A program made the translations under genes and the position numbers. The notes beneath the pieces were generated by a model. It made no database searches and had not been told where the DNA came from. It saw nothing but the letters and a program-made list of their open reading frames with translations. From Cedecea neteri (GTDB lineage Bacteria; Pseudomonadota; Gammaproteobacteria; Enterobacterales; Enterobacteriaceae), in assembly GCF_000757825.1 (NCBI RefSeq), contig NZ_CP009451.1:4712001-4776000 (forward strand): DNA of 64,000 nt, written 5' to 3'. Of this stretch, positions 1 through 64,000 are shown one piece after another. Numbering within the stretch: the stretch's first letter is position 1; each line of letters starts with the position of its first letter.

Positions 1-1
1 T

Positions 2-601
2 GGCCTGCTTATCGCGCTGCTGTTCTTTACCTGCTGGTCGGGCTTTATGTTCTGTATGGCGCTGACGCTGCAGTCGGGAATGGGCATGGCGCCGTGGCAG
101 TCCGGGAACAGCTTTATTGCGATGGGCATTTCTTATTTTGTTTCAGCGTGGTTTGCGCCGAGGCTTATCGTGCGCCATTCGCTCAGCACTATTCTACTGA
201 GCGGGATCGCGATTCAGGTTGTGGGCCTGCTGGGGCTGATATTTACGCTCTACCATTTTGGCACCCACGCCAGCCCGCTGGCTATTGCGCCTGCCACGCT
301 GGTGACCGGCTACGGGCAGGCGCTGATTGTGAACAGCTTCTATCGTATCGGCATGCGCGATATCGACCTGAACGATGCCGGAGCGGCAAGCGCCATACTG
401 AGCACCTTGCAGCAATCGGCCCTGGGGCTTGGGCCTGCCGTGCTGGGGGCATTGTTCCTGCATCTGCAGCGCCAAAGCGGGGATTACTCGGTGGCAATGA
501 TAGGCTTCCTGGCCGCTGAAATTGTGATGATGCTGGCGCTTGCCGTGGCGGCCGTCACCCGCCGTCAGCTTTTATCCGGCGTGAAAGTCTCTTTAAGATA
601 A
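2..601 (+). CDS. MFS transporter, C-terminal part (5' end outside window)
   Basis: The reading frame is open from base 2, so the gene begins before the window; about 199 residues are visible. They are almost entirely hydrophobic, with about five membrane segments separated by short charged loops (for example APRLIVRHS, then a long Ile/Leu/Val stretch), and a short basic tail ending SGVKVSLR. This fits the last third of a major facilitator superfamily drug or metabolite exporter in the inner membrane. Its 3' end overlaps the end of the convergent AraC-type gene by 37 bp, with no terminator hairpin between them. The substrate cannot be read from the sequence. An MFS exporter beside an AraC regulator recalls nimT/nimR pairs, but there the genes are divergent. 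Confidence 0.85.
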   Translation, partial: GLLIALLFFTCWSGFMFCMALTLQSGMGMAPWQSGNSFIAMGISYFVSAWFAPRLIVRHSLSTILLSGIAIQVVGLLGLIFTLYHFGTHASPLAIAPATLVTGYGQALIVNSFYRIGMRDIDLNDAGAASAILSTLQQSALGLGPAVLGALFLHLQRQSGDYSVAMIGFLAAEIVMMLALAVAAVTRRQLLSGVKVSLR

Positions 602-1329
602 CGTCCCGGCGGCATGCCGATAATGCGGGTAAAAGCAGTGGTAAAGCTGCTGGCGCTTTGATAGCCCATATCATAGGCCACCCGTGTTATCGGTTCGCCG
701 CCGATTAATTTCTCCACCGAACTGATAACCCGCATTCTCTCTCTCCAGCGCGTGAAGCTCATCCCGGTTTCGTTTTCAAACAGTCGCGCCAGCGTTCTTG
801 GGCTGGTGAAGGCTAACGAGGCTAGCTGCTCGAGCGTCTTATTACAGGCAGGGGCTTCCCTGAGCAGGCCGGTTATTTGCTTCAGGCGCTTATCGTTTCC
901 TTCAGGCACGAACAAGTCTGTTTTCAGCACCTGCTTGCGCAGTTGAAAATGCATCAGTTGGGCGATGAGCTCTAGCTGTTCGCCAGATCCCCGCTGAACG
1001 GCTAATGCCTCTTTTGCAAGCTCGGTCAGCAAATTTGAGGCGACGATAAGGGAACAGTGCTGCGGAAGCTGCTGTTCCAATCCTTGTCTGAAACGCAGGT
1101 TAATCAGCCGCGAGCGCTCGGTGTACAGCGCGCGGTGAAGTTCGCCCGGCGGCACCCAGATGCCGTTGCCGGGCGTTGCCAGCCACCAGCCTGATTCGGT
1201 TTGCAGTCGAAGGGTGCCCGCCAGCGTGACGCTAAGCTGCCCCTGCAAATGGCGGTGAAAAGTCACATCGTCACCCCGGAGATGCGCCATGTCGGAAGCT
1301 ACAACGGCGACGGATGCGGGATCTGACAT
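565..1329 (-). CDS. AraC-family transcriptional regulator with cupin sensor domain
   Basis: The product is 254 aa. The N-terminal half (about residues 20-110) has the small beta-barrel pattern of an AraC sensor domain, including the GIWVPPGELHR stretch typical of the cupin fold. The C-terminal ~90 residues hold two helix-turn-helix motifs: LEQLASLAFTSPRTLARLF, then ITRVAYDMGYQSASSFTTAF, followed by the family-typical GMPPGRY. It is a cytoplasmic DNA-binding activator or repressor. It converges on the MFS gene and lies back to back with the flavin reductase gene at 1427, so either is a plausible target (inference). The ligand is unknown. Related forms such as NimR have the same size and architecture. 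Confidence 0.88.
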   Translation of the reverse strand: MSDPASVAVVASDMAHLRGDDVTFHRHLQGQLSVTLAGTLRLQTESGWWLATPGNGIWVPPGELHRALYTERSRLINLRFRQGLEQQLPQHCSLIVASNLLTELAKEALAVQRGSGEQLELIAQLMHFQLRKQVLKTDLFVPEGNDKRLKQITGLLREAPACNKTLEQLASLAFTSPRTLARLFENETGMSFTRWRERMRVISSVEKLIGGEPITRVAYDMGYQSASSFTTAFTRIIGMPPGRYLKETFTPDKS

Positions 1330-1426
1330 ATTGGCACTCCTGAGAAGGGATTTGGCTGATTAGCGAAAGAATCATCTTATTTTTTTCCTGATAATACGTG
1401 CATCGACGGATTAAGAGGAGAACAAG

Positions 1427-1987
1427 ATGAAAACATTACGTTTCGTAGGTATTGCAGGCAGTCTGCGCAATGACTCAGCTTCCCGCGCGTTGCTGAACAG
1501 CATTAGCGAAATGCTGCCGGAGCAGAGCCACTTTACTGCACTTGATATCGGTGCCATGGAACATTACTGCCAGGACCTGGAAAAGGGTGAATTGCCCGAG
1601 TCCGTGGCGACCGCCCGGCGGTTGGTGGCAGAGGCCGATGCGGTGATCGTTACCGTACCGGAATACAACCACGGCATGCCCGGCGTGCTGAAAAATGCGC
1701 TCGACTGGCTTTCACGGCCGGTCAGAGCCAGCTGCATGATGGACAAATACGTCTTTTTTGTGTCGCAATCTACCGGCGCGCTCGGCGGCGTCAGGGCGCA
1801 ATATCAGCTGCGTGAAACGCTGGCTTCCATGCTGTGTAATATGGTGCCTTTGCCGGAGATGGCCGTCAGTTTTGCCAATCAGAAAACGGAGAACGGGCGC
1901 TTAACCGATCCGGTAACGGCGGAGTATATTCGCCGCCAGCTGAACGTCTTTATAAAGGTGGTTGAGCAAAATAGCACAAACCGCTAA
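1427..1987 (+). CDS. NAD(P)H-dependent FMN reductase (ChrR/YieF-like quinone reductase)
   Basis: This 186-aa protein has a flavodoxin-like fold. It begins with the FMN phosphate-binding loop GSLRNDSAS (residues 11-19) and carries the family hallmark PEYNHGMPGVLKNALDW around residues 79-95, then the SQSTGALGG loop. Members are soluble FMN enzymes that reduce quinones, azo dyes or metals such as chromate with NAD(P)H. A strong ribosome site (AGGAG at 1414-1418) precedes the ATG by about 8 bases. It is transcribed alone and is followed by a hairpin at 2030-2051. The divergent AraC gene may control it. The physiological substrate is not determinable here. Confidence 0.9.
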   Translation: MKTLRFVGIAGSLRNDSASRALLNSISEMLPEQSHFTALDIGAMEHYCQDLEKGELPESVATARRLVAEADAVIVTVPEYNHGMPGVLKNALDWLSRPVRASCMMDKYVFFVSQSTGALGGVRAQYQLRETLASMLCNMVPLPEMAVSFANQKTENGRLTDPVTAEYIRRQLNVFIKVVEQNSTNR

Positions 1988-2289
1988 CGGCAAGATTCTG
2001 CCCTGAGACCGCGATCGGGCAGATGAGAGAATCCATGTGCAGCCATGGATTTCTTTTACCAATAACATCGCGATAAATAAGCGAATTACCGACAGTAATT
2101 TTGAGAATAGTGACTGTGTTTTGTTGGAATATAAATTCCATCAGAGTTGATTTTATTTGATTTTTTTAATTAAAAAAATCACCGGCATTAATTGTATGGA
2201 TTAATGAAGATGTGAATGAGATTTTAAAATATCGTGAAAGTGGGTTAACATAGAGATACTTCATTCACCTGCGATGCAATATAATTATT
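1988..2289. other. Intergenic region upstream of mqo
   Basis: This is a 302-bp gap without a convincing gene. It contains the hairpin after the flavin reductase gene. From about 2090 it becomes very AT-rich, with runs of T and A around 2150-2185, as expected for the mqo promoter region. No ribosome site of the usual kind precedes mqo. I could not assign -35/-10 elements with confidence. Confidence 0.5.
2030..2056 (+). terminator. Probable intrinsic terminator after the FMN reductase gene
   Basis: An 8-bp perfect stem (AATCCATG / CATGGATT) with a 6-base loop is followed by TCTTTT. It lies 43 bases after the stop codon. The T tract is interrupted, so efficiency may be modest. Confidence 0.55.
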
Positions 2290-3948
2290 ATGCCTGCAAT
2301 GAAAAAGACAATTATTTCTCTGACAACACTGGCGTTATTCGTAAGCTCTGCTAGCTACGCTAACGCGGATTCCACGCAAAAAACCGACTTCCTGCTGATT
2401 GGCGGCGGTATCATGAGCGCCTCTCTCGGGACGTGGCTCCAGGAGCTGCAGCCGGACTGGAAACAGGTCATGGTTGAGAAGCTCGACGGCGTGGCGCTTG
2501 AGTCCTCTAACGGCTGGAATAATGCCGGTACCGGGCACTCTGCAAATATGGAACTGAACTATACGCCGGAGCGCCCGGACGGTTCTATTGATGTCAGTAA
2601 AGCGCTGGAAATTAACGAACAGTTTATGATTTCTCGTCAGTTCTGGTCTGCGCAAATTCAGCGCGGTATTTTGAACGACCCTCATTCGTTTATTAATTCC
2701 ACGCCGCACATGAGTTTTGTCTGGGGCGATAAAAACGTCGAGTATCTGACCAAGCGTTATGACGCGCTGCAGAAAACGACGCTATTCCAGGGCATGAAAT
2801 TCTCTACCAACCATGAGCAAATTAAGCAGTGGGCTCCGCTGGTCATGGCAGGGCGCGATGCGAATCAAAAAGTGGCGGCCACCTGGACGCCGGTCGGCAC
2901 CGACGTCAACTACGGTGAAATTACCCGTCAGCTGATCGGCAGCCTGAAAAAAAGCCAGAACTTCTCCCTGCAAACTTCTTCTGAAGTGACCGACTTCAAG
3001 CGCAATGGCGATAATTCCTGGCACGTCACCATTAAAGACGTGAATAGCGGGAAAGAACACGCCATCGACGCGAAATATGTCTTTATCGGTGCCGGTGGCG
3101 GCGCATTGAAGCTGCTGCAGGAAACAGGTATTCCGGAATCGAAAAACTATGCCGGCTTCCCGGTGGGTGGTTCGTTCCTGATGACCGAAAACCCGGCGGT
3201 AACCAGCCAGCATCTTGAAAAAGTGTACGGCCAGGCGTCCGTAGGGGCACCGCCGATGTCCGTGCCGCACATTGATGCTCGCTTTATCGACGGTAAGCGC
3301 GTGGTGCTGTTCGGGCCGTTCGCGACCTTCTCTACTAAGTTCCTGAAAAACGGTTCCTTCTTTGACCTGCTGAGCACCACCACGACCAGCAACTTTATGC
3401 CGATGACCGACGTAGGTCTGGATAACTTCGACCTGGTTAAATACCTGATTGGTCAGGTAATGCTGAGTGATGAAGACCGCTTTGAAGCGCTGAAAGAGTA
3501 CTATCCGCAGGCGCGTAAAGAAGACTGGAAACTGATCCAGGCCGGCCAGCGTGTACAGATCATCAAGAAAGATGAGAACAAAGGCGGCGTGCTGAAGCTC
3601 GGTACCGAAGTCGTTGTTGACCAGCAGAAAACCATTTCTGCGCTGCTGGGCGCATCTCCAGGTGCTTCTACCGCCGCACCGATCACGCTGAACGTGCTGA
3701 AGCAGATGTTCCCGCAGCAGTTCAACTCTCCTGAATGGCAGAACAAGATCCGTGCCGTTGTGCCAAGCTACGGTCAGGAGATGAACGGCAATGCGGCGCT
3801 GACTCAGAAAGTCTGGAATGACACTGCGGCCACGCTGCAGCTGACCAAACCGCCGGTCATTGAAATGAATGACCAGAGCGCTACGCCGGTCGCTAAACCT
3901 GCCGAAACGAAAGCCGAGGCTTCTCCACAGCACGATATGGCGCTGTAA
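2290..3948 (+). CDS. mqo: Malate:quinone oxidoreductase
   Basis: This 552-aa FAD enzyme oxidises L-malate to oxaloacetate and passes electrons to the quinone pool at the inner membrane, bypassing NAD-dependent malate dehydrogenase. The N-terminus has a hydrophobic signal-like segment, as in E. coli Mqo (548 aa). The dinucleotide-binding motif [13 protein letters not shown] follows around residues 35-47, and [17 protein letters not shown] is the strongly conserved Mqo substrate/FAD segment. [13 protein letters not shown] near the C-terminus also matches the family. The ATG at 2290 or the one three codons later (MKKTIISL) could start translation; neither has a clear Shine-Dalgarno sequence. The C-terminal ~25 residues are Pro/Ala/Glu-rich and look like a variable tail. 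The gene is monocistronic, with a strong terminator just downstream. Confidence 0.96.
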
Positions 3949-3973
3949 GCTTCCCGCGTTCAATCAGTAAATC

Positions 3974-4002
3974 AGCCCCTGCCAGCGCAGGGGCTTTTTT
4001 TT
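3974..4002 (+). terminator. Intrinsic terminator of mqo
   Basis: A 9-bp GC-rich perfect stem (AGCCCCTGC / GCAGGGGCT) with a 4-base loop is followed by seven or more T residues, 25 bases after the mqo stop codon. Confidence 0.93.
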
Positions 4003-4128
4003 GCCTCTAAAATACTCACCTGTTTTAGAGTGGGGGATATTCCCCCGCTAACCGATATCTCATATTGAGAAATATGCCCTACAGTCCGCGTGTTGACAGG
4101 CGATAACGCCACTTTCAAGGAAAACACG

Positions 4129-5439
4129 ATGACTAAACTGAATACCGGAATTTGCCTGCTTACCCTTTGCCTTGGTGCCGCCCTGCAGGTGAACGCCGCT
4201 CCCGTAACTGCGGATTGCCAGACGCTCCAGCTCGCAACTTGTCCCGCTCCCACGGACACGAAACTGCCTGACGTAAAAGACATGCTGACCTGGAACCAGC
4301 AGCAGCGCGTCGTGGGCTTTCGTAATGATTACCGTTCCTATGAGGGCGATGTTTTCAAAGCCGGGCAGTCTGTGCCTGTCCCACGCGCAGCAAAAGATCT
4401 CTCGGGCGTAAGCTACCAGTACGACGGACACGATTTTAAGCTGGGGGAATACCTGAAGCGAAACAGCGTGACCGGCATGATGGTGATTAAGGACGGTAAA
4501 ATCGTCTGGGATTATTACGGCGAAGGCAACACGCCGACCACGCTGTGGACATCCCGCTCGGTGGGGAAATCGGTGGTTTCCACGCTGGTTGGCGTGGCGG
4601 TAAAAGAGGGGAAAATCACCTCGCTCGACGACGAGATTGTTAAGTACAACCCTGATGTTAAAGGCACCGCCTGGGAACACGTCACGGTGCGGCAACTGCT
4701 GCAGCACACCTCGGGCGTCAGCTGGGGTGAGGATTACACCAATCCGAAGTCCGACTTTGCCCAACTGACGCAGTGCGAAGCGAACAGCGATACCTACGAT
4801 TGCGTGAATAAGCTGGTGAAAGACCCGCAGCGTAAAGCTTACGCTAAGCCCGGCGAGGCCTGGTCTTACTCCTCCGGCGGAGCCTGGCTGTTGGGCGATA
4901 CGCTGGAAAAAGCGACCGGCAAATCTTTGGCGCAAAACCTTCAGGAGGCCATCTGGCAGCCTTACGGCATGACGCACGACGGCGTGTGGCACAGCTATCA
5001 GCCAGGCAAGCATGATGTCGGCGCACATGGCTTCAACGCCACGCTCGAAGACTGGGGTAAATTTGGTCTGTTTATTATGAACAACGGCGTGCTGCCGGAC
5101 GGCAAGAAAATGCTGCCTGATGGCTGGGTGTCACAGGCTCGTGACTGGAATAAAGCGCAAAAATCCGTCACCGCCGCGCATCCGGACGGCAGCTACGGTT
5201 TTGAATGGTGGAACAACAGCGTTCCGGCGAATGCGGGCAATGTAGGGCCGAAGCACGGCCTGGAAAGTAAAGACTCGATGTGGGCGCTGGGGATTTTTGG
5301 GCAGATGATCATGGTGAACCAGAAAGAGAAGCTGGTGATTGTCCAGTGGTCTACCTGGCCGAAGGCAGAGCCGTCTTTCAGCGCGCAGCCGCTGGAAGCT
5401 TCCCTGATGTTCAACGCTATAGCGAACTCGCTTAAGTAA
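4129..5439 (+). CDS. Exported serine hydrolase, class C beta-lactamase/NylB-like fold
   Basis: The product is 436 aa from the ATG at 4129, chosen because AAGGA sits 8 bases upstream and the encoded N-terminus (MTKLNTGICLLTLCLG..VNA) is a clean Sec signal peptide; the frame extends 13 codons further up. The serine beta-lactamase-like motifs are S144-V-G-K147 (SxxK nucleophile and base) and Y247-S-S in place of YxN. HGLESKD near residue 377 falls roughly where the KTG-type strand is expected. It most resembles 6-aminohexanoate-dimer hydrolases and esterases of the beta-lactamase family, acting in the periplasm on an amide or ester. I see no reason to call it an antibiotic-resistance enzyme. It is transcribed alone. 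Confidence 0.87.
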   Translation: MTKLNTGICLLTLCLGAALQVNAAPVTADCQTLQLATCPAPTDTKLPDVKDMLTWNQQQRVVGFRNDYRSYEGDVFKAGQSVPVPRAAKDLSGVSYQYDGHDFKLGEYLKRNSVTGMMVIKDGKIVWDYYGEGNTPTTLWTSRSVGKSVVSTLVGVAVKEGKITSLDDEIVKYNPDVKGTAWEHVTVRQLLQHTSGVSWGEDYTNPKSDFAQLTQCEANSDTYDCVNKLVKDPQRKAYAKPGEAWSYSSGGAWLLGDTLEKATGKSLAQNLQEAIWQPYGMTHDGVWHSYQPGKHDVGAHGFNATLEDWGKFGLFIMNNGVLPDGKKMLPDGWVSQARDWNKAQKSVTAAHPDGSYGFEWWNNSVPANAGNVGPKHGLESKDSMWALGIFGQMIMVNQKEKLVIVQWSTWPKAEPSFSAQPLEASLMFNAIANSLK

Positions 5440-5446
5440 TAAAAGA

Positions 5447-5469
5447 GCCAGCCGAAAGGCTGGCTTTTT
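5447..5469. terminator. Bidirectional intrinsic terminator
   Basis: A GCCAGCC-GAAA-GGCTGGC hairpin with a GNRA-type loop is flanked by an A run on the left and TTTTT on the right. It lies between the convergent serine hydrolase and GAPDH genes, so it can serve both strands. Confidence 0.9.
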
Positions 5470-5482
5470 ACTTTTTTAGGCC

Positions 5483-6493
5483 TTACAGGCCGCGTTTATC
5501 CATCAGTAACGCAAGGTCAACAAGGCGATTCGAGAAGCCCCATTCGTTGTCGTACCAGGCAAGAATTTTGACCAGGTTACCGCCAATCACCAACGTAGAC
5601 AGCCCGTCAATAATCGAAGATCGCGGGTCGCCCTGATAATCGCTGGACACCAGCGGTTCATCGCTATAGCCCAGAATATTTTTCAGCGGGCCTGATTCTG
5701 CTGCCTTACGGAACGCCGCGTTCACTTCCTCCGCTGTCACATCACGTTTAAGCGTGACGGTTAAATCGACGATAGACACCACCGGCACCGGCACGCGCAG
5801 GGAATAGCCGGTCAGGCGGCCGTCCAGTTCAGGAATAACTTTGCCGAGGGCTTTAGCCGCGCCGCTGGAGTAGGGCACAATCGACAGAGCTGCCGCACGC
5901 GCCCCGCGCAGGTCTTTTTCCGGCTGGTCGTGCAGCGCCTGACTGTTGGTGTAGGCGTGGGTGGTGTTCATCAGCCCGTGTTCAATCCCAAAAGCCTGAT
6001 GCAGAACCTGAGCGGCAGGGGCGAGGCCGTTGGTAGTGCAGCTGCCGTTGCTGACCACAAAGTGCTTCTGCGGATCGTAGCTATCGTGGTTCACGCCCAG
6101 CACGATGGTCAGGTCGTCATCTTTACCTGGGGCAGAAATAATCACGCGTTTTGCGCCGCCGTGGGTAATGTGAACCTCTGCTTTTTCACGGCTGGTGAAA
6201 AATCCTGTGGCTTCAATAACGATATCTACGCCAACTTCGCGCCAAGGAATCTGCGCCGGATCTCTTTCGCTGAAGACGCGAACCGGCTTGCCGTCAACGT
6301 GAAGTTGGCCTTCTGAGGCCTCCACCGGCGCGGGTAGTTTGCCCATCAGCGAGTCGTGTTTGAGCAGGTGTGCGAGAGTTTTACTGTCCGTCAGATCGTT
6401 GATAGCAACAATCTCAATCTCCGGGTTACCCAGCGCGGCGCGCAGCACGTTACGTCCGATCCTGCCAAAACCATTAATCCCGACCTTAACCAT
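5483..6493 (-). CDS. Glyceraldehyde-3-phosphate dehydrogenase, paralogue type
   Basis: The product is 336 aa. The NAD-binding GFGRIGR is at residues 8-14 and Asp33 (AINDL) is as in NAD-preferring enzymes. The catalytic cysteine C152 lies in SNGSCTTNG, His179 in TTHAYTNSQ, and the C-terminal WYDNEWGFSNR is conserved. The reaction is oxidative phosphorylation of glyceraldehyde 3-phosphate to 1,3-bisphosphoglycerate. The active-site segment has Gly where housekeeping GapA has a second Cys (SCTTNC), and the sequence differs from E. coli GapA, so this is probably an additional isozyme of the GapC/GapB kind. It stands alone beside a GlxA-type regulator gene on the same strand; a regulatory link is only suggested by position. 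Confidence 0.93.
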   Translation of the reverse strand: MVKVGINGFGRIGRNVLRAALGNPEIEIVAINDLTDSKTLAHLLKHDSLMGKLPAPVEASEGQLHVDGKPVRVFSERDPAQIPWREVGVDIVIEATGFFTSREKAEVHITHGGAKRVIISAPGKDDDLTIVLGVNHDSYDPQKHFVVSNGSCTTNGLAPAAQVLHQAFGIEHGLMNTTHAYTNSQALHDQPEKDLRGARAAALSIVPYSSGAAKALGKVIPELDGRLTGYSLRVPVPVVSIVDLTVTLKRDVTAEEVNAAFRKAAESGPLKNILGYSDEPLVSSDYQGDPRSSIIDGLSTLVIGGNLVKILAWYDNEWGFSNRLVDLALLMDKRGL

Positions 6494-6571
6494 GATTCAC
6501 TCCTTCTCTTGAATGTCTGGGGTCAGAGTATGCTCAGGGGGGAATGGCGTAAATGACAAAAAAGGATCAAT

Positions 6572-7552
6572 TCACGCCAACTTACGGCAGTGGAAGCGCT
6601 CGCGGTACTCTCCGGGCGTAAGGTGAAGCTGGCGCTCAAAAACGCGGCGCAGATTGATCGCGCTGCCAAAGCCCGCTGCAGCAGCGACCCGTTCCAGGGT
6701 GTCCGTTGACTGTTCAAGATGATGACGCGCGGCGGCAAGCCTTGCCTCTTCCACGTAGCGAGCGGGTGTAACGCCGGTTTCACGGGTAAAGACGCGGGTA
6801 AAATTCCTTGGGCTCATGGCAACGCGTTCTGCCAGTTTCTCTACCGACAAATCGTCCGCCAGGTTATCCAGCAGCCAGTCCTGTAGCTGTCCTATAGGCC
6901 CGGTGTTGGCGGCCTGGCGCAGATGATAGCGGCTGAACTGCAGCTGCCCGCCTGGGCGATGTAAATACATCACTAAATCCTGAGCGACGTCGCGGGCGAG
7001 GGTGAAACCGTAATCGGACTCCACCAGCGCCAGCGTAAGATCGAAACCGGAACTCACGCCGCCTGACGTCCACACCGGCCCGTCCTGAATGTACAGCGGG
7101 CCAGCTTCAACTTTAATTTGCGGCCATTTGGCCTGCATTTCCTCCAGCATTCGCCAGTGGGTGGTTGCCCTGCGGCCGTTCAGTATCCCCGCCTGGGCCA
7201 GAAGCATCGCGCCGCCACAGACGGAGGCGATGCGGTCAGCTTTGGATGCCGCGCGGCGTATCCACTCCACCACGGCGCTGCCTTCATGCTCGCTTTGGCC
7301 TTTGCCGGTAATCATTATGGTATCGCGGGGCTCGTCGGGATCGAGGTCCGCCAGCCGGTGGTCGGCCAGCAGGTTGAGCCCGGACATGCCGTGCACAACG
7401 TGATGAGGCTGCGTGGTAGCGATGCTAATGCGGTAGCGAGGTTCGGCGAGAGCCTCCGTATGCAGGCGATTGGCCTGCATCAGAATGTCGGCGATACCGG
7501 CGGCTTCGAACAGCATGCCGCCGTCAGGAACGATGATCAGAATAGTTTTCAT
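6572..7552 (-). CDS. GlxA-family regulator (DJ-1/PfpI domain plus AraC domain)
   Basis: The product is 326 aa. Residues 1-180 form a DJ-1/PfpI-type amidotransferase-like domain, with the nucleophile-elbow segment ASVCGGAMLLAQAG. Residues ~215-320 form an AraC DNA-binding domain with two helix-turn-helix motifs (VEKLAERVAMSPRNFTRVF and LERVAAAAGFGSAINLRRVF). Proteins of this type regulate catabolic genes in response to small metabolites, often quaternary amines or amino acids; GbdR and CdhR for betaine and carnitine are known examples. It precedes hutG by only ~40 bp on the other side of its promoter but is not in the hut operon. Its target is unknown. Confidence 0.9.
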   Translation of the reverse strand: MKTILIIVPDGGMLFEAAGIADILMQANRLHTEALAEPRYRISIATTQPHHVVHGMSGLNLLADHRLADLDPDEPRDTIMITGKGQSEHEGSAVVEWIRRAASKADRIASVCGGAMLLAQAGILNGRRATTHWRMLEEMQAKWPQIKVEAGPLYIQDGPVWTSGGVSSGFDLTLALVESDYGFTLARDVAQDLVMYLHRPGGQLQFSRYHLRQAANTGPIGQLQDWLLDNLADDLSVEKLAERVAMSPRNFTRVFTRETGVTPARYVEEARLAAARHHLEQSTDTLERVAAAAGFGSAINLRRVFERQLHLTPGEYRERFHCRKLA

Positions 7553-7592
7553 GTCCTGAAAAGTACGCTTTTAACAAATTAAGTCAAGAGGG

Positions 7593-8390
7593 CTAGCCGT
7601 GGTGACGTTTTCCCCAGTCCAGCGCCGTCTCTATCAGTTGAGTCAGCAACCGCTGGAATTGCGCGCCTTTATCCGCTGACCAGGCGAAACTCTCTTCGTT
7701 CATATAGCAGCACTGCGCCACTTCCAGCTGCACGGCATGAATGTTTTGCTCCGGTGCGCCGTAGTGGCGCGTAATGTAGCCGCCCTTGAAGCGCCCGTTA
7801 AGCACTTTGCTGTAGCCGTTGAAATGCTCGCTAGTTTTCAGGAGTTCAGCGCTCAGCGCCGGGTTACAGCTGGCACCGTCTGCTGTACCGAAGTTAAGGT
7901 CCGGCAGGCGGCCTTCAAACAGGCGAGGAACTACGGACTTGATGGAGTGTGCGTCCCACAGAATCGCATAGCCGAAGGTTTCTTTCAGTCGGGCGAGTTC
8001 CTGAGCAAGCGCCTGATGATAAGGCTGCCAGATGTTGGTCAGGATGTCGGCTCTGGCCTGCTCGTTGGGAGATTTTCCGGCCTCAAACAGCGGCTCACCG
8101 TCGAAAAAGATATCCGGGTACAGCCCGGTGGTGGCGGTGGTGTAAAGCGGCTTATCGTCTGACGGGCGATTCAAATCAACCACGTAGCGGGAGTAGTTGG
8201 CGCTGAGCATGCTGGCGCCCAGATCGCGTATCGGCTGGTAAAGTTTTGGAATGTGCCAGTCGGTATCTTCCAGTTTTTTTGCCCGCCCGGTCAGCCCGTT
8301 CGCCACTTCCGGCGTTAACTGTGTGCCGGGATGCGGCATGCTGATCAGCAGCGGCAGCTTACCCTGATGAAGCTCAAAGCCCTTAATCAT
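7593..8390 (-). CDS. hutG: N-formylglutamate deformylase (HutG, pathway II)
   Basis: This 265-aa metal-dependent hydrolase converts N-formyl-L-glutamate to glutamate and formate, the last step of the two-step (Pseudomonas-type) branch of histidine breakdown. Recognisable features are the N-terminal [18 protein letters not shown]-type and LWDAHSIKS segments with metal-ligand His/Asp, and [18 protein letters not shown] near residues 205-225, all typical of the N-formylglutamate amidohydrolase family. Its start overlaps the end of hutI by 8 bp, so the two are translationally coupled. The presence of hutF at 21040 confirms that this is the deformylase and not an arginase-type formiminoglutamase. 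Confidence 0.94.
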
Positions 8391-9591
8391 TCCACACCTC
8401 TTTACCTTGATAGATAACCTGTTTGGAGAGCGAGCCGCCCAGCCAATAGCTGAGCTCGGCGGGATGTTCTATCTCCCAGGCAACAAAGTTTGCTTCTTTA
8501 CCGGCTTCGAGCGACCCGGCTTTATCGCTAATGCCCAACGCTCGCGCCGCATTGAGCGTCACGCCCGCCAGCGCTTCTTCAGGCGTCAGGCCAAACAGCG
8601 TACAGGCCATATTCATCATCAGCCGCAGCGACTGTACCGGCGACGTGCCGGGGTTGAGATCGCTGGAAATAGCCATCGGCACGTGATGTTTACGCAGCAG
8701 CGAAACCGGCGGTTTTTGCGTCTCGCGCAGGAAGTAAAATGCTCCGGGCAGCAGGACGGCGGTCGTCCCGTGCCCGGCCATCAGCACAATATCGTCCTCG
8801 CAGAGATATTCGAGGTGGTCGGCAGAAAGCGCATTATGGCGGGCGGCAAGCCCCGCGCCGTGCAGCAGCGAAAGCTGTTCGGCGTGAAGCTTGATCGGCA
8901 GCCCGAGTTCATGGGCCTTCATAAAGACGCGTTCCACCTGCGGGACGGAAAACGCCAGATGTTCGCAAAAGGCATCCACGGCGTCGACCAGCCCTTCGTT
9001 ATGCAAAGCGGGTAACCAGTTCTCGCATACCTCGGTGATAAAGTCGTCGCTGCGGTCTTTGTACTCCGGGGGCAGAGCGTGTGCAGCCAGGCAGGTGCTG
9101 TAAATCGTCAGCGGCAGATTTTGCGCCAGCTGGCGGATCACGCGCAGCATTTTGCGTTCGTCTTCAAAACTGAGGCCGTAGCCTGATTTCACTTCCAGCG
9201 TGGTTACGCCGTCTTTGCGCAGCGCATTAATACGGCGGCCGGCGCTTTTCAGCAGGTCGGCTTCGCTCGCCTGACGCGTGGCCTTCACCGTGCTGGCGAT
9301 GCCGCCGCCTGCCGCGGCAATGTCAGCGTAGGTTGCACCATTCAGGCGCATTTCAAACTCCTGGCTGCGGTTACCGCCGAATACGCTATGGGTGTGGCAG
9401 TCGATAAGACCGGGAGTGACAAGTTTGCCGTGCAGGTCGCGTTCTTCGTCATAAGGCAGGTCGGGACGCTGGCTATAGGGGCCCACCCAGGCAATTTTGC
9501 CGCCTTCGGTTAGCAAAGCCGCATCTTCGATAAGATTGTACTGGCCGTTGGCCATGGTGGTGATGTGGCAATTGCGCCATAAAATCCGCAT
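8383..9591 (-). CDS. hutI: Imidazolonepropionase
   Basis: This 402-aa enzyme is a member of the amidohydrolase superfamily. The metal site [12 protein letters not shown] is at residues 64-75 (H66, H68); HAEQLS and SADHLEY supply further ligands near residues 235-265, and [10 protein letters not shown] is conserved near residue 320. It hydrolyses 4-imidazolone-5-propanoate to N-formimino-L-glutamate in the cytoplasm. It is the middle gene of the leftward hutU-hutI-hutG operon: 51 bp after hutU and overlapping hutG. Size and motifs are those of a normal active enzyme. Confidence 0.97.
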
Positions 9592-9642
9592 AAGATCTCT
9601 CTCATCAGGACAGGGCGCGGCGAGTGCCGCGCCACAGAGGAA

Positions 9643-11319
<1,677 letters not shown>

Positions 11320-11387
11320 GGGGGTTCACCTTGTTTTGAGATAACGGAGAAATGCTCACGAAAAATACCATGTCATTTTTTCGTTTG

Positions 11388-11401
11388 CTTGTATATACAT
11401 G
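11388..11401. promoter_or_regulatory. Probable HutC operator for hutUIG
   Basis: CTTGTATATACATG matches the TGTA-N2-TACA palindrome known for HutC repressors. The same 14 bases occur at 25050-25063 upstream of the NCS1 permease. On the minus strand TGGCAT-N17-TATATA would place the -10 box inside this operator, giving direct repression of hutU; that promoter call is tentative. Confidence 0.75.
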
Positions 11402-11728
11402 ATTAGCATATTTGATGCCAGGCGCGACATTGAATTTATTTATATTTAAAATCAATGAATTATTGTTCTTGGTGCCAATAGTTACATCATATATCCCGCT
11501 AAAAACTCGCCTGGATGCACTATTTTGGCGCTCTTTACAAAGCGATTGATCCTTTTTAGGGCAAAAAGAGCAGTTCAGATAGCTGGTAAACCGCTCGGAA
11601 GGCACCGTTTAATCCTGATAAAAATCACGGTTAGATCACATTTAAAATTTAATAAAATGAACATATATTTGTTTTTAAACAATAAATTGTCTTTATTTCA
11701 ATGTTGCGTTTTTGTTATGGCACAGGCT

Positions 11729-11756
11729 TTGCAGATTGTACATACAATGCTATACA
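11729..11756 (+). promoter_or_regulatory. Sigma-70-type promoter with HutC operator in its spacer
   Basis: TTGCAG (11729-11734) and TATACA (11751-11756) are separated by 16 bp. The spacer is filled by ATTGTACATACAAT (11735-11748), an inverted repeat of the HutC TGTA-N2-TACA type. A repressor bound there would directly block the promoter of the transporter/lyase operon, tying it to histidine utilisation. Transcription would begin near 11763, about 50 bases before the first gene. Confidence 0.72.
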
Positions 11757-11814
11757 TAGCTTTTTTACGCAGCCGTTCATTTCTTCGGCAGCCAGATGAC
11801 CATGAGGCGTAGCG

Positions 11815-12912
11815 ATGATTACTTTCAACAATGTGACCAAGTTTTACGACGACGGAACGGTCGTGGTGGATGGACTGAACCTGACCGCACCCGGCGGCAA
11901 AATCACCGTGCTGGTAGGCCCTTCAGGCTGCGGGAAAACGACGTCACTGCGGATGATTAATCGGCTGATTGAGCCGTCCTCCGGCGAAATCCTGCTTAAC
12001 GGCGAGTCCACCGCAGAAATGGACGTGGTGCAGCTGCGTCGGCGCATCGGCTACGTTATCCAGAATGCGGGCCTGTTCCCTCACAAAAACATTATCGACA
12101 ACATCGCCACCACGGCGATCCTCAACGGCATGGCCAAGGCCAAAGCCCGCGCAAGAGCAGGCGAGCTGCTTGAGGTCGTTGGCCTGGCTCCGCAGCTGGC
12201 AAAGCGCTATCCGTGGCAGCTTTCTGGCGGGCAGCAGCAGCGCGTGGGGGTTGCCCGTGCGCTGGCCGCTGACCCGGAGTTTATGCTGATGGATGAACCC
12301 TTCAGCGCCGTGGACCCGGTGGTGCGCGATCAGCTGCAGGAAGAGTTCCTGCGCATTCAGAAAGAAGTCAGCAAAACCATCATTATGGTGACTCACGATA
12401 TCGATGAGGCGATGAAGCTGGGCGACCTGGTGGCGGTGCTGAAGCCCGGTGGGAAGCTGGGGCAGATGGCCTCGCCGGGGGAGCTGCTTAACGCGCCACA
12501 AAGTGATTTCGTGGCCGATTTTATTGGCCGTGACCGGGGTTACCGCAAGCTGAGTTTCTACAATTCAGGGCCGCTGGCGTCGATGCAGACGGAGCCGACT
12601 GCCGAGGTCGGCACGCCGATTGAAATGGCGCGCAACATTGCGGTGCAGCGCTGGCTGCTGGTGACCCGCGAAGGTAAAGCCTGCGGCTGGTTTGACACCC
12701 ATCAGCAGGTCGAGGCCGTTGTCCCCGAACACATTAATCTGGGCGCCACCTTTTACCCGCAAAGCGGCACGCTGCGCCAGATGCTGGACTCCGCGCTCAG
12801 CTCACCGTGCCACCGCGCCGTGGTGATTGACGACCGCGCCGAAGTGCTGGGCACGCTGGGGTTGGATCACGTGCTGGACGCGTGTAAATCCATGGCGCGG
12901 GAGGCGGTATGA
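11815..12912 (+). CDS. Betaine-type ABC transporter, ATP-binding protein
   Basis: This 365-aa ATPase is of the OpuC/ProV/YehX class. It has Walker A GPSGCGKTTS (residues ~34-43), signature LSGGQQQRVGVARAL, Walker B FMLMDEPFSAVDP and the H-loop MVTHDIDEA. Residues ~270-365 form a degenerate CBS-like region, as in osmoprotectant importer ATPases. It powers uptake through the two permeases that follow; its stop overlaps the start of the next gene by 4 bp. ProU-family transporters import betaines, carnitine, choline and, in the HutXWV and EgtUV branches, histidine or ergothioneine. With hut genes next door, a histidine-related quaternary amine is the most attractive substrate (inference). Confidence 0.93.
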   Translation: MITFNNVTKFYDDGTVVVDGLNLTAPGGKITVLVGPSGCGKTTSLRMINRLIEPSSGEILLNGESTAEMDVVQLRRRIGYVIQNAGLFPHKNIIDNIATTAILNGMAKAKARARAGELLEVVGLAPQLAKRYPWQLSGGQQQRVGVARALAADPEFMLMDEPFSAVDPVVRDQLQEEFLRIQKEVSKTIIMVTHDIDEAMKLGDLVAVLKPGGKLGQMASPGELLNAPQSDFVADFIGRDRGYRKLSFYNSGPLASMQTEPTAEVGTPIEMARNIAVQRWLLVTREGKACGWFDTHQQVEAVVPEHINLGATFYPQSGTLRQMLDSALSSPCHRAVVIDDRAEVLGTLGLDHVLDACKSMAREAV

Positions 12913-13553
12913 AATTTGACTGGCTGTGGGCGCAAAGCGACAAAATCTTTCATTTACTGCTGTGGCACCTTTATCTCTCGGTCACGCCAATCCTGATTGG
13001 CCTGCTGTTGGCGATCCCGGCCGGCTGGTTGGTGAACAGCATGCCTCGCGTAAAGGGCGTCATCCTTAACCTGTTCGGGCTGCTGTACACCATCCCGTCC
13101 CTGGCGCTGTTTGTGCTGCTGCCGCCGTTGCTCAATACGCAAATCCTTGACCCGATTAACGTGGTGGTGGCGCTGACCATTTATAGCTTTGCGCTGCTGG
13201 TCAGAACGGTGTGTGACGGGCTGGACTCGGTGCCCACTGACACCCGGCAGTCCGCTTTTGCCCTCGGCTATAAGCCGATACATCAGTTTTTCCAGGTTGA
13301 CCTGCCGCTGGCGGTGCCGGTCATTGGTTCCGGGATGCGCGTGGCCGTGGTTTCCAACGTCAGTATTGTTTCCGTCGCCGCGCTGATAGGTGCCCCGCAG
13401 TTGGGGTCGCTGTTTACCCAGGGGTTTCAACTGCAGTTTCTGACGCCGATTATTGCCGGCATCGTGCTGTGTATCGTGCTGGCTTTCGTCCTTGACTGCG
13501 TGGTCGTCGCCGTCACCCGCTCTTTAAGCCGCTGGCAGCCAATAAGGGGATAA
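12909..13553 (+). CDS. Betaine-type ABC transporter, permease 1
   Basis: This 214-aa inner-membrane protein has about five or six transmembrane segments. The binding-protein-dependent transport loop (EAA-like) is seen in ALGYKPIHQFFQVDLPLAVPVIGSGMR around residues 117-143. It overlaps the ATPase gene by 4 bp (ATGA) and is followed after 3 bp by a second permease, the arrangement of YehWXYZ/OpuC systems with two different permeases. Confidence 0.92.
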   Translation: MKFDWLWAQSDKIFHLLLWHLYLSVTPILIGLLLAIPAGWLVNSMPRVKGVILNLFGLLYTIPSLALFVLLPPLLNTQILDPINVVVALTIYSFALLVRTVCDGLDSVPTDTRQSAFALGYKPIHQFFQVDLPLAVPVIGSGMRVAVVSNVSIVSVAALIGAPQLGSLFTQGFQLQFLTPIIAGIVLCIVLAFVLDCVVVAVTRSLSRWQPIRG

Positions 13554-13556
13554 TGT

Positions 13557-14237
13557 ATGTCTGACTGGTTCTTTACGCTCAGCCACTGGTATGGCGATGA
13601 CGGTATTCTCCCGCTGCTGGCACAGCACATTGGCTACAGCGCCGTGGCGCTGGCGATAGCGATTGCCATTGCTTTTCCGGTGGGCTGCTACACCGGCCAT
13701 ACCGGTAAGGGCGAAGCGCTGCTGATTGGCACCACCAACGCGCTGCGCTCGCTGCCTTCGTTTGGCCTGATTATCCTGCTGGTTATCCTGATGGCGGGCT
13801 ATTTCGAGTCGGATATGGCCTTTATTCTCCCGTGCATCATCGTGCTGGTGGTGCTGGCGCTGCCGCCGATAGCGCTCGGCGTGCATGCGGGCATCCGCTC
13901 CGTTGACCCGAGCGTGCATGATGCCGCCAAAGGCATTGGCCTGACGCCGTTCCAGGTGCTGACGCAGGTTGAGCTTCCGTGCGCCACGCCGCTCATTCTC
14001 TCCGGCATTCGCAGCGCCACGCTGCAGATTATCTCTACCGCCACCATCGCGGCCTATGTCTCGCTGGGCGGCCTTGGCCGATTAATTATCGATGGCCGTG
14101 CGGCCAACGATTTTGCGCAGATGACCGCCGGCGCGGTGCTGGTTGCCGTGCTGGCGCTGCTTGTGGATGTGTTCTTTTCCCTTTCGGTGAAGTATGTGGT
14201 TTCCCACGGTATTTCCCGACGTATCAAAACCCAGTGA
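13557..14237 (+). CDS. Betaine-type ABC transporter, permease 2
   Basis: The product is 226 aa and homologous to the preceding permease. Transmembrane segments alternate with a coupling loop (AKGIGLTPFQVLTQVELPCATPLILSGIR, residues ~122-150), and the C-terminal part includes AAYVSLGGLGRLIIDG, which is characteristic of OpuC-type permeases. It partners with permease 1 to form the heterodimeric channel. Confidence 0.92.
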   Translation: MSDWFFTLSHWYGDDGILPLLAQHIGYSAVALAIAIAIAFPVGCYTGHTGKGEALLIGTTNALRSLPSFGLIILLVILMAGYFESDMAFILPCIIVLVVLALPPIALGVHAGIRSVDPSVHDAAKGIGLTPFQVLTQVELPCATPLILSGIRSATLQIISTATIAAYVSLGGLGRLIIDGRAANDFAQMTAGAVLVAVLALLVDVFFSLSVKYVVSHGISRRIKTQ

Positions 14238-14270
14238 TGTTGAGCCCGTTAATTACACAAGGTGAACGCG

Positions 14271-15155
14271 ATGAATATGAAGAAACGTTGTTTGACGCTG
14301 TTGAGTGCCGCGATGCTGTCCGTTGTTTCCTCCGCGTGGGCGGCGGACTCGGGCCAGAAGGTGATTATTGGCTCGGCTGATTTCCCGGAAAACCAGCTGC
14401 TGGCGACGATTTATGCCGGGGCCCTGGAAGCGCAAAACATCCCCGTGGAGAAGAAGCTGAATATCGGCAGCCGCGAAGTCTACATTCCGGCTCTGCTCGA
14501 CGGCTCCATTAACGTTATCCCTGAATACAGCGGCGCGCTGCTGAGCTACCTGGACGCCAATAATAAAGCGCACAGCTCTGATGAAGTGGCGACCGCGCTG
14601 GCGACGAAGCTGCCGGCAAAAGTGAAAATGCTGCACACCGCCGTGGCGCAAAACAGCGACGTTATCGCCGTGACCAAAAAAACGGCGGATAAATACCAGC
14701 TCAAAACCATTGATGACCTGAAGCCTCACGCGGCAGAACTCATCCTGGGTGGCCCGGCAGAATGGAAAACTCGCCATGAAGGCGTGCCGGGGCTTAAAGA
14801 AGTCTATGGCCTGAACTTCAAGAGCTTCAAAGTGCTGGATGTCGCAGGCCCGCTGACGCTGACCGCGCTGAAAAATAATCAAATCCAGGCGGCTGACTTA
14901 ACGTCCACTACGCCGGAAATTCAGAAAGATCATCTGGTGGCGCTTGCCGATCCGAAAAACCTGTTTGCGGCACAAAACATCGTCCCGATTGTCGCCACCG
15001 CCACGCTGAACCCGACGATTGAGAACACGCTGAACAAAGTGTCTGCGCAGCTAACCACCGCAGATTTGATTGCCATGAACGGGCAGCTTGCCGAATTCGC
15101 CAGCATTGATGACGTGGCTCATCAGTGGCTGGTTAAACATGGCCTGAGCAAGTAA
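14271..15155 (+). CDS. Betaine-type ABC transporter, periplasmic binding protein
   Basis: The product is 294 aa from the ATG at 14271, preferred over the GTG three codons upstream because AAGG lies 8 bases before it and MNMKKRCLTLLSAAML..AWA is then a standard signal peptide. It belongs to the OpuAC/ProX-like family: IGSADFPENQLLATIYAGALE near the mature N-terminus and NVIPEYSGALLSYLD around residue 80 are typical. These proteins bind quaternary ammonium groups in an aromatic cage. Modelling the cage and a possible imidazole pocket would test the proposed hercynine/ergothioneine ligand. Confidence 0.92.
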   Translation: MNMKKRCLTLLSAAMLSVVSSAWAADSGQKVIIGSADFPENQLLATIYAGALEAQNIPVEKKLNIGSREVYIPALLDGSINVIPEYSGALLSYLDANNKAHSSDEVATALATKLPAKVKMLHTAVAQNSDVIAVTKKTADKYQLKTIDDLKPHAAELILGGPAEWKTRHEGVPGLKEVYGLNFKSFKVLDVAGPLTLTALKNNQIQAADLTSTTPEIQKDHLVALADPKNLFAAQNIVPIVATATLNPTIENTLNKVSAQLTTADLIAMNGQLAEFASIDDVAHQWLVKHGLSK

Positions 15156-15164
15156 GGGCGCACA

Positions 15165-16724
15165 ATGACAAGACAAACTGGCTCCTCCGCTCACCTGCAT
15201 CAGGCCGTGACCCTGGGCAGAGCGCAGACCACTATCGAAGAGTTAGTGCGCATTGCCGACGGGGCTCCGGTCGCGCTGGCCGAAGAAGCGCTGGCGAACA
15301 TGGACAGCGTGAGCGGCTATATTCGCCGGGCAATAGATGAAGGGCAGGTAATTTACGGGCTGACCACAGGGGTGGGTGATTTGGTGACGGAGCGCCTGTC
15401 TGCCGATCAGATTGCCAGCGTGCAGCTGAACATGCTGCGCAGCCACGCCTGTGGAATGGGGCCAGATTTGTCGGGGCGTGAAGTGCGCGCGATGATGGCA
15501 GTGATGCTGAAGTCGCTGCTGCAGGGCTACAGCGGCGTTAGCGCCGGGCTGGCGAAACGCATGGCCGAAATGCTTAACCGCCAGGTCACGCCCTGGTCGC
15601 CTGCGGGCGGCTCGGTTGGCTATTTAATTGCGACGGCGCATATCGGCCTCTCTCTCTTTGGGGAAGGGAAGTGTTGGTATCAGGGCGAGCTTTTGCCGTC
15701 CGCCGAAGCCCTGGCAAAGGCGGGCATTGCCCCTCGAATCCCTGGCCCGCGTGAAGGTCATGCCCTGATAAGCGGCACCTATGAAATCACCGGGCTGGCG
15801 TGCCTGGCCGTGCATGATTTTGAGCGCCTGTTGCCGGTGGCGGATATGGCGGGGGGCATGTGCCTTGAAGCGCTGAAGGGCAACACCCGTGGCTACGACG
15901 CAAGGCTGCACGCCCTGCGTCCGCACGACGGGCAGCAAAAAACCGCCGCGATTTTGCGCCGCTTGCTCAGCGGCAGCGAGATCTTTGCCCGCTACCGCGA
16001 CCACCGCGTACAGGATGCTCTGAGCCTGCGCTGTATTCCGCAAATCCACGGCGCGGTGCGCGACCAGCTCGCCCATTGCCGCCAGATTGTCACCATCGAG
16101 CTGAACTCGGTCACCGACAACCCGGTCTTCCTTATCGAAGACGACGCGCTGGTTATTCTTCCCGGCGGCAACGGCCACGGTGCCCCGCTGGCGCTGGCAT
16201 TGGATTCTCTGGCGATAGCCATTGCCCAGGTCAGCACGGCGTCTCAGGCTCGATCCGATCGTATTACCAACGTGCACCTGAGCGGCCTGCCGGCGTTCCT
16301 GGTTGGCAGAAGCGGCGCTAACTCCGGCATGATGATCCCGCCTTACGTTGCCGCCGCGCTGGCAGGGGATAACCGCAGCCTGGCCGCGCCGTCCAGCGTG
16401 CATACCGTCACCACCTGCGCCGGGCAGGAAGACCATATCAGCATGGGCGTTTCTTCGGCTCGCAAGGCGCTGCAGGCGGTGAGCAATGCGGTGGATATCG
16501 TTGCCATCGAGCTGCTGTGTGCCAGCCAGGCGCTGGAGTTCCATCGCCCGCTGCGTGCCTCCGTCGGCGCGGAGTTGACGCTGGGCATGGTGCGCGAGCT
16601 TGTGCCGTTCCGCGAGACGGACACCGCGCTGTACCCGGACATGCATGCCGTGCGGGATTTGATTGCCGAAGGCGAGCTGAGCCAAAGGCTGCTCTCCCTT
16701 ATTGAGGAGTCAGAACATGAGTGA
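15165..16724 (+). CDS. Histidine ammonia-lyase homologue lacking the MIO triad (candidate ergothionase/hercynine lyase)
   Basis: This 519-aa protein is clearly of the aromatic amino acid lyase family. It has VIYGLTTGVG (HAL YGVNTGFG), SHACG, QDALSLRCIPQIHG, NSVTDNPVF, GGNGHGAPLALALDSLA, GANSGMMIPP and QEDHISMG. The segment that in HAL is GSVGASGDLAPLAH reads G149-S-V-G152-Y153-L-I-A-T-A-H159, exactly three residues shorter. The Ala-Ser-Gly that cyclises to the electrophilic MIO group is therefore missing, so ordinary deamination of histidine is unlikely. The rest of the fold and active-site scaffold is intact, so the protein is not decayed. As I recall, ergothionase eliminates trimethylamine from ergothioneine without MIO; the betaine-type transporter upstream fits such a substrate. 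The stop overlaps the next start (ATGAGTGA). Confidence 0.85.
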   Translation: MTRQTGSSAHLHQAVTLGRAQTTIEELVRIADGAPVALAEEALANMDSVSGYIRRAIDEGQVIYGLTTGVGDLVTERLSADQIASVQLNMLRSHACGMGPDLSGREVRAMMAVMLKSLLQGYSGVSAGLAKRMAEMLNRQVTPWSPAGGSVGYLIATAHIGLSLFGEGKCWYQGELLPSAEALAKAGIAPRIPGPREGHALISGTYEITGLACLAVHDFERLLPVADMAGGMCLEALKGNTRGYDARLHALRPHDGQQKTAAILRRLLSGSEIFARYRDHRVQDALSLRCIPQIHGAVRDQLAHCRQIVTIELNSVTDNPVFLIEDDALVILPGGNGHGAPLALALDSLAIAIAQVSTASQARSDRITNVHLSGLPAFLVGRSGANSGMMIPPYVAAALAGDNRSLAAPSSVHTVTTCAGQEDHISMGVSSARKALQAVSNAVDIVAIELLCASQALEFHRPLRASVGAELTLGMVRELVPFRETDTALYPDMHAVRDLIAEGELSQRLLSLIEESEHE

Positions 16725-17913
16725 AGCTTTACAGCCGCTAAAAGGCATCAGAGTGCTTGATCTATCCCGCGTGCTGGCCGGCCCGTGGTGCGCTTCCTTA
16801 CTGAACGATCTGGGGGCCGAAGTCATCAAGATTGAGATGCCGGGCAGCGGGGATGACTCCCGCAGCTTCACCCCCCACATTGCCGGGGAAAGCAGCTACT
16901 TCATGCAGCTTAACCACGGCAAAAAAAGCGTCACCCTGGATTTAAAAGCCCCGGAGGGGTTAGCCATCCTCAAGCAGCTGGTGGCGCAGGCCGACGTGCT
17001 GGTGGAAAACTTCCGGCCGGGCGTAACCAAACGCCTCGGCATCGACTACCCGACGCTGCAGGAGATTAATCCGCGGCTGGTTTATGCCAGCATTTCCGGG
17101 TTTGGGCAGCAAGGGGCGATGGCGCACAAAGCCGCTTACGACCACATCGTGCAGGCCTATGGCGGCATTATGCAGGTCACCGGCTGGGCGGAAGGGGAGC
17201 CAACCCGAGTTGGCGATGCCATTGGTGACGTGGTCGCCGGGCTGTACGGCAGTTGGGCGGTGCTTGCCGCGCTGCTGCAGCGCGGGATCGGCGGCCAGGG
17301 GCAGCATCTTGATGTCTCGATGCTGGATACCATGGTGACGATGCAAATGGTTTCCCTTACCCAGTGGATTGGCGGCCAGCCTCCCGCCGGGCGGCTCGGG
17401 AACGCGCATCCTATCAGTGCCCCGATGGACAGCTATCCTGCTCAGGATGGCCACATCGTGATTGCGGTCGCCAACGACAAGCTGTTCCGCCAGCTTTGCT
17501 CGGCGATGGAAAAGCCCGAGCTGGCGAGCGATCCGCTGTATCTCACGGACCCGCTGCGCCTGGCTAACCAGCAGCCGCTTCGTGTAGAAATAGAGCGCTG
17601 GCTGGCTGATAAAACCGTCAATGATGCGCAGGCCATTCTAGACAGCGCAGGCGTTCCGGCCTCCGCCGTTCTGCGCCTCGATCAAATCCTTACCAGTGAT
17701 TATGCGCGAGAGCGCGAGCTTGTTAAGCAGGTGAAACACCCGACGGCAGGCAACATATCTATTGTTCCGCAGCCGGTGAAAATGAGCGCCATGACGGCAG
17801 AGCCCGCGCTGGTGCCGCCTGCGCTGGGCGAACATACGGCAAGCGTGCTGCAAGAATTACTGGCGATCGACGAGGCAACGCTTAAGCAGTTAAAGGCGCA
17901 GGGCGTAATTTAA
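16717..17913 (+). CDS. Family III (CaiB/BaiF/Frc-type) CoA-transferase
   Basis: The product is 398 aa from the ATG at 16717, which has GAGGAG 7 bases upstream; an in-frame TTG five codons earlier is less likely. Typical motifs are GIRVLDLSRVLAGPW at the N-terminus, GAEVIKIE, LNHGKKSVTLDLK and VENFRPGV. The catalytic aspartate is predicted at D171 in GDAIGDVVAG. Such enzymes move CoA between carboxylic acids through a glutamyl/aspartyl-anhydride mechanism. It is translationally coupled to the lyase gene upstream, so it probably activates the lyase product or a related acid as a CoA thioester (inference). Known relatives act on carnitine, formate/oxalate, bile acids and phenyllactate. Confidence 0.92.
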   Translation: MSEALQPLKGIRVLDLSRVLAGPWCASLLNDLGAEVIKIEMPGSGDDSRSFTPHIAGESSYFMQLNHGKKSVTLDLKAPEGLAILKQLVAQADVLVENFRPGVTKRLGIDYPTLQEINPRLVYASISGFGQQGAMAHKAAYDHIVQAYGGIMQVTGWAEGEPTRVGDAIGDVVAGLYGSWAVLAALLQRGIGGQGQHLDVSMLDTMVTMQMVSLTQWIGGQPPAGRLGNAHPISAPMDSYPAQDGHIVIAVANDKLFRQLCSAMEKPELASDPLYLTDPLRLANQQPLRVEIERWLADKTVNDAQAILDSAGVPASAVLRLDQILTSDYARERELVKQVKHPTAGNISIVPQPVKMSAMTAEPALVPPALGEHTASVLQELLAIDEATLKQLKAQGVI

Positions 17914-17929
17914 CCGGCGGAGAACGTAA

Positions 17930-18823
17930 ATGGTGCAAATAAAGAAAGTGGCGGTGGTCGGGGCCGGAACGATGGGCGCGCGAATCACCGTTGTTATGGC
18001 GAGGGCGGGCTACCGCGTTAGCCTGTGGTCGCGTTCTGAATCAACGCTTGATAAAGCTCGAACTATTGTGGACTCGCTCGCTGCCAGCGAAAACGTGGCA
18101 TTCACGACGTCGCTGGAGGCTTGCCTGGCCGACGCTGACCTGGTTTCTGAAAACGTGGCCGAGGACGTGGCGCTGAAACAGCGCGTGCTGAATGACATCG
18201 AACAGCAGGTTAGCGCTGACTGCGTGATAACCACCAACACCTCAAGCGTGTCCATCACGCTGCTGGCGTCGGCCCTGAGCCAGCCGCAGAGGCTGATCGG
18301 CATGCACTGGTTTAATCCGGCGGACACCATGCCGATGATCGAGATTGTGCGCGGTGAAAACACGGCGGACGAGGTCTGCCTGCGGGTGCGGGATATTTGC
18401 CAGCAGCTGGGCAAAGAGACGATCACCGTTAATCAGGATATTCCGGGCTTTATTATCAACCGGCTGCAGTACGCGATGCTGCGCGAGGCGCTTTATCTGG
18501 TGGATGCCGGGATTGGTTCTGTGGAGGATGTCGACCGTGCGGTGCAGAGAACCCTTGCTCCGCGCTGGGCGGCGATGGGGCCGATGAAGCTGATGGATTT
18601 TGCCGGGCTGGATACGGTGGAAAAAGTCGCCGGGATCTTGCTGCCTGCGCTGGATAACAGCAGCCAATTACCTGCCTGGCTGAAAGAGAAGGTGGCCGAC
18701 AACAAACTCGGCGTAAAAAGCGGCGAGGGCTTTTATGCCTGGACCGCTGAGGCAGCCTCAGCCGCAATGCGCAAGCGTGATGAAACGGTCAGGCACCTGA
18801 CCGGGAGCAATGAGCATGAGTGA
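17930..18823 (+). CDS. 3-hydroxyacyl-CoA dehydrogenase family protein
   Basis: The product is 297 aa. The N-terminal Rossmann fold contains GAGTMGARI (residues 11-19). The conserved TNTSSVSIT and GMHWFNPADTMPMIEI (catalytic His in HWFNP) match 3-hydroxyacyl-CoA dehydrogenases, and the C-terminal helical domain carries DIPGFIINRLQYAMLREAL. It would oxidise a 3-hydroxyacyl-CoA (or a 3-hydroxy acid, as L-carnitine dehydrogenase does) with NAD+. The gene follows the CoA-transferase by 16 bp and overlaps the enoyl-CoA hydratase gene by 8 bp, so the three act together. The real substrate is unknown. Confidence 0.9.
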   Translation: MVQIKKVAVVGAGTMGARITVVMARAGYRVSLWSRSESTLDKARTIVDSLAASENVAFTTSLEACLADADLVSENVAEDVALKQRVLNDIEQQVSADCVITTNTSSVSITLLASALSQPQRLIGMHWFNPADTMPMIEIVRGENTADEVCLRVRDICQQLGKETITVNQDIPGFIINRLQYAMLREALYLVDAGIGSVEDVDRAVQRTLAPRWAAMGPMKLMDFAGLDTVEKVAGILLPALDNSSQLPAWLKEKVADNKLGVKSGEGFYAWTAEAASAAMRKRDETVRHLTGSNEHE

Positions 18824-19577
18824 TATTCTCTCCCGCGTGGACGGCGCTGTTGCCGTGGTCACCCTCAACAGGGCGCAAAAATATAACGCGCTAACCGCTG
18901 AAATGCTGGATGAGCTGGTCAGCACGCTAAAGGAGCTGGACGGGCGAGCGGACGTCAGAGCGATAGTTCTGTTTGGCTCCCCCAAAGCCTTCTCTGCCGG
19001 AGCGGATACCGGCACGCTGGCTTCCGCTTCGGCAACGACGCTGTGGCGCAGTGGGTTTAGCGAGAAGTGGGACAGGGTCGCGGAAATCGAAACGCCGCTG
19101 ATTGCCGCCGTCTCCGGCTACGCCCTCGGCGGAGGGCTGGAGCTGGCGCTGCTGTGCGACATGATTATCGCCGATCAAAGCGCGGTCTTCGGCCTGCCGG
19201 AAAGCCACATCGGTATTATTCCCGGCGCGGGTGGTACGCAGCGGCTGGTGCGCGCCGTCGGCAAGTCGCTGGCGATGGACATGCTATTGAGCGGCAGAAG
19301 AATTGACGCGCAGGAAGCCCTGCGTGCCGGGCTTGTCAGCCGCGTGACGGATTCACTTGAGGAGCAGGCGTTAATATTGGCAAATCAGGTGGCTAAAGCC
19401 GCGCCGCTGGCGGCGATGATGATTAAAAAAGCCGTGGCGGCGAGCTATGAAATGCCGCTCAGCGCAGGCGTGGCCTATGAAAGATCGCTCTCTGCTTTGA
19501 TAGCCGACAGTGAGGACAGGGCGGCCGGGCTGGCGGCGTTTAAAAATAAGCAGTCGCCTGAGTTTAAGGGGCGATAA
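18816..19577 (+). CDS. Enoyl-CoA hydratase/isomerase family protein
   Basis: The product is 253 aa from ATG 18816, whose ATGAGTGA overlap with the previous stop repeats the pattern at 16717; an ATG two codons earlier is also possible. The crotonase signatures are AFSAGADTGTL (oxyanion hole), GYALGGGLELALLCDM and GLPESHIGIIPGAGGTQRL. Both catalytic glutamates of hydratases (in GGLELA and LPESH) are present, so it should be an active hydratase. It completes a transferase-dehydrogenase-hydratase set without a thiolase. It is the last gene of the rightward operon before a shared terminator. Confidence 0.91.
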   Translation: MSDILSRVDGAVAVVTLNRAQKYNALTAEMLDELVSTLKELDGRADVRAIVLFGSPKAFSAGADTGTLASASATTLWRSGFSEKWDRVAEIETPLIAAVSGYALGGGLELALLCDMIIADQSAVFGLPESHIGIIPGAGGTQRLVRAVGKSLAMDMLLSGRRIDAQEALRAGLVSRVTDSLEEQALILANQVAKAAPLAAMMIKKAVAASYEMPLSAGVAYERSLSALIADSEDRAAGLAAFKNKQSPEFKGR

Positions 19578-19593
19578 GCTGAAGTAGAGGTGA

Positions 19594-19621
19594 AACCGGC
19601 AGCCAGTCTGCCGGTTTTTTT
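19594..19621. terminator. Bidirectional terminator between the enoyl-CoA hydratase gene and hutD
   Basis: AACCGGCAG / CTGCCGGTT forms a 9-bp stem with a 5-base loop, followed by a T tract on the plus strand. It lies between converging genes; the hutD stop codon sits in the T tract. Confidence 0.88.
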
Positions 19622-20174
19622 ATGCGCTAAGGGTGACGCGCGCAAAAAGGGAAGGAGCCGCGGAAACCACGCGGATTGTCGCCGGGGCGCTAATCAACAG
19701 GCTGTCGTAGGGCTGCAAAACGTGTCGTTCTCCGCTGACGTCAATCTCCAGCGATTCGCCCGCATTAAACAGCAGCTGCGTGCCCTGCTGGTGCGTCCAG
19801 GTGCCTTCTCGCAGCCAGCTGACAGCGGCTTTAGTAGCGTCTGCCTTATAGATGACGTTAAAGTCCAGCAGCGGGCCGCCCTGAATAATGCAGGAGACGT
19901 CACTTTCACCGTTGAAATCGGTGGCCTGGAACGGTGGGATGAGCGGGCTCTTTTCGCCGTCGACGGTGAGATACATGCCTTCACCTTCCAGCACGCTGAT
20001 GTTGCGCAGGTAGCCGGGGAAGCGAGAGAAGGGGCCGTCATGGCGAATGGTCGCCACCGAAATACGCCAGTCGTAGTCATTCGTTGCCGGGCAGCGGTAA
20101 ATCTCCCGCGTTACGCCCTGGCCGTTTTTCCATGGCATTTCCGGGCATTGCTCGTAGGGCAGAAGCTGGATCAT
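19620..20174 (-). CDS. hutD: HutD family protein
   Basis: The product is 184 aa. It has the HutD (cupin-like, PF05962) signatures MPWKNGQGVTREI near residue 13, DYDWRISVATIRHDGPFSRFPG around residues 34-55 and ISVLEGEGM. HutD proteins are found in hut loci and are thought to limit or tune operon expression, possibly by binding urocanate or N-formylglutamate; they are not catabolic enzymes. Its start overlaps the stop of hutC by 4 bp, so the two form an operon read leftwards. Confidence 0.92.
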   Translation of the reverse strand: MIQLLPYEQCPEMPWKNGQGVTREIYRCPATNDYDWRISVATIRHDGPFSRFPGYLRNISVLEGEGMYLTVDGEKSPLIPPFQATDFNGESDVSCIIQGGPLLDFNVIYKADATKAAVSWLREGTWTHQQGTQLLFNAGESLEIDVSGERHVLQPYDSLLISAPATIRVVSAAPSLFARVTLSA

Positions 20175-20932
20175 TTATGCATGCTTCCTTCGAGGCGGTA
20201 GCGCGAGCCGGGGTAAACCAGGCGCACGCTGGTGACGATTTTTTTGTTCTGCCGCCCGGTCCAGGTACGGCGATTAACCTGCAGGCAAGGCGTGTGCTCG
20301 TCGATTTCCAGATACACGCACTCTTCGCGAGGCACGTTCACCGCCTCAATAATGTGCTCGCCTTCAACGATAGGCGCGATGGACGAAAGATAGGCGTTGG
20401 GCGTGATGCGGGTGAAATCCTGCTGGAAGTAGTCCGGGACGATCAGCGAGTTCACCAGGCGGTCTTCCAGCATCACCGGCACGCCGTTTTCGTAGTGGCA
20501 AATCAGCGAATGGAACAGGCGGCTGCCTTTAGGTAAATTGAACGCCATCGCCTGCTGCGCGTCGGCATAGACCTGGGTTAGCTCCAGCACGCGAGCGTGA
20601 TGACGGTGCCCGCGGCTGGCGATTTCGTCGGCAATATTGTTGATTTCCAGCAGCGCGGATTGGCCACGAACTTCGGCGACGAATGTCCCGATACCCTGCA
20701 TGCGAACCAGCAGGCCTTCGGCGGTCAGCTCGCGCAGGGCGCGGTTGATGGTCATGCGGCTATAGCCGAACTGATTCACCAGCTCACTTTCCGATGGCAC
20801 GCGGTAGTTTACCGGCCACAGCCCGCTATGAATGTTGGTCTTAATAATGATTTTGACTCTTTCATAAAAAGGGGCCGGCTGGTCCAGATTTTCGGTCTCT
20901 GCCGCTGCTTTAAAAACGTCGTTTTGTGCCAT
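20171..20932 (-). CDS. hutC: Histidine-utilisation repressor HutC (GntR family)
   Basis: The product is 253 aa. A winged-helix GntR domain (residues ~20-90; PSESELVNQFGYSRMTINRALREL and LLVRMQGIGTFV) is followed by a UTRA ligand-binding domain (~110-245; LEDRLVNSLIVPDYFQQDF, TPCLQVNRRTW). HutC represses hut operons and is released by urocanate. TGTA-N2-TACA-like palindromes occur at its own divergent promoter region, at the hutU/transporter promoters and upstream of the NCS1 permease, defining the likely regulon. It is divergent from hutF and co-transcribed with hutD. Confidence 0.95.
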   Translation of the reverse strand: MAQNDVFKAAAETENLDQPAPFYERVKIIIKTNIHSGLWPVNYRVPSESELVNQFGYSRMTINRALRELTAEGLLVRMQGIGTFVAEVRGQSALLEINNIADEIASRGHRHHARVLELTQVYADAQQAMAFNLPKGSRLFHSLICHYENGVPVMLEDRLVNSLIVPDYFQQDFTRITPNAYLSSIAPIVEGEHIIEAVNVPREECVYLEIDEHTPCLQVNRRTWTGRQNKKIVTSVRLVYPGSRYRLEGSMHK

Positions 20933-20983
20933 TCATCATTCCTCGCCCGGGTATCCTTTAAAGTTTACTCTACCCCTATTTGG

Positions 20984-21012
20984 ATGTATATATACATGCA
21001 TGTATATACAAT
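20984..21012. promoter_or_regulatory. Tandem HutC-like operators between hutC and hutF
   Basis: Two adjacent TGTATA/TATACA palindromes occur: ATGTATATATACAT at 20984-20997 and ATGTATATACAAT at 21000-21012. They lie 50-75 bases upstream of hutC and 28-56 bases upstream of hutF. The position suits autoregulation of hutC and repression of hutF. Confidence 0.75.
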
Positions 21013-21039
21013 TGATTAACATCAAACCGGGGTGCTGAT

Positions 21040-22407
21040 ATGGCGGTATATTTCGCGGCAAAAGCGCTTCTGCCGCAGGGCTGGGCGGAGAATGTCAAAC
21101 TGGGCGTTTCGCCGCAGGGGGTGATTAGTTCCCTGGAATGCAACAGCGTGCCGGGGGCCGACGATATCCGGCTTGAGGGGGTTGTGGTGCCGGGCATGCC
21201 GAACCTGCATTCACACGCTTTTCAGCGGGCGATGGCCGGGCTGACGGAAGTGGTTGGCGACCCGGCGGACAGCTTCTGGACGTGGCGTGACCTGATGTAC
21301 CGCCTGGTGGGCAAAATCACCCCCGAACAGCTGGAGACTATCGCCAGCTATCTGTATATCGAAATGCTGAAGGCCGGCTACACCTCGGTGGCCGAATTCC
21401 ACTACCTGCACCACGACGTTGACGGTAAGGCTTACGCGCAGCCTGCCGAGCTGGCGCTACGCATTGCCCACGCGGCAAAAAATATCGGCATTGGCCTGAC
21501 GCTGCTCCCGGTGCTCTACTCGCACTCTGGCTTCGGCGGGCAGCCCGCTTCGGCAGGGCAGCGTCGCTTCATAAACGATACCGACAGCTACCTGAAACTG
21601 TACGACAGCATTGCCACGGCGCTTGCCCCGGAACCGATGCAGCGCGCAGGGCTGTGCTTCCATTCGCTGCGTGCGGTTACGCCGGAACAAATGCGTATCG
21701 TGCTGGAAAGCCAGGCGCAGCCTCAGCCGGTGCATATTCATATCTCCGAGCAGCGCAAAGAGGTTGAGGATTGTTTGGCCTGGTCCGGCCTGCGCCCTGT
21801 GGAATGGCTGTATCAAAATATGCCGGTTGATGAGCGCTGGTGCCTGATTCATGCCACCCACATCACCGAAAGTGAAACCCGCCTTATTGCTGAGTCTGGC
21901 GCCGTAGCCGGGCTATGCCTGACCACCGAGGCGAACCTGGGTGACGGCATTTTCCCAGGGCAAGCATTCCTGCAGCAGGGCGGTAACTGGGGGATCGGCT
22001 CCGACAGCCATATCAGCGTTAGCGTGAGCGAGGATTTGCGCTGGTTTGAATATGGCCAGCGCCTCAATAACCGCCGCCGCAACTTGCTTCACCTCGAAGC
22101 CGAGCCTTATGTCGGTAACGTGCTTTATCAGGGGGCGCTGCACGGCGGGCGAATGGCGCTGGGGCAAAACATTGGCGAGCTGGCCGTGGGGGCAAGAGCT
22201 GACTGGCTGGTGCTGGACGGCAACGATCCGTTCCTGGCGACGGCGAAAGACAATGAACTGTTGAACCGCTGGATTTTTGCCTGCTCTTCTAACCCAATAA
22301 AAGAAGTGATGACCGGCGGAAAATGGGTCATACGCGACGGACGACATGCCAGAGATGAAGAGGTTAAGGCCGGTTTTGCTCAGGTGCTAAAACAGCTAAC
22401 GTCTTAA
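21040..22407 (+). CDS. hutF: Formimidoylglutamate deiminase
   Basis: This 455-aa zinc-dependent amidohydrolase converts N-formimino-L-glutamate to N-formyl-L-glutamate and ammonia, feeding HutG. The metal-binding NLHSHAFQRAMAG is at residues 55-67 (H57, H59), HISEQRKEVEDC follows near 230, then HATHITESE and GSDSHISVSVSEDLRW near 323. Together with HutG it defines the five-step pathway II in this organism. Divergent from hutC; two HutC-like palindromes precede it. Confidence 0.96.
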   Translation: MAVYFAAKALLPQGWAENVKLGVSPQGVISSLECNSVPGADDIRLEGVVVPGMPNLHSHAFQRAMAGLTEVVGDPADSFWTWRDLMYRLVGKITPEQLETIASYLYIEMLKAGYTSVAEFHYLHHDVDGKAYAQPAELALRIAHAAKNIGIGLTLLPVLYSHSGFGGQPASAGQRRFINDTDSYLKLYDSIATALAPEPMQRAGLCFHSLRAVTPEQMRIVLESQAQPQPVHIHISEQRKEVEDCLAWSGLRPVEWLYQNMPVDERWCLIHATHITESETRLIAESGAVAGLCLTTEANLGDGIFPGQAFLQQGGNWGIGSDSHISVSVSEDLRWFEYGQRLNNRRRNLLHLEAEPYVGNVLYQGALHGGRMALGQNIGELAVGARADWLVLDGNDPFLATAKDNELLNRWIFACSSNPIKEVMTGGKWVIRDGRHARDEEVKAGFAQVLKQLTS

Positions 22408-22442
22408 CCGTTTTTTCATGATCGGCTGAAAAAACTCTCCAG

Positions 22443-22467
22443 CCCACGCCCAGGCGTGGGTTTTTTT
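22443..22467 (+). terminator. Intrinsic terminator of hutF
   Basis: CCCACGC-CCAG-GCGTGGG is followed by seven T residues, 36 bases after the hutF stop. Confidence 0.92.
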
Positions 22468-22537
22468 ACTCCTTCGGGAACCTGAATCTCGTCATTACCA
22501 CTCAGCCTCAAATAGCCAACGAGTGGAATACCCTCAG

Positions 22538-23416
22538 ATGAGAAACCTGCTTAATACCTTCCGTCCTGCACAGCCAGATCCGCGCCTGCAGGCGCAAAAT
22601 AGCCAGCAAAGTCGGACTGCCAGAACGTCGGCCACGGCTTCTTCGTCCCGTAGCGTCAATAACCCGTCAACCCGCATGGTGCAGGACTTCGCGAAGCTAA
22701 GCGCCAAAAACCTGAGAGCAAACGTGCTGCTTAACAGCGATGACAATTCCACGCCTATTCACCATAAAAGCCCTTCGGCGCTGCTGAAGGCGATAGACGA
22801 TAACATCACGAATACGGCGCGAGACTGGGGAATGCCGAAGCATGAGGTGGAGGCGATGCTGGGCAGCAGCAAGCGCATCAATGAGCCAGTTTGCGGCGTC
22901 ACCGCGAATAACGTGATGAAGCTGTTCCTGGATACGGACCACTTCAGCTACGCTTTTGAACACGGGCATACCATGTCTTTGTCGCAGCTTCAGCATCAAC
23001 TGGCGAATTTACCTGCCCATAAGAATTTCATTTTGCGGGTGAATGATGCGGGCCTTGGGCATGCGTACGTGATAGATCTTCCCGCCAGCGCTAAACCACG
23101 GCGCGATGCGTTTATCTATCAGTCTGATTTAGGCGACGGCGCAACCCGTCCGCTTCGGCTTGACGACTGGATGAGCAAGAAAGCCGCCCATCCGCTGTCG
23201 ATGAATGATATCAACACGCACTTTATGAACATGTCGCAGGGCAGAGTCGACCCGGGGCATATCGCTAAGCTGTTTGACGTCGACGGTAACCCGAAGATGC
23301 TGCGCCCGGAGCGTCTTGATTTACGCAAGAACCATGGCTTTAATTTCCAGCTATCGGAATACGACCCGGCGAACCTGGAAAGAAATGTTTCGGCGATTAA
23401 AGCTCGATGCGGCTGA
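22538..23416 (+). CDS. Unassigned protein with Cys-His-Asp arrangement (candidate type III effector)
   Basis: The product is 292 aa from the ATG at 22538; a GTG five codons upstream is less likely. Residues 1-50 are polar and Ser/Gln/Thr/Arg-rich without a hydrophobic signal peptide, as in type III secretion substrates. The remainder is globular. C119 sits in EPVCGVTANNV, H175 in GLGHAYVIDLP and D197 in IYQSDLGDG, followed by W211 in LDDWM. A Cys - GHxYVID - YQSDxG order resembles papain-like toxin, deamidase or protease effectors (OspI, the C-terminal enzyme domain of Pasteurella toxin); this is an inference from motif order only. The gene is monocistronic, between hutF and carbonic anhydrase, some 14 kb from the secretion cluster. 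Confidence 0.6.
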   Translation: MRNLLNTFRPAQPDPRLQAQNSQQSRTARTSATASSSRSVNNPSTRMVQDFAKLSAKNLRANVLLNSDDNSTPIHHKSPSALLKAIDDNITNTARDWGMPKHEVEAMLGSSKRINEPVCGVTANNVMKLFLDTDHFSYAFEHGHTMSLSQLQHQLANLPAHKNFILRVNDAGLGHAYVIDLPASAKPRRDAFIYQSDLGDGATRPLRLDDWMSKKAAHPLSMNDINTHFMNMSQGRVDPGHIAKLFDVDGNPKMLRPERLDLRKNHGFNFQLSEYDPANLERNVSAIKARCG

Positions 23417-23443
23417 GAATTTGCCTGGTGCAGTGCCGAGAAG

Positions 23444-23467
23444 GCCCATGAAATGCGTGGGCTTTTT
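23444..23467 (+). terminator. Probable terminator of the candidate effector gene
   Basis: GCCCA (23444-23448) pairs with TGGGC (23458-23462), with further partial pairing inside, followed by TTTTT. It starts 28 bases after the stop codon. Confidence 0.65.
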
Positions 23468-23573
23468 GGCTGGCTAACAAGGTAAGAAAAATGCCCTTTT
23501 GGCGCGTTGGGGCTGGACTAACTCAATGTGATCTCTATCATATCGTGGTCACTACAGAACAAGAGAATGTGCT

Positions 23574-24209
23574 ATGCAACATATCATCGAAGGTTTCCTT
23601 AACTTCCAGAAAGAGATTTTTCCGCAGCGCAAAGAGCTCTTTCGCAGCCTGGCGTCCAGCCAAAATCCTAAAGCGCTTTTTATTTCCTGTTCCGACAGCC
23701 GCCTGGTGCCGGAGCTGGTGACCCAGCAGGAGCCGGGACAGCTCTTCGTTATTCGTAATGCCGGTAACATCGTGCCTTCCTTTGGCCCGGAGCCGGGCGG
23801 GGTGTCTGCTACCATCGAATACGCGGTTGTGGCGCTTGGCGTGACGGATATTGTGATTTGCGGGCACTCTAACTGCGGCGCGATGAAAGCCATTGCCTCC
23901 TGCCAGTGTCTGGACCCGATGCCTGCCGTGGCCCACTGGCTGCACTATTCCGATGCGGCAAAAGCGGTAGTCGAAAAGAAAACCTGGGATAACGAGACCG
24001 ACAAGGTCAACGCCATGGTAGAAGAAAACGTCATCGCGCAGCTGAACAACATTAAAACGCATCCTTCCGTGGCCGTTGGCCTGCGTAATAACGGCCTGCG
24101 TCTGCACGGCTGGGTTTACGATATCGAAAGCGGCGAAATTCGCACGCTGGATAAAAACAGCAAGACCTTTGTTTCTCTGGCGGATAATCCTGACGTTTGT
24201 TTCGAATAA
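23574..24209 (+). CDS. Beta-class carbonic anhydrase (CynT-like)
   Basis: The product is 211 aa. Zinc ligands C39, H98 and C101 (FISCSDSR and [10 protein letters not shown]), with the Asp41-Arg43 dyad, are intact. It catalyses reversible hydration of CO2. Long segments agree with E. coli CynT ([31 protein letters not shown]), so it is of the CynT subtype, but no cyanase or cyanate transporter gene is nearby. TGTGA-N6-TCATA at 23527-23542 resembles a CRP site but lies only 32 bases before the start; I give it little weight. Confidence 0.95.
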
Positions 24210-24237
24210 AATAACGCCAGCATTCTTGCAGACAAAT

Positions 24238-24263
24238 AAATCCACGCTTTGCGTGGATTTTTT
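24238..24263 (+). terminator. Intrinsic terminator of the carbonic anhydrase gene
   Basis: AAATCCACGC-TTT-GCGTGGATTT has a 10-bp perfect stem followed by further T residues, 28 bases after the stop. Confidence 0.9.
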
Positions 24264-24414
24264 ACATCTAAGGATAAATAAAGGCGCCAGACGCTGGATT
24301 GTGGAGATTTCAGGGATTTACCATTCCCCTACGGTAATGCCTCTGGGCGCGGGATTATAATCGACATAAAGCGGGCCAAAGCTCGCGTTCAGCCGCAGGT
24401 CAGGAGTGTTTAAG

Positions 24415-24816
24415 ATGAAAAAGTCTCTGTCTATTTTGGCAATGTCTGCGCTGATGATTGTCCCGTCGCTGGCGCAGGCACGCCCTGGCCCCTGGTTCGG
24501 TCATGGGCCGGGGTTCTGGTCTGGTCCTCGTTATTACGCCGGGCCGCATTACTTCTATCCGGGGCCGCGTCTGACCGTGCTGCCGGGGCTGGCAACGGCC
24601 ATTATCGTCGGCGGGCTGACCTATTACGTGGTCAACGGTATTTATTACCAGCGTCAGGGTACGGAGTACATTCGGGTTGAAACGCCGTCAAGCCCAGGGG
24701 GCGGCATCAGCGTTCTGGATTACAACGGCAAGCGTTATTACGTGCGTAACGGCAGCTATTACCAGAAGGATATTAACGGTAACTATTTCGAGGTGCCCCG
24801 CCCCGCCGGGCTGTAA
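24415..24816 (+). CDS. Small exported Gly/Pro/Tyr-rich protein
   Basis: The product is 133 aa from the ATG at 24415, with AGGAG 8 bases upstream. A signal peptide (MKKSLSILAMSALM..AQA) is followed by a Gly/Pro/Tyr/His-rich segment (RPGPWFGHGPGFWSG), a hydrophobic stretch LPGLATAIIVGGLTYYVV, and YYQRQGTEYIRVE and YYQKDINGNYFEV. The repeated YY(V/Q)xNG patterns (GIYYQRQG, RYYVRNGSYYQKD) are typical of small enterobacterial envelope proteins of unknown function (DUF6515-like; assignment from memory). It is probably periplasmic or anchored in the envelope. Monocistronic, with its own terminator. Confidence 0.8.
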   Translation: MKKSLSILAMSALMIVPSLAQARPGPWFGHGPGFWSGPRYYAGPHYFYPGPRLTVLPGLATAIIVGGLTYYVVNGIYYQRQGTEYIRVETPSSPGGGISVLDYNGKRYYVRNGSYYQKDINGNYFEVPRPAGL

Positions 24817-24824
24817 ATCCACAG

Positions 24825-24859
24825 CATAAGAAACCCACCGTCAGCGTGGGTTTCTTATG
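24825..24859. terminator. Strong hairpin terminator after the small exported protein gene
   Basis: CATAAGAAACCCAC pairs perfectly over 14 bp with GTGGGTTTCTTATG around a 7-base loop. The T-rich 3' arm makes it terminator-like on both strands. Confidence 0.75.
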
Positions 24860-25049
24860 GCATGAATTTATGCCTTAATTTTCCGCGGCCCCAAACGTTG
24901 ACCGTCCCCGCAACGTTCATCCTGATTTACTCCTCGCGCAGAAGCCATCAGTTTTTCATATTGGTACATCTGCACATCAATTTGGTTACATAAAATCTAC
25001 AACTTAGTTCGCAAATTCATTATCAGCAGGGTGTGGAATGCGTTTTTTA

Positions 25050-25063
25050 CTTGTATATACATG
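25050..25063. promoter_or_regulatory. Probable HutC operator for the NCS1 permease
   Basis: CTTGTATATACATG is identical to the 14-bp site upstream of hutU at 11388-11401. It lies 60 bases upstream of the permease start, which places this permease in the HutC regulon. Confidence 0.75.
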
Positions 25064-25122
25064 AGTGGTCATTTGATGTGTGGTGGGTTTTCCGGCGTTT
25101 AATCAGCTTTAGCGAGGTTGTT

Positions 25123-26559
25123 ATGTCTTCATTTTCATCCGCAGAAGAACAGTCCAGGAAAGGCTCGCGTTTGACCGAGTCCCGTTCTATCGATTACATC
25201 CCCGACGGCGAACGTCATGGGCATCCTTTCAGCCAGTTTACCCTCTGGTTCGGCGGTAATTTGCAGATAACCGCGATTGTCACCGGCGCGCTGGCCGTTG
25301 TTCTGGGCGGGGATGTGGTCTGGTCGCTGGTGGGGCTATTCGTCGGGCAGATTCTGGGCGCATCGATCATGTCTTTCCACGCTTTGCAGGGGCCACGGCT
25401 TGGCTTACCGCAGATGATTATCACCCGCGCACAGTTTGGCGTTTACGGCGCGGTGATACCGCTGGTGCTGGTGTGCATCATGTACATTGGTTTTTCCGCG
25501 AGCGGGACGGTGCTGGCGGGGCAGGCGATGGCCCGTCTGCTGTCGATAAGTGACGCCAGCGGGATGATCCTGTTCAGCGCGATTATCATCGTGATTGCGG
25601 TGCTCGGCTATCGCGTGATCCATAAGCTTGGCAAGGTCGCCAGTATTGTCGGCGTGTTGGCTTTTGCCTGGCTGTTTGGTTCGCTGCTGCTCAATACCGA
25701 TCTCACGGCTATTATGCAAAATAACCATTTCTCGATGCCGATGTTTTTGCTGGCGGTGTCGCTGTCTTCCTCCTGGCAAATCGCCTTTTGCCCCTACGTT
25801 TCCGATTATTCACGCTATCTGCCGCGAAACGTCTCGGGGCCGAAAGTGTTCTTCTCGGTGTTTAGCGGCACCGTGCTGGGGACTCAGGCATCCATGACGC
25901 TGGGCGTTATCACCGCCGCCATTGCCGGGAGCGCGTTTTCCGGCCACGAGGTTGGCTACATTGTGGGGCTGGGCAAAACCGAAACCATGGCGATGCTGAT
26001 TTATTTCGCGATCTGCTTCGGCAAAATCACCTTCACCACGCTGAACGCCTACGGCAGCTTTATGTCACTGACGACCATTGTTTCCGGCTTTCGCAAACAG
26101 GTTACCCTCAGCCAAAAAAATCGCATTCTGTTTGTGGTGCTGATGGTGGCTGCCTCGTGCATCATTGCGCTGCTGAGCGAACCCGCATTCCTGAAACATT
26201 TCACCCACTTCCTGCTGTTCTTACTGGCTTTCTTTGTGCCCTGGAGCGCGATTGGCCTGACCGATTACTATCTTATTTCGTGCCGCGCCGTTGATATAAC
26301 CGCGCTGTTTGATGCCGATAAACGCTATGGCCGCTGGAACCTGTTTGGTATTGGTGTGTATATCGTCGGGGTACTGATTCAGCTGCCGTTTATCGAAAAC
26401 CCGCTCTTCCACGGCTCGTTGACGTGGCTGTTCGCCGGCAACGACGTGTCGTGGATTATCGGCTGGTTTGCTACCGCGATTCTCTATTATGGCCTGCACC
26501 GCCTGGATAAACGCGTTTTGCCGGCGGCGACGGTTTACCCTAATAGTTCGGCTCGCTGA
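25123..26559 (+). CDS. NCS1-family (CodB-like) permease, probably hut-regulated
   Basis: The product is 478 aa from ATG 25123, which has GAGG 6 bases upstream. After a hydrophilic N-terminus (SRSIDYIPDGERHG) it has about twelve transmembrane segments, with NCS1 features such as FTLWFGGNLQ, GPRLGLPQMIITRAQFG, PYVSDYSRYLP and YGSFMS. The family symports cytosine, purines, hydantoins and allantoin. CodB-like permeases occur in Pseudomonas hut loci, and the HutC-like site upstream links it to histidine or urocanate. Candidate substrates are urocanate or a hydantoin derived from (thio)urocanate; this is inference. Confidence 0.88.
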   Translation: MSSFSSAEEQSRKGSRLTESRSIDYIPDGERHGHPFSQFTLWFGGNLQITAIVTGALAVVLGGDVVWSLVGLFVGQILGASIMSFHALQGPRLGLPQMIITRAQFGVYGAVIPLVLVCIMYIGFSASGTVLAGQAMARLLSISDASGMILFSAIIIVIAVLGYRVIHKLGKVASIVGVLAFAWLFGSLLLNTDLTAIMQNNHFSMPMFLLAVSLSSSWQIAFCPYVSDYSRYLPRNVSGPKVFFSVFSGTVLGTQASMTLGVITAAIAGSAFSGHEVGYIVGLGKTETMAMLIYFAICFGKITFTTLNAYGSFMSLTTIVSGFRKQVTLSQKNRILFVVLMVAASCIIALLSEPAFLKHFTHFLLFLLAFFVPWSAIGLTDYYLISCRAVDITALFDADKRYGRWNLFGIGVYIVGVLIQLPFIENPLFHGSLTWLFAGNDVSWIIGWFATAILYYGLHRLDKRVLPAATVYPNSSAR

Positions 26560-26575
26560 TCTTGTGCTGAAAACA

Positions 26576-26601
26576 AAAATCCACGCCGGAGCGTGGATTT
26601 T
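26576..26601. terminator. Bidirectional terminator between permease and coiled-coil genes
   Basis: AAAATCCACGC-CGGA-GCGTGGATTTT has an 11-bp perfect stem, with A- and T-rich ends that serve both converging genes. The stem is nearly the same as that at 24238-24263. Confidence 0.9.
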
Positions 26602-26623
26602 AGCTTCTGAGAAATAGAATGAC

Positions 26624-27832
26624 TTAGCTGTCTTGTTTTATATGGGACTTAAGCTCGTCCATTTTCGCTATGAGCGGGCTCTTCCTGGCTTCTAGCTCAG
26701 ATATATAGTCATAGGATGATTTGATTTCGCCTGATGCAATTTCCTTATTCTTTTCTAATGAGCGAATGGTTTCTTGTTTAGAATTAATTCTCTGCTCAAT
26801 CTCCAGTTTGGCAGAAAGGCGGTTTTCAAGCTTAACCTGATTGATATCTCTTTTATATTCATTATTAAGCTGCGATATTTCCCTTTGCAGAGCCTTAATG
26901 TTTTTTGGCGCGTTATCGAAGTTCTGCATCAGTTTTTGCCACTGTTTGCCCTCATGATTAGGCACTTTAATGAGGTCAGAATATTGACGGCGGCCTTCTT
27001 TTAAATCGTAACCGAAGTTCTTGATGGCATATTTATCGCTGCCCAGATGATCCTTCCAACTGGTGGTGCCAAACCCCGTATCTCGCTTATCATAAATATA
27101 GCCATCCTCAGCTTTTTTAAGATCCTGCTCGGCACTGCTTACACCGTGCTTTCTTGCAAAATCGAGTAGCACCGCACGACTATTTTCATGCGCGGCAATT
27201 TTTTTATTTAATGTACTGATTTCGGCATTTTGTTTGGCCACGAGTTGACTGATTTTTGCTTCAGTATTTTTTAAGCGCTCGGCATCTTTGGCCGCAAAGT
27301 CTTTCGGTGAGGTATTCTTTAACGCATCGGCCAGAGGCTTAATCTCATTATGCAGCTTTTTAATTTGCGCTTCAGCGTTGTCAATATTTCCCTGAAGTGT
27401 GGTGATCTCATTTTTTTCATGATAAATATTTTTTGAAATGAGCTGGAGACCATTGGCAAGATCTTTAATCTCGCCGTTTATTTTTGCATTGTGAGCATTT
27501 ATTTCATTTTTGTGAATGTCCTGCACGACCGGAGCAAGCTTCTGTTGAATGTGTTTAAGCTTCTCTTCTTTCTTGTCATGCATTTTGGAGTCCTGTGCTT
27601 CAAGCTTGTCAAATAACTTGCTGAAAGTATCTTTCAACGCGACAGGGTCTTTTGGATATGATTCCATTTTTGTCATTAGCAGCTGGCCGACCTCAACTTT
27701 ATCGCATTTATTGAGGATTCTGTTCAGCGTGTTGACATCACCTTTATGAATGCGATTGTCACTGTCGTTAAGTAAGTTTTTATAGGCTGAAATAAAGCTG
27801 TTTTGGTCGCGTATGCTTAATGAGTTAGACAT
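26624..27832 (-). CDS. Long coiled-coil protein of unknown function (candidate effector)
   Basis: The 402-aa sequence is rich in Lys, Glu, Asn, Ile and Leu. There is no signal peptide or transmembrane segment. Residues ~75-245 and ~305-400 show continuous heptad-like spacing (IDNAEAQIKKLHNEIKPL, IKALQREISQLNNEYKRD), interrupted by a globular segment with aromatic residues (GFGTTSWKDHLGSDKYAIKNFGYD, split in two by the usual loop). Base composition is lower in GC than the hut genes around it, which suggests horizontal gain. I recognise no family. The Ser/Asn-rich N-terminus and cytoplasmic coiled-coil form would suit a type III secretion substrate, but the evidence is only compositional. Confidence 0.65.
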   Translation of the reverse strand: MSNSLSIRDQNSFISAYKNLLNDSDNRIHKGDVNTLNRILNKCDKVEVGQLLMTKMESYPKDPVALKDTFSKLFDKLEAQDSKMHDKKEEKLKHIQQKLAPVVQDIHKNEINAHNAKINGEIKDLANGLQLISKNIYHEKNEITTLQGNIDNAEAQIKKLHNEIKPLADALKNTSPKDFAAKDAERLKNTEAKISQLVAKQNAEISTLNKKIAAHENSRAVLLDFARKHGVSSAEQDLKKAEDGYIYDKRDTGFGTTSWKDHLGSDKYAIKNFGYDLKEGRRQYSDLIKVPNHEGKQWQKLMQNFDNAPKNIKALQREISQLNNEYKRDINQVKLENRLSAKLEIEQRINSKQETIRSLEKNKEIASGEIKSSYDYISELEARKSPLIAKMDELKSHIKQDS

Positions 27833-28072
27833 TATTTAGTTCCGAGTGTCGATTTAGTAGATGATTTAACAATGTGCTAAATCGTATAGAACCCCCCAGG
27901 GACTTTCTTCTAAAAAACGCTTTTTATATATTTCGCTCGTTGGTGGGGTTGAGGCGGTTTTTGATATCAGTGATTAAAGCACTAGCGTAAATTAGATTAT
28001 TCCCGTTGCGCAGTCGTGGTAACGAGGCTCTTGTGAAGAACGCTAGTAAGAAACTTATAAAGGAATGAGTAA

Positions 28073-28609
28073 ATGCAATTAACCAAATTGGTTTGGGCCT
28101 TTGGTATGGGGGCTGCCGTACTGGCAGGCCAGGCACAGGCAAGCGATCAGGGCCACGGCACGGTTAAGTTTACCGGCAGTATTATTGATGCCCCATGTTC
28201 AATTACCCCTGAAACCATTGAGCAGACCGTCGATTTGGGTGAAATCTCCAATAAATCTCTGCTCAACGGCGGAAAGTCCAACCCACGTCCGTTTGATATC
28301 AAACTGGAAAGCTGCGATCTCTCGGGGCTTACGGATAAAACCGTCACCATTACTTTCACAGGACCGGAATCTAGCGCTCAGCCCGGCTATTTGGCTATTG
28401 TCGGCAGCAGCGCCAGCGGGGCGGCTATCGGTATTACCAACGATGAGGGTACCAACATTCCGCTTGGTACCGCCAGCTCCGCGACAAAAACACAGCAGGG
28501 TGATAACACGCTAACTTACTCTGCCTACCTCAAAGGAAACGGCGGGAGCACAGCGGTCGTGCCGGGATCCTTCACCTCGGTTGCCAATTTTACGTTGGCC
28601 TATCAGTAA
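28073..28609 (+). CDS. Fimbrial major subunit (PapA/MrpA-type)
   Basis: The product is 178 aa with a signal peptide ending at AQA, then the P/MR-P pilin start SDQGHGTVKFTGSIIDAPCSI. It has the paired cysteines of pilins (C43 and the one in LESCDLSG) and a C-terminal beta strand ending in penultimate tyrosine (ANFTLAYQ), used for donor-strand exchange. A strong ribosome site (AAGGAATG) lies just upstream. It is the first gene of the fimbrial operon, followed by a short hairpin that probably reduces expression of the distal genes, the usual way of keeping the major pilin most abundant. Confidence 0.93.
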   Translation: MQLTKLVWAFGMGAAVLAGQAQASDQGHGTVKFTGSIIDAPCSITPETIEQTVDLGEISNKSLLNGGKSNPRPFDIKLESCDLSGLTDKTVTITFTGPESSAQPGYLAIVGSSASGAAIGITNDEGTNIPLGTASSATKTQQGDNTLTYSAYLKGNGGSTAVVPGSFTSVANFTLAYQ

Positions 28610-28616
28610 GCAAGCA

Positions 28617-28635
28617 GCAGGCCTCCTGCGTTTTT
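28617..28635 (+). terminator. Attenuating hairpin after the major pilin gene
   Basis: GCAGG-CCT-CCTGC is followed by G and TTTTT, 8 bases after the pilin stop codon. The stem is short (5 bp), so partial read-through into the usher genes is expected. Confidence 0.6.
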
Positions 28636-28663
28636 CTATACGGTTTTCGTTTGTGAGATACCT

Positions 28664-29221
28664 ATGAATAGCAGTGCTTCGTTTGTAGTGCCCTCCCTGT
28701 TTGTGTGGCTTGTGCTATCCCCGGCCTCTCCAGGCGCGCTGGCGAAGAATGCGGCGGATCAGGGACATGGAAAGGTAAGCATGCAGGGTTCGATCATCGA
28801 CACGCCTTGCGCGATCGCCGTGGCCAGTCGGGAGCAGGCGATTGATCTGATTACTATCCCACTGGAACAAGTGATTCGTGACGGTGCTGGCCCTTCTAAG
28901 CCATTCAGTATTCATCTGGAAAATTGTGCCTTTGAGCAGCTGATTCCTAACCAGCAGGACTGGTCGCATTTCATGGTGACCTTTGATGGTCCCGTTACCG
29001 ACGGCGAGCTGTTTGCCCTCCACGGTGGCGCTCGAGGTATCGGGTTAGAGATTTCTGATGCAACAGGAAACCGTATGCAGCCCGGCATTGCTTCGCAGGC
29101 GGGCCTGCTGCAGCCTGGCGCTATGCGCCTTGATTACACACTACGTTTGGTGGGCAACCATCAAAAACTACGGGCCGGGGCTTACTCCACTACCGTGCGT
29201 TTTAAACTGGATTATTTTTGA
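28664..29221 (+). CDS. Fimbrial terminating/anchoring subunit (PapH/MrpB-like)
   Basis: The 185-aa signal-peptide protein has a mature N-terminus with ADQGHGKVSMQGSIIDTPCAI, nearly repeating that of the major pilin, and a second Cys in HLENCAFEQL. It ends in the pilin motif TVRFKLDYF. Position between pilin and usher matches PapH/MrpB, which anchors the fibre base and stops growth. Its stop overlaps the usher start by 4 bp. Confidence 0.87.
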   Translation: MNSSASFVVPSLFVWLVLSPASPGALAKNAADQGHGKVSMQGSIIDTPCAIAVASREQAIDLITIPLEQVIRDGAGPSKPFSIHLENCAFEQLIPNQQDWSHFMVTFDGPVTDGELFALHGGARGIGLEISDATGNRMQPGIASQAGLLQPGAMRLDYTLRLVGNHQKLRAGAYSTTVRFKLDYF

Positions 29222-31737
29222 TGAGGCAGGTTTTATATCAAGCTGGCGCAGGGCTGCGCCGTTGTCCTATAGCGCTGGTGGTAGCGCTGGCTTTTCCGGG
29301 GGCAAAGGGATACGCGAAAGAGGCAATAGAATTCAATACGGATGTCCTCGATATTAGTGACCGTTCACACATTGACCTTAGCCGGTTTTCTCAGGCAGGG
29401 TACATCATGCCGGGTAAGTATCAGATGGTTATCCGTCTGAACAAAGCCGAACTGCCGGAGCAAACGTTAGCCTTTATTAAACCGGACAACGATCCTCAGG
29501 GCAGCCAGGTGTGCCTTACGCCACAGGTCATTGCTCAACTGGGTTTAAAAGCTTCTGCTTTGCGCGATCTCAGATGGTGGCACAACGGGCAATGTCTGGA
29601 TACCGCGAGCCTGCCGGGGGTAACCGCACGTGCAGATCTAGGCGAAAGCGCGCTCTACCTGAATATTCCCCAGGCGTATCTGGAATATACCGCTGACAAC
29701 TGGGATCCGCCTGCTCGCTGGGATGACGGTATTGCCGGGGGCATTTTTGATTACAACCTTAACGGACAGTCTTCGCGTTTTACCGGCGCGAGCCGCAGGG
29801 ATGTCCAGTCGCTCAGCGGCAACGGAACCACGGGGTTTAACCTGGGGGCCTGGCGTTTTCGCGCCGACTGGCAGGGGCAGTACAACGATACCCGTGGCGC
29901 CATGAACAACACGCAGCGTGACTGGCAGTGGAGCCGCTACTACGCCTGGCGGGCGATCCCCTCGTTAAAAGCGAAGCTGATGCTCGGTGAGAACTACCTC
30001 AATTCCGGCATGTTCGACAGTTTCCGCTACACCGGAACCAGCATGGAGTCTGATGACAATATGCTGCCACCAAACCTGCGCGGTTACGCGCCGGAAGTCG
30101 TCGGTGTGGCAAAAACCAACGCTAAAGTGACCGTTAGCCAGCAGGGACGGGTTATCCATGAAACTACGGTCGCCGCAGGGCCGTTTCGGATTCAGGATTT
30201 GAACACCGCCGTTTCAGGCACGCTGGATGTGAAGGTTCAGGAGCAGGATGGCACTTCGCACAGTTTTCAGGTGGATACGGCAAGCATTCCCTATCTTACG
30301 CGCCCGGGCAGCGTGCGTTACAAACTCGCCTTGGGTAAACCTTCAGATTACCGCCACGGTAGCCAGGGGCCGGGGTTTGCCACCGGCGAATTCTCCTGGG
30401 GGGTGAATAACGGTTGGTCATTGTACGGCGGGAGTTTGCTGGCCGACGACTATCACGCGCTGGCGGCAGGGATTGGCCGCGATTTGCTGGCGTTAGGGGC
30501 GCTTTCATTTGACGTCACTCAGTCCCATGCGGAACTGCCAGGGGACAACACCAAAACGGGCAGCTCGTGGCGTCTTAGCTATTCCAAACGTTTTGACGAA
30601 TACGACAGCCAGGTCACCTTTGCGGGCTATCGCTTTTCTCAGCGCGATTTTATGAGCATGAGCGAATATCTGAACGTGCGCTATCACGGCATCGTTGGTA
30701 ACAACAATAAAGAGTTGTACACCATCGCTTTTAACAAGCAGTTCCGCAGTCTGGGCCTGAGTGCCTATGCGAACTATAGCCACCAAACCTACTGGAACCG
30801 CCCGGATAACGATAGTTACAACCTCTCCCTATCGCGCTATTTCGATGCCTGGCGTTTTAAAAACGTCAGCCTCAACCTGTCGGCCTATCGAACGCTTTAT
30901 AACAACACCAGCGATGACGGCATGTATCTCAGCCTGTCATTGCCGTGGGGTAACAGCAGCACGTTGAATTTCGATAGCCAGGCGGGCAGTACGGGTAATA
31001 GCACTACGGTGGGGTATTTCGACCGCCTCGATAGCAATAACAGCTACCGGGTCAAGGCCGGAGCGGGCAGCAGAGGCAATGCGGTGGGCAGTGGTTACTT
31101 CACCCATCAGGGGAATAGCGCGGAAATGAGCGTCAACGCCAGCTACGAAGGTAGCCGCTATCACTCCGTCGGCCTTTCTGCTCAGGGCGGCATCACCGGC
31201 ACCACGGAAGGCGTTGCGTTACACCGTGTAAGCACCATGGGGGGAACGCGAATGATGGTCGATACCTCGGGCGTCAGCGGCGTTCCGGTGCGGGGATACG
31301 GGGGTGTTACCGAGACTAACCGGTTTGGCAAAGCCGTCGTGTCGGACATCAGCAGCTACTACCGAAGCAGCGTTAGCGTGGACGTTAACAAGCTGGCGGA
31401 TGACGTTGAGGCTACGCGCTCGGTGGTGCAGGGCACCCTGACCGAAGGCGCGATCGGTCTGCGTCGCTTCGGCGTTATCGCCGGGGAAAAAGCGATGGTC
31501 ACCGTCCGTCTTGCGGACGGCACTACGCCGCCGTTTGGTGCAGTAGTGATGGGATTGGGCGGTCATCAGGCTGGGATCGTTAACGATGGCGGCCAGGTTT
31601 GGTTAACCGGAATGAATGCCGGAGAAGCGATGCGCGTGGTATGGGACGGGAAAACCCAGTGCGAGCTGAGTCTGCCGAAACCCTTGCCCACGGCTACCGA
31701 TAATCTAAGGCTGCTGTGCCAAAGCGTACGGGCTTAA
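29218..31737 (+). CDS. Outer-membrane fimbrial usher (PapC/MrpC family)
   Basis: The product is 839 aa, normal for ushers. After the export signal comes the N-terminal domain FNTDVLDISDRSHIDLSRFS. A plug and 24-strand barrel region follows with usher signatures such as GPFRIQDLNTAVSGTLDVKVQEQDG and ARAD-like stretches. C-terminal carboxyl domains follow, with GFVVMGLGG-like AVVMGLGGHQAGIVNDGGQVWLTG (split here by position, residues ~775-800). It forms the outer-membrane pore that assembles chaperone-subunit complexes into the fimbria. Confidence 0.96.
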   Translation: MMRQVLYQAGAGLRRCPIALVVALAFPGAKGYAKEAIEFNTDVLDISDRSHIDLSRFSQAGYIMPGKYQMVIRLNKAELPEQTLAFIKPDNDPQGSQVCLTPQVIAQLGLKASALRDLRWWHNGQCLDTASLPGVTARADLGESALYLNIPQAYLEYTADNWDPPARWDDGIAGGIFDYNLNGQSSRFTGASRRDVQSLSGNGTTGFNLGAWRFRADWQGQYNDTRGAMNNTQRDWQWSRYYAWRAIPSLKAKLMLGENYLNSGMFDSFRYTGTSMESDDNMLPPNLRGYAPEVVGVAKTNAKVTVSQQGRVIHETTVAAGPFRIQDLNTAVSGTLDVKVQEQDGTSHSFQVDTASIPYLTRPGSVRYKLALGKPSDYRHGSQGPGFATGEFSWGVNNGWSLYGGSLLADDYHALAAGIGRDLLALGALSFDVTQSHAELPGDNTKTGSSWRLSYSKRFDEYDSQVTFAGYRFSQRDFMSMSEYLNVRYHGIVGNNNKELYTIAFNKQFRSLGLSAYANYSHQTYWNRPDNDSYNLSLSRYFDAWRFKNVSLNLSAYRTLYNNTSDDGMYLSLSLPWGNSSTLNFDSQAGSTGNSTTVGYFDRLDSNNSYRVKAGAGSRGNAVGSGYFTHQGNSAEMSVNASYEGSRYHSVGLSAQGGITGTTEGVALHRVSTMGGTRMMVDTSGVSGVPVRGYGGVTETNRFGKAVVSDISSYYRSSVSVDVNKLADDVEATRSVVQGTLTEGAIGLRRFGVIAGEKAMVTVRLADGTTPPFGAVVMGLGGHQAGIVNDGGQVWLTGMNAGEAMRVVWDGKTQCELSLPKPLPTATDNLRLLCQSVRA

Positions 31738-31825
31738 GCCTCCCGCTATCAGGCAAAAGCGTGAATGACAATTCGGTCGCCGCGCAAGACGGCACGGCGA
31801 CATCCTGCAAAGCGAGTTTCAATTG

Positions 31826-32578
31826 ATGAAAAACTTTTCTTATTTGACGATGACCTCCACCGCCCTGATTGCCGTACTGAGCGGCCAAAGCGCGACGGCG
31901 GCCATTGCTCTTGACCGTACCCGTGCCGTCTTTAACGGTGCAAATAAATCGATCAGTTTAAATATCACCAACCAGAATAAAATGTTGCCCTATCTGGCCC
32001 AGGCATGGGTAGAAGATGAGCAAGGTAACAAAATCACCCAGCCTCTGACCGCGCTTCCGCCGCTACAGCGAGTAGAACCGTTGGCAAAAGGCCAGGTGAA
32101 ACTGCAGGTGATAGGCAATGCCAGCACGCTGCCTCAGGATAGAGAGTCGCTGTTTTACTTTAATCTGCGTGAAATCCCGCCCAAAAGCACGAAAGCCAAT
32201 ACCTTGCAGATTGCCCTGCAGACGCGAATCAAGCTGTTCTATCGGCCGGAATCCATTGAAATCAATAGATCCGAAGGCGAAAGCGTGTGGCAGGAAAAAA
32301 TTACGCTTAAGCGAGAAGGCGATAAATACCGCGTTATTAATCCCGGCCCCTATTACGTGACCCTGGCCGGGGCATACAAACACCCGGACGGCCCCCCGAT
32401 TGCCGGCTTCGATCCGGTGATGGTTGCCCCTCGTTCAGATGCTTTGTTGAACATCAAGGCATCGACGCTGGGACAGAAACCGATGCTGGCATGGATTAAC
32501 GACTACGGCGGGCGACCGAAGCTTATCTTCAACTGCGTGGGCAACGTTTGCCGGGTCACCGGGAGTAAAGCCGGGTGA
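31826..32578 (+). CDS. Periplasmic fimbrial chaperone (PapD/MrpD family)
   Basis: The product is 250 aa from the ATG at 31826; the frame also has a TTG one codon upstream. A signal peptide precedes two Ig-like domains. The N-terminal ALDRTRAVFNGANKSISLNI contains the subunit-anchoring Arg, and LFYFNLREIPPKS is the classical chaperone signature; the conserved Lys is in TRIKLFYRP. It stabilises pilin subunits in the periplasm by donor-strand complementation. It overlaps the next gene. Confidence 0.95.
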   Translation: MKNFSYLTMTSTALIAVLSGQSATAAIALDRTRAVFNGANKSISLNITNQNKMLPYLAQAWVEDEQGNKITQPLTALPPLQRVEPLAKGQVKLQVIGNASTLPQDRESLFYFNLREIPPKSTKANTLQIALQTRIKLFYRPESIEINRSEGESVWQEKITLKREGDKYRVINPGPYYVTLAGAYKHPDGPPIAGFDPVMVAPRSDALLNIKASTLGQKPMLAWINDYGGRPKLIFNCVGNVCRVTGSKAG

Positions 32579-33204
32579 GGCTGATGGAGAAGCAAAACAA
32601 GTGGAATTACCACGTTCTGGTAGGGTGCAACCGCGCCGCCAGCGCCCTGGCTTTGACGCTGGTACTGCCGCAGGCGGCCTGGGCGCTGCCTGACAACTGG
32701 AACGTTGAAGGCGTAAACGGGGCACTGCATATTTCGGGCGATTTTGTCGAGGGGGCGTGCCGCCTCGACATGACTTCTCAAACTCAGGAAGTCAGTCTCG
32801 GCAACACATCGACCGAGGCGCTGCGAAACCCGGGCGATCGTGGTGAGCCGGTAGCCTTTACGCTGAGGGTGCGTGACTGCGTGCGCAGCGGGTCAGAGAT
32901 GCTCAATACGCGGAGCGGGAACAGCAGCTGGGATTCGCTTCAGCCGGCCGTCAGCGTGACTTTTTTGGCCCCCGGGGATGCCGACAGCCCCGAGCTGGTG
33001 CAGGTGAACGGCCTCACCGGGCTGGGGTTGAGGATCGCCGATAGCGCCAGGCGTGACGTGCGATTAGGCGAGCGTACGCTGCCGCAGTTTGTCACCCCGA
33101 CCAATGATGCACTGGTCTACTACGTGCAGCCCGAACGCACTCCGGCCCCTTTAACGGCGGGGACATGGCAGGCTACGGTCGGCTTCAGGCTGAATTATGA
33201 CTAA
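32575..33204 (+). CDS. Minor fimbrial subunit (MrpE/PapK-like)
   Basis: The 209-aa frame opens with GTG inside the chaperone stop (GTGA overlap); an ATG three codons later is an alternative. It has a hydrophobic export signal (ALALTLVLPQAAWA), a mature domain with the pilin Cys pair (VEGACRLDM and VRDCVRS) and the terminal strand VGFRLNYD. It has an extra inserted loop after the second Cys relative to the major pilin. It is probably an adaptor subunit near the tip or base of the fibre. Confidence 0.85.
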   Translation: MRLMEKQNKWNYHVLVGCNRAASALALTLVLPQAAWALPDNWNVEGVNGALHISGDFVEGACRLDMTSQTQEVSLGNTSTEALRNPGDRGEPVAFTLRVRDCVRSGSEMLNTRSGNSSWDSLQPAVSVTFLAPGDADSPELVQVNGLTGLGLRIADSARRDVRLGERTLPQFVTPTNDALVYYVQPERTPAPLTAGTWQATVGFRLNYD

Positions 33205-33214
33205 GGATCCAAAG

Positions 33215-33721
33215 ATGATATTTGCCCGATGGGGAGCCATGGCCCTGTTCGCAATGACGGGAATGCTGCTGGCGGGTGATGCGGCAGCGGCGGGCTCAAG
33301 TAATTTAGATGTTCGCATTACCGGCACGGTGGTGGCGACCGCATCGTGTACTTTTAGCGGATCTGACCCGATTAAGGTGGAATTCGGTGACGTCTATATC
33401 AATGAAATTATTGGTGAGGCCTATAAACAGCCCGTTCCCTATCAGGTGACCTGCAAAGGCGATCCGGACGGTAAAACGCTGCAAATGCAGATTGCCGGTA
33501 GCGCCGCCAGCTTTGATGGGAAACAGCTAAAAACCGATGCCAGCGGGCTTGGCATCAAATTGCTTAAAGGAAGCGAAACGCTGCCGGTAAATCAATGGTT
33601 CAACTTCGATAACGCCAGCCAGCCTTCGCTGTATGCCGTGCTGGAAAAACAGAGCGGCGCACGTTTTCAGGACGGACAGGCATTCAACGCCAGCGCCACG
33701 TTAAAAGTGGCTTATAACTGA
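33215..33721 (+). CDS. Minor fimbrial subunit (MrpF/PapF-like)
   Basis: The product is 168 aa from the ATG at 33215, which has AAGGA 7 bases upstream; the in-frame ATG at 33197 lacks a ribosome site. A signal peptide ending in DAAAA is followed by LDVRITGTVVATASCTFSG, a second Cys in YQVTCKGD, and a C-terminal strand ending SATLKVAYN. It is probably a tip-fibrillum component. Confidence 0.87.
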   Translation: MIFARWGAMALFAMTGMLLAGDAAAAGSSNLDVRITGTVVATASCTFSGSDPIKVEFGDVYINEIIGEAYKQPVPYQVTCKGDPDGKTLQMQIAGSAASFDGKQLKTDASGLGIKLLKGSETLPVNQWFNFDNASQPSLYAVLEKQSGARFQDGQAFNASATLKVAYN

Positions 33722-33731
33722 GGCAATCAGG

Positions 33732-34256
33732 GTGAAGAACAAAGTTTACGGCGGCTGCGGAAGGAGCCTGGCGCTGGCGCTACTGCTGTCCGGGCCAGGC
33801 GTTCAGCTCACGTCGGCGCATGCCACAGCAACCGGCGACAGTAACGACATTTCCTTTCACGGTACGCTGAGGATCCATCCGTGCCACATCAATAACGATC
33901 GCGATGTAAACATCCACTTTGACAATGTTGGCATCCATAAGGTTGACGGGGTGCGTTACCAGCAGGCTATCGCCTGGCAACTGATTTGTGACGATGTTGA
34001 CCCGGCGTGGCGCCTGACCCTTGCGGTAAACGGCAGCGCAACGTCCTTTGACCGTAGCGCGCTCGCCACCAATATCCGTGGGCTAGGGATCCAGATTAAA
34101 CAGAACGGTCAGCCGATGGAGATTAACAAACCCCTCGACATCCTTTATCAGCATCCGCCCACGCTTGAGGCTGTGCCGGTAAAAGATCCCGGCATCGATG
34201 AGCTGGGCGAAGGGGCGTTTTCCGCTACGGCAACGCTGCTGGCCGAGTATTTATAA
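33732..34256 (+). CDS. Minor fimbrial subunit
   Basis: The 174-aa pilin-like protein begins with GTG. It has a signal peptide ending near SAHA, ISFHGTLRIHPCHIN, a second Cys in WQLICDD, and terminal strand ATLLAEYL. It is related to the preceding subunit (both share the IRGLGIQI / SGLGIKL type segment) and probably arose by duplication. Likely a tip-fibre adaptor. Confidence 0.84.
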   Translation: MKNKVYGGCGRSLALALLLSGPGVQLTSAHATATGDSNDISFHGTLRIHPCHINNDRDVNIHFDNVGIHKVDGVRYQQAIAWQLICDDVDPAWRLTLAVNGSATSFDRSALATNIRGLGIQIKQNGQPMEINKPLDILYQHPPTLEAVPVKDPGIDELGEGAFSATATLLAEYL

Positions 34257-34265
34257 GGAGCAGAA

Positions 34266-34826
34266 ATGGGGAGTAGAACGTTAGCCGGACGCAGCGTGGG
34301 TATGCTGTTGTTTATGATGGCTTTAACCGGGCACGCGGCGGCAGGAAACGGTGGCCTGAAAGTCACCGGCGACAACCTGAAATTTGACGGGACGCTGGTG
34401 GCCGATCCCTGCGAGCTGGATCCGAATACGACGGATATTACCCTGGATTTCGGCACGGTAATCGATACCTATTTATACCTTAACACCCGCACCCACGCGC
34501 AGCCCTTCACCCTCAGGCTTCTGGAGTGCGATCTGAGCCTGGGTAATCAGGTAGAGGTCACGTTTAAGGGGACGCAGAGCAAGGAATTACCGGGTTTTCT
34601 GGCGCTTAGCAACTCGGCCGCCAGCGGCATCGCGATTGGCCTGGAGCAGAAGGACGGCACACCTTTGCCGCTCAATAAGACCGTGACCGCTTTCACGCTC
34701 GCCGGCGGAACCAACGACCTTGTGCTGTACGGTTACGTTATTGGAGAACCTTCCGCGCTGGCCGCACATACCTTGCGTCGTGGAGCATTTGAGGCGCTGG
34801 CGACATTCGAGCTTAATTATCCCTAG
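34266..34826 (+). CDS. Minor fimbrial subunit (PapK/MrpG-like)
   Basis: The product is 186 aa. A hydrophobic export signal (LLFMMALTGHAAA) is followed by LKFDGTLVADPCELD, a second Cys in RLLECDLS, the KGTQSKELPGFLAL segment typical of type 1/P pilins, and terminal ALATFELNYP. A good ribosome site (AGGAG) lies just before the start. Adaptor subunit next to the adhesin gene. Confidence 0.86.
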   Translation: MGSRTLAGRSVGMLLFMMALTGHAAAGNGGLKVTGDNLKFDGTLVADPCELDPNTTDITLDFGTVIDTYLYLNTRTHAQPFTLRLLECDLSLGNQVEVTFKGTQSKELPGFLALSNSAASGIAIGLEQKDGTPLPLNKTVTAFTLAGGTNDLVLYGYVIGEPSALAAHTLRRGAFEALATFELNYP

Positions 34827-34843
34827 GAGAATCACATTCAGAT

Positions 34844-35761
34844 ATGAAATTACCCTTATTTATTATGCTTCTGGCGGTGCATCAGGGCGCATGGGCCTAC
34901 TCGTGTAATTCCATTGGCTGGAACGGCGGAGATGCTGACGTTAACGTAAACGTCAGCCCGGACGTCAATACCGGTAGAAACAAGATTGTCGATCTCCGTT
35001 CGCAGATCAGCTGCAAGAACGACTCTGTAGACGGCGGTTGGGTCGATTCCATGTGGCTTGCCAGTAACGGAATGAGCCTCAATTCCGCCATCTTCAAGGA
35101 TCTTAAAGGCGGCGTTATCATTTCAGGAAAGGTTTATCCGGAACCTGTACCTGAAGTTGAGATTTTTAGTCTCAATGCCCAGGAAACCAAGAGCTTACCC
35201 GTAGAGCTTTATTTCGAGCTAACCAGCATGGGGAAGTCGTTGCAGATCAGGCGGGGAGACAGGCTTGCGCAGATTAAGTTTATCCAGAGAAATAACCACG
35301 GCGCGCAAAACTATTACATCTGGTATTTCATTGCGGCGAACGATGTTGATATAAACACGTCAACGTGCAAAATCCTCTCCGGAGAGATGTTGTTAGTTGA
35401 ACTGGGAGAGCTTGAAAGAAGTGAGATTCAAAGCTCAGGAACTTCCGCACAGACGGTGGAAAAAAGCCTCAACATAACCTGTGATGTCACCCATGAAGTT
35501 GATTTTGAGGTAAAGATGAACACAACTCCTACCTCCTGGAATAATAATGCTATTACTACCAGTAACAATAATCTCGGGGTCGTCATGCGTTGGAACGGGA
35601 ATATCGTTACCAATGGTAACACGCAGCAGCTCAGTGTGGTAAATGGCAGTATTTCGGTACCACTGAGTTTTACACCAGTGAAACCTACCTCGGTCAGTTA
35701 TGAAGATATAAAAACAGGTGCTTTTAATGCTTCGGCAACATTGATCATCACGCAACAGTAG
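34844..35761 (+). CDS. Probable fimbrial tip adhesin
   Basis: The product is 305 aa, about twice the size of the pilins, with signal peptide MKLPLFIMLLAVHQGAWA. The N-terminal ~165 residues form a separate domain with its own Cys pair (YSCNSIGW and ISCKNDS). The C-terminal half is a pilin domain (SLNITCDV, and the terminal strand FNASATLIITQQ). This two-domain, last-gene layout is that of MrpH, PapG or FimH adhesins, the receptor-binding subunit at the fibre tip. The receptor cannot be inferred. Confidence 0.8.
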   Translation: MKLPLFIMLLAVHQGAWAYSCNSIGWNGGDADVNVNVSPDVNTGRNKIVDLRSQISCKNDSVDGGWVDSMWLASNGMSLNSAIFKDLKGGVIISGKVYPEPVPEVEIFSLNAQETKSLPVELYFELTSMGKSLQIRRGDRLAQIKFIQRNNHGAQNYYIWYFIAANDVDINTSTCKILSGEMLLVELGELERSEIQSSGTSAQTVEKSLNITCDVTHEVDFEVKMNTTPTSWNNNAITTSNNNLGVVMRWNGNIVTNGNTQQLSVVNGSISVPLSFTPVKPTSVSYEDIKTGAFNASATLIITQQ

Positions 35762-36312
35762 GATCGCTTGAAGCGTTTTTTGATAGAGCGTCCTGCCAGC
35801 GCGTGTTATTTTGCTGCCTGCAAAAAAGAGGGTGTATTAAGTATTTCCTTCTCATAATAAATATTCATATTGTTAGTTATCATTCAGGAAAAAGTAAATG
35901 TTCATGTAACGTGAAAACTTTACTTTCAGTGGCGACAGGGACGTCCTTTTCCAATGATTCTTATAAGGATGAATTGACTAAAAATATGTTCCTAAAATAA
36001 ACCGAGTGATTTGTTTTGGCTATTGGCTAATATACATCGATCGTTGAAAACAATTTCACATGTTATGATTTGAATGGTACTGTATTATTGCATTCACTGT
36101 AAATTCGCATCGAGATCAATTCTGTTGTCTACATCGTGATGAAGAAGACGTTATTTCCCGCCAATTTGTTAAATTAAAGTTATCGATAGGTTGGGTTTTT
36201 GTCATCTGAAAAGTTTGGCAGGAGATATTTAAGATCATGGATTGAGAAATTCACTCATGCGTTTTCCTGAAGGTACCTTCACTCACAAAGCTAAACGCCA
36301 AAGGGATTTAAA
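35762..36312. other. AT-rich intergenic region between fimbrial operon and membrane regulator
   Basis: This 551-bp gap has a weak terminator at its left end and is strongly AT-rich, as expected for a region silenced by H-NS and for the promoter of the regulator gene. A 65-codon frame at 35803-36000 has no ribosome site or recognisable product, and I do not call it. Confidence 0.55.
35765..35781 (+). terminator. Weak terminator of the fimbrial operon
   Basis: CGCT-TGA-AGCG followed by six T residues lies 4 bases after the adhesin stop codon. The stem is only 4 bp. Confidence 0.5.
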
Positions 36313-37077
36313 ATGAAAAAATGCGTAGTAAATGCAGGAAAAATTTACTTTCTTAATTTCACATTTAATCCAAAATCCAGAACGCTGCAACAAGACGATA
36401 CCGTTATACAATTAAGGAAAAAGCAGTCAGATGTGCTTGCATTACTTTGCGCAAAATATCCTGAACCGGTTTCTCAGGCTGAATTTCTTGCTGAAGTATG
36501 GGGGGGCGGTTATGTGACTTCGCAAAGTATAGCACAGATGATCCGTTCTTTAAGAGTAAGTCTGGGAGATGATACGAAAAGTATTATTTTCACTATCCCA
36601 AAGTTGGGGTATCAACTCACAGCCGAACCCTGCTGGGAAGAGCCTGAAGCGGAACCCGATAAACCTGGCTTTGAGTCATCTTTTCCCGGAAACATCGAAG
36701 TAGATAACGTTTCTTTTTCAACCCAGTCGATGATTAACGTCATTCCCGTGAGTGCTAATTCGATGTCGGTTATCCCTTATTCTGTTCCCAGGGTGGTGCC
36801 AGACAGAAAGAAGTTTTCGCCGCAGGCGTTATTTTTAAGTGCAGTAGCTGCGCTTTTTTTTAGTCTTATTTTTGTTGCCATGACAGCAAGAAGTAACCCG
36901 TTGGATTTTATTAAAAATCATAATTATATTGACCAGATGCCATTAGCTAACCTTGTCTCGCCGGTTGGCAATAATTTTTTGTACTGTTGCAATTCGGCTG
37001 AAGGAGCAATCTGCCATCCTAAAGAGAATTTGTTAAGCGCCCAATGCGTCACGCTACAAGAAATACCTTCAAAATAA
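36313..37077 (+). CDS. ToxR/CadC-like membrane-bound winged-helix regulator
   Basis: The product is 254 aa. Residues ~10-105 form an OmpR-type winged-helix DNA-binding domain (VIQLRKKQSDVLALLCAKYP, WGGGYVTSQSIAQMIRSLR, IFTIPKLGYQL). A linker leads to one transmembrane helix around residues 173-192 (ALFLSAVAALFFSLIFVAM), then a ~60-residue periplasmic tail with a cysteine-rich segment (FLYCCNSAEGAICH). This is the layout of ToxR, CadC and the YqeI-type regulators. It stands between the fimbrial operon and the secretion system; by analogy with HilA it could activate prg/org or inv genes, or it could control the fimbriae. Which one is unknown. Confidence 0.85.
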   Translation: MKKCVVNAGKIYFLNFTFNPKSRTLQQDDTVIQLRKKQSDVLALLCAKYPEPVSQAEFLAEVWGGGYVTSQSIAQMIRSLRVSLGDDTKSIIFTIPKLGYQLTAEPCWEEPEAEPDKPGFESSFPGNIEVDNVSFSTQSMINVIPVSANSMSVIPYSVPRVVPDRKKFSPQALFLSAVAALFFSLIFVAMTARSNPLDFIKNHNYIDQMPLANLVSPVGNNFLYCCNSAEGAICHPKENLLSAQCVTLQEIPSK

Positions 37078-37215
37078 TTAATAACGTTAGATATTATTGT
37101 TTTGAAATTTATTAGCAGACAACAATTAAACAGCGCAATGAACTTTTTTTGTCAGTGGTTTTTTAGTCGTTCACCTGTTGAAGTTTATCGACTTTGCTGC
37201 CTCATCATTCTGATG

Positions 37216-37243
37216 CAAAAACGCAAGTAAGATGCTTGCGTTA
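37216..37243 (-). terminator. Terminator of the prg/org/iagB operon
   Basis: Read leftwards, AACGCAAG-CATCTTA-CTTGCGTT is followed by TTTT, about 20 bases after the iagB stop codon. Confidence 0.85.
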
Positions 37244-37257
37244 TTTCTTACTCCTCG

Positions 37258-37761
37258 TTATCGACAGACGAAACGCTCGCGGATGCCTTCTTGTCTGGCC
37301 ACTTCTATTTTATCAATGACCGCTGTTTGATGTGCAATCAGGGAAATGATTTTTTTGACATACCTGTCATGATGCACCGGCGTCTTAGAATGATAGTTAC
37401 CGATTCCATCCCACGTATAGCCATAGCGCTCAATACTTTGCTTGAGCACCCAGGCACCTGAAAAAACATTAGCGCAGCTATTCTCTCGCAACAACGTTTC
37501 ATCAATGCCCAGTGACTTTAAGGCCTTAAAATGCACCGTGTTAATTTGCATAATGCCAACATCAACGGTGCTGTTTGTATTGCGATTCATAGCCTGCTGA
37601 CGGTTTCTGGACTCTTGCCAAATAATAGCCTTAATCAGCAGAGGGTTAATCTGGAAGCACTGCGCGGCTTCGACAATGCAATCAACCTTTTGTGCTGTAG
37701 CAAAAGGGGAGAACAAAAGAGACAAGGTTAAAGCAACGGGCGTAAATGATTTTATTTTCAT
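37258..37761 (-). CDS. iagB: IagB-like lytic transglycosylase
   Basis: The product is 167 aa from the ATG at 37761, giving a normal signal peptide (MKIKSFTPVALTLSLLF..ATA); a GTG six codons upstream lies inside a hairpin and is less likely. SLT-type motifs include the catalytic E50 in IIWQESRN, VDVGIMQIN around residue 72, and YGYTWDGIGNYHSKTP. It opens peptidoglycan locally so that the secretion apparatus can cross the periplasm. Last gene of the leftward operon. Confidence 0.93.
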   Translation of the reverse strand: MKIKSFTPVALTLSLLFSPFATAQKVDCIVEAAQCFQINPLLIKAIIWQESRNRQQAMNRNTNSTVDVGIMQINTVHFKALKSLGIDETLLRENSCANVFSGAWVLKQSIERYGYTWDGIGNYHSKTPVHHDRYVKKIISLIAHQTAVIDKIEVARQEGIRERFVCR

Positions 37762-37770
37762 GATTTGTAT

Positions 37771-37789
37771 GCCCGGCACTATGCCGGGA
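37771..37789 (-). repeat. GC-rich hairpin between orgC and iagB
   Basis: CCCGGCA and TGCCGGG pair over 7 bp around a 3-base loop, just upstream of the iagB ATG and without a T tract. It may modulate iagB translation or mRNA stability. Confidence 0.5.
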
Positions 37790-37805
37790 TTAATAGCAAA
37801 GAAGA

Positions 37806-38162
37806 TTATAACGACGGATCGCTGTCGGTCTCGGTAAAGCTTTTATACATCATATTATTAAAAAACATATTCACGCCGAGCAGCTGGAAGGTGCGCTTGT
37901 CCAGCACGTTGTTCGCATAATCTTTGTACTCATCGGTATTGCGCAAATAGGTATCGGAATAGAGCAACGCCTCGTTCAATTGATGCATCGATACGTTCTT
38001 ATCGGGGGAAAGTGCCCGCATTTGATCCATCATATCGCTCAGCTTGTCGTCGGGCTTATTTTGCTGGAAATAGTGGAGCACTTTATCGTTAAAGCTCTCC
38101 TCCGACGATTCACCGTCTTTAACGTACGGTGAGGAAGAGGCAATACTGTTGATGCTACTCAT
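37806..38162 (-). CDS. orgC: OrgC-like type III secretion accessory protein
   Basis: The product is 118 aa from ATG 38162, chosen because AAGG is 9 bases upstream and the ATGAGTAG overlaps the orgB stop; an ATG three codons earlier abuts that AAGG. It is a soluble, acidic, helical protein (SFNDKVLHYFQQNKPDD..). Assignment rests mainly on position after orgA-orgB; Salmonella OrgC (about 150 aa) promotes needle assembly and is itself secreted. This one is shorter. Confidence 0.65.
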   Translation of the reverse strand: MSSINSIASSSPYVKDGESSEESFNDKVLHYFQQNKPDDKLSDMMDQMRALSPDKNVSMHQLNEALLYSDTYLRNTDEYKDYANNVLDKRTFQLLGVNMFFNNMMYKSFTETDSDPSL

Positions 38163-38835
38163 TGTTTTCATCCTTATCTGAGTTGACGGTTTCTGAAGGC
38201 ATCCGGTGGCTCATAGCGATGAGTTTCCCAGCCAGATTGCGAAGCATGTCGGGCGTCAGGTTGTTGATAGTTTCATTAAAACCGGCGGTCTTTTCATCCG
38301 CCTGCTGTAGCCACGTACGGCAAAGCGTTTCACTAGGAAAGCGCACCGCATCCATGTCATTTTGCACGGTGATGTGATTATCATCGGTATACAGGTAGTT
38401 CGAGATATCCGCGCCGTCCGGCAGTTTTACCGCTCGGGGAATAATGATGCGCAGCGCTTTCTGATGCCCGCACTGTTCCTGAAGGTGATGGATAATGCGC
38501 TCAACGATCATCGGATCGTGTAGGGACTGATTGAGCGCCGTGGCGATCTGCTGGCGAAAAACCTCCTGCCGCTTTTGCTGCTGGCGCTGATACTCGTCAA
38601 GCAGCGTCACCAGCTGCGAGAAAAATAGCTCAAAGCCGGTCTGGAACGCTTGCCTTTCACAGCTTTCACGCAGCCTGACCGTCTGTAACTCATACTCGGC
38701 ATGAATTTCACTGCAGCGATTTAGGGTACGTTCCAGCGCCACGGTCATCTGCTGATGGCGGGTTCGCTCAGAAGATTTAATCACCGCGAGGCGATGCAGA
38801 TCTTCGGGTAACTCATTAATAATAATGGTGCGCAT
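38155..38835 (-). CDS. orgB: Type III secretion stator protein OrgB (SctL)
   Basis: The product is 226 aa. A long helical N-terminal half rich in Arg/Gln/Glu (SERTRHQQMTVALERTLNR, EYQRQQQKRQEVFRQQI) and a C-terminal globular half are typical of FliH/SctL proteins. It links the ATPase InvC to the SpaO pods and holds it at the export gate. It overlaps orgA by 20 bp. Confidence 0.82.
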   Translation of the reverse strand: MRTIIINELPEDLHRLAVIKSSERTRHQQMTVALERTLNRCSEIHAEYELQTVRLRESCERQAFQTGFELFFSQLVTLLDEYQRQQQKRQEVFRQQIATALNQSLHDPMIVERIIHHLQEQCGHQKALRIIIPRAVKLPDGADISNYLYTDDNHITVQNDMDAVRFPSETLCRTWLQQADEKTAGFNETINNLTPDMLRNLAGKLIAMSHRMPSETVNSDKDENNE

Positions 38836-39370
38836 AGATGAAGGCCATTCGTAGCAAATTAATGTGGTTTAGCGTTTTGGGGGCCGCGAATTGCGCAAGC
38901 GCCATGCCGGAAGGGAAGTGCAGCATCAGACGCTGTCGCAGCGCGGCAGGTAACCCTGGGAACTGCCCCAGAAGGAACGTTGCGCCGCAGGAAGCGGTAT
39001 CAAACGGGGTATCGGCTTCATCAAGCGTTACCTCGTGAAGCAGCGGCAAAGAGATAAAGGCCAGCAGACGTGGATCAGACATCAGCACAGCGCCCATTTC
39101 AGGCAGTCTGTTCCGCTGCAGATAGCCACCAACCAAATGTGCAGCAAGGGGGATCAGATGCCAGTGCGAAAGCAATAGCGAACACGTGGCTTCGTCGGGC
39201 TGCCAGCGTGCGGGTAGGTCAGAGAGTTTGCCGTGCCTCAGCAGCCAGAAATTAAGTAGCCTTTCCGCTCGGATTTCACTCGCCCGGAATATCTCCGGCA
39301 GGTGGCTGCGATGCGTGTAGCTTGCCGGGGCGTATAAAATGGACATTATGCGCGGATCTCCGACTCTCAT
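38816..39370 (-). CDS. orgA: Type III secretion sorting-platform protein OrgA (SctK)
   Basis: The product is 184 aa, close to Salmonella OrgA in size. N-terminal MSILYAPASYTHRSHLPEIF is followed by Leu- and His-rich helical sequence (LLSHWHLIPLAAHLVGGYLQR). It is the adaptor between the PrgH ring and SpaO pods at the cytoplasmic face. It overlaps prgK by 4 bp and orgB by 20 bp. Called from size, character and gene order. Confidence 0.8.
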   Translation of the reverse strand: MRVGDPRIMSILYAPASYTHRSHLPEIFRASEIRAERLLNFWLLRHGKLSDLPARWQPDEATCSLLLSHWHLIPLAAHLVGGYLQRNRLPEMGAVLMSDPRLLAFISLPLLHEVTLDEADTPFDTASCGATFLLGQFPGLPAALRQRLMLHFPSGMALAQFAAPKTLNHINLLRMAFIYAHHYY

Positions 39371-40137
39371 GATTTTGCGGCCTCGTCTTCAATCAATTCG
39401 GCAGCGTTATCCTGGGTTGAAGGCGGGCGGCGGCTAAGCTTATAGAGCATGAAGCCCGCCGTGCCGGCTGCGCACAAAGCCATCGCGGAAAAGAGGATAA
39501 TCCACAGGGCAGGGATGCTGGCGGGTACTTTGGTCGGCGCAACGTACTGGATAACCGGGGCGGGGAACAGAACTACCGAAATATTCTCGTAGCGCACGTC
39601 ATCGAAACTATTTTTGATTAACGTTTTGATCTGCGAGATAAACAAATTATCGTCAATCTCGCCTTTATAGGAAATAAGCACGCCGACGTGGCCGGTGGCT
39701 TTTTTTCCGCTCGTATCGTTATTAAAGGGGGGATAGCTGACGTGAACGCGCGCATTAACGACCTGAGCTATCATGCGCAGCGATTGCTCAAGCCGCTGCT
39801 CCTGTAATGAGAGTACGCGAGCCTGCTCGGCGTTGGGTGAAGCAACCAGAGAGCTGTCCGGAAAAGCCTGCCCTATCTGAACGTCAGCGGCCCACGGCAG
39901 CTGGTACTGATTAATGATAGACAGCGCGGCGGTACTTTCAGACTCCCCGACCGAGACGGTATAGCCAGCCTTAAGATTGCCGTCCTTTTTCGCTGAAATA
40001 TTATGCTGCTGCAGAATAGCCAGAACCTGGTTGGCCTGCTCCTGAGTAAGGTTGAAGAGTAGGTTCTCGTCATTACAGGCGCTAAGCATAAAAGTTAACA
40101 GCACGGCAGCGAGGACGCGTAAATATTTGTTCATCAT
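39367..40137 (-). CDS. prgK: Type III secretion inner-ring lipoprotein PrgK (SctJ)
   Basis: The product is 256 aa. The lipobox FMLSAC places the acylated Cys at residue 21. The YscJ/FliF-like periplasmic domains follow (QEQANQVLAILQQHNISAKK, VNARVHVSYPP, IKTLIKNSFDDVRYENISVVLF). A transmembrane helix near residues 213-232 and a short basic-to-acidic cytoplasmic tail complete it. With PrgH it forms the inner-membrane ring. Confidence 0.95.
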   Translation of the reverse strand: MMNKYLRVLAAVLLTFMLSACNDENLLFNLTQEQANQVLAILQQHNISAKKDGNLKAGYTVSVGESESTAALSIINQYQLPWAADVQIGQAFPDSSLVASPNAEQARVLSLQEQRLEQSLRMIAQVVNARVHVSYPPFNNDTSGKKATGHVGVLISYKGEIDDNLFISQIKTLIKNSFDDVRYENISVVLFPAPVIQYVAPTKVPASIPALWIILFSAMALCAAGTAGFMLYKLSRRPPSTQDNAAELIEDEAAKS

Positions 40138-40460
40138 TATTGCGATTTTTCCAGGGTTTCTATGGTGCTCACCGCCTTGCGTGCGAGAGTACTCACCAGG
40201 GAAACGTAGTTACTGTATTCACCAATATAGTTTTGTAGCATCTGTAGCTTCTCCGGATTGCTGGTGTAATGCGGAGATTGGCTAAGGGTATTAATCACAT
40301 TTTTAAACTGCGCGTCGGTTTCGCTGACTTTAGTAAACGTGCTGGACACTAAATTATTAAAATTTCGATCGTGAACGCTTACGGATAGGTTATCTTCAGG
40401 GTTGATGGTATTTGGCGAGAGCCGGGTTAATGCCGACAGGGCTTCATTAAATTGACTCAT
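40137..40460 (-). CDS. prgJ: Type III secretion inner rod protein PrgJ (SctI)
   Basis: The small 107-aa protein has a helical C-terminus (LQMLQNYIGEYSNYVSLVSTLARKAVSTIETL) typical of SctI, split here across residues ~70-103. SctI connects the export gate to the needle and takes part in substrate switching. It lies between prgI and prgK, ending on the first base of prgK. Confidence 0.9.
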   Translation of the reverse strand: MSQFNEALSALTRLSPNTINPEDNLSVSVHDRNFNNLVSSTFTKVSETDAQFKNVINTLSQSPHYTSNPEKLQMLQNYIGEYSNYVSLVSTLARKAVSTIETLEKSQ

Positions 40461-40510
40461 AATTACTCCACGGTAGAAAAGGGTACGAGAGCGACACGTA
40501 CCCGGGTTAA

Positions 40511-40774
40511 TTAACGGAAGTTTTGAATAATGGCCGCGCCAATATCTTTATAGGCTTTTACGGTACTTGTCTGGGCGTTACGAAACAGCGTGTATTGCTG
40601 TAGCTTCGACTGATAATTGGCCAATACGGCTGGGTCAGACGGGTCGGCTTTTAATTCAATTTCAGCTTTAGCTAATTCGTCCATCATTTTTTTAGCACCT
40701 GCTTCGAAGCCGGCAGATACTTCATCCAGATAATAGCCATTGTTATCCACAGTAGACGCGTTTGTGTTAGCCAT
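40511..40774 (-). CDS. prgI: Type III secretion needle protein PrgI (SctF)
   Basis: The product is 87 aa, a helical hairpin whose turn is ADPSDPAVL (residues ~44-52, the usual PxxP turn). The C-terminal helix ends SFVKAYKDIGAAIIQNFR-like (STVKAYKDIGAAIIQNFR), as conserved in needle subunits. AAGGAG precedes its ATG, and it overlaps the prgH stop by 8 bp (ATGGCTAA). Many copies polymerise into the extracellular needle. Confidence 0.95.
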   Translation of the reverse strand: MANTNASTVDNNGYYLDEVSAGFEAGAKKMMDELAKAEIELKADPSDPAVLANYQSKLQQYTLFRNAQTSTVKAYKDIGAAIIQNFR

Positions 40775-42053
40775 TTAAGTCTCCTTGTTTTAGGGGAAAG
40801 TACCAATGACGAGGGTTCAAAAACAGATAGCCATTAGAAGAGTCAATATATGACTTATCCTGTAACCAGTTTTCGTCGAGATTAATTGAAAAATTAATCA
40901 CGCGGTTTCCCCATTGGTGATTGAACTGTTTAATGAAATGCTGCAAAGAACGTAGAGCGCTGTCGCTCAGGGCATCACGAACCACCAAAGCATAACCGCT
41001 AGTGGAATTGATTTGGCGGTAGTAAATATGCAAACGATCAAGGCCCTGGCGAGCTTCCTGTAATAACTGAGCTTTAGTTTTTACCAGGACTTTGATGTCG
41101 AGAGCAAAAGGGATTTTTTGTAAAACAATAGCCTTGAAGTTTTTTTCTTCCTGTAGGGTTAATCCTCTGTAAAGTGCAATTGTCGGGTGCTGAGGTTTGG
41201 AATAGTCAATTTGTAAAACGGGGTAACCCGCATTCGCCAGCTGCGTAATGACTTCATTTCTTTGCTGCGTTAACCAAACAGGAACCACGCTGTCCTTGCC
41301 CTGCAATTTGAACAGTGCTTCCCGCGTCCATTCCATTGCCTGAAAGTTCTGAATAAGAACGTAGATAAGATTATTATCACGGCCACGAACAATATCCACA
41401 GGCATCGGTGCGCCCGCCAGTGCTTCATTTAATGTTAAAACCTGGCGATCGCTTTCCAGTTTTTTATACCAGATAACGCCTGCGGTAATCACAAGGAGTA
41501 AGAGAATAATTGAACCGAAAACAAGAGCATGATTTTTTTTTGCATTAAACTCTTCCAGCTTTTCCTGTTCGCTGAATTCAGCATCGAGGGTCGGGGGAAG
41601 ATTGAAGTTTTTAATATCTTCAGGCCACTCATCTTCGCTACGTTTGATGGCAAAGCGGATGTGCTCATGCACGAAAACTTCATTTTCCTTTAGCAGCGCC
41701 GGGTAGCTTCTATCGACCCCCTGTACTTCAAGACGATATCCTTCTTCCGATTCTTCATCCTGGAAAAGAGCCGACAAACGCAAGATAATGTTGGGTGACG
41801 GCATATCACAGGGTAGGTAAAGCGTATTCTGCGTGTAGGCTGCGGCATGCTCTCCGGGCGACATCGTTCCCGTGGCGTTATCCTGGAGTGCAAGCCCCGG
41901 GTTGATGATGAGAAAGTAATCGTCTGCTGGAAGGTGGAGTTCACAGCCAAACATGGGTCCAAACAGCACCTTCAGGGTGAATTTTTTCAGTGCCTCTGGT
42001 ACAGGCATATCATCGTTTAATTCGTTCATGTTGCTGTTCATAGAAAGGGCCAT
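40767..42053 (-). CDS. prgH: Type III secretion inner-ring protein PrgH (SctD)
   Basis: The product is 428 aa. The cytoplasmic N-terminal FHA-like domain (~residues 25-165; FLIINPGLALQDN) is followed by a transmembrane helix at ~178-196 (ALVFGSIILLLLVITAGVIW). Periplasmic ring-building domains follow, to a C-terminal aromatic-rich end (YLFLNPRHWYFPLKQGD). It is the first gene of the leftward operon. Several ATG codons lie within the first nine residues and no strong ribosome site decides among them. Confidence 0.92.
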   Translation of the reverse strand: MALSMNSNMNELNDDMPVPEALKKFTLKVLFGPMFGCELHLPADDYFLIINPGLALQDNATGTMSPGEHAAAYTQNTLYLPCDMPSPNIILRLSALFQDEESEEGYRLEVQGVDRSYPALLKENEVFVHEHIRFAIKRSEDEWPEDIKNFNLPPTLDAEFSEQEKLEEFNAKKNHALVFGSIILLLLVITAGVIWYKKLESDRQVLTLNEALAGAPMPVDIVRGRDNNLIYVLIQNFQAMEWTREALFKLQGKDSVVPVWLTQQRNEVITQLANAGYPVLQIDYSKPQHPTIALYRGLTLQEEKNFKAIVLQKIPFALDIKVLVKTKAQLLQEARQGLDRLHIYYRQINSTSGYALVVRDALSDSALRSLQHFIKQFNHQWGNRVINFSINLDENWLQDKSYIDSSNGYLFLNPRHWYFPLKQGDLNG

Positions 42054-42458
42054 TAATAATGTAAAACAAGCAATCGTACGAGCATGACTCGTGTGATTTT
42101 ATTTTAATCTGCACTACAACTTCCTAATGCTAAGCCGTTCCATTTAATAGAAACGATTTGAAAAGCAATGAAGTGCCTCGCGAATGAAAAACATTATTCC
42201 ATAGCGATGGGTTTATTTGACAGTATATGGATAACACACATCCGTTCAGGTGACGCACTGTAGCGCTACTAATTATTAAACTCAATGTTGTTTGTTGATT
42301 TTTTGTTGAAGATTTCTTTATGGTGTTTATTCTTTTTTTATCTCTTTCGACTTGCGTTGACGAGCAAGAATTTTCTGATAAATTCACCGGCACTTAGAGG
42401 CGCTGTATTAGAGTGCTTAAATATTATTTCTAAACACAAACTGAGGTAAGAGAAAACT
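42054..42458. other. Divergent promoter region between prgH and invF
   Basis: This 405-bp AT-rich spacer lies between the leftward prg/org and rightward inv/spa operons. It presumably carries the promoters of both and binding sites for their activators. I could not assign boxes reliably, and an 87-codon minus-strand frame here (42130-42393) has no support as a gene. Confidence 0.55.
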
Positions 42459-43328
42459 ATGCTAGTTAGCAATGCTCAATGCCATCAGAAAAACATAATG
42501 CGGCAACGCGTAAATGATAGCGCAAATGCGGAAATGCCGCTTTACGTGAATGACGCATGTATCGATTTAAATAACGGCGTGTTGTTTGCTCGACCGCTAA
42601 ATAGTGAGTCCATTATGAGCGTATCTCCCTCAGGTGAACTGAGGGAGAACTATGACGATCGTCTGAATAATATTCTTCAACCCATTGTGCTATCGACCCT
42701 GGATAACATGGAGATTGCATTCCGGGGTGACTGGATGGTTGAAATACTGTCGATGTCACAGGCCACCACGCTGTTTTCATTCCTGGATTATCAGGCTAAA
42801 TCTCGCAGCGTTATCACCGAGGCGCGCGTGGGGGAGACGAATACTTCGTTACTGATGCATACCGAGCGGAATCTGGCAATTTTAGTGGGCGATGAATGCA
42901 AATCGCTGATGGGGATGTTGATTTTTACATTATTAAAGCCCCAGGATCGCCGCCTGGAAAATCTCTTTTCGTTTGTCAGGAATGTCGAAAGCTATTGGAT
43001 TGCCCATTTCCTGTTATCTCAGGTAATGAATGAAGATAAAGAGAGTGACAGTCATAAGATTGGTAATGCCAGTAAGATCTACGGCGTATCTGAATCCTAT
43101 TTCAGGAAGCTTTGCCACCATGCTTTTACCCGGGGGCCAAAAAAACAGTTACGCCTTTGGCGAGCGGCGCACAGTGCCCTGCAGTTGATTGAAAAAGATC
43201 ACTCAATTGCGGCTATCGCAGGAAATAACGGCTATGCGTCGTCGTCTCATTTTTCGAGTGAAATAAAATCACTGTTTGGCATTACGCCGAGGGAGTTTAA
43301 AAAATTGGAAGGCTTGCTTCATGAATAA
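42459..43328 (+). CDS. invF: AraC-family type III secretion activator InvF
   Basis: The product is 289 aa. The N-terminal ~190 residues are variable; the C-terminal ~95 residues are an AraC DNA-binding domain (KIYGVSESYFRKLCHHAF, SIAAIAGNNGYASSSHFSSEIKSLFG, TPREFKKLEG). In Salmonella, InvF together with the chaperone SicA activates the sic/sip effector genes; SicA is encoded downstream here, so the same switch is likely. The stop overlaps the invG start (ATGAATAA). Confidence 0.92.
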   Translation: MLVSNAQCHQKNIMRQRVNDSANAEMPLYVNDACIDLNNGVLFARPLNSESIMSVSPSGELRENYDDRLNNILQPIVLSTLDNMEIAFRGDWMVEILSMSQATTLFSFLDYQAKSRSVITEARVGETNTSLLMHTERNLAILVGDECKSLMGMLIFTLLKPQDRRLENLFSFVRNVESYWIAHFLLSQVMNEDKESDSHKIGNASKIYGVSESYFRKLCHHAFTRGPKKQLRLWRAAHSALQLIEKDHSIAAIAGNNGYASSSHFSSEIKSLFGITPREFKKLEGLLHE

Positions 43329-45102
43329 GATGGTTGCGAAATTGCCGGTCCGCTATCTGCCGTATTTATTGCTGGGAGTATTGAGCTGTAATTCGGCGGT
43401 CGGCGCATTGTTGGATACCCAGGATTACTCGGGTGGCCCAGTCGATGTCCGTAACGGTTCGCGGGATGACGAAAATACCTATGTCGCCAGTAATAACAGC
43501 GTTCAACAGCTATTTTTTGTGATCGGTGGCGCGCTGAATAAACCTTTTGTTGTCAGTACGGAGGCGGCCAAAAAGCGGGTTTCAGGGAATTTCGATCTTA
43601 GTAAGCCGAAGGCGCTGTTAAATACCTTAGCGTCACGTACCGGACTTATCTGGTATGACGATGGCAGCTCCGTGTACGTTTACGATGCCAGCGAAATCAA
43701 AAGCAGCATTGTGCGCTTGTCCTATGCGCCGTTTGACCGGCTGGTTGCATTTATCAAGTCGTCAGGGCTGTACGACGCTCGTTTCCCGCTGCGTTCAGAC
43801 GGGCGTTCTGGCTCTTTTTATGTCTCAGGGCCGCCGGTCTATGTCGAACTTATCGCGGCGGCCGCAAAGTATATTGATGCAACCTATGCCCGTCCCGGCA
43901 CGGGTGAAAACACGATCCGCGTGATCAAGCTTAAAAACACTTTTGTGAACGATCGCACTTTTACCCAGCGCGACAGCCCTATCACCGTGCCGGGCGTTGC
44001 GACGGTGCTGAACCAGCTGCTGAATAATTCAGGCGATAGCCGTGGCGGACGTTCAGCCCCGGCCGGGGCGAACATCACCGTAGATAATGATACGCGAGGC
44101 GCGCTTGAGGCCGCTTCGGCCACACAAAAGGGAAATTTTCCGCCGTTGCCTTCATTTAATTCGGGGTCATCGGCGAAGCGGGAGTACGAGTCAGATTCCC
44201 TCGGCCAATCGTCGATCAATATTGTCGGCTATTCGGATACCAACAGCTTGCTCATTCAGGGTTCCGAAAGGCAGGTGAGTTTTGTTGAGGATTTAGTCAG
44301 CGCAATTGATGTCCCTAAACAGCAGATACAGCTGTCGCTATGGATCATTGATATTTCGAAGGATGATATTAACGAACTGGGGATTCGCTGGCAGGGTGCG
44401 GCAAAAATAGGCAATACCGGGGTGACTTTTAATACCAGTTCGCTGACTCCGGAAAACAGCATTCATTTTCTGGCGGACGTATCCGCACTTGCGCAAAAAG
44501 GCAATGCGCAGGTGGTTTCACGTCCGGAGATCCTGACTCAGGAAAATGTTCCGGCGCTATTTGATAATAACAGCAGCTTTTACGCCAAGCTGGTAGGTGA
44601 GCGTAACTCCTCACTCGAAAAGATTACCTACGGCACCATGATTAGCGTATTGCCGCGTCTGGCGCAGCGCCAGCAGGAGATTGAGATGATCCTGAATATT
44701 CAGGATGGCGGCCTGCCTCTCAACTCTGAGGGTAAAACCGAAAACGTCGACAGCCTGCCAATGGTGAATAACACCCAGATAAGTACCGAGGCGCGCGTGC
44801 CCGTGGGATATAGCCTGTTGGTCGGTGGCTACAGCCGCAACCAGGATGAACATCACAGCGTGGGCATCCCGCTCCTGCGCGACATTCCTGTGTTGGGCAA
44901 GCTGTTTGATTACAGCTATACCAGCCACAAGAAAATGGTTCGCTTATTCCTCATTCAGCCAGGTTTACTGGCAAGCGGCGAAACCTGGCAGGGTCGGGGA
45001 CCGGAGGAAAATAACCCCGTGCTGGGCCGAACATGGGTGGGGAACGAGGTCACGTTGAAATCGACGGTCTCCATGTTACGTGAAACGATGAAAAACAATT
45101 AA
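43321..45102 (+). CDS. invG: Type III secretion outer-membrane secretin InvG (SctC)
   Basis: The product is 593 aa from ATG 43321, which restores a signal peptide (ending ..NSAVGA) and couples translation to invF; the frame extends 15 codons further. The N0/N1 periplasmic domains contain SRTGLIWYDDGSSVYVYDAS. The N3 region has DNLLNNS-type and SINIVGYSDTNSLLIQG segments. The secretin core has QIQLSLWIIDISKDDINELGIRW (split by residues ~355-377), ALAQKGNAQVVSRPEILTQEN and VPVGYSLLVGGY. It forms the outer-membrane pore. No InvH-type pilotin gene is visible here. Confidence 0.96.
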   Translation: MNKMVAKLPVRYLPYLLLGVLSCNSAVGALLDTQDYSGGPVDVRNGSRDDENTYVASNNSVQQLFFVIGGALNKPFVVSTEAAKKRVSGNFDLSKPKALLNTLASRTGLIWYDDGSSVYVYDASEIKSSIVRLSYAPFDRLVAFIKSSGLYDARFPLRSDGRSGSFYVSGPPVYVELIAAAAKYIDATYARPGTGENTIRVIKLKNTFVNDRTFTQRDSPITVPGVATVLNQLLNNSGDSRGGRSAPAGANITVDNDTRGALEAASATQKGNFPPLPSFNSGSSAKREYESDSLGQSSINIVGYSDTNSLLIQGSERQVSFVEDLVSAIDVPKQQIQLSLWIIDISKDDINELGIRWQGAAKIGNTGVTFNTSSLTPENSIHFLADVSALAQKGNAQVVSRPEILTQENVPALFDNNSSFYAKLVGERNSSLEKITYGTMISVLPRLAQRQQEIEMILNIQDGGLPLNSEGKTENVDSLPMVNNTQISTEARVPVGYSLLVGGYSRNQDEHHSVGIPLLRDIPVLGKLFDYSYTSHKKMVRLFLIQPGLLASGETWQGRGPEENNPVLGRTWVGNEVTLKSTVSMLRETMKNN

Positions 45103-45116
45103 GGACCAGGTGAGTT

Positions 45117-46238
45117 ATGGACATTCGTTCTGTTGCTGGCGTTGACTTTAATCGCATTGAACCGCAAATCCCGGAAAACCGTAGCGCCGCAGGCCAGCCC
45201 GTATTTGATGCGGGCGAAGAAGCGCTGCCTGTTAATTTGCAGGAAGAGATGAGTAATGCCGCAGAGGAAATGGCCGATCTCCTCAGCGCATTTGGTCGCT
45301 TTAGCAAAGCCGGGCGTAAAAACGACAGTACAGATAACGATTTTGTCTCCTCTATGCTTGAGGATCTGGCAGATGAAAAGCTGGACACATTAATTAAGCA
45401 TGTGGCCAAACTGCGTGATCTCAATAACCTATTGAACTTCGCCCGCCAGCTTTTCCCGAATGACAGCGATTTAATGCTCGCGCTGCGTGAAATGCTGTTG
45501 AGCCGCCAGCTGTCTGAACTTCAGAAGAAGAAAATCAAAGAAGCGATCGCCGATTTAGAAAAATTTGGCGACACCAAAAAAATGCAGTCAGGAATGAACG
45601 TAGGTCGCCTGGCAAAACGGTTCAGTGACGGTAGCGGTGACAGACCGCTGTCGGCAAAGGACCTGCGCAATAGCTATCTTAATTTTCTTGAACTAGAGAT
45701 GCCCGCAGGCTTTATCTACAAAGACTGGATTGATGTTTACGGTTATCAGAACAGAACGCGTTTATTGGCCTTCACGCTGTCGGCGCTGATTGCTGATATG
45801 AAGGCCAATGAACCCGGTATTCATTCTTCTGAATTTGGCCCACTCAGCGCAAAACTCTCCGATGCACGCCTGCTCCACACGCTGGACCAGCTGCTAAATG
45901 AAAGTTTTGCTAAGTTCCCATTTCGGGGACAGATGAGAAACAATCAGCTGATGCTGGGCGAGGCGGATATTGTAGGGCTTTATATAGCGGGCCTGGTGGA
46001 TACTGACGACTTTAAATTGGCGTTAAAAGAGTTCAGTAAAAACTTTATGTCATTGCTGCTGCTCAAGCAGCGGTCGATGGTCATTCAAGAACTGCGCAAT
46101 GTTTATAATATGACGCCTGAGTTTCTCTTCGTCGATACGCTATATCGGGAAGTTATTGTCAATCATCTGGCTGCTTTGCTGCGTAAAATGCTCGAAAAAG
46201 AGAAAAATACCGGCATCTGGAATGAATATTACAAATAG
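45117..46238 (+). CDS. invE: Type III secretion gatekeeper InvE (SctW)
   Basis: The product is 373 aa. It has the N-terminal SctW pattern with polar residues then helices (EEMSNAAEEMADLLSAFGRF, LIKHVAKLRDLNNLLNFARQLFP), and the C-terminal TyeA-like part (IQELRNVYNMTPEFLFVDTLYREVI). It holds back effectors until translocators have been exported. AGGTGA precedes the start. Confidence 0.93.
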   Translation: MDIRSVAGVDFNRIEPQIPENRSAAGQPVFDAGEEALPVNLQEEMSNAAEEMADLLSAFGRFSKAGRKNDSTDNDFVSSMLEDLADEKLDTLIKHVAKLRDLNNLLNFARQLFPNDSDLMLALREMLLSRQLSELQKKKIKEAIADLEKFGDTKKMQSGMNVGRLAKRFSDGSGDRPLSAKDLRNSYLNFLELEMPAGFIYKDWIDVYGYQNRTRLLAFTLSALIADMKANEPGIHSSEFGPLSAKLSDARLLHTLDQLLNESFAKFPFRGQMRNNQLMLGEADIVGLYIAGLVDTDDFKLALKEFSKNFMSLLLLKQRSMVIQELRNVYNMTPEFLFVDTLYREVIVNHLAALLRKMLEKEKNTGIWNEYYK

Positions 46239-46285
46239 TCGCAGGCAAACTAGTTTGTCTGCCATGGATAGATGTGCAACTACTC

Positions 46286-48337
46286 ATGCTTAGAAGATTT
46301 ATTCTCGAAATTCGTAACAGGCCAGAGCTTATTATCTTAACGATAATGGTTATGGTCGTGGTGATGTTGATTATCCCGTTGCCGACATACCTGGTTGATT
46401 TCCTTATTGGACTTAACCTGACGATGGCACTGCTGATTTTTTTGGGTTCTTTTTATATTACAAGGATTTTGGATTTTTCGACTTTTCCATCAATTCTGCT
46501 CATTAGTACGATATTCCGTCTGGCAATCTCTATCAGTACCAGTCGTCTGGTGCTGGCGGATGCCGACGCCGGGGAAATTATTGCCAGCTTCGGGGAGTTC
46601 GTCATTGCGGATAACCTGGTGGTGGGCTTTGTTATCTTCTTTATCGTGACTATCGTGCAGTTTATCGTCATCACTAAAGGGTCGGAGCGCATCGCGGAAG
46701 TGGCTGCTCGCTTCTCTTTAGATGCCATGCCGGGCAAACAGATGAGCATTGATGCTGACCTCAAGGCAGGGGTTATCGATGAAAAAGAAGTCAAGCGTCG
46801 CCGCAGCGATCTTGAAGCTGAAAGCCAGTTATACGGCGCGCTTGATGGTGCGATGAAGTTTATTAAGGGCGACGCCATCGCGGGGATCATTATAATCTTC
46901 GTGAACTTATTGGGTGGAATAGCGGTAGGCACATTACAGCACGGCATGGATTTATCTCATGCGATGTCTGTGTTTACTTTATTGACCATCGGCGATGCTC
47001 TGGTTGCACAAATTCCGGCGCTGTTAATCTCCATAAGCGGCGGCCTGATCGTCACCCGCGTAAATAACAGTGAGAATACGAACCTCGGCGCAAAAATCTT
47101 GCAGGATATGTTTCATAATAAATTTATCCTGCTTGTTACGGCCGTATTGGCTATTGCTCTGGGGCTATTGCCGGGCTTTCCGTTGCCGGTCTTCGTTCTG
47201 CTGGCAGCTTTACTATTAGGCATATTCATCAAGGATAAGCTTGATGCTAAAAAAGGTAAAAAGCCGACAGTTAATTCTGTAGAGGAAGATGAAGAACCGG
47301 TACTGAGAAGCAAACCGGTGATGATCGACGGGGAGTACATTCCAGAAACGATTCCGCTCATCATTACCGCCTGGAAAGGCTACGAGGACTATTTCCAGGA
47401 GCATAATTTGTGCTCATTGCTCAAACGTAATTTCTTTATTGAGTACGGCGTTCGTCTGCCGGAAGTGGTGATGAACTACGACCAGCAAATGGTGCGCGGC
47501 AAGCTAACGGTTGCAATCAATGAAATTCAGGTTGCCACGTATGACATTTTACCGGGCATGTGCAAAGTGCTGATGCGTGGTGACGAGCTGCAGGTTATTG
47601 ACTCTACCGTGCAGGCGGTAGAAACGGCTCAGGGTTTCGCTTATTGGATACCTGAAGAACGGAGTGAAACCGCCTTACAGCTTGGTTTTTATTCAAGAAT
47701 GGCGATCGATGAGTTCTATGCCTGCGTCTCAACGTTGCTGGTGCACAATATTTCCGAGTTCTTCGGCATTCAGGAGGCCAAAACACTGCTTGACGATTTG
47801 GAGAAAAAATATCCTGAGTTACTCAAAGAGTGTTATCGAAATAATACCGTGCAGCGTATTACCGAAGTTTTCCAGCGGCTATTACAGGAGCGGATTTCTA
47901 TCCGCAATATGCGTCTGATTCTTGAGGCCTTAGTTCAATGGGCGCCTAAGGAAAAGGACCCTATTATGCTGGTGGAGCACGTTCGCAGCGTGTTATCACG
48001 TTATATCTCTAACCGCTTTGCGGCCAACGGGCAGATTCGTACCCTGGTTATGTCGCACGATATGGAAAGCCTGGTTCGTGGTGGAATTCGCCAAACTTCT
48101 GGCGGGACATTTATCAATCTGCCGCCACCGGAAACTGAAAGTATTATCAGAAGCCTCGAGCAGTGCATTAGCAGCAATGGCGCTAACGCTCGCGATATTA
48201 TTTTGATGGTGTCACTGGATATTCGTCGCTTTGTGAAAAAAATCATTGAAGGAAGCTACCCGGAAATGGAAGTGCTCTCTTATGGCGATGTTGCATCCGG
48301 CGTGGATGTTGATGTCATTGGTTCGTTAGAAAATTAA
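46286..48337 (+). CDS. invA: Type III secretion export gate protein InvA (SctV)
   Basis: The product is 683 aa from the ATG at 46286, which aligns its N-terminus (MLRRFILEIRNRPEL) exactly with Salmonella InvA; a GTG four codons upstream is possible. Eight transmembrane segments lie in residues ~1-320, with the FHIPEP signature DADLKAGVIDEKEVKRRRSD-like loop and FIKGDAIAGIIIIFVN. The cytoplasmic nonameric-ring domain follows (DYGVRLPEV-like, FFGIQEAKTLLDDLEKKYPELLKE, LVEHVRSVLSRYI, GGTFINLPP). It uses the proton motive force and receives chaperone-substrate complexes. Confidence 0.97.
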   Translation: MLRRFILEIRNRPELIILTIMVMVVVMLIIPLPTYLVDFLIGLNLTMALLIFLGSFYITRILDFSTFPSILLISTIFRLAISISTSRLVLADADAGEIIASFGEFVIADNLVVGFVIFFIVTIVQFIVITKGSERIAEVAARFSLDAMPGKQMSIDADLKAGVIDEKEVKRRRSDLEAESQLYGALDGAMKFIKGDAIAGIIIIFVNLLGGIAVGTLQHGMDLSHAMSVFTLLTIGDALVAQIPALLISISGGLIVTRVNNSENTNLGAKILQDMFHNKFILLVTAVLAIALGLLPGFPLPVFVLLAALLLGIFIKDKLDAKKGKKPTVNSVEEDEEPVLRSKPVMIDGEYIPETIPLIITAWKGYEDYFQEHNLCSLLKRNFFIEYGVRLPEVVMNYDQQMVRGKLTVAINEIQVATYDILPGMCKVLMRGDELQVIDSTVQAVETAQGFAYWIPEERSETALQLGFYSRMAIDEFYACVSTLLVHNISEFFGIQEAKTLLDDLEKKYPELLKECYRNNTVQRITEVFQRLLQERISIRNMRLILEALVQWAPKEKDPIMLVEHVRSVLSRYISNRFAANGQIRTLVMSHDMESLVRGGIRQTSGGTFINLPPPETESIIRSLEQCISSNGANARDIILMVSLDIRRFVKKIIEGSYPEMEVLSYGDVASGVDVDVIGSLEN

Positions 48338-48349
48338 TTGAGGTAATAA

Positions 48350-48757
48350 ATGAAATACGACGTTGTTGCACTGCTTTCCACCATGCTTAACGATGCCGGG
48401 ATGGCTGATATTCTGGATAGCGATCTGAGCAACCACTCAACCATCTCTCTGAATATGAAAGATGATATTCCAACTATTCACGTCAGAAGTGAAGATGATG
48501 AAGTATGGGTGTGGGCGAAAATTGTTGAGCAGGCTCCAGCCTCTTTAAGCTATTGCAGCGCGAGCCTTTTACCGCTGATGCTTAATCATAACGAAGAGTA
48601 TTTTTACACCGGACAGCCGTGTTTATACCCTGTTGACGGGAATATTGAACTGCGTGCTCAGGTGAAAGAAAAATACCTGCAGGCGCCGGATGATTTTTTA
48701 TCGATGCTGGATAACTACCTGAGTATTTTGCAGGAATACCGCGCTGTTCTGGTTTAA
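48350..48757 (+). CDS. invB: Type III effector chaperone InvB (SpaK)
   Basis: The product is 135 aa, acidic, with the class IB chaperone pattern (YDVVALLSTMLNDAG, IPTIHVRSEDDEVWVWAKI, QAPASLSYCSASLLPLM). In Salmonella InvB escorts SipA and SopE/SopA, so the SipA-like protein at 60952 is the likely client. It sits between invA and invC as in all SPI-1-type systems. Confidence 0.93.
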   Translation: MKYDVVALLSTMLNDAGMADILDSDLSNHSTISLNMKDDIPTIHVRSEDDEVWVWAKIVEQAPASLSYCSASLLPLMLNHNEEYFYTGQPCLYPVDGNIELRAQVKEKYLQAPDDFLSMLDNYLSILQEYRAVLV

Positions 48758-48774
48758 TTACTGAGGTTCACACA

Positions 48775-50070
48775 ATGGTAGCCCAATGCCTGGTTCATCT
48801 GGCACACCCGTTACGTATTCAGGGAAATGTGATTGAAGCGCATTTGCCGGGGACGCGCATCGGTGAGATATGCGAGATTCAGAAATCATTACTTGAACCC
48901 GAAGTGCTGGGGACGGCCCAGGTGATTGGGTTCAATAAGGAGCATACGTTACTGAGCTTGCTTAATGATAATCAGGGCTTTTCACGCAGCAATGTCCTGC
49001 TGCCGACCGGCAAGCCTTTTCGTATCGATGTTCATAAAAATATCGCCGGGGCAATCATTGACGCAACCGGTACTGTTCGCGGGCGCCTGGACAACGCCGT
49101 ACAGCAGAGTTTGACCGGTGCGCAAAGCCTGGAGGCCTGCGGGGCGCCTAAAGATTTTACCCAGCGTAAGCCTATCGATGAATCTCTGGCGACCGGCGTC
49201 AGGGCAATTGATGGCCTGCTGACCTGCGGCCAGGGGCAGCGTATGGGGATTTTTGCGGCGGCGGGATGCGGCAAAACCTCTTTGATGAGCATGATCGTTG
49301 AACATTCCGAAGCGGATATCTACGTCATCGGGCTTATTGGCGAACGTGGACGTGAAGTCACCGAGTTTGTTGAAGAGCTGAAACGTTCGTCGCGCTGTTC
49401 ACAGATCGTGCTGGTTTACGCAACGTCAGATCGTTCCTGCGTTGAGCGCTACAACGCGGCGCAAATTGCCACGACGATAGCCGAGTTCTTTAGCGAGCAG
49501 GGTAAAAACGTACTTTTGTTTATAGACTCGATAACCCGCTATGCGCGAGCGCTGCGTGATGTGGCGCTAAGCATGGGAGAGCTGCCCGCCCGAAGAGGCT
49601 ACCCGGCATCCGTATTTGAGGCCTTGCCGAAATTACTGGAGCGGCCAGGACGGTTTTTAACCGGTTCCATCACCGCCTTTTATACGGTGCTGATTGAAAA
49701 TGAGGAAGAGTCGGATGTCATTGGCGATGAAGTTCGCTCGATTCTTGACGGGCATATTTATCTCAGCAAAAAGCTCGCTGCGAAGGGACACTATCCGGCG
49801 ATTGATATTATGCAGAGCATTAGCCGAGTATTTTTACAGGTAACCGACCCGGAACACCGTCAGCTAGCAAAACGCTTTCGTGAATATCTGGTACGTCAAA
49901 AAGAGATGCAGCTCTATCTGGATCTCGGCGAATATCGACGCGGTGAGAATCCGGAAAACGATGCCGCTTTTGATCGCAAAAACCAGATGGAAGCTTTTCT
50001 CCAACAAAGCATGGACGAAAAAACCGACATGCAGGCCTGTCTGGAAAGGTTATATGGAAGCGTGGCGTAA
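48775..50070 (+). CDS. invC: Type III secretion ATPase InvC (SctN)
   Basis: The product is 431 aa. Walker A is FAAAGCGKTSLM (residues ~158-169), Walker B is NVLLFIDSITRYARALRD (~242-259), and GLIGERGREVTEF and GELPARRGYPASVFEALP are conserved. It is a hexameric ATPase that strips chaperones and unfolds substrates. Its 3' end overlaps invI by 17 bp. Confidence 0.97.
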   Translation: MVAQCLVHLAHPLRIQGNVIEAHLPGTRIGEICEIQKSLLEPEVLGTAQVIGFNKEHTLLSLLNDNQGFSRSNVLLPTGKPFRIDVHKNIAGAIIDATGTVRGRLDNAVQQSLTGAQSLEACGAPKDFTQRKPIDESLATGVRAIDGLLTCGQGQRMGIFAAAGCGKTSLMSMIVEHSEADIYVIGLIGERGREVTEFVEELKRSSRCSQIVLVYATSDRSCVERYNAAQIATTIAEFFSEQGKNVLLFIDSITRYARALRDVALSMGELPARRGYPASVFEALPKLLERPGRFLTGSITAFYTVLIENEEESDVIGDEVRSILDGHIYLSKKLAAKGHYPAIDIMQSISRVFLQVTDPEHRQLAKRFREYLVRQKEMQLYLDLGEYRRGENPENDAAFDRKNQMEAFLQQSMDEKTDMQACLERLYGSVA

Positions 50071-50515
50071 AGGGCGCGAATTTGTCTCCCTGCTAGAGCG
50101 CAAACAACAAATTCTGCAGGGCGATATCGTAAAAACGGAAAACCGGTTAACGGAAATAAGGCTGACAATTGCAGAGCATCAGCAGGAATGCGCGGATATC
50201 AACCAGCAGATAAAAATGTTAACCCCTTCCGGCTTACACAGCCGTGCGGATATTTATAAGGGAATAAGACAGCAGGGGGCTTTATTGACTCACCAGCAGT
50301 TGGTTCTTCATAAAATAAATCAGCTGGAAAATGAAAAATATAATCTGGAGAACAACCTTGAACAGCATCGCGTCGCAATGAGCCTGCTCGATAAAAAGCA
50401 CTACAAGCTTTCCTATTATTTGCAGCCGCTGCGCCGCGAATATATACGTCGCTGCGACAATAATGCAGAAAACGAAATTCAGGAGATTGCGGGTTATGGT
50501 AGAAAAAGTTTCTGA
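50054..50515 (+). CDS. invI: Type III secretion stalk protein InvI (SctO/SpaM)
   Basis: The product is 153 aa from the ATG at 50054 (AAAGG upstream); the frame stays open through part of invC but that extension has no support. Almost wholly alpha-helical coiled coil (ERKQQILQGDIVKTENRLTE, HKINQLENEKYNLENNLEQHR), as expected for the central stalk of the ATPase, equivalent to FliJ. Salmonella InvI is 147 aa. Confidence 0.88.
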   Translation: MEAWRKGREFVSLLERKQQILQGDIVKTENRLTEIRLTIAEHQQECADINQQIKMLTPSGLHSRADIYKGIRQQGALLTHQQLVLHKINQLENEKYNLENNLEQHRVAMSLLDKKHYKLSYYLQPLRREYIRRCDNNAENEIQEIAGYGRKSF

Positions 50516-51506
50516 AGTCAGTATGAGCGTTGCGATGAAGGGGGATTCAACGCCGGATGACAACGCGCTGTTAAAACATATTGCGAAAAAGAAAAAGCAG
50601 GCTGAGGGCGGTGAGAATATTTCGCTGGCCGCCATGCTACCGCCGGGGGCGCTGGTTCGGTTAACAACGCCCTTAGCGCAGGGGGGAGGCCTGCAGAAAA
50701 CCGAAAAGCAGGCGGCAAAAGAAGTCGCTGCCGCCTCTTTGGGCCTTGCCGCCGATGCACGTCAGACGAAGAAGGGCGATGGCCTGCGTCGGCAGGTGGC
50801 GTTGGCCGTTGCTGGCCAGATGGCTACGCCGAACGCAGGCAAAAACTCCGTCGTCGTCCAAAAAGGTGAGGTCACCGGCCCGTTAAGCAGCAGGGCTGCG
50901 GCGAGCGCATCCAGACCCGAGGGGCAATCCACCACGCCTGTCGCCGTAAACGTTGCAACAAAACTTCATCAATCCACCACGGCTCAGCACCCTCAGGCTG
51001 CGGCCGTAGTAAACCCGGGCATCGTCACTACATCTGCCCCGGAGGCTGAAGCGGGCCGCCAGGACAAGCCGTTACGAATAAAGGAAGATTCTGGCGAAGC
51101 AAGGCCGCTTTGGCAGGGGGCGAAGCAGCCGGAGAACGTGGTGCCAAAGCAGGGCGAAACAGCGGCACAAAGCAGAAATAGCCCCGCAACGCTCCAGCAG
51201 CTGAAGACTCAGGCCGGTTTGGAAAGCGGGGTGAAAGGCGGAAACGAAGGCCAGACGCTCGAAGTGAACTACCAGTTTCAACGCTGGTCCGGCGACCATT
51301 CGGTCAGAATTTCGGTGCCAACCGAAGCACGCCGGGAAGGGAATGTCACTTTGCTTCCTTCCGATGCTCGTGCAGCGGATGTGCTGCTCCGCAATATGGG
51401 CCATTTGACGAGTCTCAGCCCCGACCTCCTACGCCCACAGCAGGATCGAGATGAACAGCAACAGCAGCGGCGGCAGCAGCAACAGCAGGATGAGGATCAG
51501 GAATGA
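50496..51506 (+). CDS. invJ: Needle-length/substrate-switch protein InvJ (SctP/SpaN)
   Basis: The product is 336 aa from the ATG at 50496 (AGGAG upstream, overlapping invI by 20 bp). Residues ~20-60 (LLKHIAKKKKQAEGG, ISLAAMLPPGALV) start a long, low-complexity Ala/Gln/Thr-rich middle. A C-terminal domain (LEVNYQFQRWSGDHSVRISVP, VTLLPSDARAADVLLRNM) matches SpaN/InvJ. The last ~24 residues are Gln/Asp/Glu/Arg-rich. The protein is secreted and determines needle length. Confidence 0.85.
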   Translation: MVEKVSEVSMSVAMKGDSTPDDNALLKHIAKKKKQAEGGENISLAAMLPPGALVRLTTPLAQGGGLQKTEKQAAKEVAAASLGLAADARQTKKGDGLRRQVALAVAGQMATPNAGKNSVVVQKGEVTGPLSSRAAASASRPEGQSTTPVAVNVATKLHQSTTAQHPQAAAVVNPGIVTTSAPEAEAGRQDKPLRIKEDSGEARPLWQGAKQPENVVPKQGETAAQSRNSPATLQQLKTQAGLESGVKGGNEGQTLEVNYQFQRWSGDHSVRISVPTEARREGNVTLLPSDARAADVLLRNMGHLTSLSPDLLRPQQDRDEQQQQRRQQQQQDEDQE

Positions 51507-52426
51507 GTTTGAGAGGTCATTTACGCAAGCTTGACGGCCGCCAGCTGGCGCTTGAGCTGTTGCGTAACCATCACCCCGGCAGCGAGATCGCTGAGTTTAG
51601 CGGGCAGGAGCGCTACCTGCAGGTGCAGCTTGAGGATAAGCAGGGCAGCCGGGCGCAGGCCTGGCTTAGCGTTGACGCCTGGCTCGAATATATGGATGCC
51701 CACCTGCCCGATATCCCCTGGTCGGAGGTTCCCCTCAACTATCTGACGCGCTGGTTAAACCATCTCGAACTGAGCTTTTTGGTCGAGGAGCAGGTGTGGG
51801 ATGCGGTACAGATTGCGCTACCCGCCGGCGCCCTGCCGGAAAAGGCGCTTGCGATCCCCGCAGAGCCTTGCCAACTGCTGTGTCTTGACTGGCCACAGAG
51901 CGGGGACCGCGTATTGCATGTCCCGGCCATCTCTGCCAATCAGGTGCCTTTCCAGCTGAACTACGTGTTGGGATTCAGCCAGCTCTCCCTTGCCCAGTTA
52001 GCAGACGTGGCTGCAGGGGATTTGCTGCTGATAAAACAGAAATTGCCCCACCTGGCGGTAGGCGATCGTCGACTTTTTAAACTGAGTTATTACCCCGATC
52101 GGGAGGTTATTGTGGAAGAGCAGTTAGAAGAGCATTACCAGGAATATTATGAAGATGAGGTTTTGCACGACTGGACAAGCCTGCCCGTCAATATTGAATT
52201 TGTGCTGGAAGGCCGGACGGTGACCCTGGCGGAATTAGATACAATAACGCCGGGCACGTCATTGGCGCTGACCCCAGAAGCGGAACAGAATATTAAAATC
52301 TACCTCAACAAAAAGCTATTTGCCCGCGGTGAGCTGGTAGCTCTGGAGAACGGATCTCTGGCGGTGGAGGTTAATCACGTGAACCCGACTCTGCCAGGTA
52401 ACAGGGTACAGCCTGATGTTGAGTAA
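51503..52426 (+). CDS. spaO: Type III secretion sorting-platform protein SpaO (SctQ)
   Basis: The product is 307 aa. The N-terminal half is divergent; residues ~140-205 (SPOA1-like) and ~225-300 (SPOA2: PVNIEFVLEGRTVTLAELDTI, FARGELVALENGSLAVEV) form surface-presentation-of-antigens domains. It builds the six cytoplasmic pods. It overlaps invJ by 4 bp and spaP by 11 bp. An internal in-frame GTG at 52112 with a strong ribosome site is noted separately. Confidence 0.93.
   Translation: MSLRGHLRKLDGRQLALELLRNHHPGSEIAEFSGQERYLQVQLEDKQGSRAQAWLSVDAWLEYMDAHLPDIPWSEVPLNYLTRWLNHLELSFLVEEQVWDAVQIALPAGALPEKALAIPAEPCQLLCLDWPQSGDRVLHVPAISANQVPFQLNYVLGFSQLSLAQLADVAAGDLLLIKQKLPHLAVGDRRLFKLSYYPDREVIVEEQLEEHYQEYYEDEVLHDWTSLPVNIEFVLEGRTVTLAELDTITPGTSLALTPEAEQNIKIYLNKKLFARGELVALENGSLAVEVNHVNPTLPGNRVQPDVE
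52112..52426 (+). CDS. Internally initiated short SpaO product (SpaO-S)
   Basis: GGGAGG at 52101-52106 lies 5 bases before an in-frame GTG (codon 204 of spaO). Starting there would give a 104-residue protein containing just the SPOA2 domain. Salmonella makes such a short form from a GTG at codon 203, which forms 1:2 complexes with full-length SpaO. The position and codon match closely. Confidence 0.75.
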   Translation: MEEQLEEHYQEYYEDEVLHDWTSLPVNIEFVLEGRTVTLAELDTITPGTSLALTPEAEQNIKIYLNKKLFARGELVALENGSLAVEVNHVNPTLPGNRVQPDVE

Positions 52427-53087
52427 TGATATTTCTTTAATTGCGTTATTGTCGTTTTTCACCTTATTGCCTTTTATTATTGCCGGGGGAACCTGCTTTA
52501 TTAAGTTCTCCATTGTGCTGGTGATGGTGCGCAATGCCCTCGGGATCCAACAGGTACCTTCGACCTTAACCTTAAATGGTGTAGCGCTTATTTTAAGCGC
52601 TTTTGTCATGATGCCGGTGTGTCAGAAAATTTCCGGCTATATAGAAGAAAACCATATCGACTTCAATGACAGCAGTTCGGTAACGCAACTTATGGATCAG
52701 GGATTGGGAAGTTACCGGGCGTATCTGGTGAATTATTCCGATCATGACTTAATCCGCTTTTTTAATAAAGTACAGCAGCAAAGAACCGGTGAGCCGGAGC
52801 CTGAAGTGGAAGACCATGAATTAACGGACCTGCCGCTCATGACCCTGATGCCAGCCTATGCGCTAAGCGAAATTCAAAGCGCATTTAAAATTGCGTTTTA
52901 TCTTTACGTCCCGTTTGTGGTCATCGATATGGTGGTTTCCAGCATCCTGCTGGCGTTGGGGATGATGATGATGAGCCCGGTGACCATTTCGATTCCTATT
53001 AAGCTCATTCTGTTCGTGTCAATGAACGGTTGGAGTTTGTTAACCAAAGGACTGATCGCCCAGTACGCCGATCTGATGACATCATGA
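52416..53087 (+). CDS. spaP: Type III export gate protein SpaP (SctR)
   Basis: The product is 223 aa with four membrane segments and SctR/FliP signatures (FIIAGGTCFIKFSIVLVMVR, NALGIQQVPSTLTLNGVALIL, PAYALSEIQSAFKIAFYLYVPF, GMMMMSPVTISIPIKLILF; each shortened). Five copies form the core of the export gate with SpaQ and SpaR. Confidence 0.96.
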   Translation: MLSNDISLIALLSFFTLLPFIIAGGTCFIKFSIVLVMVRNALGIQQVPSTLTLNGVALILSAFVMMPVCQKISGYIEENHIDFNDSSSVTQLMDQGLGSYRAYLVNYSDHDLIRFFNKVQQQRTGEPEPEVEDHELTDLPLMTLMPAYALSEIQSAFKIAFYLYVPFVVIDMVVSSILLALGMMMMSPVTISIPIKLILFVSMNGWSLLTKGLIAQYADLMTS

Positions 53088-53338
53088 GTAATGTATTATT
53101 TATTGGCAATTCCGCGCTGCTCGTTGTGCTGAAGCTAACGGCGGTACCTATCGCCTTTGCTACCATCGTTGGCATTATCGTTGGCCTGTTTCAGACCATC
53201 ATGCAAATTCAGGAACAAACGCTGCCTTTTGGGTTAAAAATGCTGGCGGTGTTTGCCAGCATTTTTATGCTGATGGAGTGGTTTTCAGCCGAAATGATGA
53301 ATTTCGCCACTCAGGCTTTTTATATGGCTTTTCGTTAA
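53084..53338 (+). CDS. spaQ: Type III export gate protein SpaQ (SctS)
   Basis: The product is 84 aa from ATG 53084 (ATGA overlap with spaP). Two transmembrane helices are separated by the conserved loop QTIMQIQEQTLPFGLKM. Family length is about 86 aa. Confidence 0.96.
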   Translation: MSNVLFIGNSALLVVLKLTAVPIAFATIVGIIVGLFQTIMQIQEQTLPFGLKMLAVFASIFMLMEWFSAEMMNFATQAFYMAFR

Positions 53339-53350
53339 AACGGAAAATAT

Positions 53351-54115
53351 ATGCTGTTTGTGGCGTTCTATCTTAATTTTCAGCACAGCGTGCTGACTTT
53401 TGTCATCGTTTACGCGCGGTTGGCAATCGTCTTTTATATGCTTCCGGTACTGGGCGAACGGGTTCTATCAAATCTGATTATTAAAAACACGATTATCTCT
53501 CTGACGATTATTGGTCTTTGGCCCTGCTTTGAAACAGTAGTAAGCCCGGAGCAGGGCTGGCTTATTATTATAATTAAAGAATGTATTATCGGGTTAATTT
53601 TAGCGTTTACGCTGTGTATGCCTTTCTGGGTAGTCATCGGCCTCGGTGAAATTCTTGATAACCAACGCGGCGCGACCATCAGTGACAGTATCGACCCGGT
53701 TAACGGGGTGCAAAGCTCGATATTATCAGGTTTTCTAAACTTTGCTTTCGGTGCTATTTTTTTTGCCAGCGGAGGCATGCGGCTACTTATGGAAGTGATG
53801 GTGCAAAGCTATCAAATGCTTCCACGAGGGAGTTCCTTAGAAGGTGTTCACTGGGAACAGGCCGGACACCTGCTGGTGGTATTGATGCAAAACAGCATTC
53901 TCCTTGCTGCGCCGGTGATGTTAGTGATGATGATCGCCGAAATGTTGCTCGGCGTGTTTGCGCGTTATTGCCCGCAGCTCAACCCTTTTTCACTGTCTCT
54001 AACCATTAAAAGCTTTATCGCCTTCGCAGTTTTCCTTTTCTACGGCTTTCACTCGCTGTCTGAGAAACCGCTGCACATGTTCTCGCTTTCAGGTTTTCAG
54101 CAATTCCTTCCCTGA
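53351..54115 (+). CDS. spaR: Type III export gate protein SpaR (SctT)
   Basis: The product is 254 aa with about six membrane helices, and SctT/FliR features such as GEILDNQRGATISDSIDPVN (residues ~97-116) and GVFARYCPQLNPFSLSLTIK. One copy completes the SpaPQR gate. Confidence 0.95.
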   Translation: MLFVAFYLNFQHSVLTFVIVYARLAIVFYMLPVLGERVLSNLIIKNTIISLTIIGLWPCFETVVSPEQGWLIIIIKECIIGLILAFTLCMPFWVVIGLGEILDNQRGATISDSIDPVNGVQSSILSGFLNFAFGAIFFASGGMRLLMEVMVQSYQMLPRGSSLEGVHWEQAGHLLVVLMQNSILLAAPVMLVMMIAEMLLGVFARYCPQLNPFSLSLTIKSFIAFAVFLFYGFHSLSEKPLHMFSLSGFQQFLP

Positions 54116-54127
54116 GGAAATATTTCT

Positions 54128-55240
54128 ATGGCAGAAAAAACAGAGCAGCCTACCAGTAAAAAGCGCAGGGACTCGTCTAAAAAGGGCCAGACGTTTAAAA
54201 GTAAGGATCTTATTACCACGGTGATACTGCTTGCCGGGATCTTTTACCTGGCCTATGGCATGAGTTTCAGTGACTTCACTCAATTTTACTCCATGACCCT
54301 GCTGTACAGCACCCAGATTGGAATAAATGATTTCCTCATGGGCTTAATGCGTATTTTCTTTCTGCTTAGCCTGCCATTTATTGCGCTCTGTGCACTTGTG
54401 GGTATGGCCGCAACCTTGCTGCAGACTGGGTTTTCTATCGCAACCGAAGCCATCAAGCTAAATTTCAAAGCGCTAAACCCGGTGGAAGGGGTAAAAAAGA
54501 TCTTCAGCATGCGCACGGTAAAAGAGCTGGTGAAATCAGTTTGCTATCTCATTGTATTTGCAGTGACCTGCTATAGCCTGATTCACAACGACCTTCGCCA
54601 GGCATTAACGCTTTATCGGACCGATATAGCCGGGCTTATTGCTTGTTGGGTTTCGCTGACGCTGAAGGCCGTGCTGGTGTTTATCGGCTGGTCTGTTTTT
54701 GTGCTGATTGCAGATTTTATTGTTGAATATTTTCTCCATTTCAAAGATCTCAAAATGGATAAACATGAGGTCAAACAGGAGCGTAAAGAGAGCGACGGCA
54801 ATCCACAGATTAAAAGTGCCAGACGGCGAGCGCACCAGGAGATACTTTCCGGGGAGGAAATGGCGGCGGTCAGAAATTCCGAGGTAGTGATGGCGAACCC
54901 AACGCATATCGCGATGGCGATCTATTTTAACCCGGAAGTGGCATCGCTGCCCTTTATTGCCCTGCGTTGCACCAACATGAAAGCCAAAGCGGCGATTGCC
55001 TATGCGGAAAAAATCGGCGTGCCGGTAGTACGCAATATTCCGCTTACCCGCAGGCTGTATCGCACCTACAGCCAGTACAGCTTCATTTCGCTAAATGATG
55101 ATGTGCTGATTGACGTTATGGACATTCTTATCTGGCTGCGTCAGGTCGAAGCCGCGGGCATGACCCAAATGGCGGTGGCCGACGTGGAGGCCGAATCTAC
55201 ATTACCGGAAAGTCAGCAACCGCCAACGGACCAATCGTAG
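54128..55240 (+). CDS. spaS: Type III export switch protein SpaS (SctU)
   Basis: The product is 370 aa. The N-terminus EKTEQPTSKKRRDSSKKGQ is the typical basic segment; four membrane helices follow up to ~residue 205. The cytoplasmic domain has the self-cleaving N257-P-T-H260 motif in VMANPTHIAMAIYFNPE. Cleavage switches export from needle subunits to translocators and effectors. Confidence 0.97.
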   Translation: MAEKTEQPTSKKRRDSSKKGQTFKSKDLITTVILLAGIFYLAYGMSFSDFTQFYSMTLLYSTQIGINDFLMGLMRIFFLLSLPFIALCALVGMAATLLQTGFSIATEAIKLNFKALNPVEGVKKIFSMRTVKELVKSVCYLIVFAVTCYSLIHNDLRQALTLYRTDIAGLIACWVSLTLKAVLVFIGWSVFVLIADFIVEYFLHFKDLKMDKHEVKQERKESDGNPQIKSARRRAHQEILSGEEMAAVRNSEVVMANPTHIAMAIYFNPEVASLPFIALRCTNMKAKAAIAYAEKIGVPVVRNIPLTRRLYRTYSQYSFISLNDDVLIDVMDILIWLRQVEAAGMTQMAVADVEAESTLPESQQPPTDQS

Positions 55241-55372
55241 CAGACACCTGTGCGGTTTTTTTGTATTAACTACCGGGGCACAACAGTATGATGACTATAT
55301 CTTCTTCACTGTTCGCCTTTGGGTTAATTGGCTGTTTTTAGATGTTAACAAATAATAAGGAAAGAGGCTGCA

Positions 55373-55924
55373 ATGGCTAATAAAAATATGTTGGATTTAC
55401 TCAGCGACGAAGAAGAATTTAAAAGTGATGAGCAACTCGATGCTTATGCTGAAAGCCTGCTGGATGCCATTCAAAACGGGGCGACGCTTAAGGATGTCTA
55501 TGCCGTACCTAATGACACCATGCAGGACGTTTATAAGCTGGCTTACGATTTTTATCATCATGGAAAGTTGGACGATGCAGAGTCTTTGTTCCGTTTTCTG
55601 TGCATTTATGATTTCTATAACCCTGAATATGCAATGGGTCTTGCGGCGGTCTATCAGCTTAAAAAGAATTATGCCAAAGCTATCGAATTTTATGCACTTG
55701 CTTATTCCTTATCTAAAGAAGACTTCAGGCCAATGTTTTATGCCGGTCAATGTAACCTGATGCTGCGACAGAGTGTACAGGCTCGTAAATGCTTCGATAT
55801 TGTTATTAGCAGGTGTAAAGACGCGTTATTAAGTGAAAAGGCGAAAGCCTACATTTCCGCGCTTAATAAAATAAATAATGACAAGACCGATACTCCTGAA
55901 GAGGAGAAACTTAATGAGGAATAA
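55373..55924 (+). CDS. sicA: Translocator chaperone SicA (SctG/IpgC-like)
   Basis: The product is 183 aa, somewhat longer than Salmonella SicA (165). Three tetratricopeptide repeats are visible (LAYDFYHHGKLDDAESLFRFL, YAMGLAAVYQLKKNYAKAIEFY, FRPMFYAGQCNLMLRQSVQAR; each shortened). It binds SipB and SipC and, with InvF, acts as a transcriptional co-activator. It follows a 132-bp gap after spaS that could hold the InvF-dependent promoter. Confidence 0.94.
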   Translation: MANKNMLDLLSDEEEFKSDEQLDAYAESLLDAIQNGATLKDVYAVPNDTMQDVYKLAYDFYHHGKLDDAESLFRFLCIYDFYNPEYAMGLAAVYQLKKNYAKAIEFYALAYSLSKEDFRPMFYAGQCNLMLRQSVQARKCFDIVISRCKDALLSEKAKAYISALNKINNDKTDTPEEEKLNEE

Positions 55925-55926
55925 TA

Positions 55927-57978
55927 ATGGAGATAATCAGGCAGGTGGCGCGGCCAGTCATTCTGGAGCAAGCGACCCAAGAGCCGGTAGACCAACATCA
56001 GGCGGGGATGGAAGCCGGCGATGTTGAGTTAAAAAAACAAACCACACAGGCAAAACGCCTCGGCAATGCGGAGTTAAAGAGTCATCCGCAGCTGAATTCT
56101 GTTAAGGGTGCGCTGCAAACCCTGCAGCCCGATCAACTGCTCAAACTGTTGAAATCGACTATCAATACCGTCAACGGGAATACCCCCAGGACGAACTTAG
56201 ATAACCAGGACATACCTCAGCTTAAATCTCCGGTGAGCCGCGAGCCCGCCACGGCAAAAAGCGGCAGCGAAGCGAAGCTTTCTGCTTCGGCCTGGGCGAC
56301 GGCATTGCTCGGGAAAGTCATGCAGCTCACGAATGAAACGTCGATGAGTAACCTGCTCGCCCAGCTGCAAGGCATCAACGCCATGATGGATGGTGCCGCG
56401 AATGCCTATTCCGAGATGGCAGCCCAGTTAGAGCAGCAGGGGACGCAGTGGGCCAGCGATGCTGATGCGCTTAAAGCTGCGCAACAGCAGGCGGATGCGC
56501 TTTCACAGGATGTCGGAAAGGCCCAATCTGCGCTTGATGACGCGCAACGAAAATTAGCGGCGCTTGAGGCCGAAGCCGCTAAACAAGACCCGGTTTCTGA
56601 AGAACTGCAGGGCAAAATTGATGCTGCTAAAACGGCGGTGAACGCTGCGCAGGCTAACCTCACCCAGGCCACAACCACCTATAACAACTTTGCTAATAAG
56701 ACGTTGAATCCTGCAATAGCTGCGGAGAAAAGCTCCCGTTCGGCATTAGATGCGACGCAGGCTAAGTCGCAGAAAATGGTTGATTCGTTCAGCCCGCAAC
56801 AGCAAAGCACCATTGAACAGCGGCGTAAGGAGGCAGATGCAGAGTCTAAAACCCTGACGTTCCTCATGGCCCTGATGGCGCAGCTGATTAACAAAAGTTC
56901 CAGCGACGATCTTCAGGCGTCCGCGGAGCTGAAGCAGAAATTGGCGGAAGCGGCGGCCAAGGATGCGGAGAAAAAGGCCAAGGAATACGAAGAGGAAGTG
57001 CGTAAAGCTGAAGAAATGCAGAAGACGATGGGCTGCATTGGCAAGGTTTTGGGCTGGATTGTTACGGCGGTAAGCTTTGCCGCTGCGGCATTCACCGGTG
57101 GCGCTTCTTTGGCACTGGCGGCCGTTGGGCTAGCGCTGGCCATTGGTGATGAGATAAGCCAGGCCGTGACCGGCCGTTCGTTTATGGCCGATGCGATGCA
57201 GCCGCTGATGGATGCGATCGTGAAACCGCTGATGGAGATGATGGGCAAAATATTCTCAGCCATTCTTCAATCCTTCGGGGTCGATAAAGACACGGCAGAT
57301 ATGGTGGGACAAATCCTCGGCGCGATCGCGGCGGCGGCGGTACTTGTCGCCGGTGTAATGGTGGCGGGTAGCGTGATGAGCAAAGTTTTTGGCACGGTGA
57401 TGAAAAAGATTGGTGTCGACGTGGCAGAAGAAGCCAGCAAGACGATGGCCAAAAATGTTGCTGTTGAAGTGGAAAAAGAGGTCGTTAAGGACGTCACCAA
57501 AAACGTGGTGCGCACCGCGGTGAAGGAAGTTGCGGAAGAGGTAGCGCAAGAAGTGGCTGAAAAAGCCACAAAATCGACCATGCAAAAATTGATGGACAGT
57601 GCCATCGGCCAGGTTATTAAGCGGCTAAGCAAAGGTTTTGGCCGTTCATTGGGTGCGGACGAGCTGCAAATGGCCAAGGTGTCTAATTACAGCCAGAAGG
57701 CTGTGGTGGGTCTGAGTGTGGTCAATACCTCAAGCCAGGCGGCTGTCGGGATTGTTGCGGCCAGTATGCTGCTGGAAGCGTCGAAGATCAGAGCTGAAAT
57801 GATGAAGGACGCAGCGCTTCAGGATTTACTTAACGAAATGATGAATCGCGCCATCGATAGCTTTACCCATCGAATGGAATCGGTCAGTGAGATTGTGCGC
57901 AATATCTCAACGGTTGCGGAAAACCAGGCGCAGGCCGGTAAATATATTACTAAACAGATGAGTGCAGTTGCCGGATAA
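55927..57978 (+). CDS. sipB: Translocon pore protein SipB (SctE)
   Basis: The product is 683 aa (Salmonella SipB is 593). A long coiled-coil N-terminal region (residues ~130-360; ALKAAQQQADALSQDVGKAQ, DDAQRKLAALEAEAAKQ) is followed by two hydrophobic segments (~375-415, GWIVTAVSFAAAAFTGGASL; and ~465-485, AIAAAAVLVAGVMVAG) that insert in the host membrane. An amphipathic C-terminus follows. An extra Lys/Glu/Val-rich stretch (EEVAQEVAEKATKS) around residues 505-555 adds length. Made with SicA as chaperone. Confidence 0.92.
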   Translation: MEIIRQVARPVILEQATQEPVDQHQAGMEAGDVELKKQTTQAKRLGNAELKSHPQLNSVKGALQTLQPDQLLKLLKSTINTVNGNTPRTNLDNQDIPQLKSPVSREPATAKSGSEAKLSASAWATALLGKVMQLTNETSMSNLLAQLQGINAMMDGAANAYSEMAAQLEQQGTQWASDADALKAAQQQADALSQDVGKAQSALDDAQRKLAALEAEAAKQDPVSEELQGKIDAAKTAVNAAQANLTQATTTYNNFANKTLNPAIAAEKSSRSALDATQAKSQKMVDSFSPQQQSTIEQRRKEADAESKTLTFLMALMAQLINKSSSDDLQASAELKQKLAEAAAKDAEKKAKEYEEEVRKAEEMQKTMGCIGKVLGWIVTAVSFAAAAFTGGASLALAAVGLALAIGDEISQAVTGRSFMADAMQPLMDAIVKPLMEMMGKIFSAILQSFGVDKDTADMVGQILGAIAAAAVLVAGVMVAGSVMSKVFGTVMKKIGVDVAEEASKTMAKNVAVEVEKEVVKDVTKNVVRTAVKEVAEEVAQEVAEKATKSTMQKLMDSAIGQVIKRLSKGFGRSLGADELQMAKVSNYSQKAVVGLSVVNTSSQAAVGIVAASMLLEASKIRAEMMKDAALQDLLNEMMNRAIDSFTHRMESVSEIVRNISTVAENQAQAGKYITKQMSAVAG

Positions 57979-58027
57979 ACGGCGGGACTATTATTACCCG
58001 CAATAATATAAAGGAGTTTTATTAATT

Positions 58028-59272
58028 ATGTCCGATCCAATTATTGGTACTGGTGCGTCAGAACGTTATTTACGCGTGCAGGACGTTCAGACCGAAACAA
58101 AAAGTGTTGTTATTCAGGAAGAGAAAAGAAATGTCCTGGACATGTCCGATCTCGCCAAAAAAGAGGGCATGCTGTCGTTGATGATGGAAAAACAGAGTCT
58201 GCGTACCGATACGACTCAGGCATCATCTGCGGCACAGAAACGCAAAGGGGGAGATATTGAAACTGATACCCCGGCTAAAACGGTGAAATTATCCGTCGCA
58301 GGGGAAGGGGATGCAAATAAAGCAGAGCGCCTGGCAGCCTCCGTGCCTGGCGTATTAACGTCACAGATCAATATTACGCAGCCAAATAATAAATCGGCAG
58401 ATATCGGTAAAAGTGACAGTCAGTCAACCGTAAGCAACGCTTCGTCTTCCGCTGGTCAAGCTCGTTCGCAGCCCGCTGTTGAAGGCGGTACTGATATCAC
58501 CGCCGCAGATGCCGCGGGACCACGGTTCATCAACGTTGTGGGTTCCATGAAGCAGCTCGAGGTGAGCAATACCATCACCACCGTAATGCTAAATGCTGAA
58601 CGAGATGCCAACAAAGCGGCGGCGGCGGCAACAAACCGCAGCGTAGATGCGGCGGCTCGCGCAGGTAATAAAACCATTGAGGCTGCTCGACAGAATCTCA
58701 ACGGGGCAATCACCTCCGGTGCGCTGGGTATTGCAGGCCAGGGAGCGACGACCGCGACCCAGATGAAGGCGCTAAATAAAGAAGGCTCTTCCATCACCAA
58801 GAATCTGAAACCGGCCCGCAACCTTGAGCTTGGCGTTCGCGAGCATCAGACCGCGATTAAGAGTGGCAAAGATAGCATGGTTCATCAGAACAAAAAGCTG
58901 TCTGGCGATGTTGAGGCCACCATGACACATCCGCAGGCTGCTGATATGCACGCCAGCTCGCTTAAGCGCGATACCCACAATTCGGTACAGCTTGCGACGC
59001 AGAAGAGCCGTGTTACCGCCGAGTACGCTAACCAGGGCATTCGTTCCGGGCAGGGGGCTGTTGAAGGGGCATTTGGCGTATCAGCCGCTGAGAAGCAGAA
59101 AGAGGCAGAGCTGGCCCGCGCCGACCGCGATGTTAACAACGAACTGGCCAATACCCAAAGTCAAACGGCCAAGAAGGCCGCAGAGACAAATGCGGCCATC
59201 CGGAGTATGACCGACACCATACTCAACGCTAATAACAGCGCGGTATCTTCCATCGCGGAACGTACACGCTAA
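58028..59272 (+). CDS. sipC: Translocon protein SipC (SctB)
   Basis: The product is 414 aa (Salmonella SipC 409). A Ser/Ala-rich N-terminus (residues ~100-170) leads to a central helical region with a weakly hydrophobic segment (NGAITSGALGIAGQGATTATQ, ~230-250), and a coiled-coil C-terminus ending SVASIAERTR-like (AVSSIAERTR). Partner of SipB in the host-membrane pore; whether the actin-nucleating activity of Salmonella SipC is retained cannot be told. Confidence 0.9.
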   Translation: MSDPIIGTGASERYLRVQDVQTETKSVVIQEEKRNVLDMSDLAKKEGMLSLMMEKQSLRTDTTQASSAAQKRKGGDIETDTPAKTVKLSVAGEGDANKAERLAASVPGVLTSQINITQPNNKSADIGKSDSQSTVSNASSSAGQARSQPAVEGGTDITAADAAGPRFINVVGSMKQLEVSNTITTVMLNAERDANKAAAAATNRSVDAAARAGNKTIEAARQNLNGAITSGALGIAGQGATTATQMKALNKEGSSITKNLKPARNLELGVREHQTAIKSGKDSMVHQNKKLSGDVEATMTHPQAADMHASSLKRDTHNSVQLATQKSRVTAEYANQGIRSGQGAVEGAFGVSAAEKQKEAELARADRDVNNELANTQSQTAKKAAETNAAIRSMTDTILNANNSAVSSIAERTR

Positions 59273-59335
59273 ATCTGAAGAATAAGCAACGTATGCAGGG
59301 ATACCCGGCATACGTTGCTCAAAAGGAATATCGCC

Positions 59336-60442
59336 ATGCTTAACGTAAATAATGCTCTACCCAACCCCGTTAGTTACTATCCCGCTGATACCAACGCTAC
59401 CCAGGCTGCGCCGATGGCTGAAACTCACGCAGGTTCAACTTCGGAACTGAACACGAAACTAATAAAAGAGCTTATTGCCCAGTTGGACACCCCTAATAAG
59501 GCAGATAAGTTTGATGAAATTAGGGCACTGCTTGGTCAGTATGGTTTGGATACCAGCGGCGAAGATTTTAATAACAGCAAACTGCTTGCCGCATTAGAGC
59601 ATCTCAAAACGGCCAATGACGGCGCACAACCGTCAGATGACGTTGCAGATATGGTCGCCAATCAGAAACAGCTTGTAAAGAGTAGCGCTCAGGCGTTATC
59701 GGATATCCAACGCGAGATCGTTACAAATCGTACTAAGGCGAACTATTCGTTAAGTCAGTTTTCGGCTGAGAAACAAAGAGCGGCGCAGGAACCTGCACCG
59801 GAGCCAAAGAGCGGTGATGACGAAATTTCCACCCACACCAGCTATGCCGAGCTGTGGGCCAGAATGGCCCTCGCTATTAAAGAAATCAAAGGCGATTACG
59901 TAGATTTCTATGCCGATTTGATGCAGAAGTATACGGAAATGTACGAAGCTTATAATACGCACGTGCAGGGGGCGGCATCCAAAGCCGTTTCCACAGGTGA
60001 TGACGGTAATAATGTTAAGTTCGATACCACCGTCATGAAAAAAGGGTATGACGACTTCAGGAAAGAAGTTAACGGTATCGACCTGGGCAGTGTAAAAAAC
60101 TGGGATAAAATGACGCCGGAAGAGCGTAAAAGTATGGAAACCACGCTTGCGCCTGCCTTTAAAGTAAACAATAGCGGTGAAATCGAATTCAACCTCGATC
60201 AGTATAGCGCCGCACCTAATTATCCATCAGGTATTAGCGGTGGCAAAGTTTCTACGGCCAGCTACCAGGCGTGGCTTGCCTCCTTTAATGCAGGCGGCAG
60301 CGCCCTGCAAAGTAATATGCAGGCTTTTGCCCAACGGTATAGCCAGGCAAACAGCACCTTCGATAATTTGAATAAAGTATTGAGTGGTGCGATCGCGTCC
60401 CTTGCGGAAAGTGCAAAAGACGTTCTTAAAGCCTTAGGTTAA
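59336..60442 (+). CDS. sipD: Needle-tip protein SipD (SctA)
   Basis: The product is 368 aa from ATG 59336 (AAAAGGA 8 bases upstream); a TTG seven codons earlier is unlikely. The IpaD/SipD plan is visible: an N-terminal helical hairpin (~residues 30-130), then a long central coiled coil (YAELWARMALAIKEIKGDYVDFYADL, split) and the C-terminal helix (RYSQANSTFDNLNKVLSGAI, ESAKDVLKAL). It caps the needle and senses host contact. Confidence 0.93.
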   Translation: MLNVNNALPNPVSYYPADTNATQAAPMAETHAGSTSELNTKLIKELIAQLDTPNKADKFDEIRALLGQYGLDTSGEDFNNSKLLAALEHLKTANDGAQPSDDVADMVANQKQLVKSSAQALSDIQREIVTNRTKANYSLSQFSAEKQRAAQEPAPEPKSGDDEISTHTSYAELWARMALAIKEIKGDYVDFYADLMQKYTEMYEAYNTHVQGAASKAVSTGDDGNNVKFDTTVMKKGYDDFRKEVNGIDLGSVKNWDKMTPEERKSMETTLAPAFKVNNSGEIEFNLDQYSAAPNYPSGISGGKVSTASYQAWLASFNAGGSALQSNMQAFAQRYSQANSTFDNLNKVLSGAIASLAESAKDVLKALG

Positions 60443-60462
60443 AAATTTACTGAGTGGGTTAT

Positions 60463-60930
60463 ATGGACGGCATCTACAGGTTCGCATCGCAAGAAAGTTT
60501 AAGACAAGATATTTATCTGACTCAGGGAGTAAATGAAACCTATGGTGCATTCGCCTGCCGCGTTTCCGGCTTGCAGGTTAGGTTTGCGGAACCAGACACT
60601 TTTTTAAGACGTATGAACAGTGTGTCGTCTAACAGCTCGCAGGGGAGTTTTAAAGACCATTTTGGCTATGCTTCTGCATTAGAAGAACATCATTCATTGC
60701 CCGGTGAAGGGGTTTGTGCCGCACAACGTTATTATTTTCATATGCGAGCAGATACCCTAAAACAAGCGTCTTCGCACAATAATGACCGTGCCGATCAAGA
60801 TTTAATCGAGCAGCCTCAAATACAAAGTCGCTCTCGAGAAACGAGTGATGAGCCAAAAAAAACGGTCATTCAGCGGCTGTTAAATTTCCTAACCCGGTGC
60901 TTTATGCCCTGTATCAAAGTCAAAACATAG
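60463..60930 (+). CDS. Unassigned 155-aa protein between sipD and the sipA-like gene
   Basis: Start at the ATG 60463 is uncertain; a GTG at 60454 is in frame. It has no signal peptide. The N-terminal ~85 residues look globular (YRFASQESLRQDIYLTQG, YGAFACRVSGLQVRF), residues ~95-135 are polar (RADQDLIEQPQIQSRSRE) and the C-terminus is basic-amphipathic with two Cys (IQRLLNFLTRCFMPCIKVK), which could attach to a membrane. Salmonella has nothing between sipD and sipA. It could be a small effector or an accessory protein; I recognise no family. Confidence 0.6.
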   Translation: MDGIYRFASQESLRQDIYLTQGVNETYGAFACRVSGLQVRFAEPDTFLRRMNSVSSNSSQGSFKDHFGYASALEEHHSLPGEGVCAAQRYYFHMRADTLKQASSHNNDRADQDLIEQPQIQSRSRETSDEPKKTVIQRLLNFLTRCFMPCIKVKT

Positions 60931-60951
60931 GACAGTTGAGGAGCTATTATT

Positions 60952-63033
60952 ATGCTTGGATCTATTAATGGTGCAGTCAGACAGGATATTCAATCTATCC
61001 ATGCCAGAGGCATGGATAGCTCTGCATGCGCGACCGACAGACCCGCTTTTATCAATCTGATTGCAGAAGGTAGAAACGATCCGATAGCCCTATTTAGACA
61101 ACACCCGCATCAGACCGTTAATGCAAAACAGCTTGTTTTGCATGAGGCGCAAAAAAACCTTCCCGCCGATTTCCTTCAAAAGGATTTAAGCCCAGAAGGA
61201 AATAAGATCAGAACGCTTATCGGTGTTATCTATAAGGATGTGCAGGATAGCGGTAATGCAGACGATATAGCCAAACTTGATAAAGTTTGTAAGAAACTTG
61301 CCGAAGCTAACGGCAATGAAAATAAAGAGCAGAAGGTAACAAAGGAACTCTCAGGCCTGGTTTCAAAATACAGCGAGGGTGCTTTTGAAAAGGTCATCAA
61401 CAAGTATATTGAACACTGCATGGAAGCCTGGGAAGATCATCACCAGGCGAGGTCAGTGGATACTCACGACAAGGCCATCTTCAAGCAATGTCTGGATGTT
61501 TGCAAATCTACGCTGAAGCACGACGTGGAAGGTCTGACACAGCCCGATCAGCCATGGGAAACGATGGCCCAGAAGCTGAACTTTTTCGTCAATGACTGTG
61601 CCGCTATTTCGAAAACGCTGACATTTTATGATGCGGAACCGGTGACCCCTGCACCACAAGGCCCGGAGACGCTGAATCCTAACCCCGACGGTGGTGCAGA
61701 TAACCAACGAGTATTTATTCCAACCGGGCCAGGGCAGGGCGGCATTACCCTGAATATCACCAGCCAGGGGGGGAGTGTTGGCGATATTACCCATTCAGTT
61801 GGTGCGGCGAATACCGCGCCCGCGGACTCTAATTCTGCGATTGTTAAGCACATTCTCGATTCAGGTCTTACCAATATTGAAAAGGTGGGTCTCATTAAAG
61901 ACCTGTTTAATGCTGGCATTGGAGGCGGGAGCAACTTCCTTGGAAATCTGGCTGGCGTACAGGGCTACAGGCAAGAGCCAGCTGTCGACACTCCGCAGCA
62001 AAACGTTGCCAGGCGGGAAATTGAAACCCAGACACCAACGCGTGAATTAAAGAGCATCGCTACTCAAACTGAGGGTGCGACTGAAACGGAAACTGTTAAC
62101 GATGCGAGCCCTGGTCCTGAGCCCAAAGTTCAGCAACAGCCAACCATTGTGGTTGAACAAAACAGGCTGAAGACGGCGTTCGGCGGCGAGGCGTCCAAAA
62201 TGCAGCATGCGCAAAATTTGGAAGCGGACAACGTCGATGGCGTCGTGCTGCGCGAGAAAAATGAGCCATCCGGCCGCACTTCTTTATCAAGCGGTGATTT
62301 TATTTACACCACCACGCGCAACATCGATCCGTTGAATCGCAGAACTTCAACGCCGAAGCATTTTATACCCCTTGGGCCAGAGACTACACCTGAGCGGGCA
62401 AGCGCAAAAGTCGTAACGCTGGCGGATAAGTTTGAAGCTTTGAATCAAAGGGCTCCTTCAGCCTTCGCTCACCTGGATAAAAACGGTGCCGTGGCGTCTG
62501 AAGAAGAAAAGGCAAAACTAACAGCGGATCATGACGTTGAGAAGAACTTAACGGATAGCCTGATAAGGCCTGAACCTGAACCCCCACTAAATCCTCAGGT
62601 GCGCAGTGACGGTTCGGCGGCTAACAGGGCACCCGCAGGTGTCAAAACTGCCAATCCAGGCATGGATTCAACTGATGGCGGAATGCTTCGCAAGCATGGT
62701 GAAGAGGTTAGCCGTAAATCTGCAGCTGATGGTTTCCAGCCAACGCGAATTAATGCTGCCGCCGTAAATATGCCCGGGAATAGGTTTAGCAACGAGTATG
62801 TTTACACAACGGTACGCACTGTGAATTCATGGAACAGGGAGCCGAAGCCGGTGAGTTTCGTTCCTAAGGGTTCCCAATCTGACTTAGCCGAACTGGATGC
62901 GGTGATTTCGAAGTTAAGGCCAAGAGATCAATCTGAATTCGATGCTCTGGAAAATAAGAGTGTTGAGCAGGACAAAGAAAAACTTCCTTTTCAGGAAAAG
63001 TTAGCGGAGTTCATAAGCCGACGCGAGCAATAG
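60952..63033 (+). CDS. SipA-like effector with duplicated C-terminal module
   Basis: The product is 693 aa (SipA 685). Residues ~1-230 have the helical chaperone-binding domain character of SipA (VSKYSEGAFEKVINKYIEHC, FKQCLDVCKSTLKHDVEGL). A Pro/Gly linker (~230-270; PQGPETLNPNPDGG and GGITLNITSQGGSVGD) resembles the SipA PEPAAGPVPDGG and GINININI region. The C-terminal half is not a recognisable SipA actin-binding domain. Instead two related modules start at F450 (FIYTTTRNIDPLNRR..HFIPLGP) and Y616 (YVYTTVRTVNSWNRE..SFVPKG), each followed by a helical, Glu/Lys-rich segment. InvB is the probable chaperone. Position before iacP matches sipA. Confidence 0.75.
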   Translation: MLGSINGAVRQDIQSIHARGMDSSACATDRPAFINLIAEGRNDPIALFRQHPHQTVNAKQLVLHEAQKNLPADFLQKDLSPEGNKIRTLIGVIYKDVQDSGNADDIAKLDKVCKKLAEANGNENKEQKVTKELSGLVSKYSEGAFEKVINKYIEHCMEAWEDHHQARSVDTHDKAIFKQCLDVCKSTLKHDVEGLTQPDQPWETMAQKLNFFVNDCAAISKTLTFYDAEPVTPAPQGPETLNPNPDGGADNQRVFIPTGPGQGGITLNITSQGGSVGDITHSVGAANTAPADSNSAIVKHILDSGLTNIEKVGLIKDLFNAGIGGGSNFLGNLAGVQGYRQEPAVDTPQQNVARREIETQTPTRELKSIATQTEGATETETVNDASPGPEPKVQQQPTIVVEQNRLKTAFGGEASKMQHAQNLEADNVDGVVLREKNEPSGRTSLSSGDFIYTTTRNIDPLNRRTSTPKHFIPLGPETTPERASAKVVTLADKFEALNQRAPSAFAHLDKNGAVASEEEKAKLTADHDVEKNLTDSLIRPEPEPPLNPQVRSDGSAANRAPAGVKTANPGMDSTDGGMLRKHGEEVSRKSAADGFQPTRINAAAVNMPGNRFSNEYVYTTVRTVNSWNREPKPVSFVPKGSQSDLAELDAVISKLRPRDQSEFDALENKSVEQDKEKLPFQEKLAEFISRREQ

Positions 63034-63043
63034 GTTATTAACC

Positions 63044-63292
63044 ATGAATGAAACAGTGATTGATAAAACGGTAGCTTCGCTGGTGGCTAATCTCATTTAT
63101 CAGGTCAACGGCGTTCTACCAGGAAATATTAAACTGGAGGATAGTTTAATTACCGACCTGGCAATGGACTCCGTTGAGCTTATAGACCTCCTGATGCGAC
63201 TAGAAGAGATAGGTGTAACGATACCGGAGTCCGATATCAGTAGCAGCCTAACCGTTGCGGATATTATCCAGCGCGTGCAGGAAAGTGCATAA
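63044..63292 (+). CDS. iacP: Acyl carrier protein IacP
   Basis: The product is 82 aa. The phosphopantetheine attachment site is S43 in MDSVELIDLLMRLEE, the standard DSxEL motif. IacP-type carriers belong to SPI-1-like clusters and are linked to acylation or secretion of translocators and effectors. Gene order sipA-iacP is as in Salmonella. Confidence 0.93.
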   Translation: MNETVIDKTVASLVANLIYQVNGVLPGNIKLEDSLITDLAMDSVELIDLLMRLEEIGVTIPESDISSSLTVADIIQRVQESA

Positions 63293-63357
63293 CGCAGTTC
63301 GTTCAATGTCGCCTGAACATGGGGAGTGCGACAGTAAATTAATAAGGAAACTATCTA

Positions 63358-64000
63358 ATGATTACAATGCCGATTCCGCCTGCTGAACTGTACCAGGCGA
63401 TGGCCAGCGCCAGTGCCAAAGCCGCCACGGCCGCAGGGAATGCCATGAATAGTGTCCAGCAGGGATTTCTTTCTTGCGTGACAAAAGTATACAACTCGCT
63501 GGTAGCGATGAAAGATGCGGTCATTGCAGGTTTCCATCGCCTTAGTGAGAGGATGAGTCCCTCGGCTACTGACGCTCCTGCGTCAACATCTCCTGCGTCA
63601 ACATCTCCTGTGTCAACGCCGCCTGTGGCTACGCTTAATCCTATCTCGGGAGCCGACACGAGGATATTCTGTCAGGAGTTAGTGCGGAAAATGGAAGCTG
63701 ACCCTGGCTCTATAAATGGTATGTTTCGACAGAGTCCAGCGATCAAACTTAGCGAATTTAATCAGCGTTTGACCGACCAGACTGCATTTCTGGAGGCGAT
63801 CAAAAGTGATGAAGTTAACAATGTTGAAGCAGGTTTTTTGATTAAGCAATGGATGGGGCAAACGCTGGCGGATAATAAATTTTCTCCTGAAGAGCGCAGG
63901 GCGCTGATGGCCAGCAAGGATAATAAAGCCGAAGTGAATAAAATTTTTGAAAGTAAATTTAATTCAGCTGATGCTAACGGCCGGGAGAATAAAGATAAAT
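63358..64000 (+). CDS. Candidate type III effector with RhoGAP-like segment (3' end outside window)
   Basis: The frame is open from ATG 63358 (AAGGA 9 bases upstream) to the window end: 214 codons. Residues 1-60 are Ala/Ser-rich helices (ELYQAMASASAKAATAAG), ~70-92 a Pro/Ser/Thr repeat linker. From ~108 on comes IFCQELVRKMEADPGSINGMFRQSP..LSEFNQRL..FLIKQW (split by position). G-x-F-R-x-S with R124 and the downstream K163 matches the order of the arginine finger and conserved lysine in eukaryotic RhoGAP domains. In Salmonella the GAP effector SptP lies after iacP, but with its chaperone sicP between; no sicP is seen here. The domain assignment is inference. Confidence 0.65.
   Translation, partial: MITMPIPPAELYQAMASASAKAATAAGNAMNSVQQGFLSCVTKVYNSLVAMKDAVIAGFHRLSERMSPSATDAPASTSPASTSPVSTPPVATLNPISGADTRIFCQELVRKMEADPGSINGMFRQSPAIKLSEFNQRLTDQTAFLEAIKSDEVNNVEAGFLIKQWMGQTLADNKFSPEERRALMASKDNKAEVNKIFESKFNSADANGRENKDK
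63574..63630 (+). repeat. 15-bp imperfect tandem repeat in the linker of the last gene
   Basis: About 3.8 copies of ACATCTCCTGCGTCA encode the five-residue unit S-T-S/P-P-A/V. The repeat keeps the frame and lies between the N-terminal secretion region and the putative GAP domain. Confidence 0.85.

Follow-up and report, generated by a model that had tools for sequence, protein, structure and literature searches.

A MIO-free histidine ammonia-lyase homologue in a hut cluster of Cedecea neteri: a candidate hercynine trimethylamine-lyase

Loss of MIO abolishes ammonia-lyase activity in the family of histidine ammonia-lyase (HAL, the HutH of the hut pathway), and trimethylamine is a good leaving group already. 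Ergothionase, the ergothioneine trimethylamine-lyase, is described in the accessible part of its source as a HAL-fold protein without MIO (PMC13405746) and is, by analogy, a precedent for the MIO-free elimination discussed here. For the ergothioneine-binding protein EgtUC, the excerpted source describes the residues of a trimethylammonium cage and names G244 and F293 as important for ergothioneine affinity (PMC9732360). As for regulation, HutC leaves the hut operators of Pseudomonas putida in response to urocanate, and the hutIG site of P. aeruginosa hardly resembles the known HutC consensus, both according to an excerpt of the same paper (PMC12772324). In the open-licence literature, with subscription journals outside the scope, we found, among the papers listed and going by their titles, no description of a hercynine lyase and nothing on plasmid-borne hut genes in Klebsiella.

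Here we analyse one stretch of 64,000 nucleotides of the Cedecea neteri genome (the window, numbered from its first letter). It encodes a protein, hereafter the lyase, that matches the aromatic amino acid lyase profile PF00221 over residues 23-477 with 540.3 bits and gives an AlphaFold2 model with a mean pLDDT of 85.2 and a pTM of 0.90. The HutH equivalog model scores it at 502.5 bits, under the cut-off of 539.15; this cut-off is no test of MIO, however, because two MIO-free relatives (L025 and L069) exceed it. With the lyase as query (E<=0.001), the 4.88-Mb genome yields only two HAL-family matches, namely the lyase itself and an ordinary HutH (L002), whose gene lies 0.96 Mb away on the circular map. 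This HutH carries GSVGASGDLAPLAH, and the lyase aligned to it reads GSVGYLIATAH, three residues fewer and without Ala-Ser-Gly. MIO therefore cannot form, and the lyase, to judge from its sequence, is without this group. All 22 aligned relatives have GS[VP]GYL at the MIO position; a 23rd (L023), a frameshifted record, was omitted from that alignment, and its first piece shows the same loop as the lyase. Identity to the lyase reaches 99% (L003) and 98% (L004), and comparison with four relatives gives dN/dS values of 0.029-0.074 and reveals no stop. A sequencing error or pseudogene, which we also considered, is ruled out by the loop kept in 22 of 22 relatives and by the low dN/dS.

The original prediction, that the MIO triad is absent and the loop three residues shorter, is thus confirmed against both L002 and the relatives; aligning the lyase with HAL structures and with Treponema denticola ergothionase, as had been proposed, gives the same absence of MIO and a loop that differs from that of ergothionase. 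The further statement that all outer family motifs are present is largely correct. In P. putida HAL numbering, the lyase keeps Y53, H83, Q277, R283, and E414 (as Y64, H94, Q283, R289, and E422), whereas N195, Y280, and F329 are replaced by Ser203, Leu286, and Gly337. We take Tyr53 to be the HAL base, Arg283 to bind the carboxylate, and His83 and Glu414 to lie near the imidazole; the three replaced positions presumably face the MIO group. Our active-site alignment comprises 37 sequences, of which 22 have a loop three residues shorter, four an ergothionase-type loop one residue shorter, and 11 MIO (its P. putida reference is the 1gk2 chain, an F329G mutant, whose own residue 329 is therefore Gly). 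Within the class with the three-residue-shorter loop, E414, H83, R283, and Y53 are retained in 22 of 22 rows, Y280 has become Leu in 21 (L070 being the exception with Tyr), and 19 have lost N195, with Asn persisting in L025, L069, and L070. Position 280 is Leu in all four ergothionase-type rows and Tyr in all 11 sequences with the MIO segment. With the base and the binding residues kept, and MIO and its partners replaced, this pattern fits a lyase acting on a substrate that brings a good leaving group.

In a tree of 37 sequences, the 22 rows of the lyase loop class, which is found across several phyla, stand on one side of a branch with a support of 87/91 (moderate, not starred, and accompanied by the program's warning of long branches), apart both from the HutH group, which has seven rows, and from the four rows of the ergothionase type (100/100). 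Placement inside the HutH clade, one of the results that the original prediction named as refuting it, was not found. The AU test does not reject a tree constrained to unite the two MIO-free classes (p-AU 0.159), and together with the long-branch warning this makes either one or two losses of MIO possible.

The lyase gene is the fifth of a run (11815-19577) that encodes an ATPase, two permeases, a binding protein, the lyase, and CaiB-like, 3-hydroxyacyl-CoA dehydrogenase (HCDH), and enoyl-CoA hydratase (ECH) proteins. One flank of this operon holds hutG, hutI, and hutU, the opposite flank hutD, hutC, and hutF (Table 1), and an ordinary hutH was not found among the frames listed around the lyase.

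Table 1. Features of the hut cluster and the lyase operon, in window coordinates
Feature	Position	Strand	Remarks
hutG, N-formylglutamate deformylase	7593..8390	-	355.9 bits, cut-off 278.75
hutI, imidazolonepropionase	8383..9591	-	489.1 bits, cut-off 298.15
hutU, urocanate hydratase	9643..11319	-	1018.4 bits, cut-off 375
Putative HutC-type operator before hutU	11390..11399	.	
Sigma-54 -24/-12 element, TGGCAC-N5-TTGC	11718..11732	+	perfect match, start of lyase operon
Putative HutC-type operator TTGTACATACAA	11736..11747	.	just downstream of the sigma-54 element; pattern match at 11737
ABC transporter ATPase, betaine/proline/choline type	11815..12912	+	TIGR01186 289.8 bits, cut-off 326.6
ABC transporter permease	12909..13553	+	
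ABC transporter permease	13557..14237	+	
ABC transporter binding protein, OpuAC family	14262..15155	+	PF04069
MIO-free HAL-family lyase, proposed hercynine trimethylamine-lyase	15165..16724	+	519 aa, single open frame
Codons for GSVGYLIATAH (residues 149-159)	15609..15641	+	shortened stand-in for the MIO segment
Family III CoA-transferase (CaiB-like)	16717..17913	+	
3-hydroxyacyl-CoA dehydrogenase family protein	17930..18823	+	
Enoyl-CoA hydratase family protein	18810..19577	+	
hutD-like gene	19620..20174	-	named after the annotation of relatives (L026)
hutC, histidine utilization repressor	20171..20932	-	291.5 bits, cut-off 220
Putative HutC-type operator between hutC and hutF	21001..21010	.	
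hutF, formimidoylglutamate deiminase	21040..22407	+	685.3 bits, cut-off 413.05
NCS1-type permease frame	25033..26559	+	TIGR00800 85.9 bits, below cut-off
Putative HutC-type operator at the NCS1-type permease gene start	25052..25061	.	

Two control elements precede the operon. The sigma-54 element is the only site in the window with at most one mismatch when both strands are searched, and directly before the operator such an element recurs in 23 loci, 22 of which show no more than one mismatch and one, L027, two (a shuffle control gives 0.316 loci at up to two mismatches). It suggests that the operon serves the use of its substrate as a nitrogen source. The second element belongs to a recurrent pattern: TGTANNTACA has five occurrences in the window, where 0.23 would be expected (positions 11390, 11737, 21001, 25052, and 6960, the last falling within the frame of another gene). 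Its 11-base form TTGTAYATACA is found at six places in the 4.88-Mb genome, four of which are the window's 11390, 11737, 21001, and 25052; the fifth lies 38 bases before the ordinary hutH, the sixth, at 563884, has no adjoining hut gene that we saw, and the backward control pattern has no match in the whole genome. Because of this placement at hut genes, we read the pattern as a putative HutC operator. In 22 of 23 loci it lies at most 150 bases from where the transporter begins, compared with a mean of 0.083 loci after shuffling; the Rhizobium locus L027 has none near its transporter start. The true start of the NCS1-type permease is probably downstream of the operator at 25052. GntR genes near operons that do not adjoin hut genes also exceed the HutC cut-off of 220 (293.4 bits in L018; 250.2 and 231.0 bits in L027).

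Close relatives of the lyase form a group of 24 loci (the window, L003-L022, L024, L026, and L027, with L023 and L025 excluded), all of which retain it. A hutU above cut-off is present in all 24 whole genomes that carry the lyase group, and on a Klebsiella plasmid as well; the sole record without one is a Rhizobium indigoferae megaplasmid, for which the search covered that replicon alone. In three of the 24 genomes (G304, Pectobacterium betavasculorum; G309, Rosenbergiella; G314, Tatumella), no HAL-family match (E<=0.001) besides the MIO-free protein was found, with the proviso that draft assemblies could hide a second gene. The Klebsiella plasmid (L026) has the order hutG, hutI, cytosine permease, hutU, four ABC genes, lyase, HutD, hutC, and formimidoylglutamate deiminase; hutH is absent from its annotation, and the whole plasmid gives one HAL-family match. 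A distant relative in Priestia megaterium (L073, loop GSLGYL) is preceded by hutU and hutI, then by a gene of the agmatinase family that scores 213.2 bits against hutG (cut-off 229.15), and finally by a pair of MFS genes. At E<=1e-120, the window lyase has no match outside its own genome among 295 genomes of its order, and only G316 matches among 385 genomes of G316's class.

A wider view comes from a family sample of 149 unselected genomes, 56 of which have hutU above cut-off. Loops were read for matches under the HutH cut-off; for those above it, they were read only inside fetched regions (L106, the third match of G392, gave no loop), and further MIO-free proteins could exist in this sample. 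The three-residue-shorter loop was seen in 15 genomes, five of the window-lyase type (G000, G377, G320, G446, and G339) and ten of a second subfamily with the loop GSVGYLTHMAH and 39-43% identity to the window lyase. The coordinates of G339 match those of the frameshifted G315/L023. All 15 genomes have hutU, compared with 41 of the 134 others (Fisher p 1.1e-7, uncorrected for kinship), and at least two hut genes are found in nine of the ten second-subfamily regions (L092 has only a hutD-like gene). An ergothionase-type loop occurs in nine sample genomes, with hutU in G439, G387, G354, and G446 and none in G448, G352, G376, G319, and G399; the comparison of 15/15 with 4/8, which omits G399, gives p 0.008. 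Automatic annotation names the MIO-free proteins HutH or aromatic amino acid ammonia-lyase.

Taken together, the missing MIO, the separation from HutH in the tree, the betaine-type transporter, and a hut cluster without hutH favour the conversion of hercynine to urocanate. The co-occurrence with hutU, the putative HutC operators, and the GntR genes that exceed the HutC cut-off speak for it as well. We regard it as probable, with appreciable room for doubt, that the lyase is a HAL-fold, MIO-free hercynine trimethylamine-lyase that gives urocanate and takes the place of HutH in the hut cluster. The ABC transporter would import the betaine, and the lyase would eliminate trimethylamine from hercynine (N-alpha,N-alpha,N-alpha-trimethyl-L-histidine) to yield urocanate, which HutU, HutI, HutF, and HutG would turn into glutamate; the urocanate formed may also relieve repression by HutC.

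The CaiB-like, HCDH, and ECH genes have no place in this route and are its main loose end. The full CoA set is found in 13 of the 24 close-group loci (the window, L003-L008, L013, L018, L020, L021, L024, and L027, the last read by eye), where it stands directly behind the lyase; Rhizobium indigoferae is included here, as are loci of Serratia and Rahnella that have no adjoining hut genes. An ergothionase-like lyase in Paracoccus (L033) is likewise paired with CoA transferase, SDR, and MaoC genes. These arrangements speak for a lyase that acts on another aromatic betaine, or on several, with the CaiB-like, HCDH, and ECH proteins degrading the acrylate product as a CoA thioester. On the other hand, the CoA set is missing or a remnant in 11 of the 24 loci (L009-L012, L014-L017, L019, L022, and L026), which nevertheless keep the lyase, and hut genes adjoin it in ten of these (the exception is L019). 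Glu414 and His83 are kept in 22 of 22 rows, whereas position 414 is Gln in two aminomutase rows (L067 and L068), and control of the HutC type is present in nearly all loci. We consider another betaine an unlikely substrate on this balance.

Histidine itself, or a histidine derivative with another leaving group, could also be the substrate of a lyase that works without MIO. The imidazole-side residues are indeed kept, the binding protein has no classical quaternary-amine cage, and some relatives of the second subfamily adjoin a His/Arg-type ABC transporter (a set of this type stands next to the lyase in L083). Against this count the loss of ammonia-lyase activity that follows the loss of MIO, the ordinary HutH that the genome keeps under the same operator, and the betaine-type transporters that adjoin several relatives. 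In Salinicoccus (L025, 39% identity, loop GSPGYL), for example, BCCT-type betaine transporters at 7364-8938 and 13751-15337 flank the lyase, and in L084, of the second subfamily, hutU, hutH, and an amino acid permease are followed by a betaine ABC set resembling ChoXWV/ProXWV and then by the lyase. A phenotype points the same way. The tested strains of P. betavasculorum, including the type strain NCPPB 2795 (our L012, which has no second HAL gene), were unable to use L-histidine as a carbon source (PMC10991766); this list pools all strains, at least one exception is stated elsewhere (propionic acid, for the type strain), and the test addresses carbon, not nitrogen or uptake (PMC10991766). An excerpt of the same paper lists histidine ammonia-lyase and the other hut genes for four strains, NCPPB 2795 among them, and reads them as histidine degradation (PMC10991766). 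The MIO-free protein offers an explanation of why L-histidine is not used despite the hut genes. We hold action on histidine or such a derivative to be quite improbable.

If the lyase were an ergothionase, it would remove trimethylamine from ergothioneine to give thiourocanate. The known ergothionase likewise has the HAL fold and lacks MIO (PMC13405746, as far as excerpted; structure 6s7j). The Leu for Y280 is common to both MIO-free classes, the tree test leaves room for their single origin (p-AU 0.159), and among solved structures EgtUC, which binds ergothioneine, comes closest to the binding protein of the window (93.8 bits). The residues of this protein nonetheless argue otherwise. We aligned 17 of the 23 loci that have a binding protein, setting six near-copies aside, and compared them with the EgtUC residues given in the available part of PMC9732360. 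E375 and R379 are kept in 17 of 17, whereas the ergothioneine-specific positions are replaced throughout (G244 by Phe, F293 by Tyr), which argues against ergothioneine as the ligand. Most of the cage has changed in all 17 as well (F293 to Tyr, Y341 to Asp, Y443 to Gln, and Y419 to Thr or Leu), so that the case for a quaternary amine is left unaided or is weakened, and a quaternary-amine transporter as proof of a betaine, which we had weighed, loses force accordingly. The pocket is the same whether or not hut genes adjoin, which suggests a single ligand for all 17 binding proteins. Furthermore, the window's hydratase scores 691.5 bits against the thiourocanate hydratase model (cut-off 930) and 1018.4 against the HutU model; as an ordinary HutU, it disfavours a thiourocanate product. 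The loop is three residues shorter rather than one, the ergothionase group forms its own clade in the best tree (100/100), and ergothionase-like genes occur in hutU-negative sample genomes, in none of which the class with the three-residue-shorter loop was found. On HutU, the binding-protein residues, and the tree, we dropped ergothioneine as the leading substrate and judge this alternative decidedly improbable. Of the two substrates in the original prediction, hercynine is thus favoured by sequence and context, whereas elimination from ergothioneine finds no support in HutU, in loop and clade, or in the binding protein.

That the lyase is a degenerate HutH without activity, as the loss of the MIO triad and of the N195, Y280, and F329 counterparts might suggest, is very improbable in view of strong purifying selection (dN/dS 0.03-0.07), a frame that is intact in those relatives that can be read, a conserved promoter and operator of its own, and a loop class spread over several phyla.

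The lyase also travels on plasmids. Among 72,556 plasmid records, 203 carry its DNA at an identity of at least 90%, with Klebsiella accounting for 191, Raoultella for ten, and Escherichia for two; 163 of the 203 hold at least 80% of the gene. A search of 5,426 complete genomes of E. coli finds it in two, each time on a plasmid. Plasmids of clinical Klebsiella are among the carriers.

A hercynine trimethylamine-lyase would give one of the most thoroughly studied catabolic pathways an entry free of histidine ammonia-lyase and account for hut clusters without hutH. It would also mean bacterial use of hercynine and a new source of trimethylamine; automatic names such as HutH or aromatic amino acid ammonia-lyase would need correction for the MIO-free proteins, as would the histidine-degradation reading of the P. 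betavasculorum hut genes printed in the excerpted part of PMC10991766. A broader picture, which we put forward as conceivable but doubtful, is a hut pathway independent of HutH and served by at least two MIO-free subfamilies (GSVGYLIATAH and GSVGYLTHMAH), in which histidine betaine would supply nitrogen to bacteria associated with plants and animals, and to hosts of the Klebsiella plasmids too, with trimethylamine as by-product. The CaiB-like, ECH, and HCDH proteins might then, as a bold possibility, offer urocanate a second, undescribed way out by CoA thioesters.

Among the known systems, the EgtU/OpuC/OsmF quaternary-amine ABC transporters share with the window's binding protein its family (PF04069), EgtUC as nearest relative, and the kept E375 and R379; from EgtU itself it differs in the replaced ergothioneine-specific positions and in most of the aromatic cage. 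Ergothionase has the HAL fold without MIO in common with the lyase, but the T. denticola enzyme (6s7j) carries the loop SSIGEGDITTLSH, one residue shorter than in HAL where the lyase is three shorter, and the lyase scores 181 bits to it compared with about 295 to P. putida HAL. The two also differ by clade in the best tree and by the absence of an adjoining thiourocanate hydratase. With HutH (P. putida 1b8f, Thermoplasma 7tqr), finally, the lyase shares the imidazole- and carboxylate-side residues H83, E414, R283, and Y53, whereas it lacks the MIO triad, has replaced the counterparts of N195, Y280, and F329, and stands outside the HutH clade and below the equivalog cut-off.

Two MIO-free proteins (at loci L025 and L069) score 577.5 and 591.8 bits on the NCBIfam HutH equivalog model and both pass its cut-off of 539.15, so the model is no test for MIO.

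Within the 149-genome family sample, a second MIO-free subfamily with the loop GSVGYLTHMAH is found in 10 genomes (L082-L089, L092, and L093), where hut genes adjoin in most and transporters of two differing types lie nearby. Ergothionase-type loops (GSIGEADLAPLAH or GSVGEADIT) occur in nine genomes of the sample (L096, L097, L098, L105, L099-L102, and L104), and hutU is absent from five of these nine. On Sinorhizobium meliloti pSymA (L071), an ergothionase-type lyase with the loop GSVGQADMTLLSH, near a dipeptide-type ABC transporter, carries what by eye appears to be an N-terminal signal peptide.

The NCS1-type permease of the window is possibly a hut-regulon transporter; in a Klebsiella plasmid cluster (L026), hutI and hutU flank a cytosine permease gene. 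Next to the genome's sixth HutC-type site lies a reading frame that is rich in glycine and repeat-like; the site has no hut gene beside it. The CIF-like protein has no NCBIfam match.

Features in the window and at related loci
Feature	Location	Strand	Remark
Protein with a match to PF16374 (CIF, cycle inhibiting factor)	window:22523-23416	+	90.8 bits
NCS1-type permease	window:25033-26559	+	HutC-type operator at gene start
Sixth HutC-type site (L075)	G000:C1:563884
ECH gene remnant, Kosakonia quasisacchari	L009:10648-10956		44% over 103 residues
Ergothionase-like MIO-free lyase, Paracoccus aminophilus pAMI4	L033:5113-9482		Preceded by genes for CoA transferase, SDR, and MaoC

The Kosakonia ECH remnant lies behind the lyase, an arrangement suggestive of CoA-gene loss at this locus. 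The Paracoccus lyase has GSIGAADLAPLAH, and its CoA transferase, SDR, and MaoC neighbors likely serve the same functions as the CoA-transferase, 3-hydroxyacyl-CoA dehydrogenase, and enoyl-CoA hydratase (ECH) encoded in the window.
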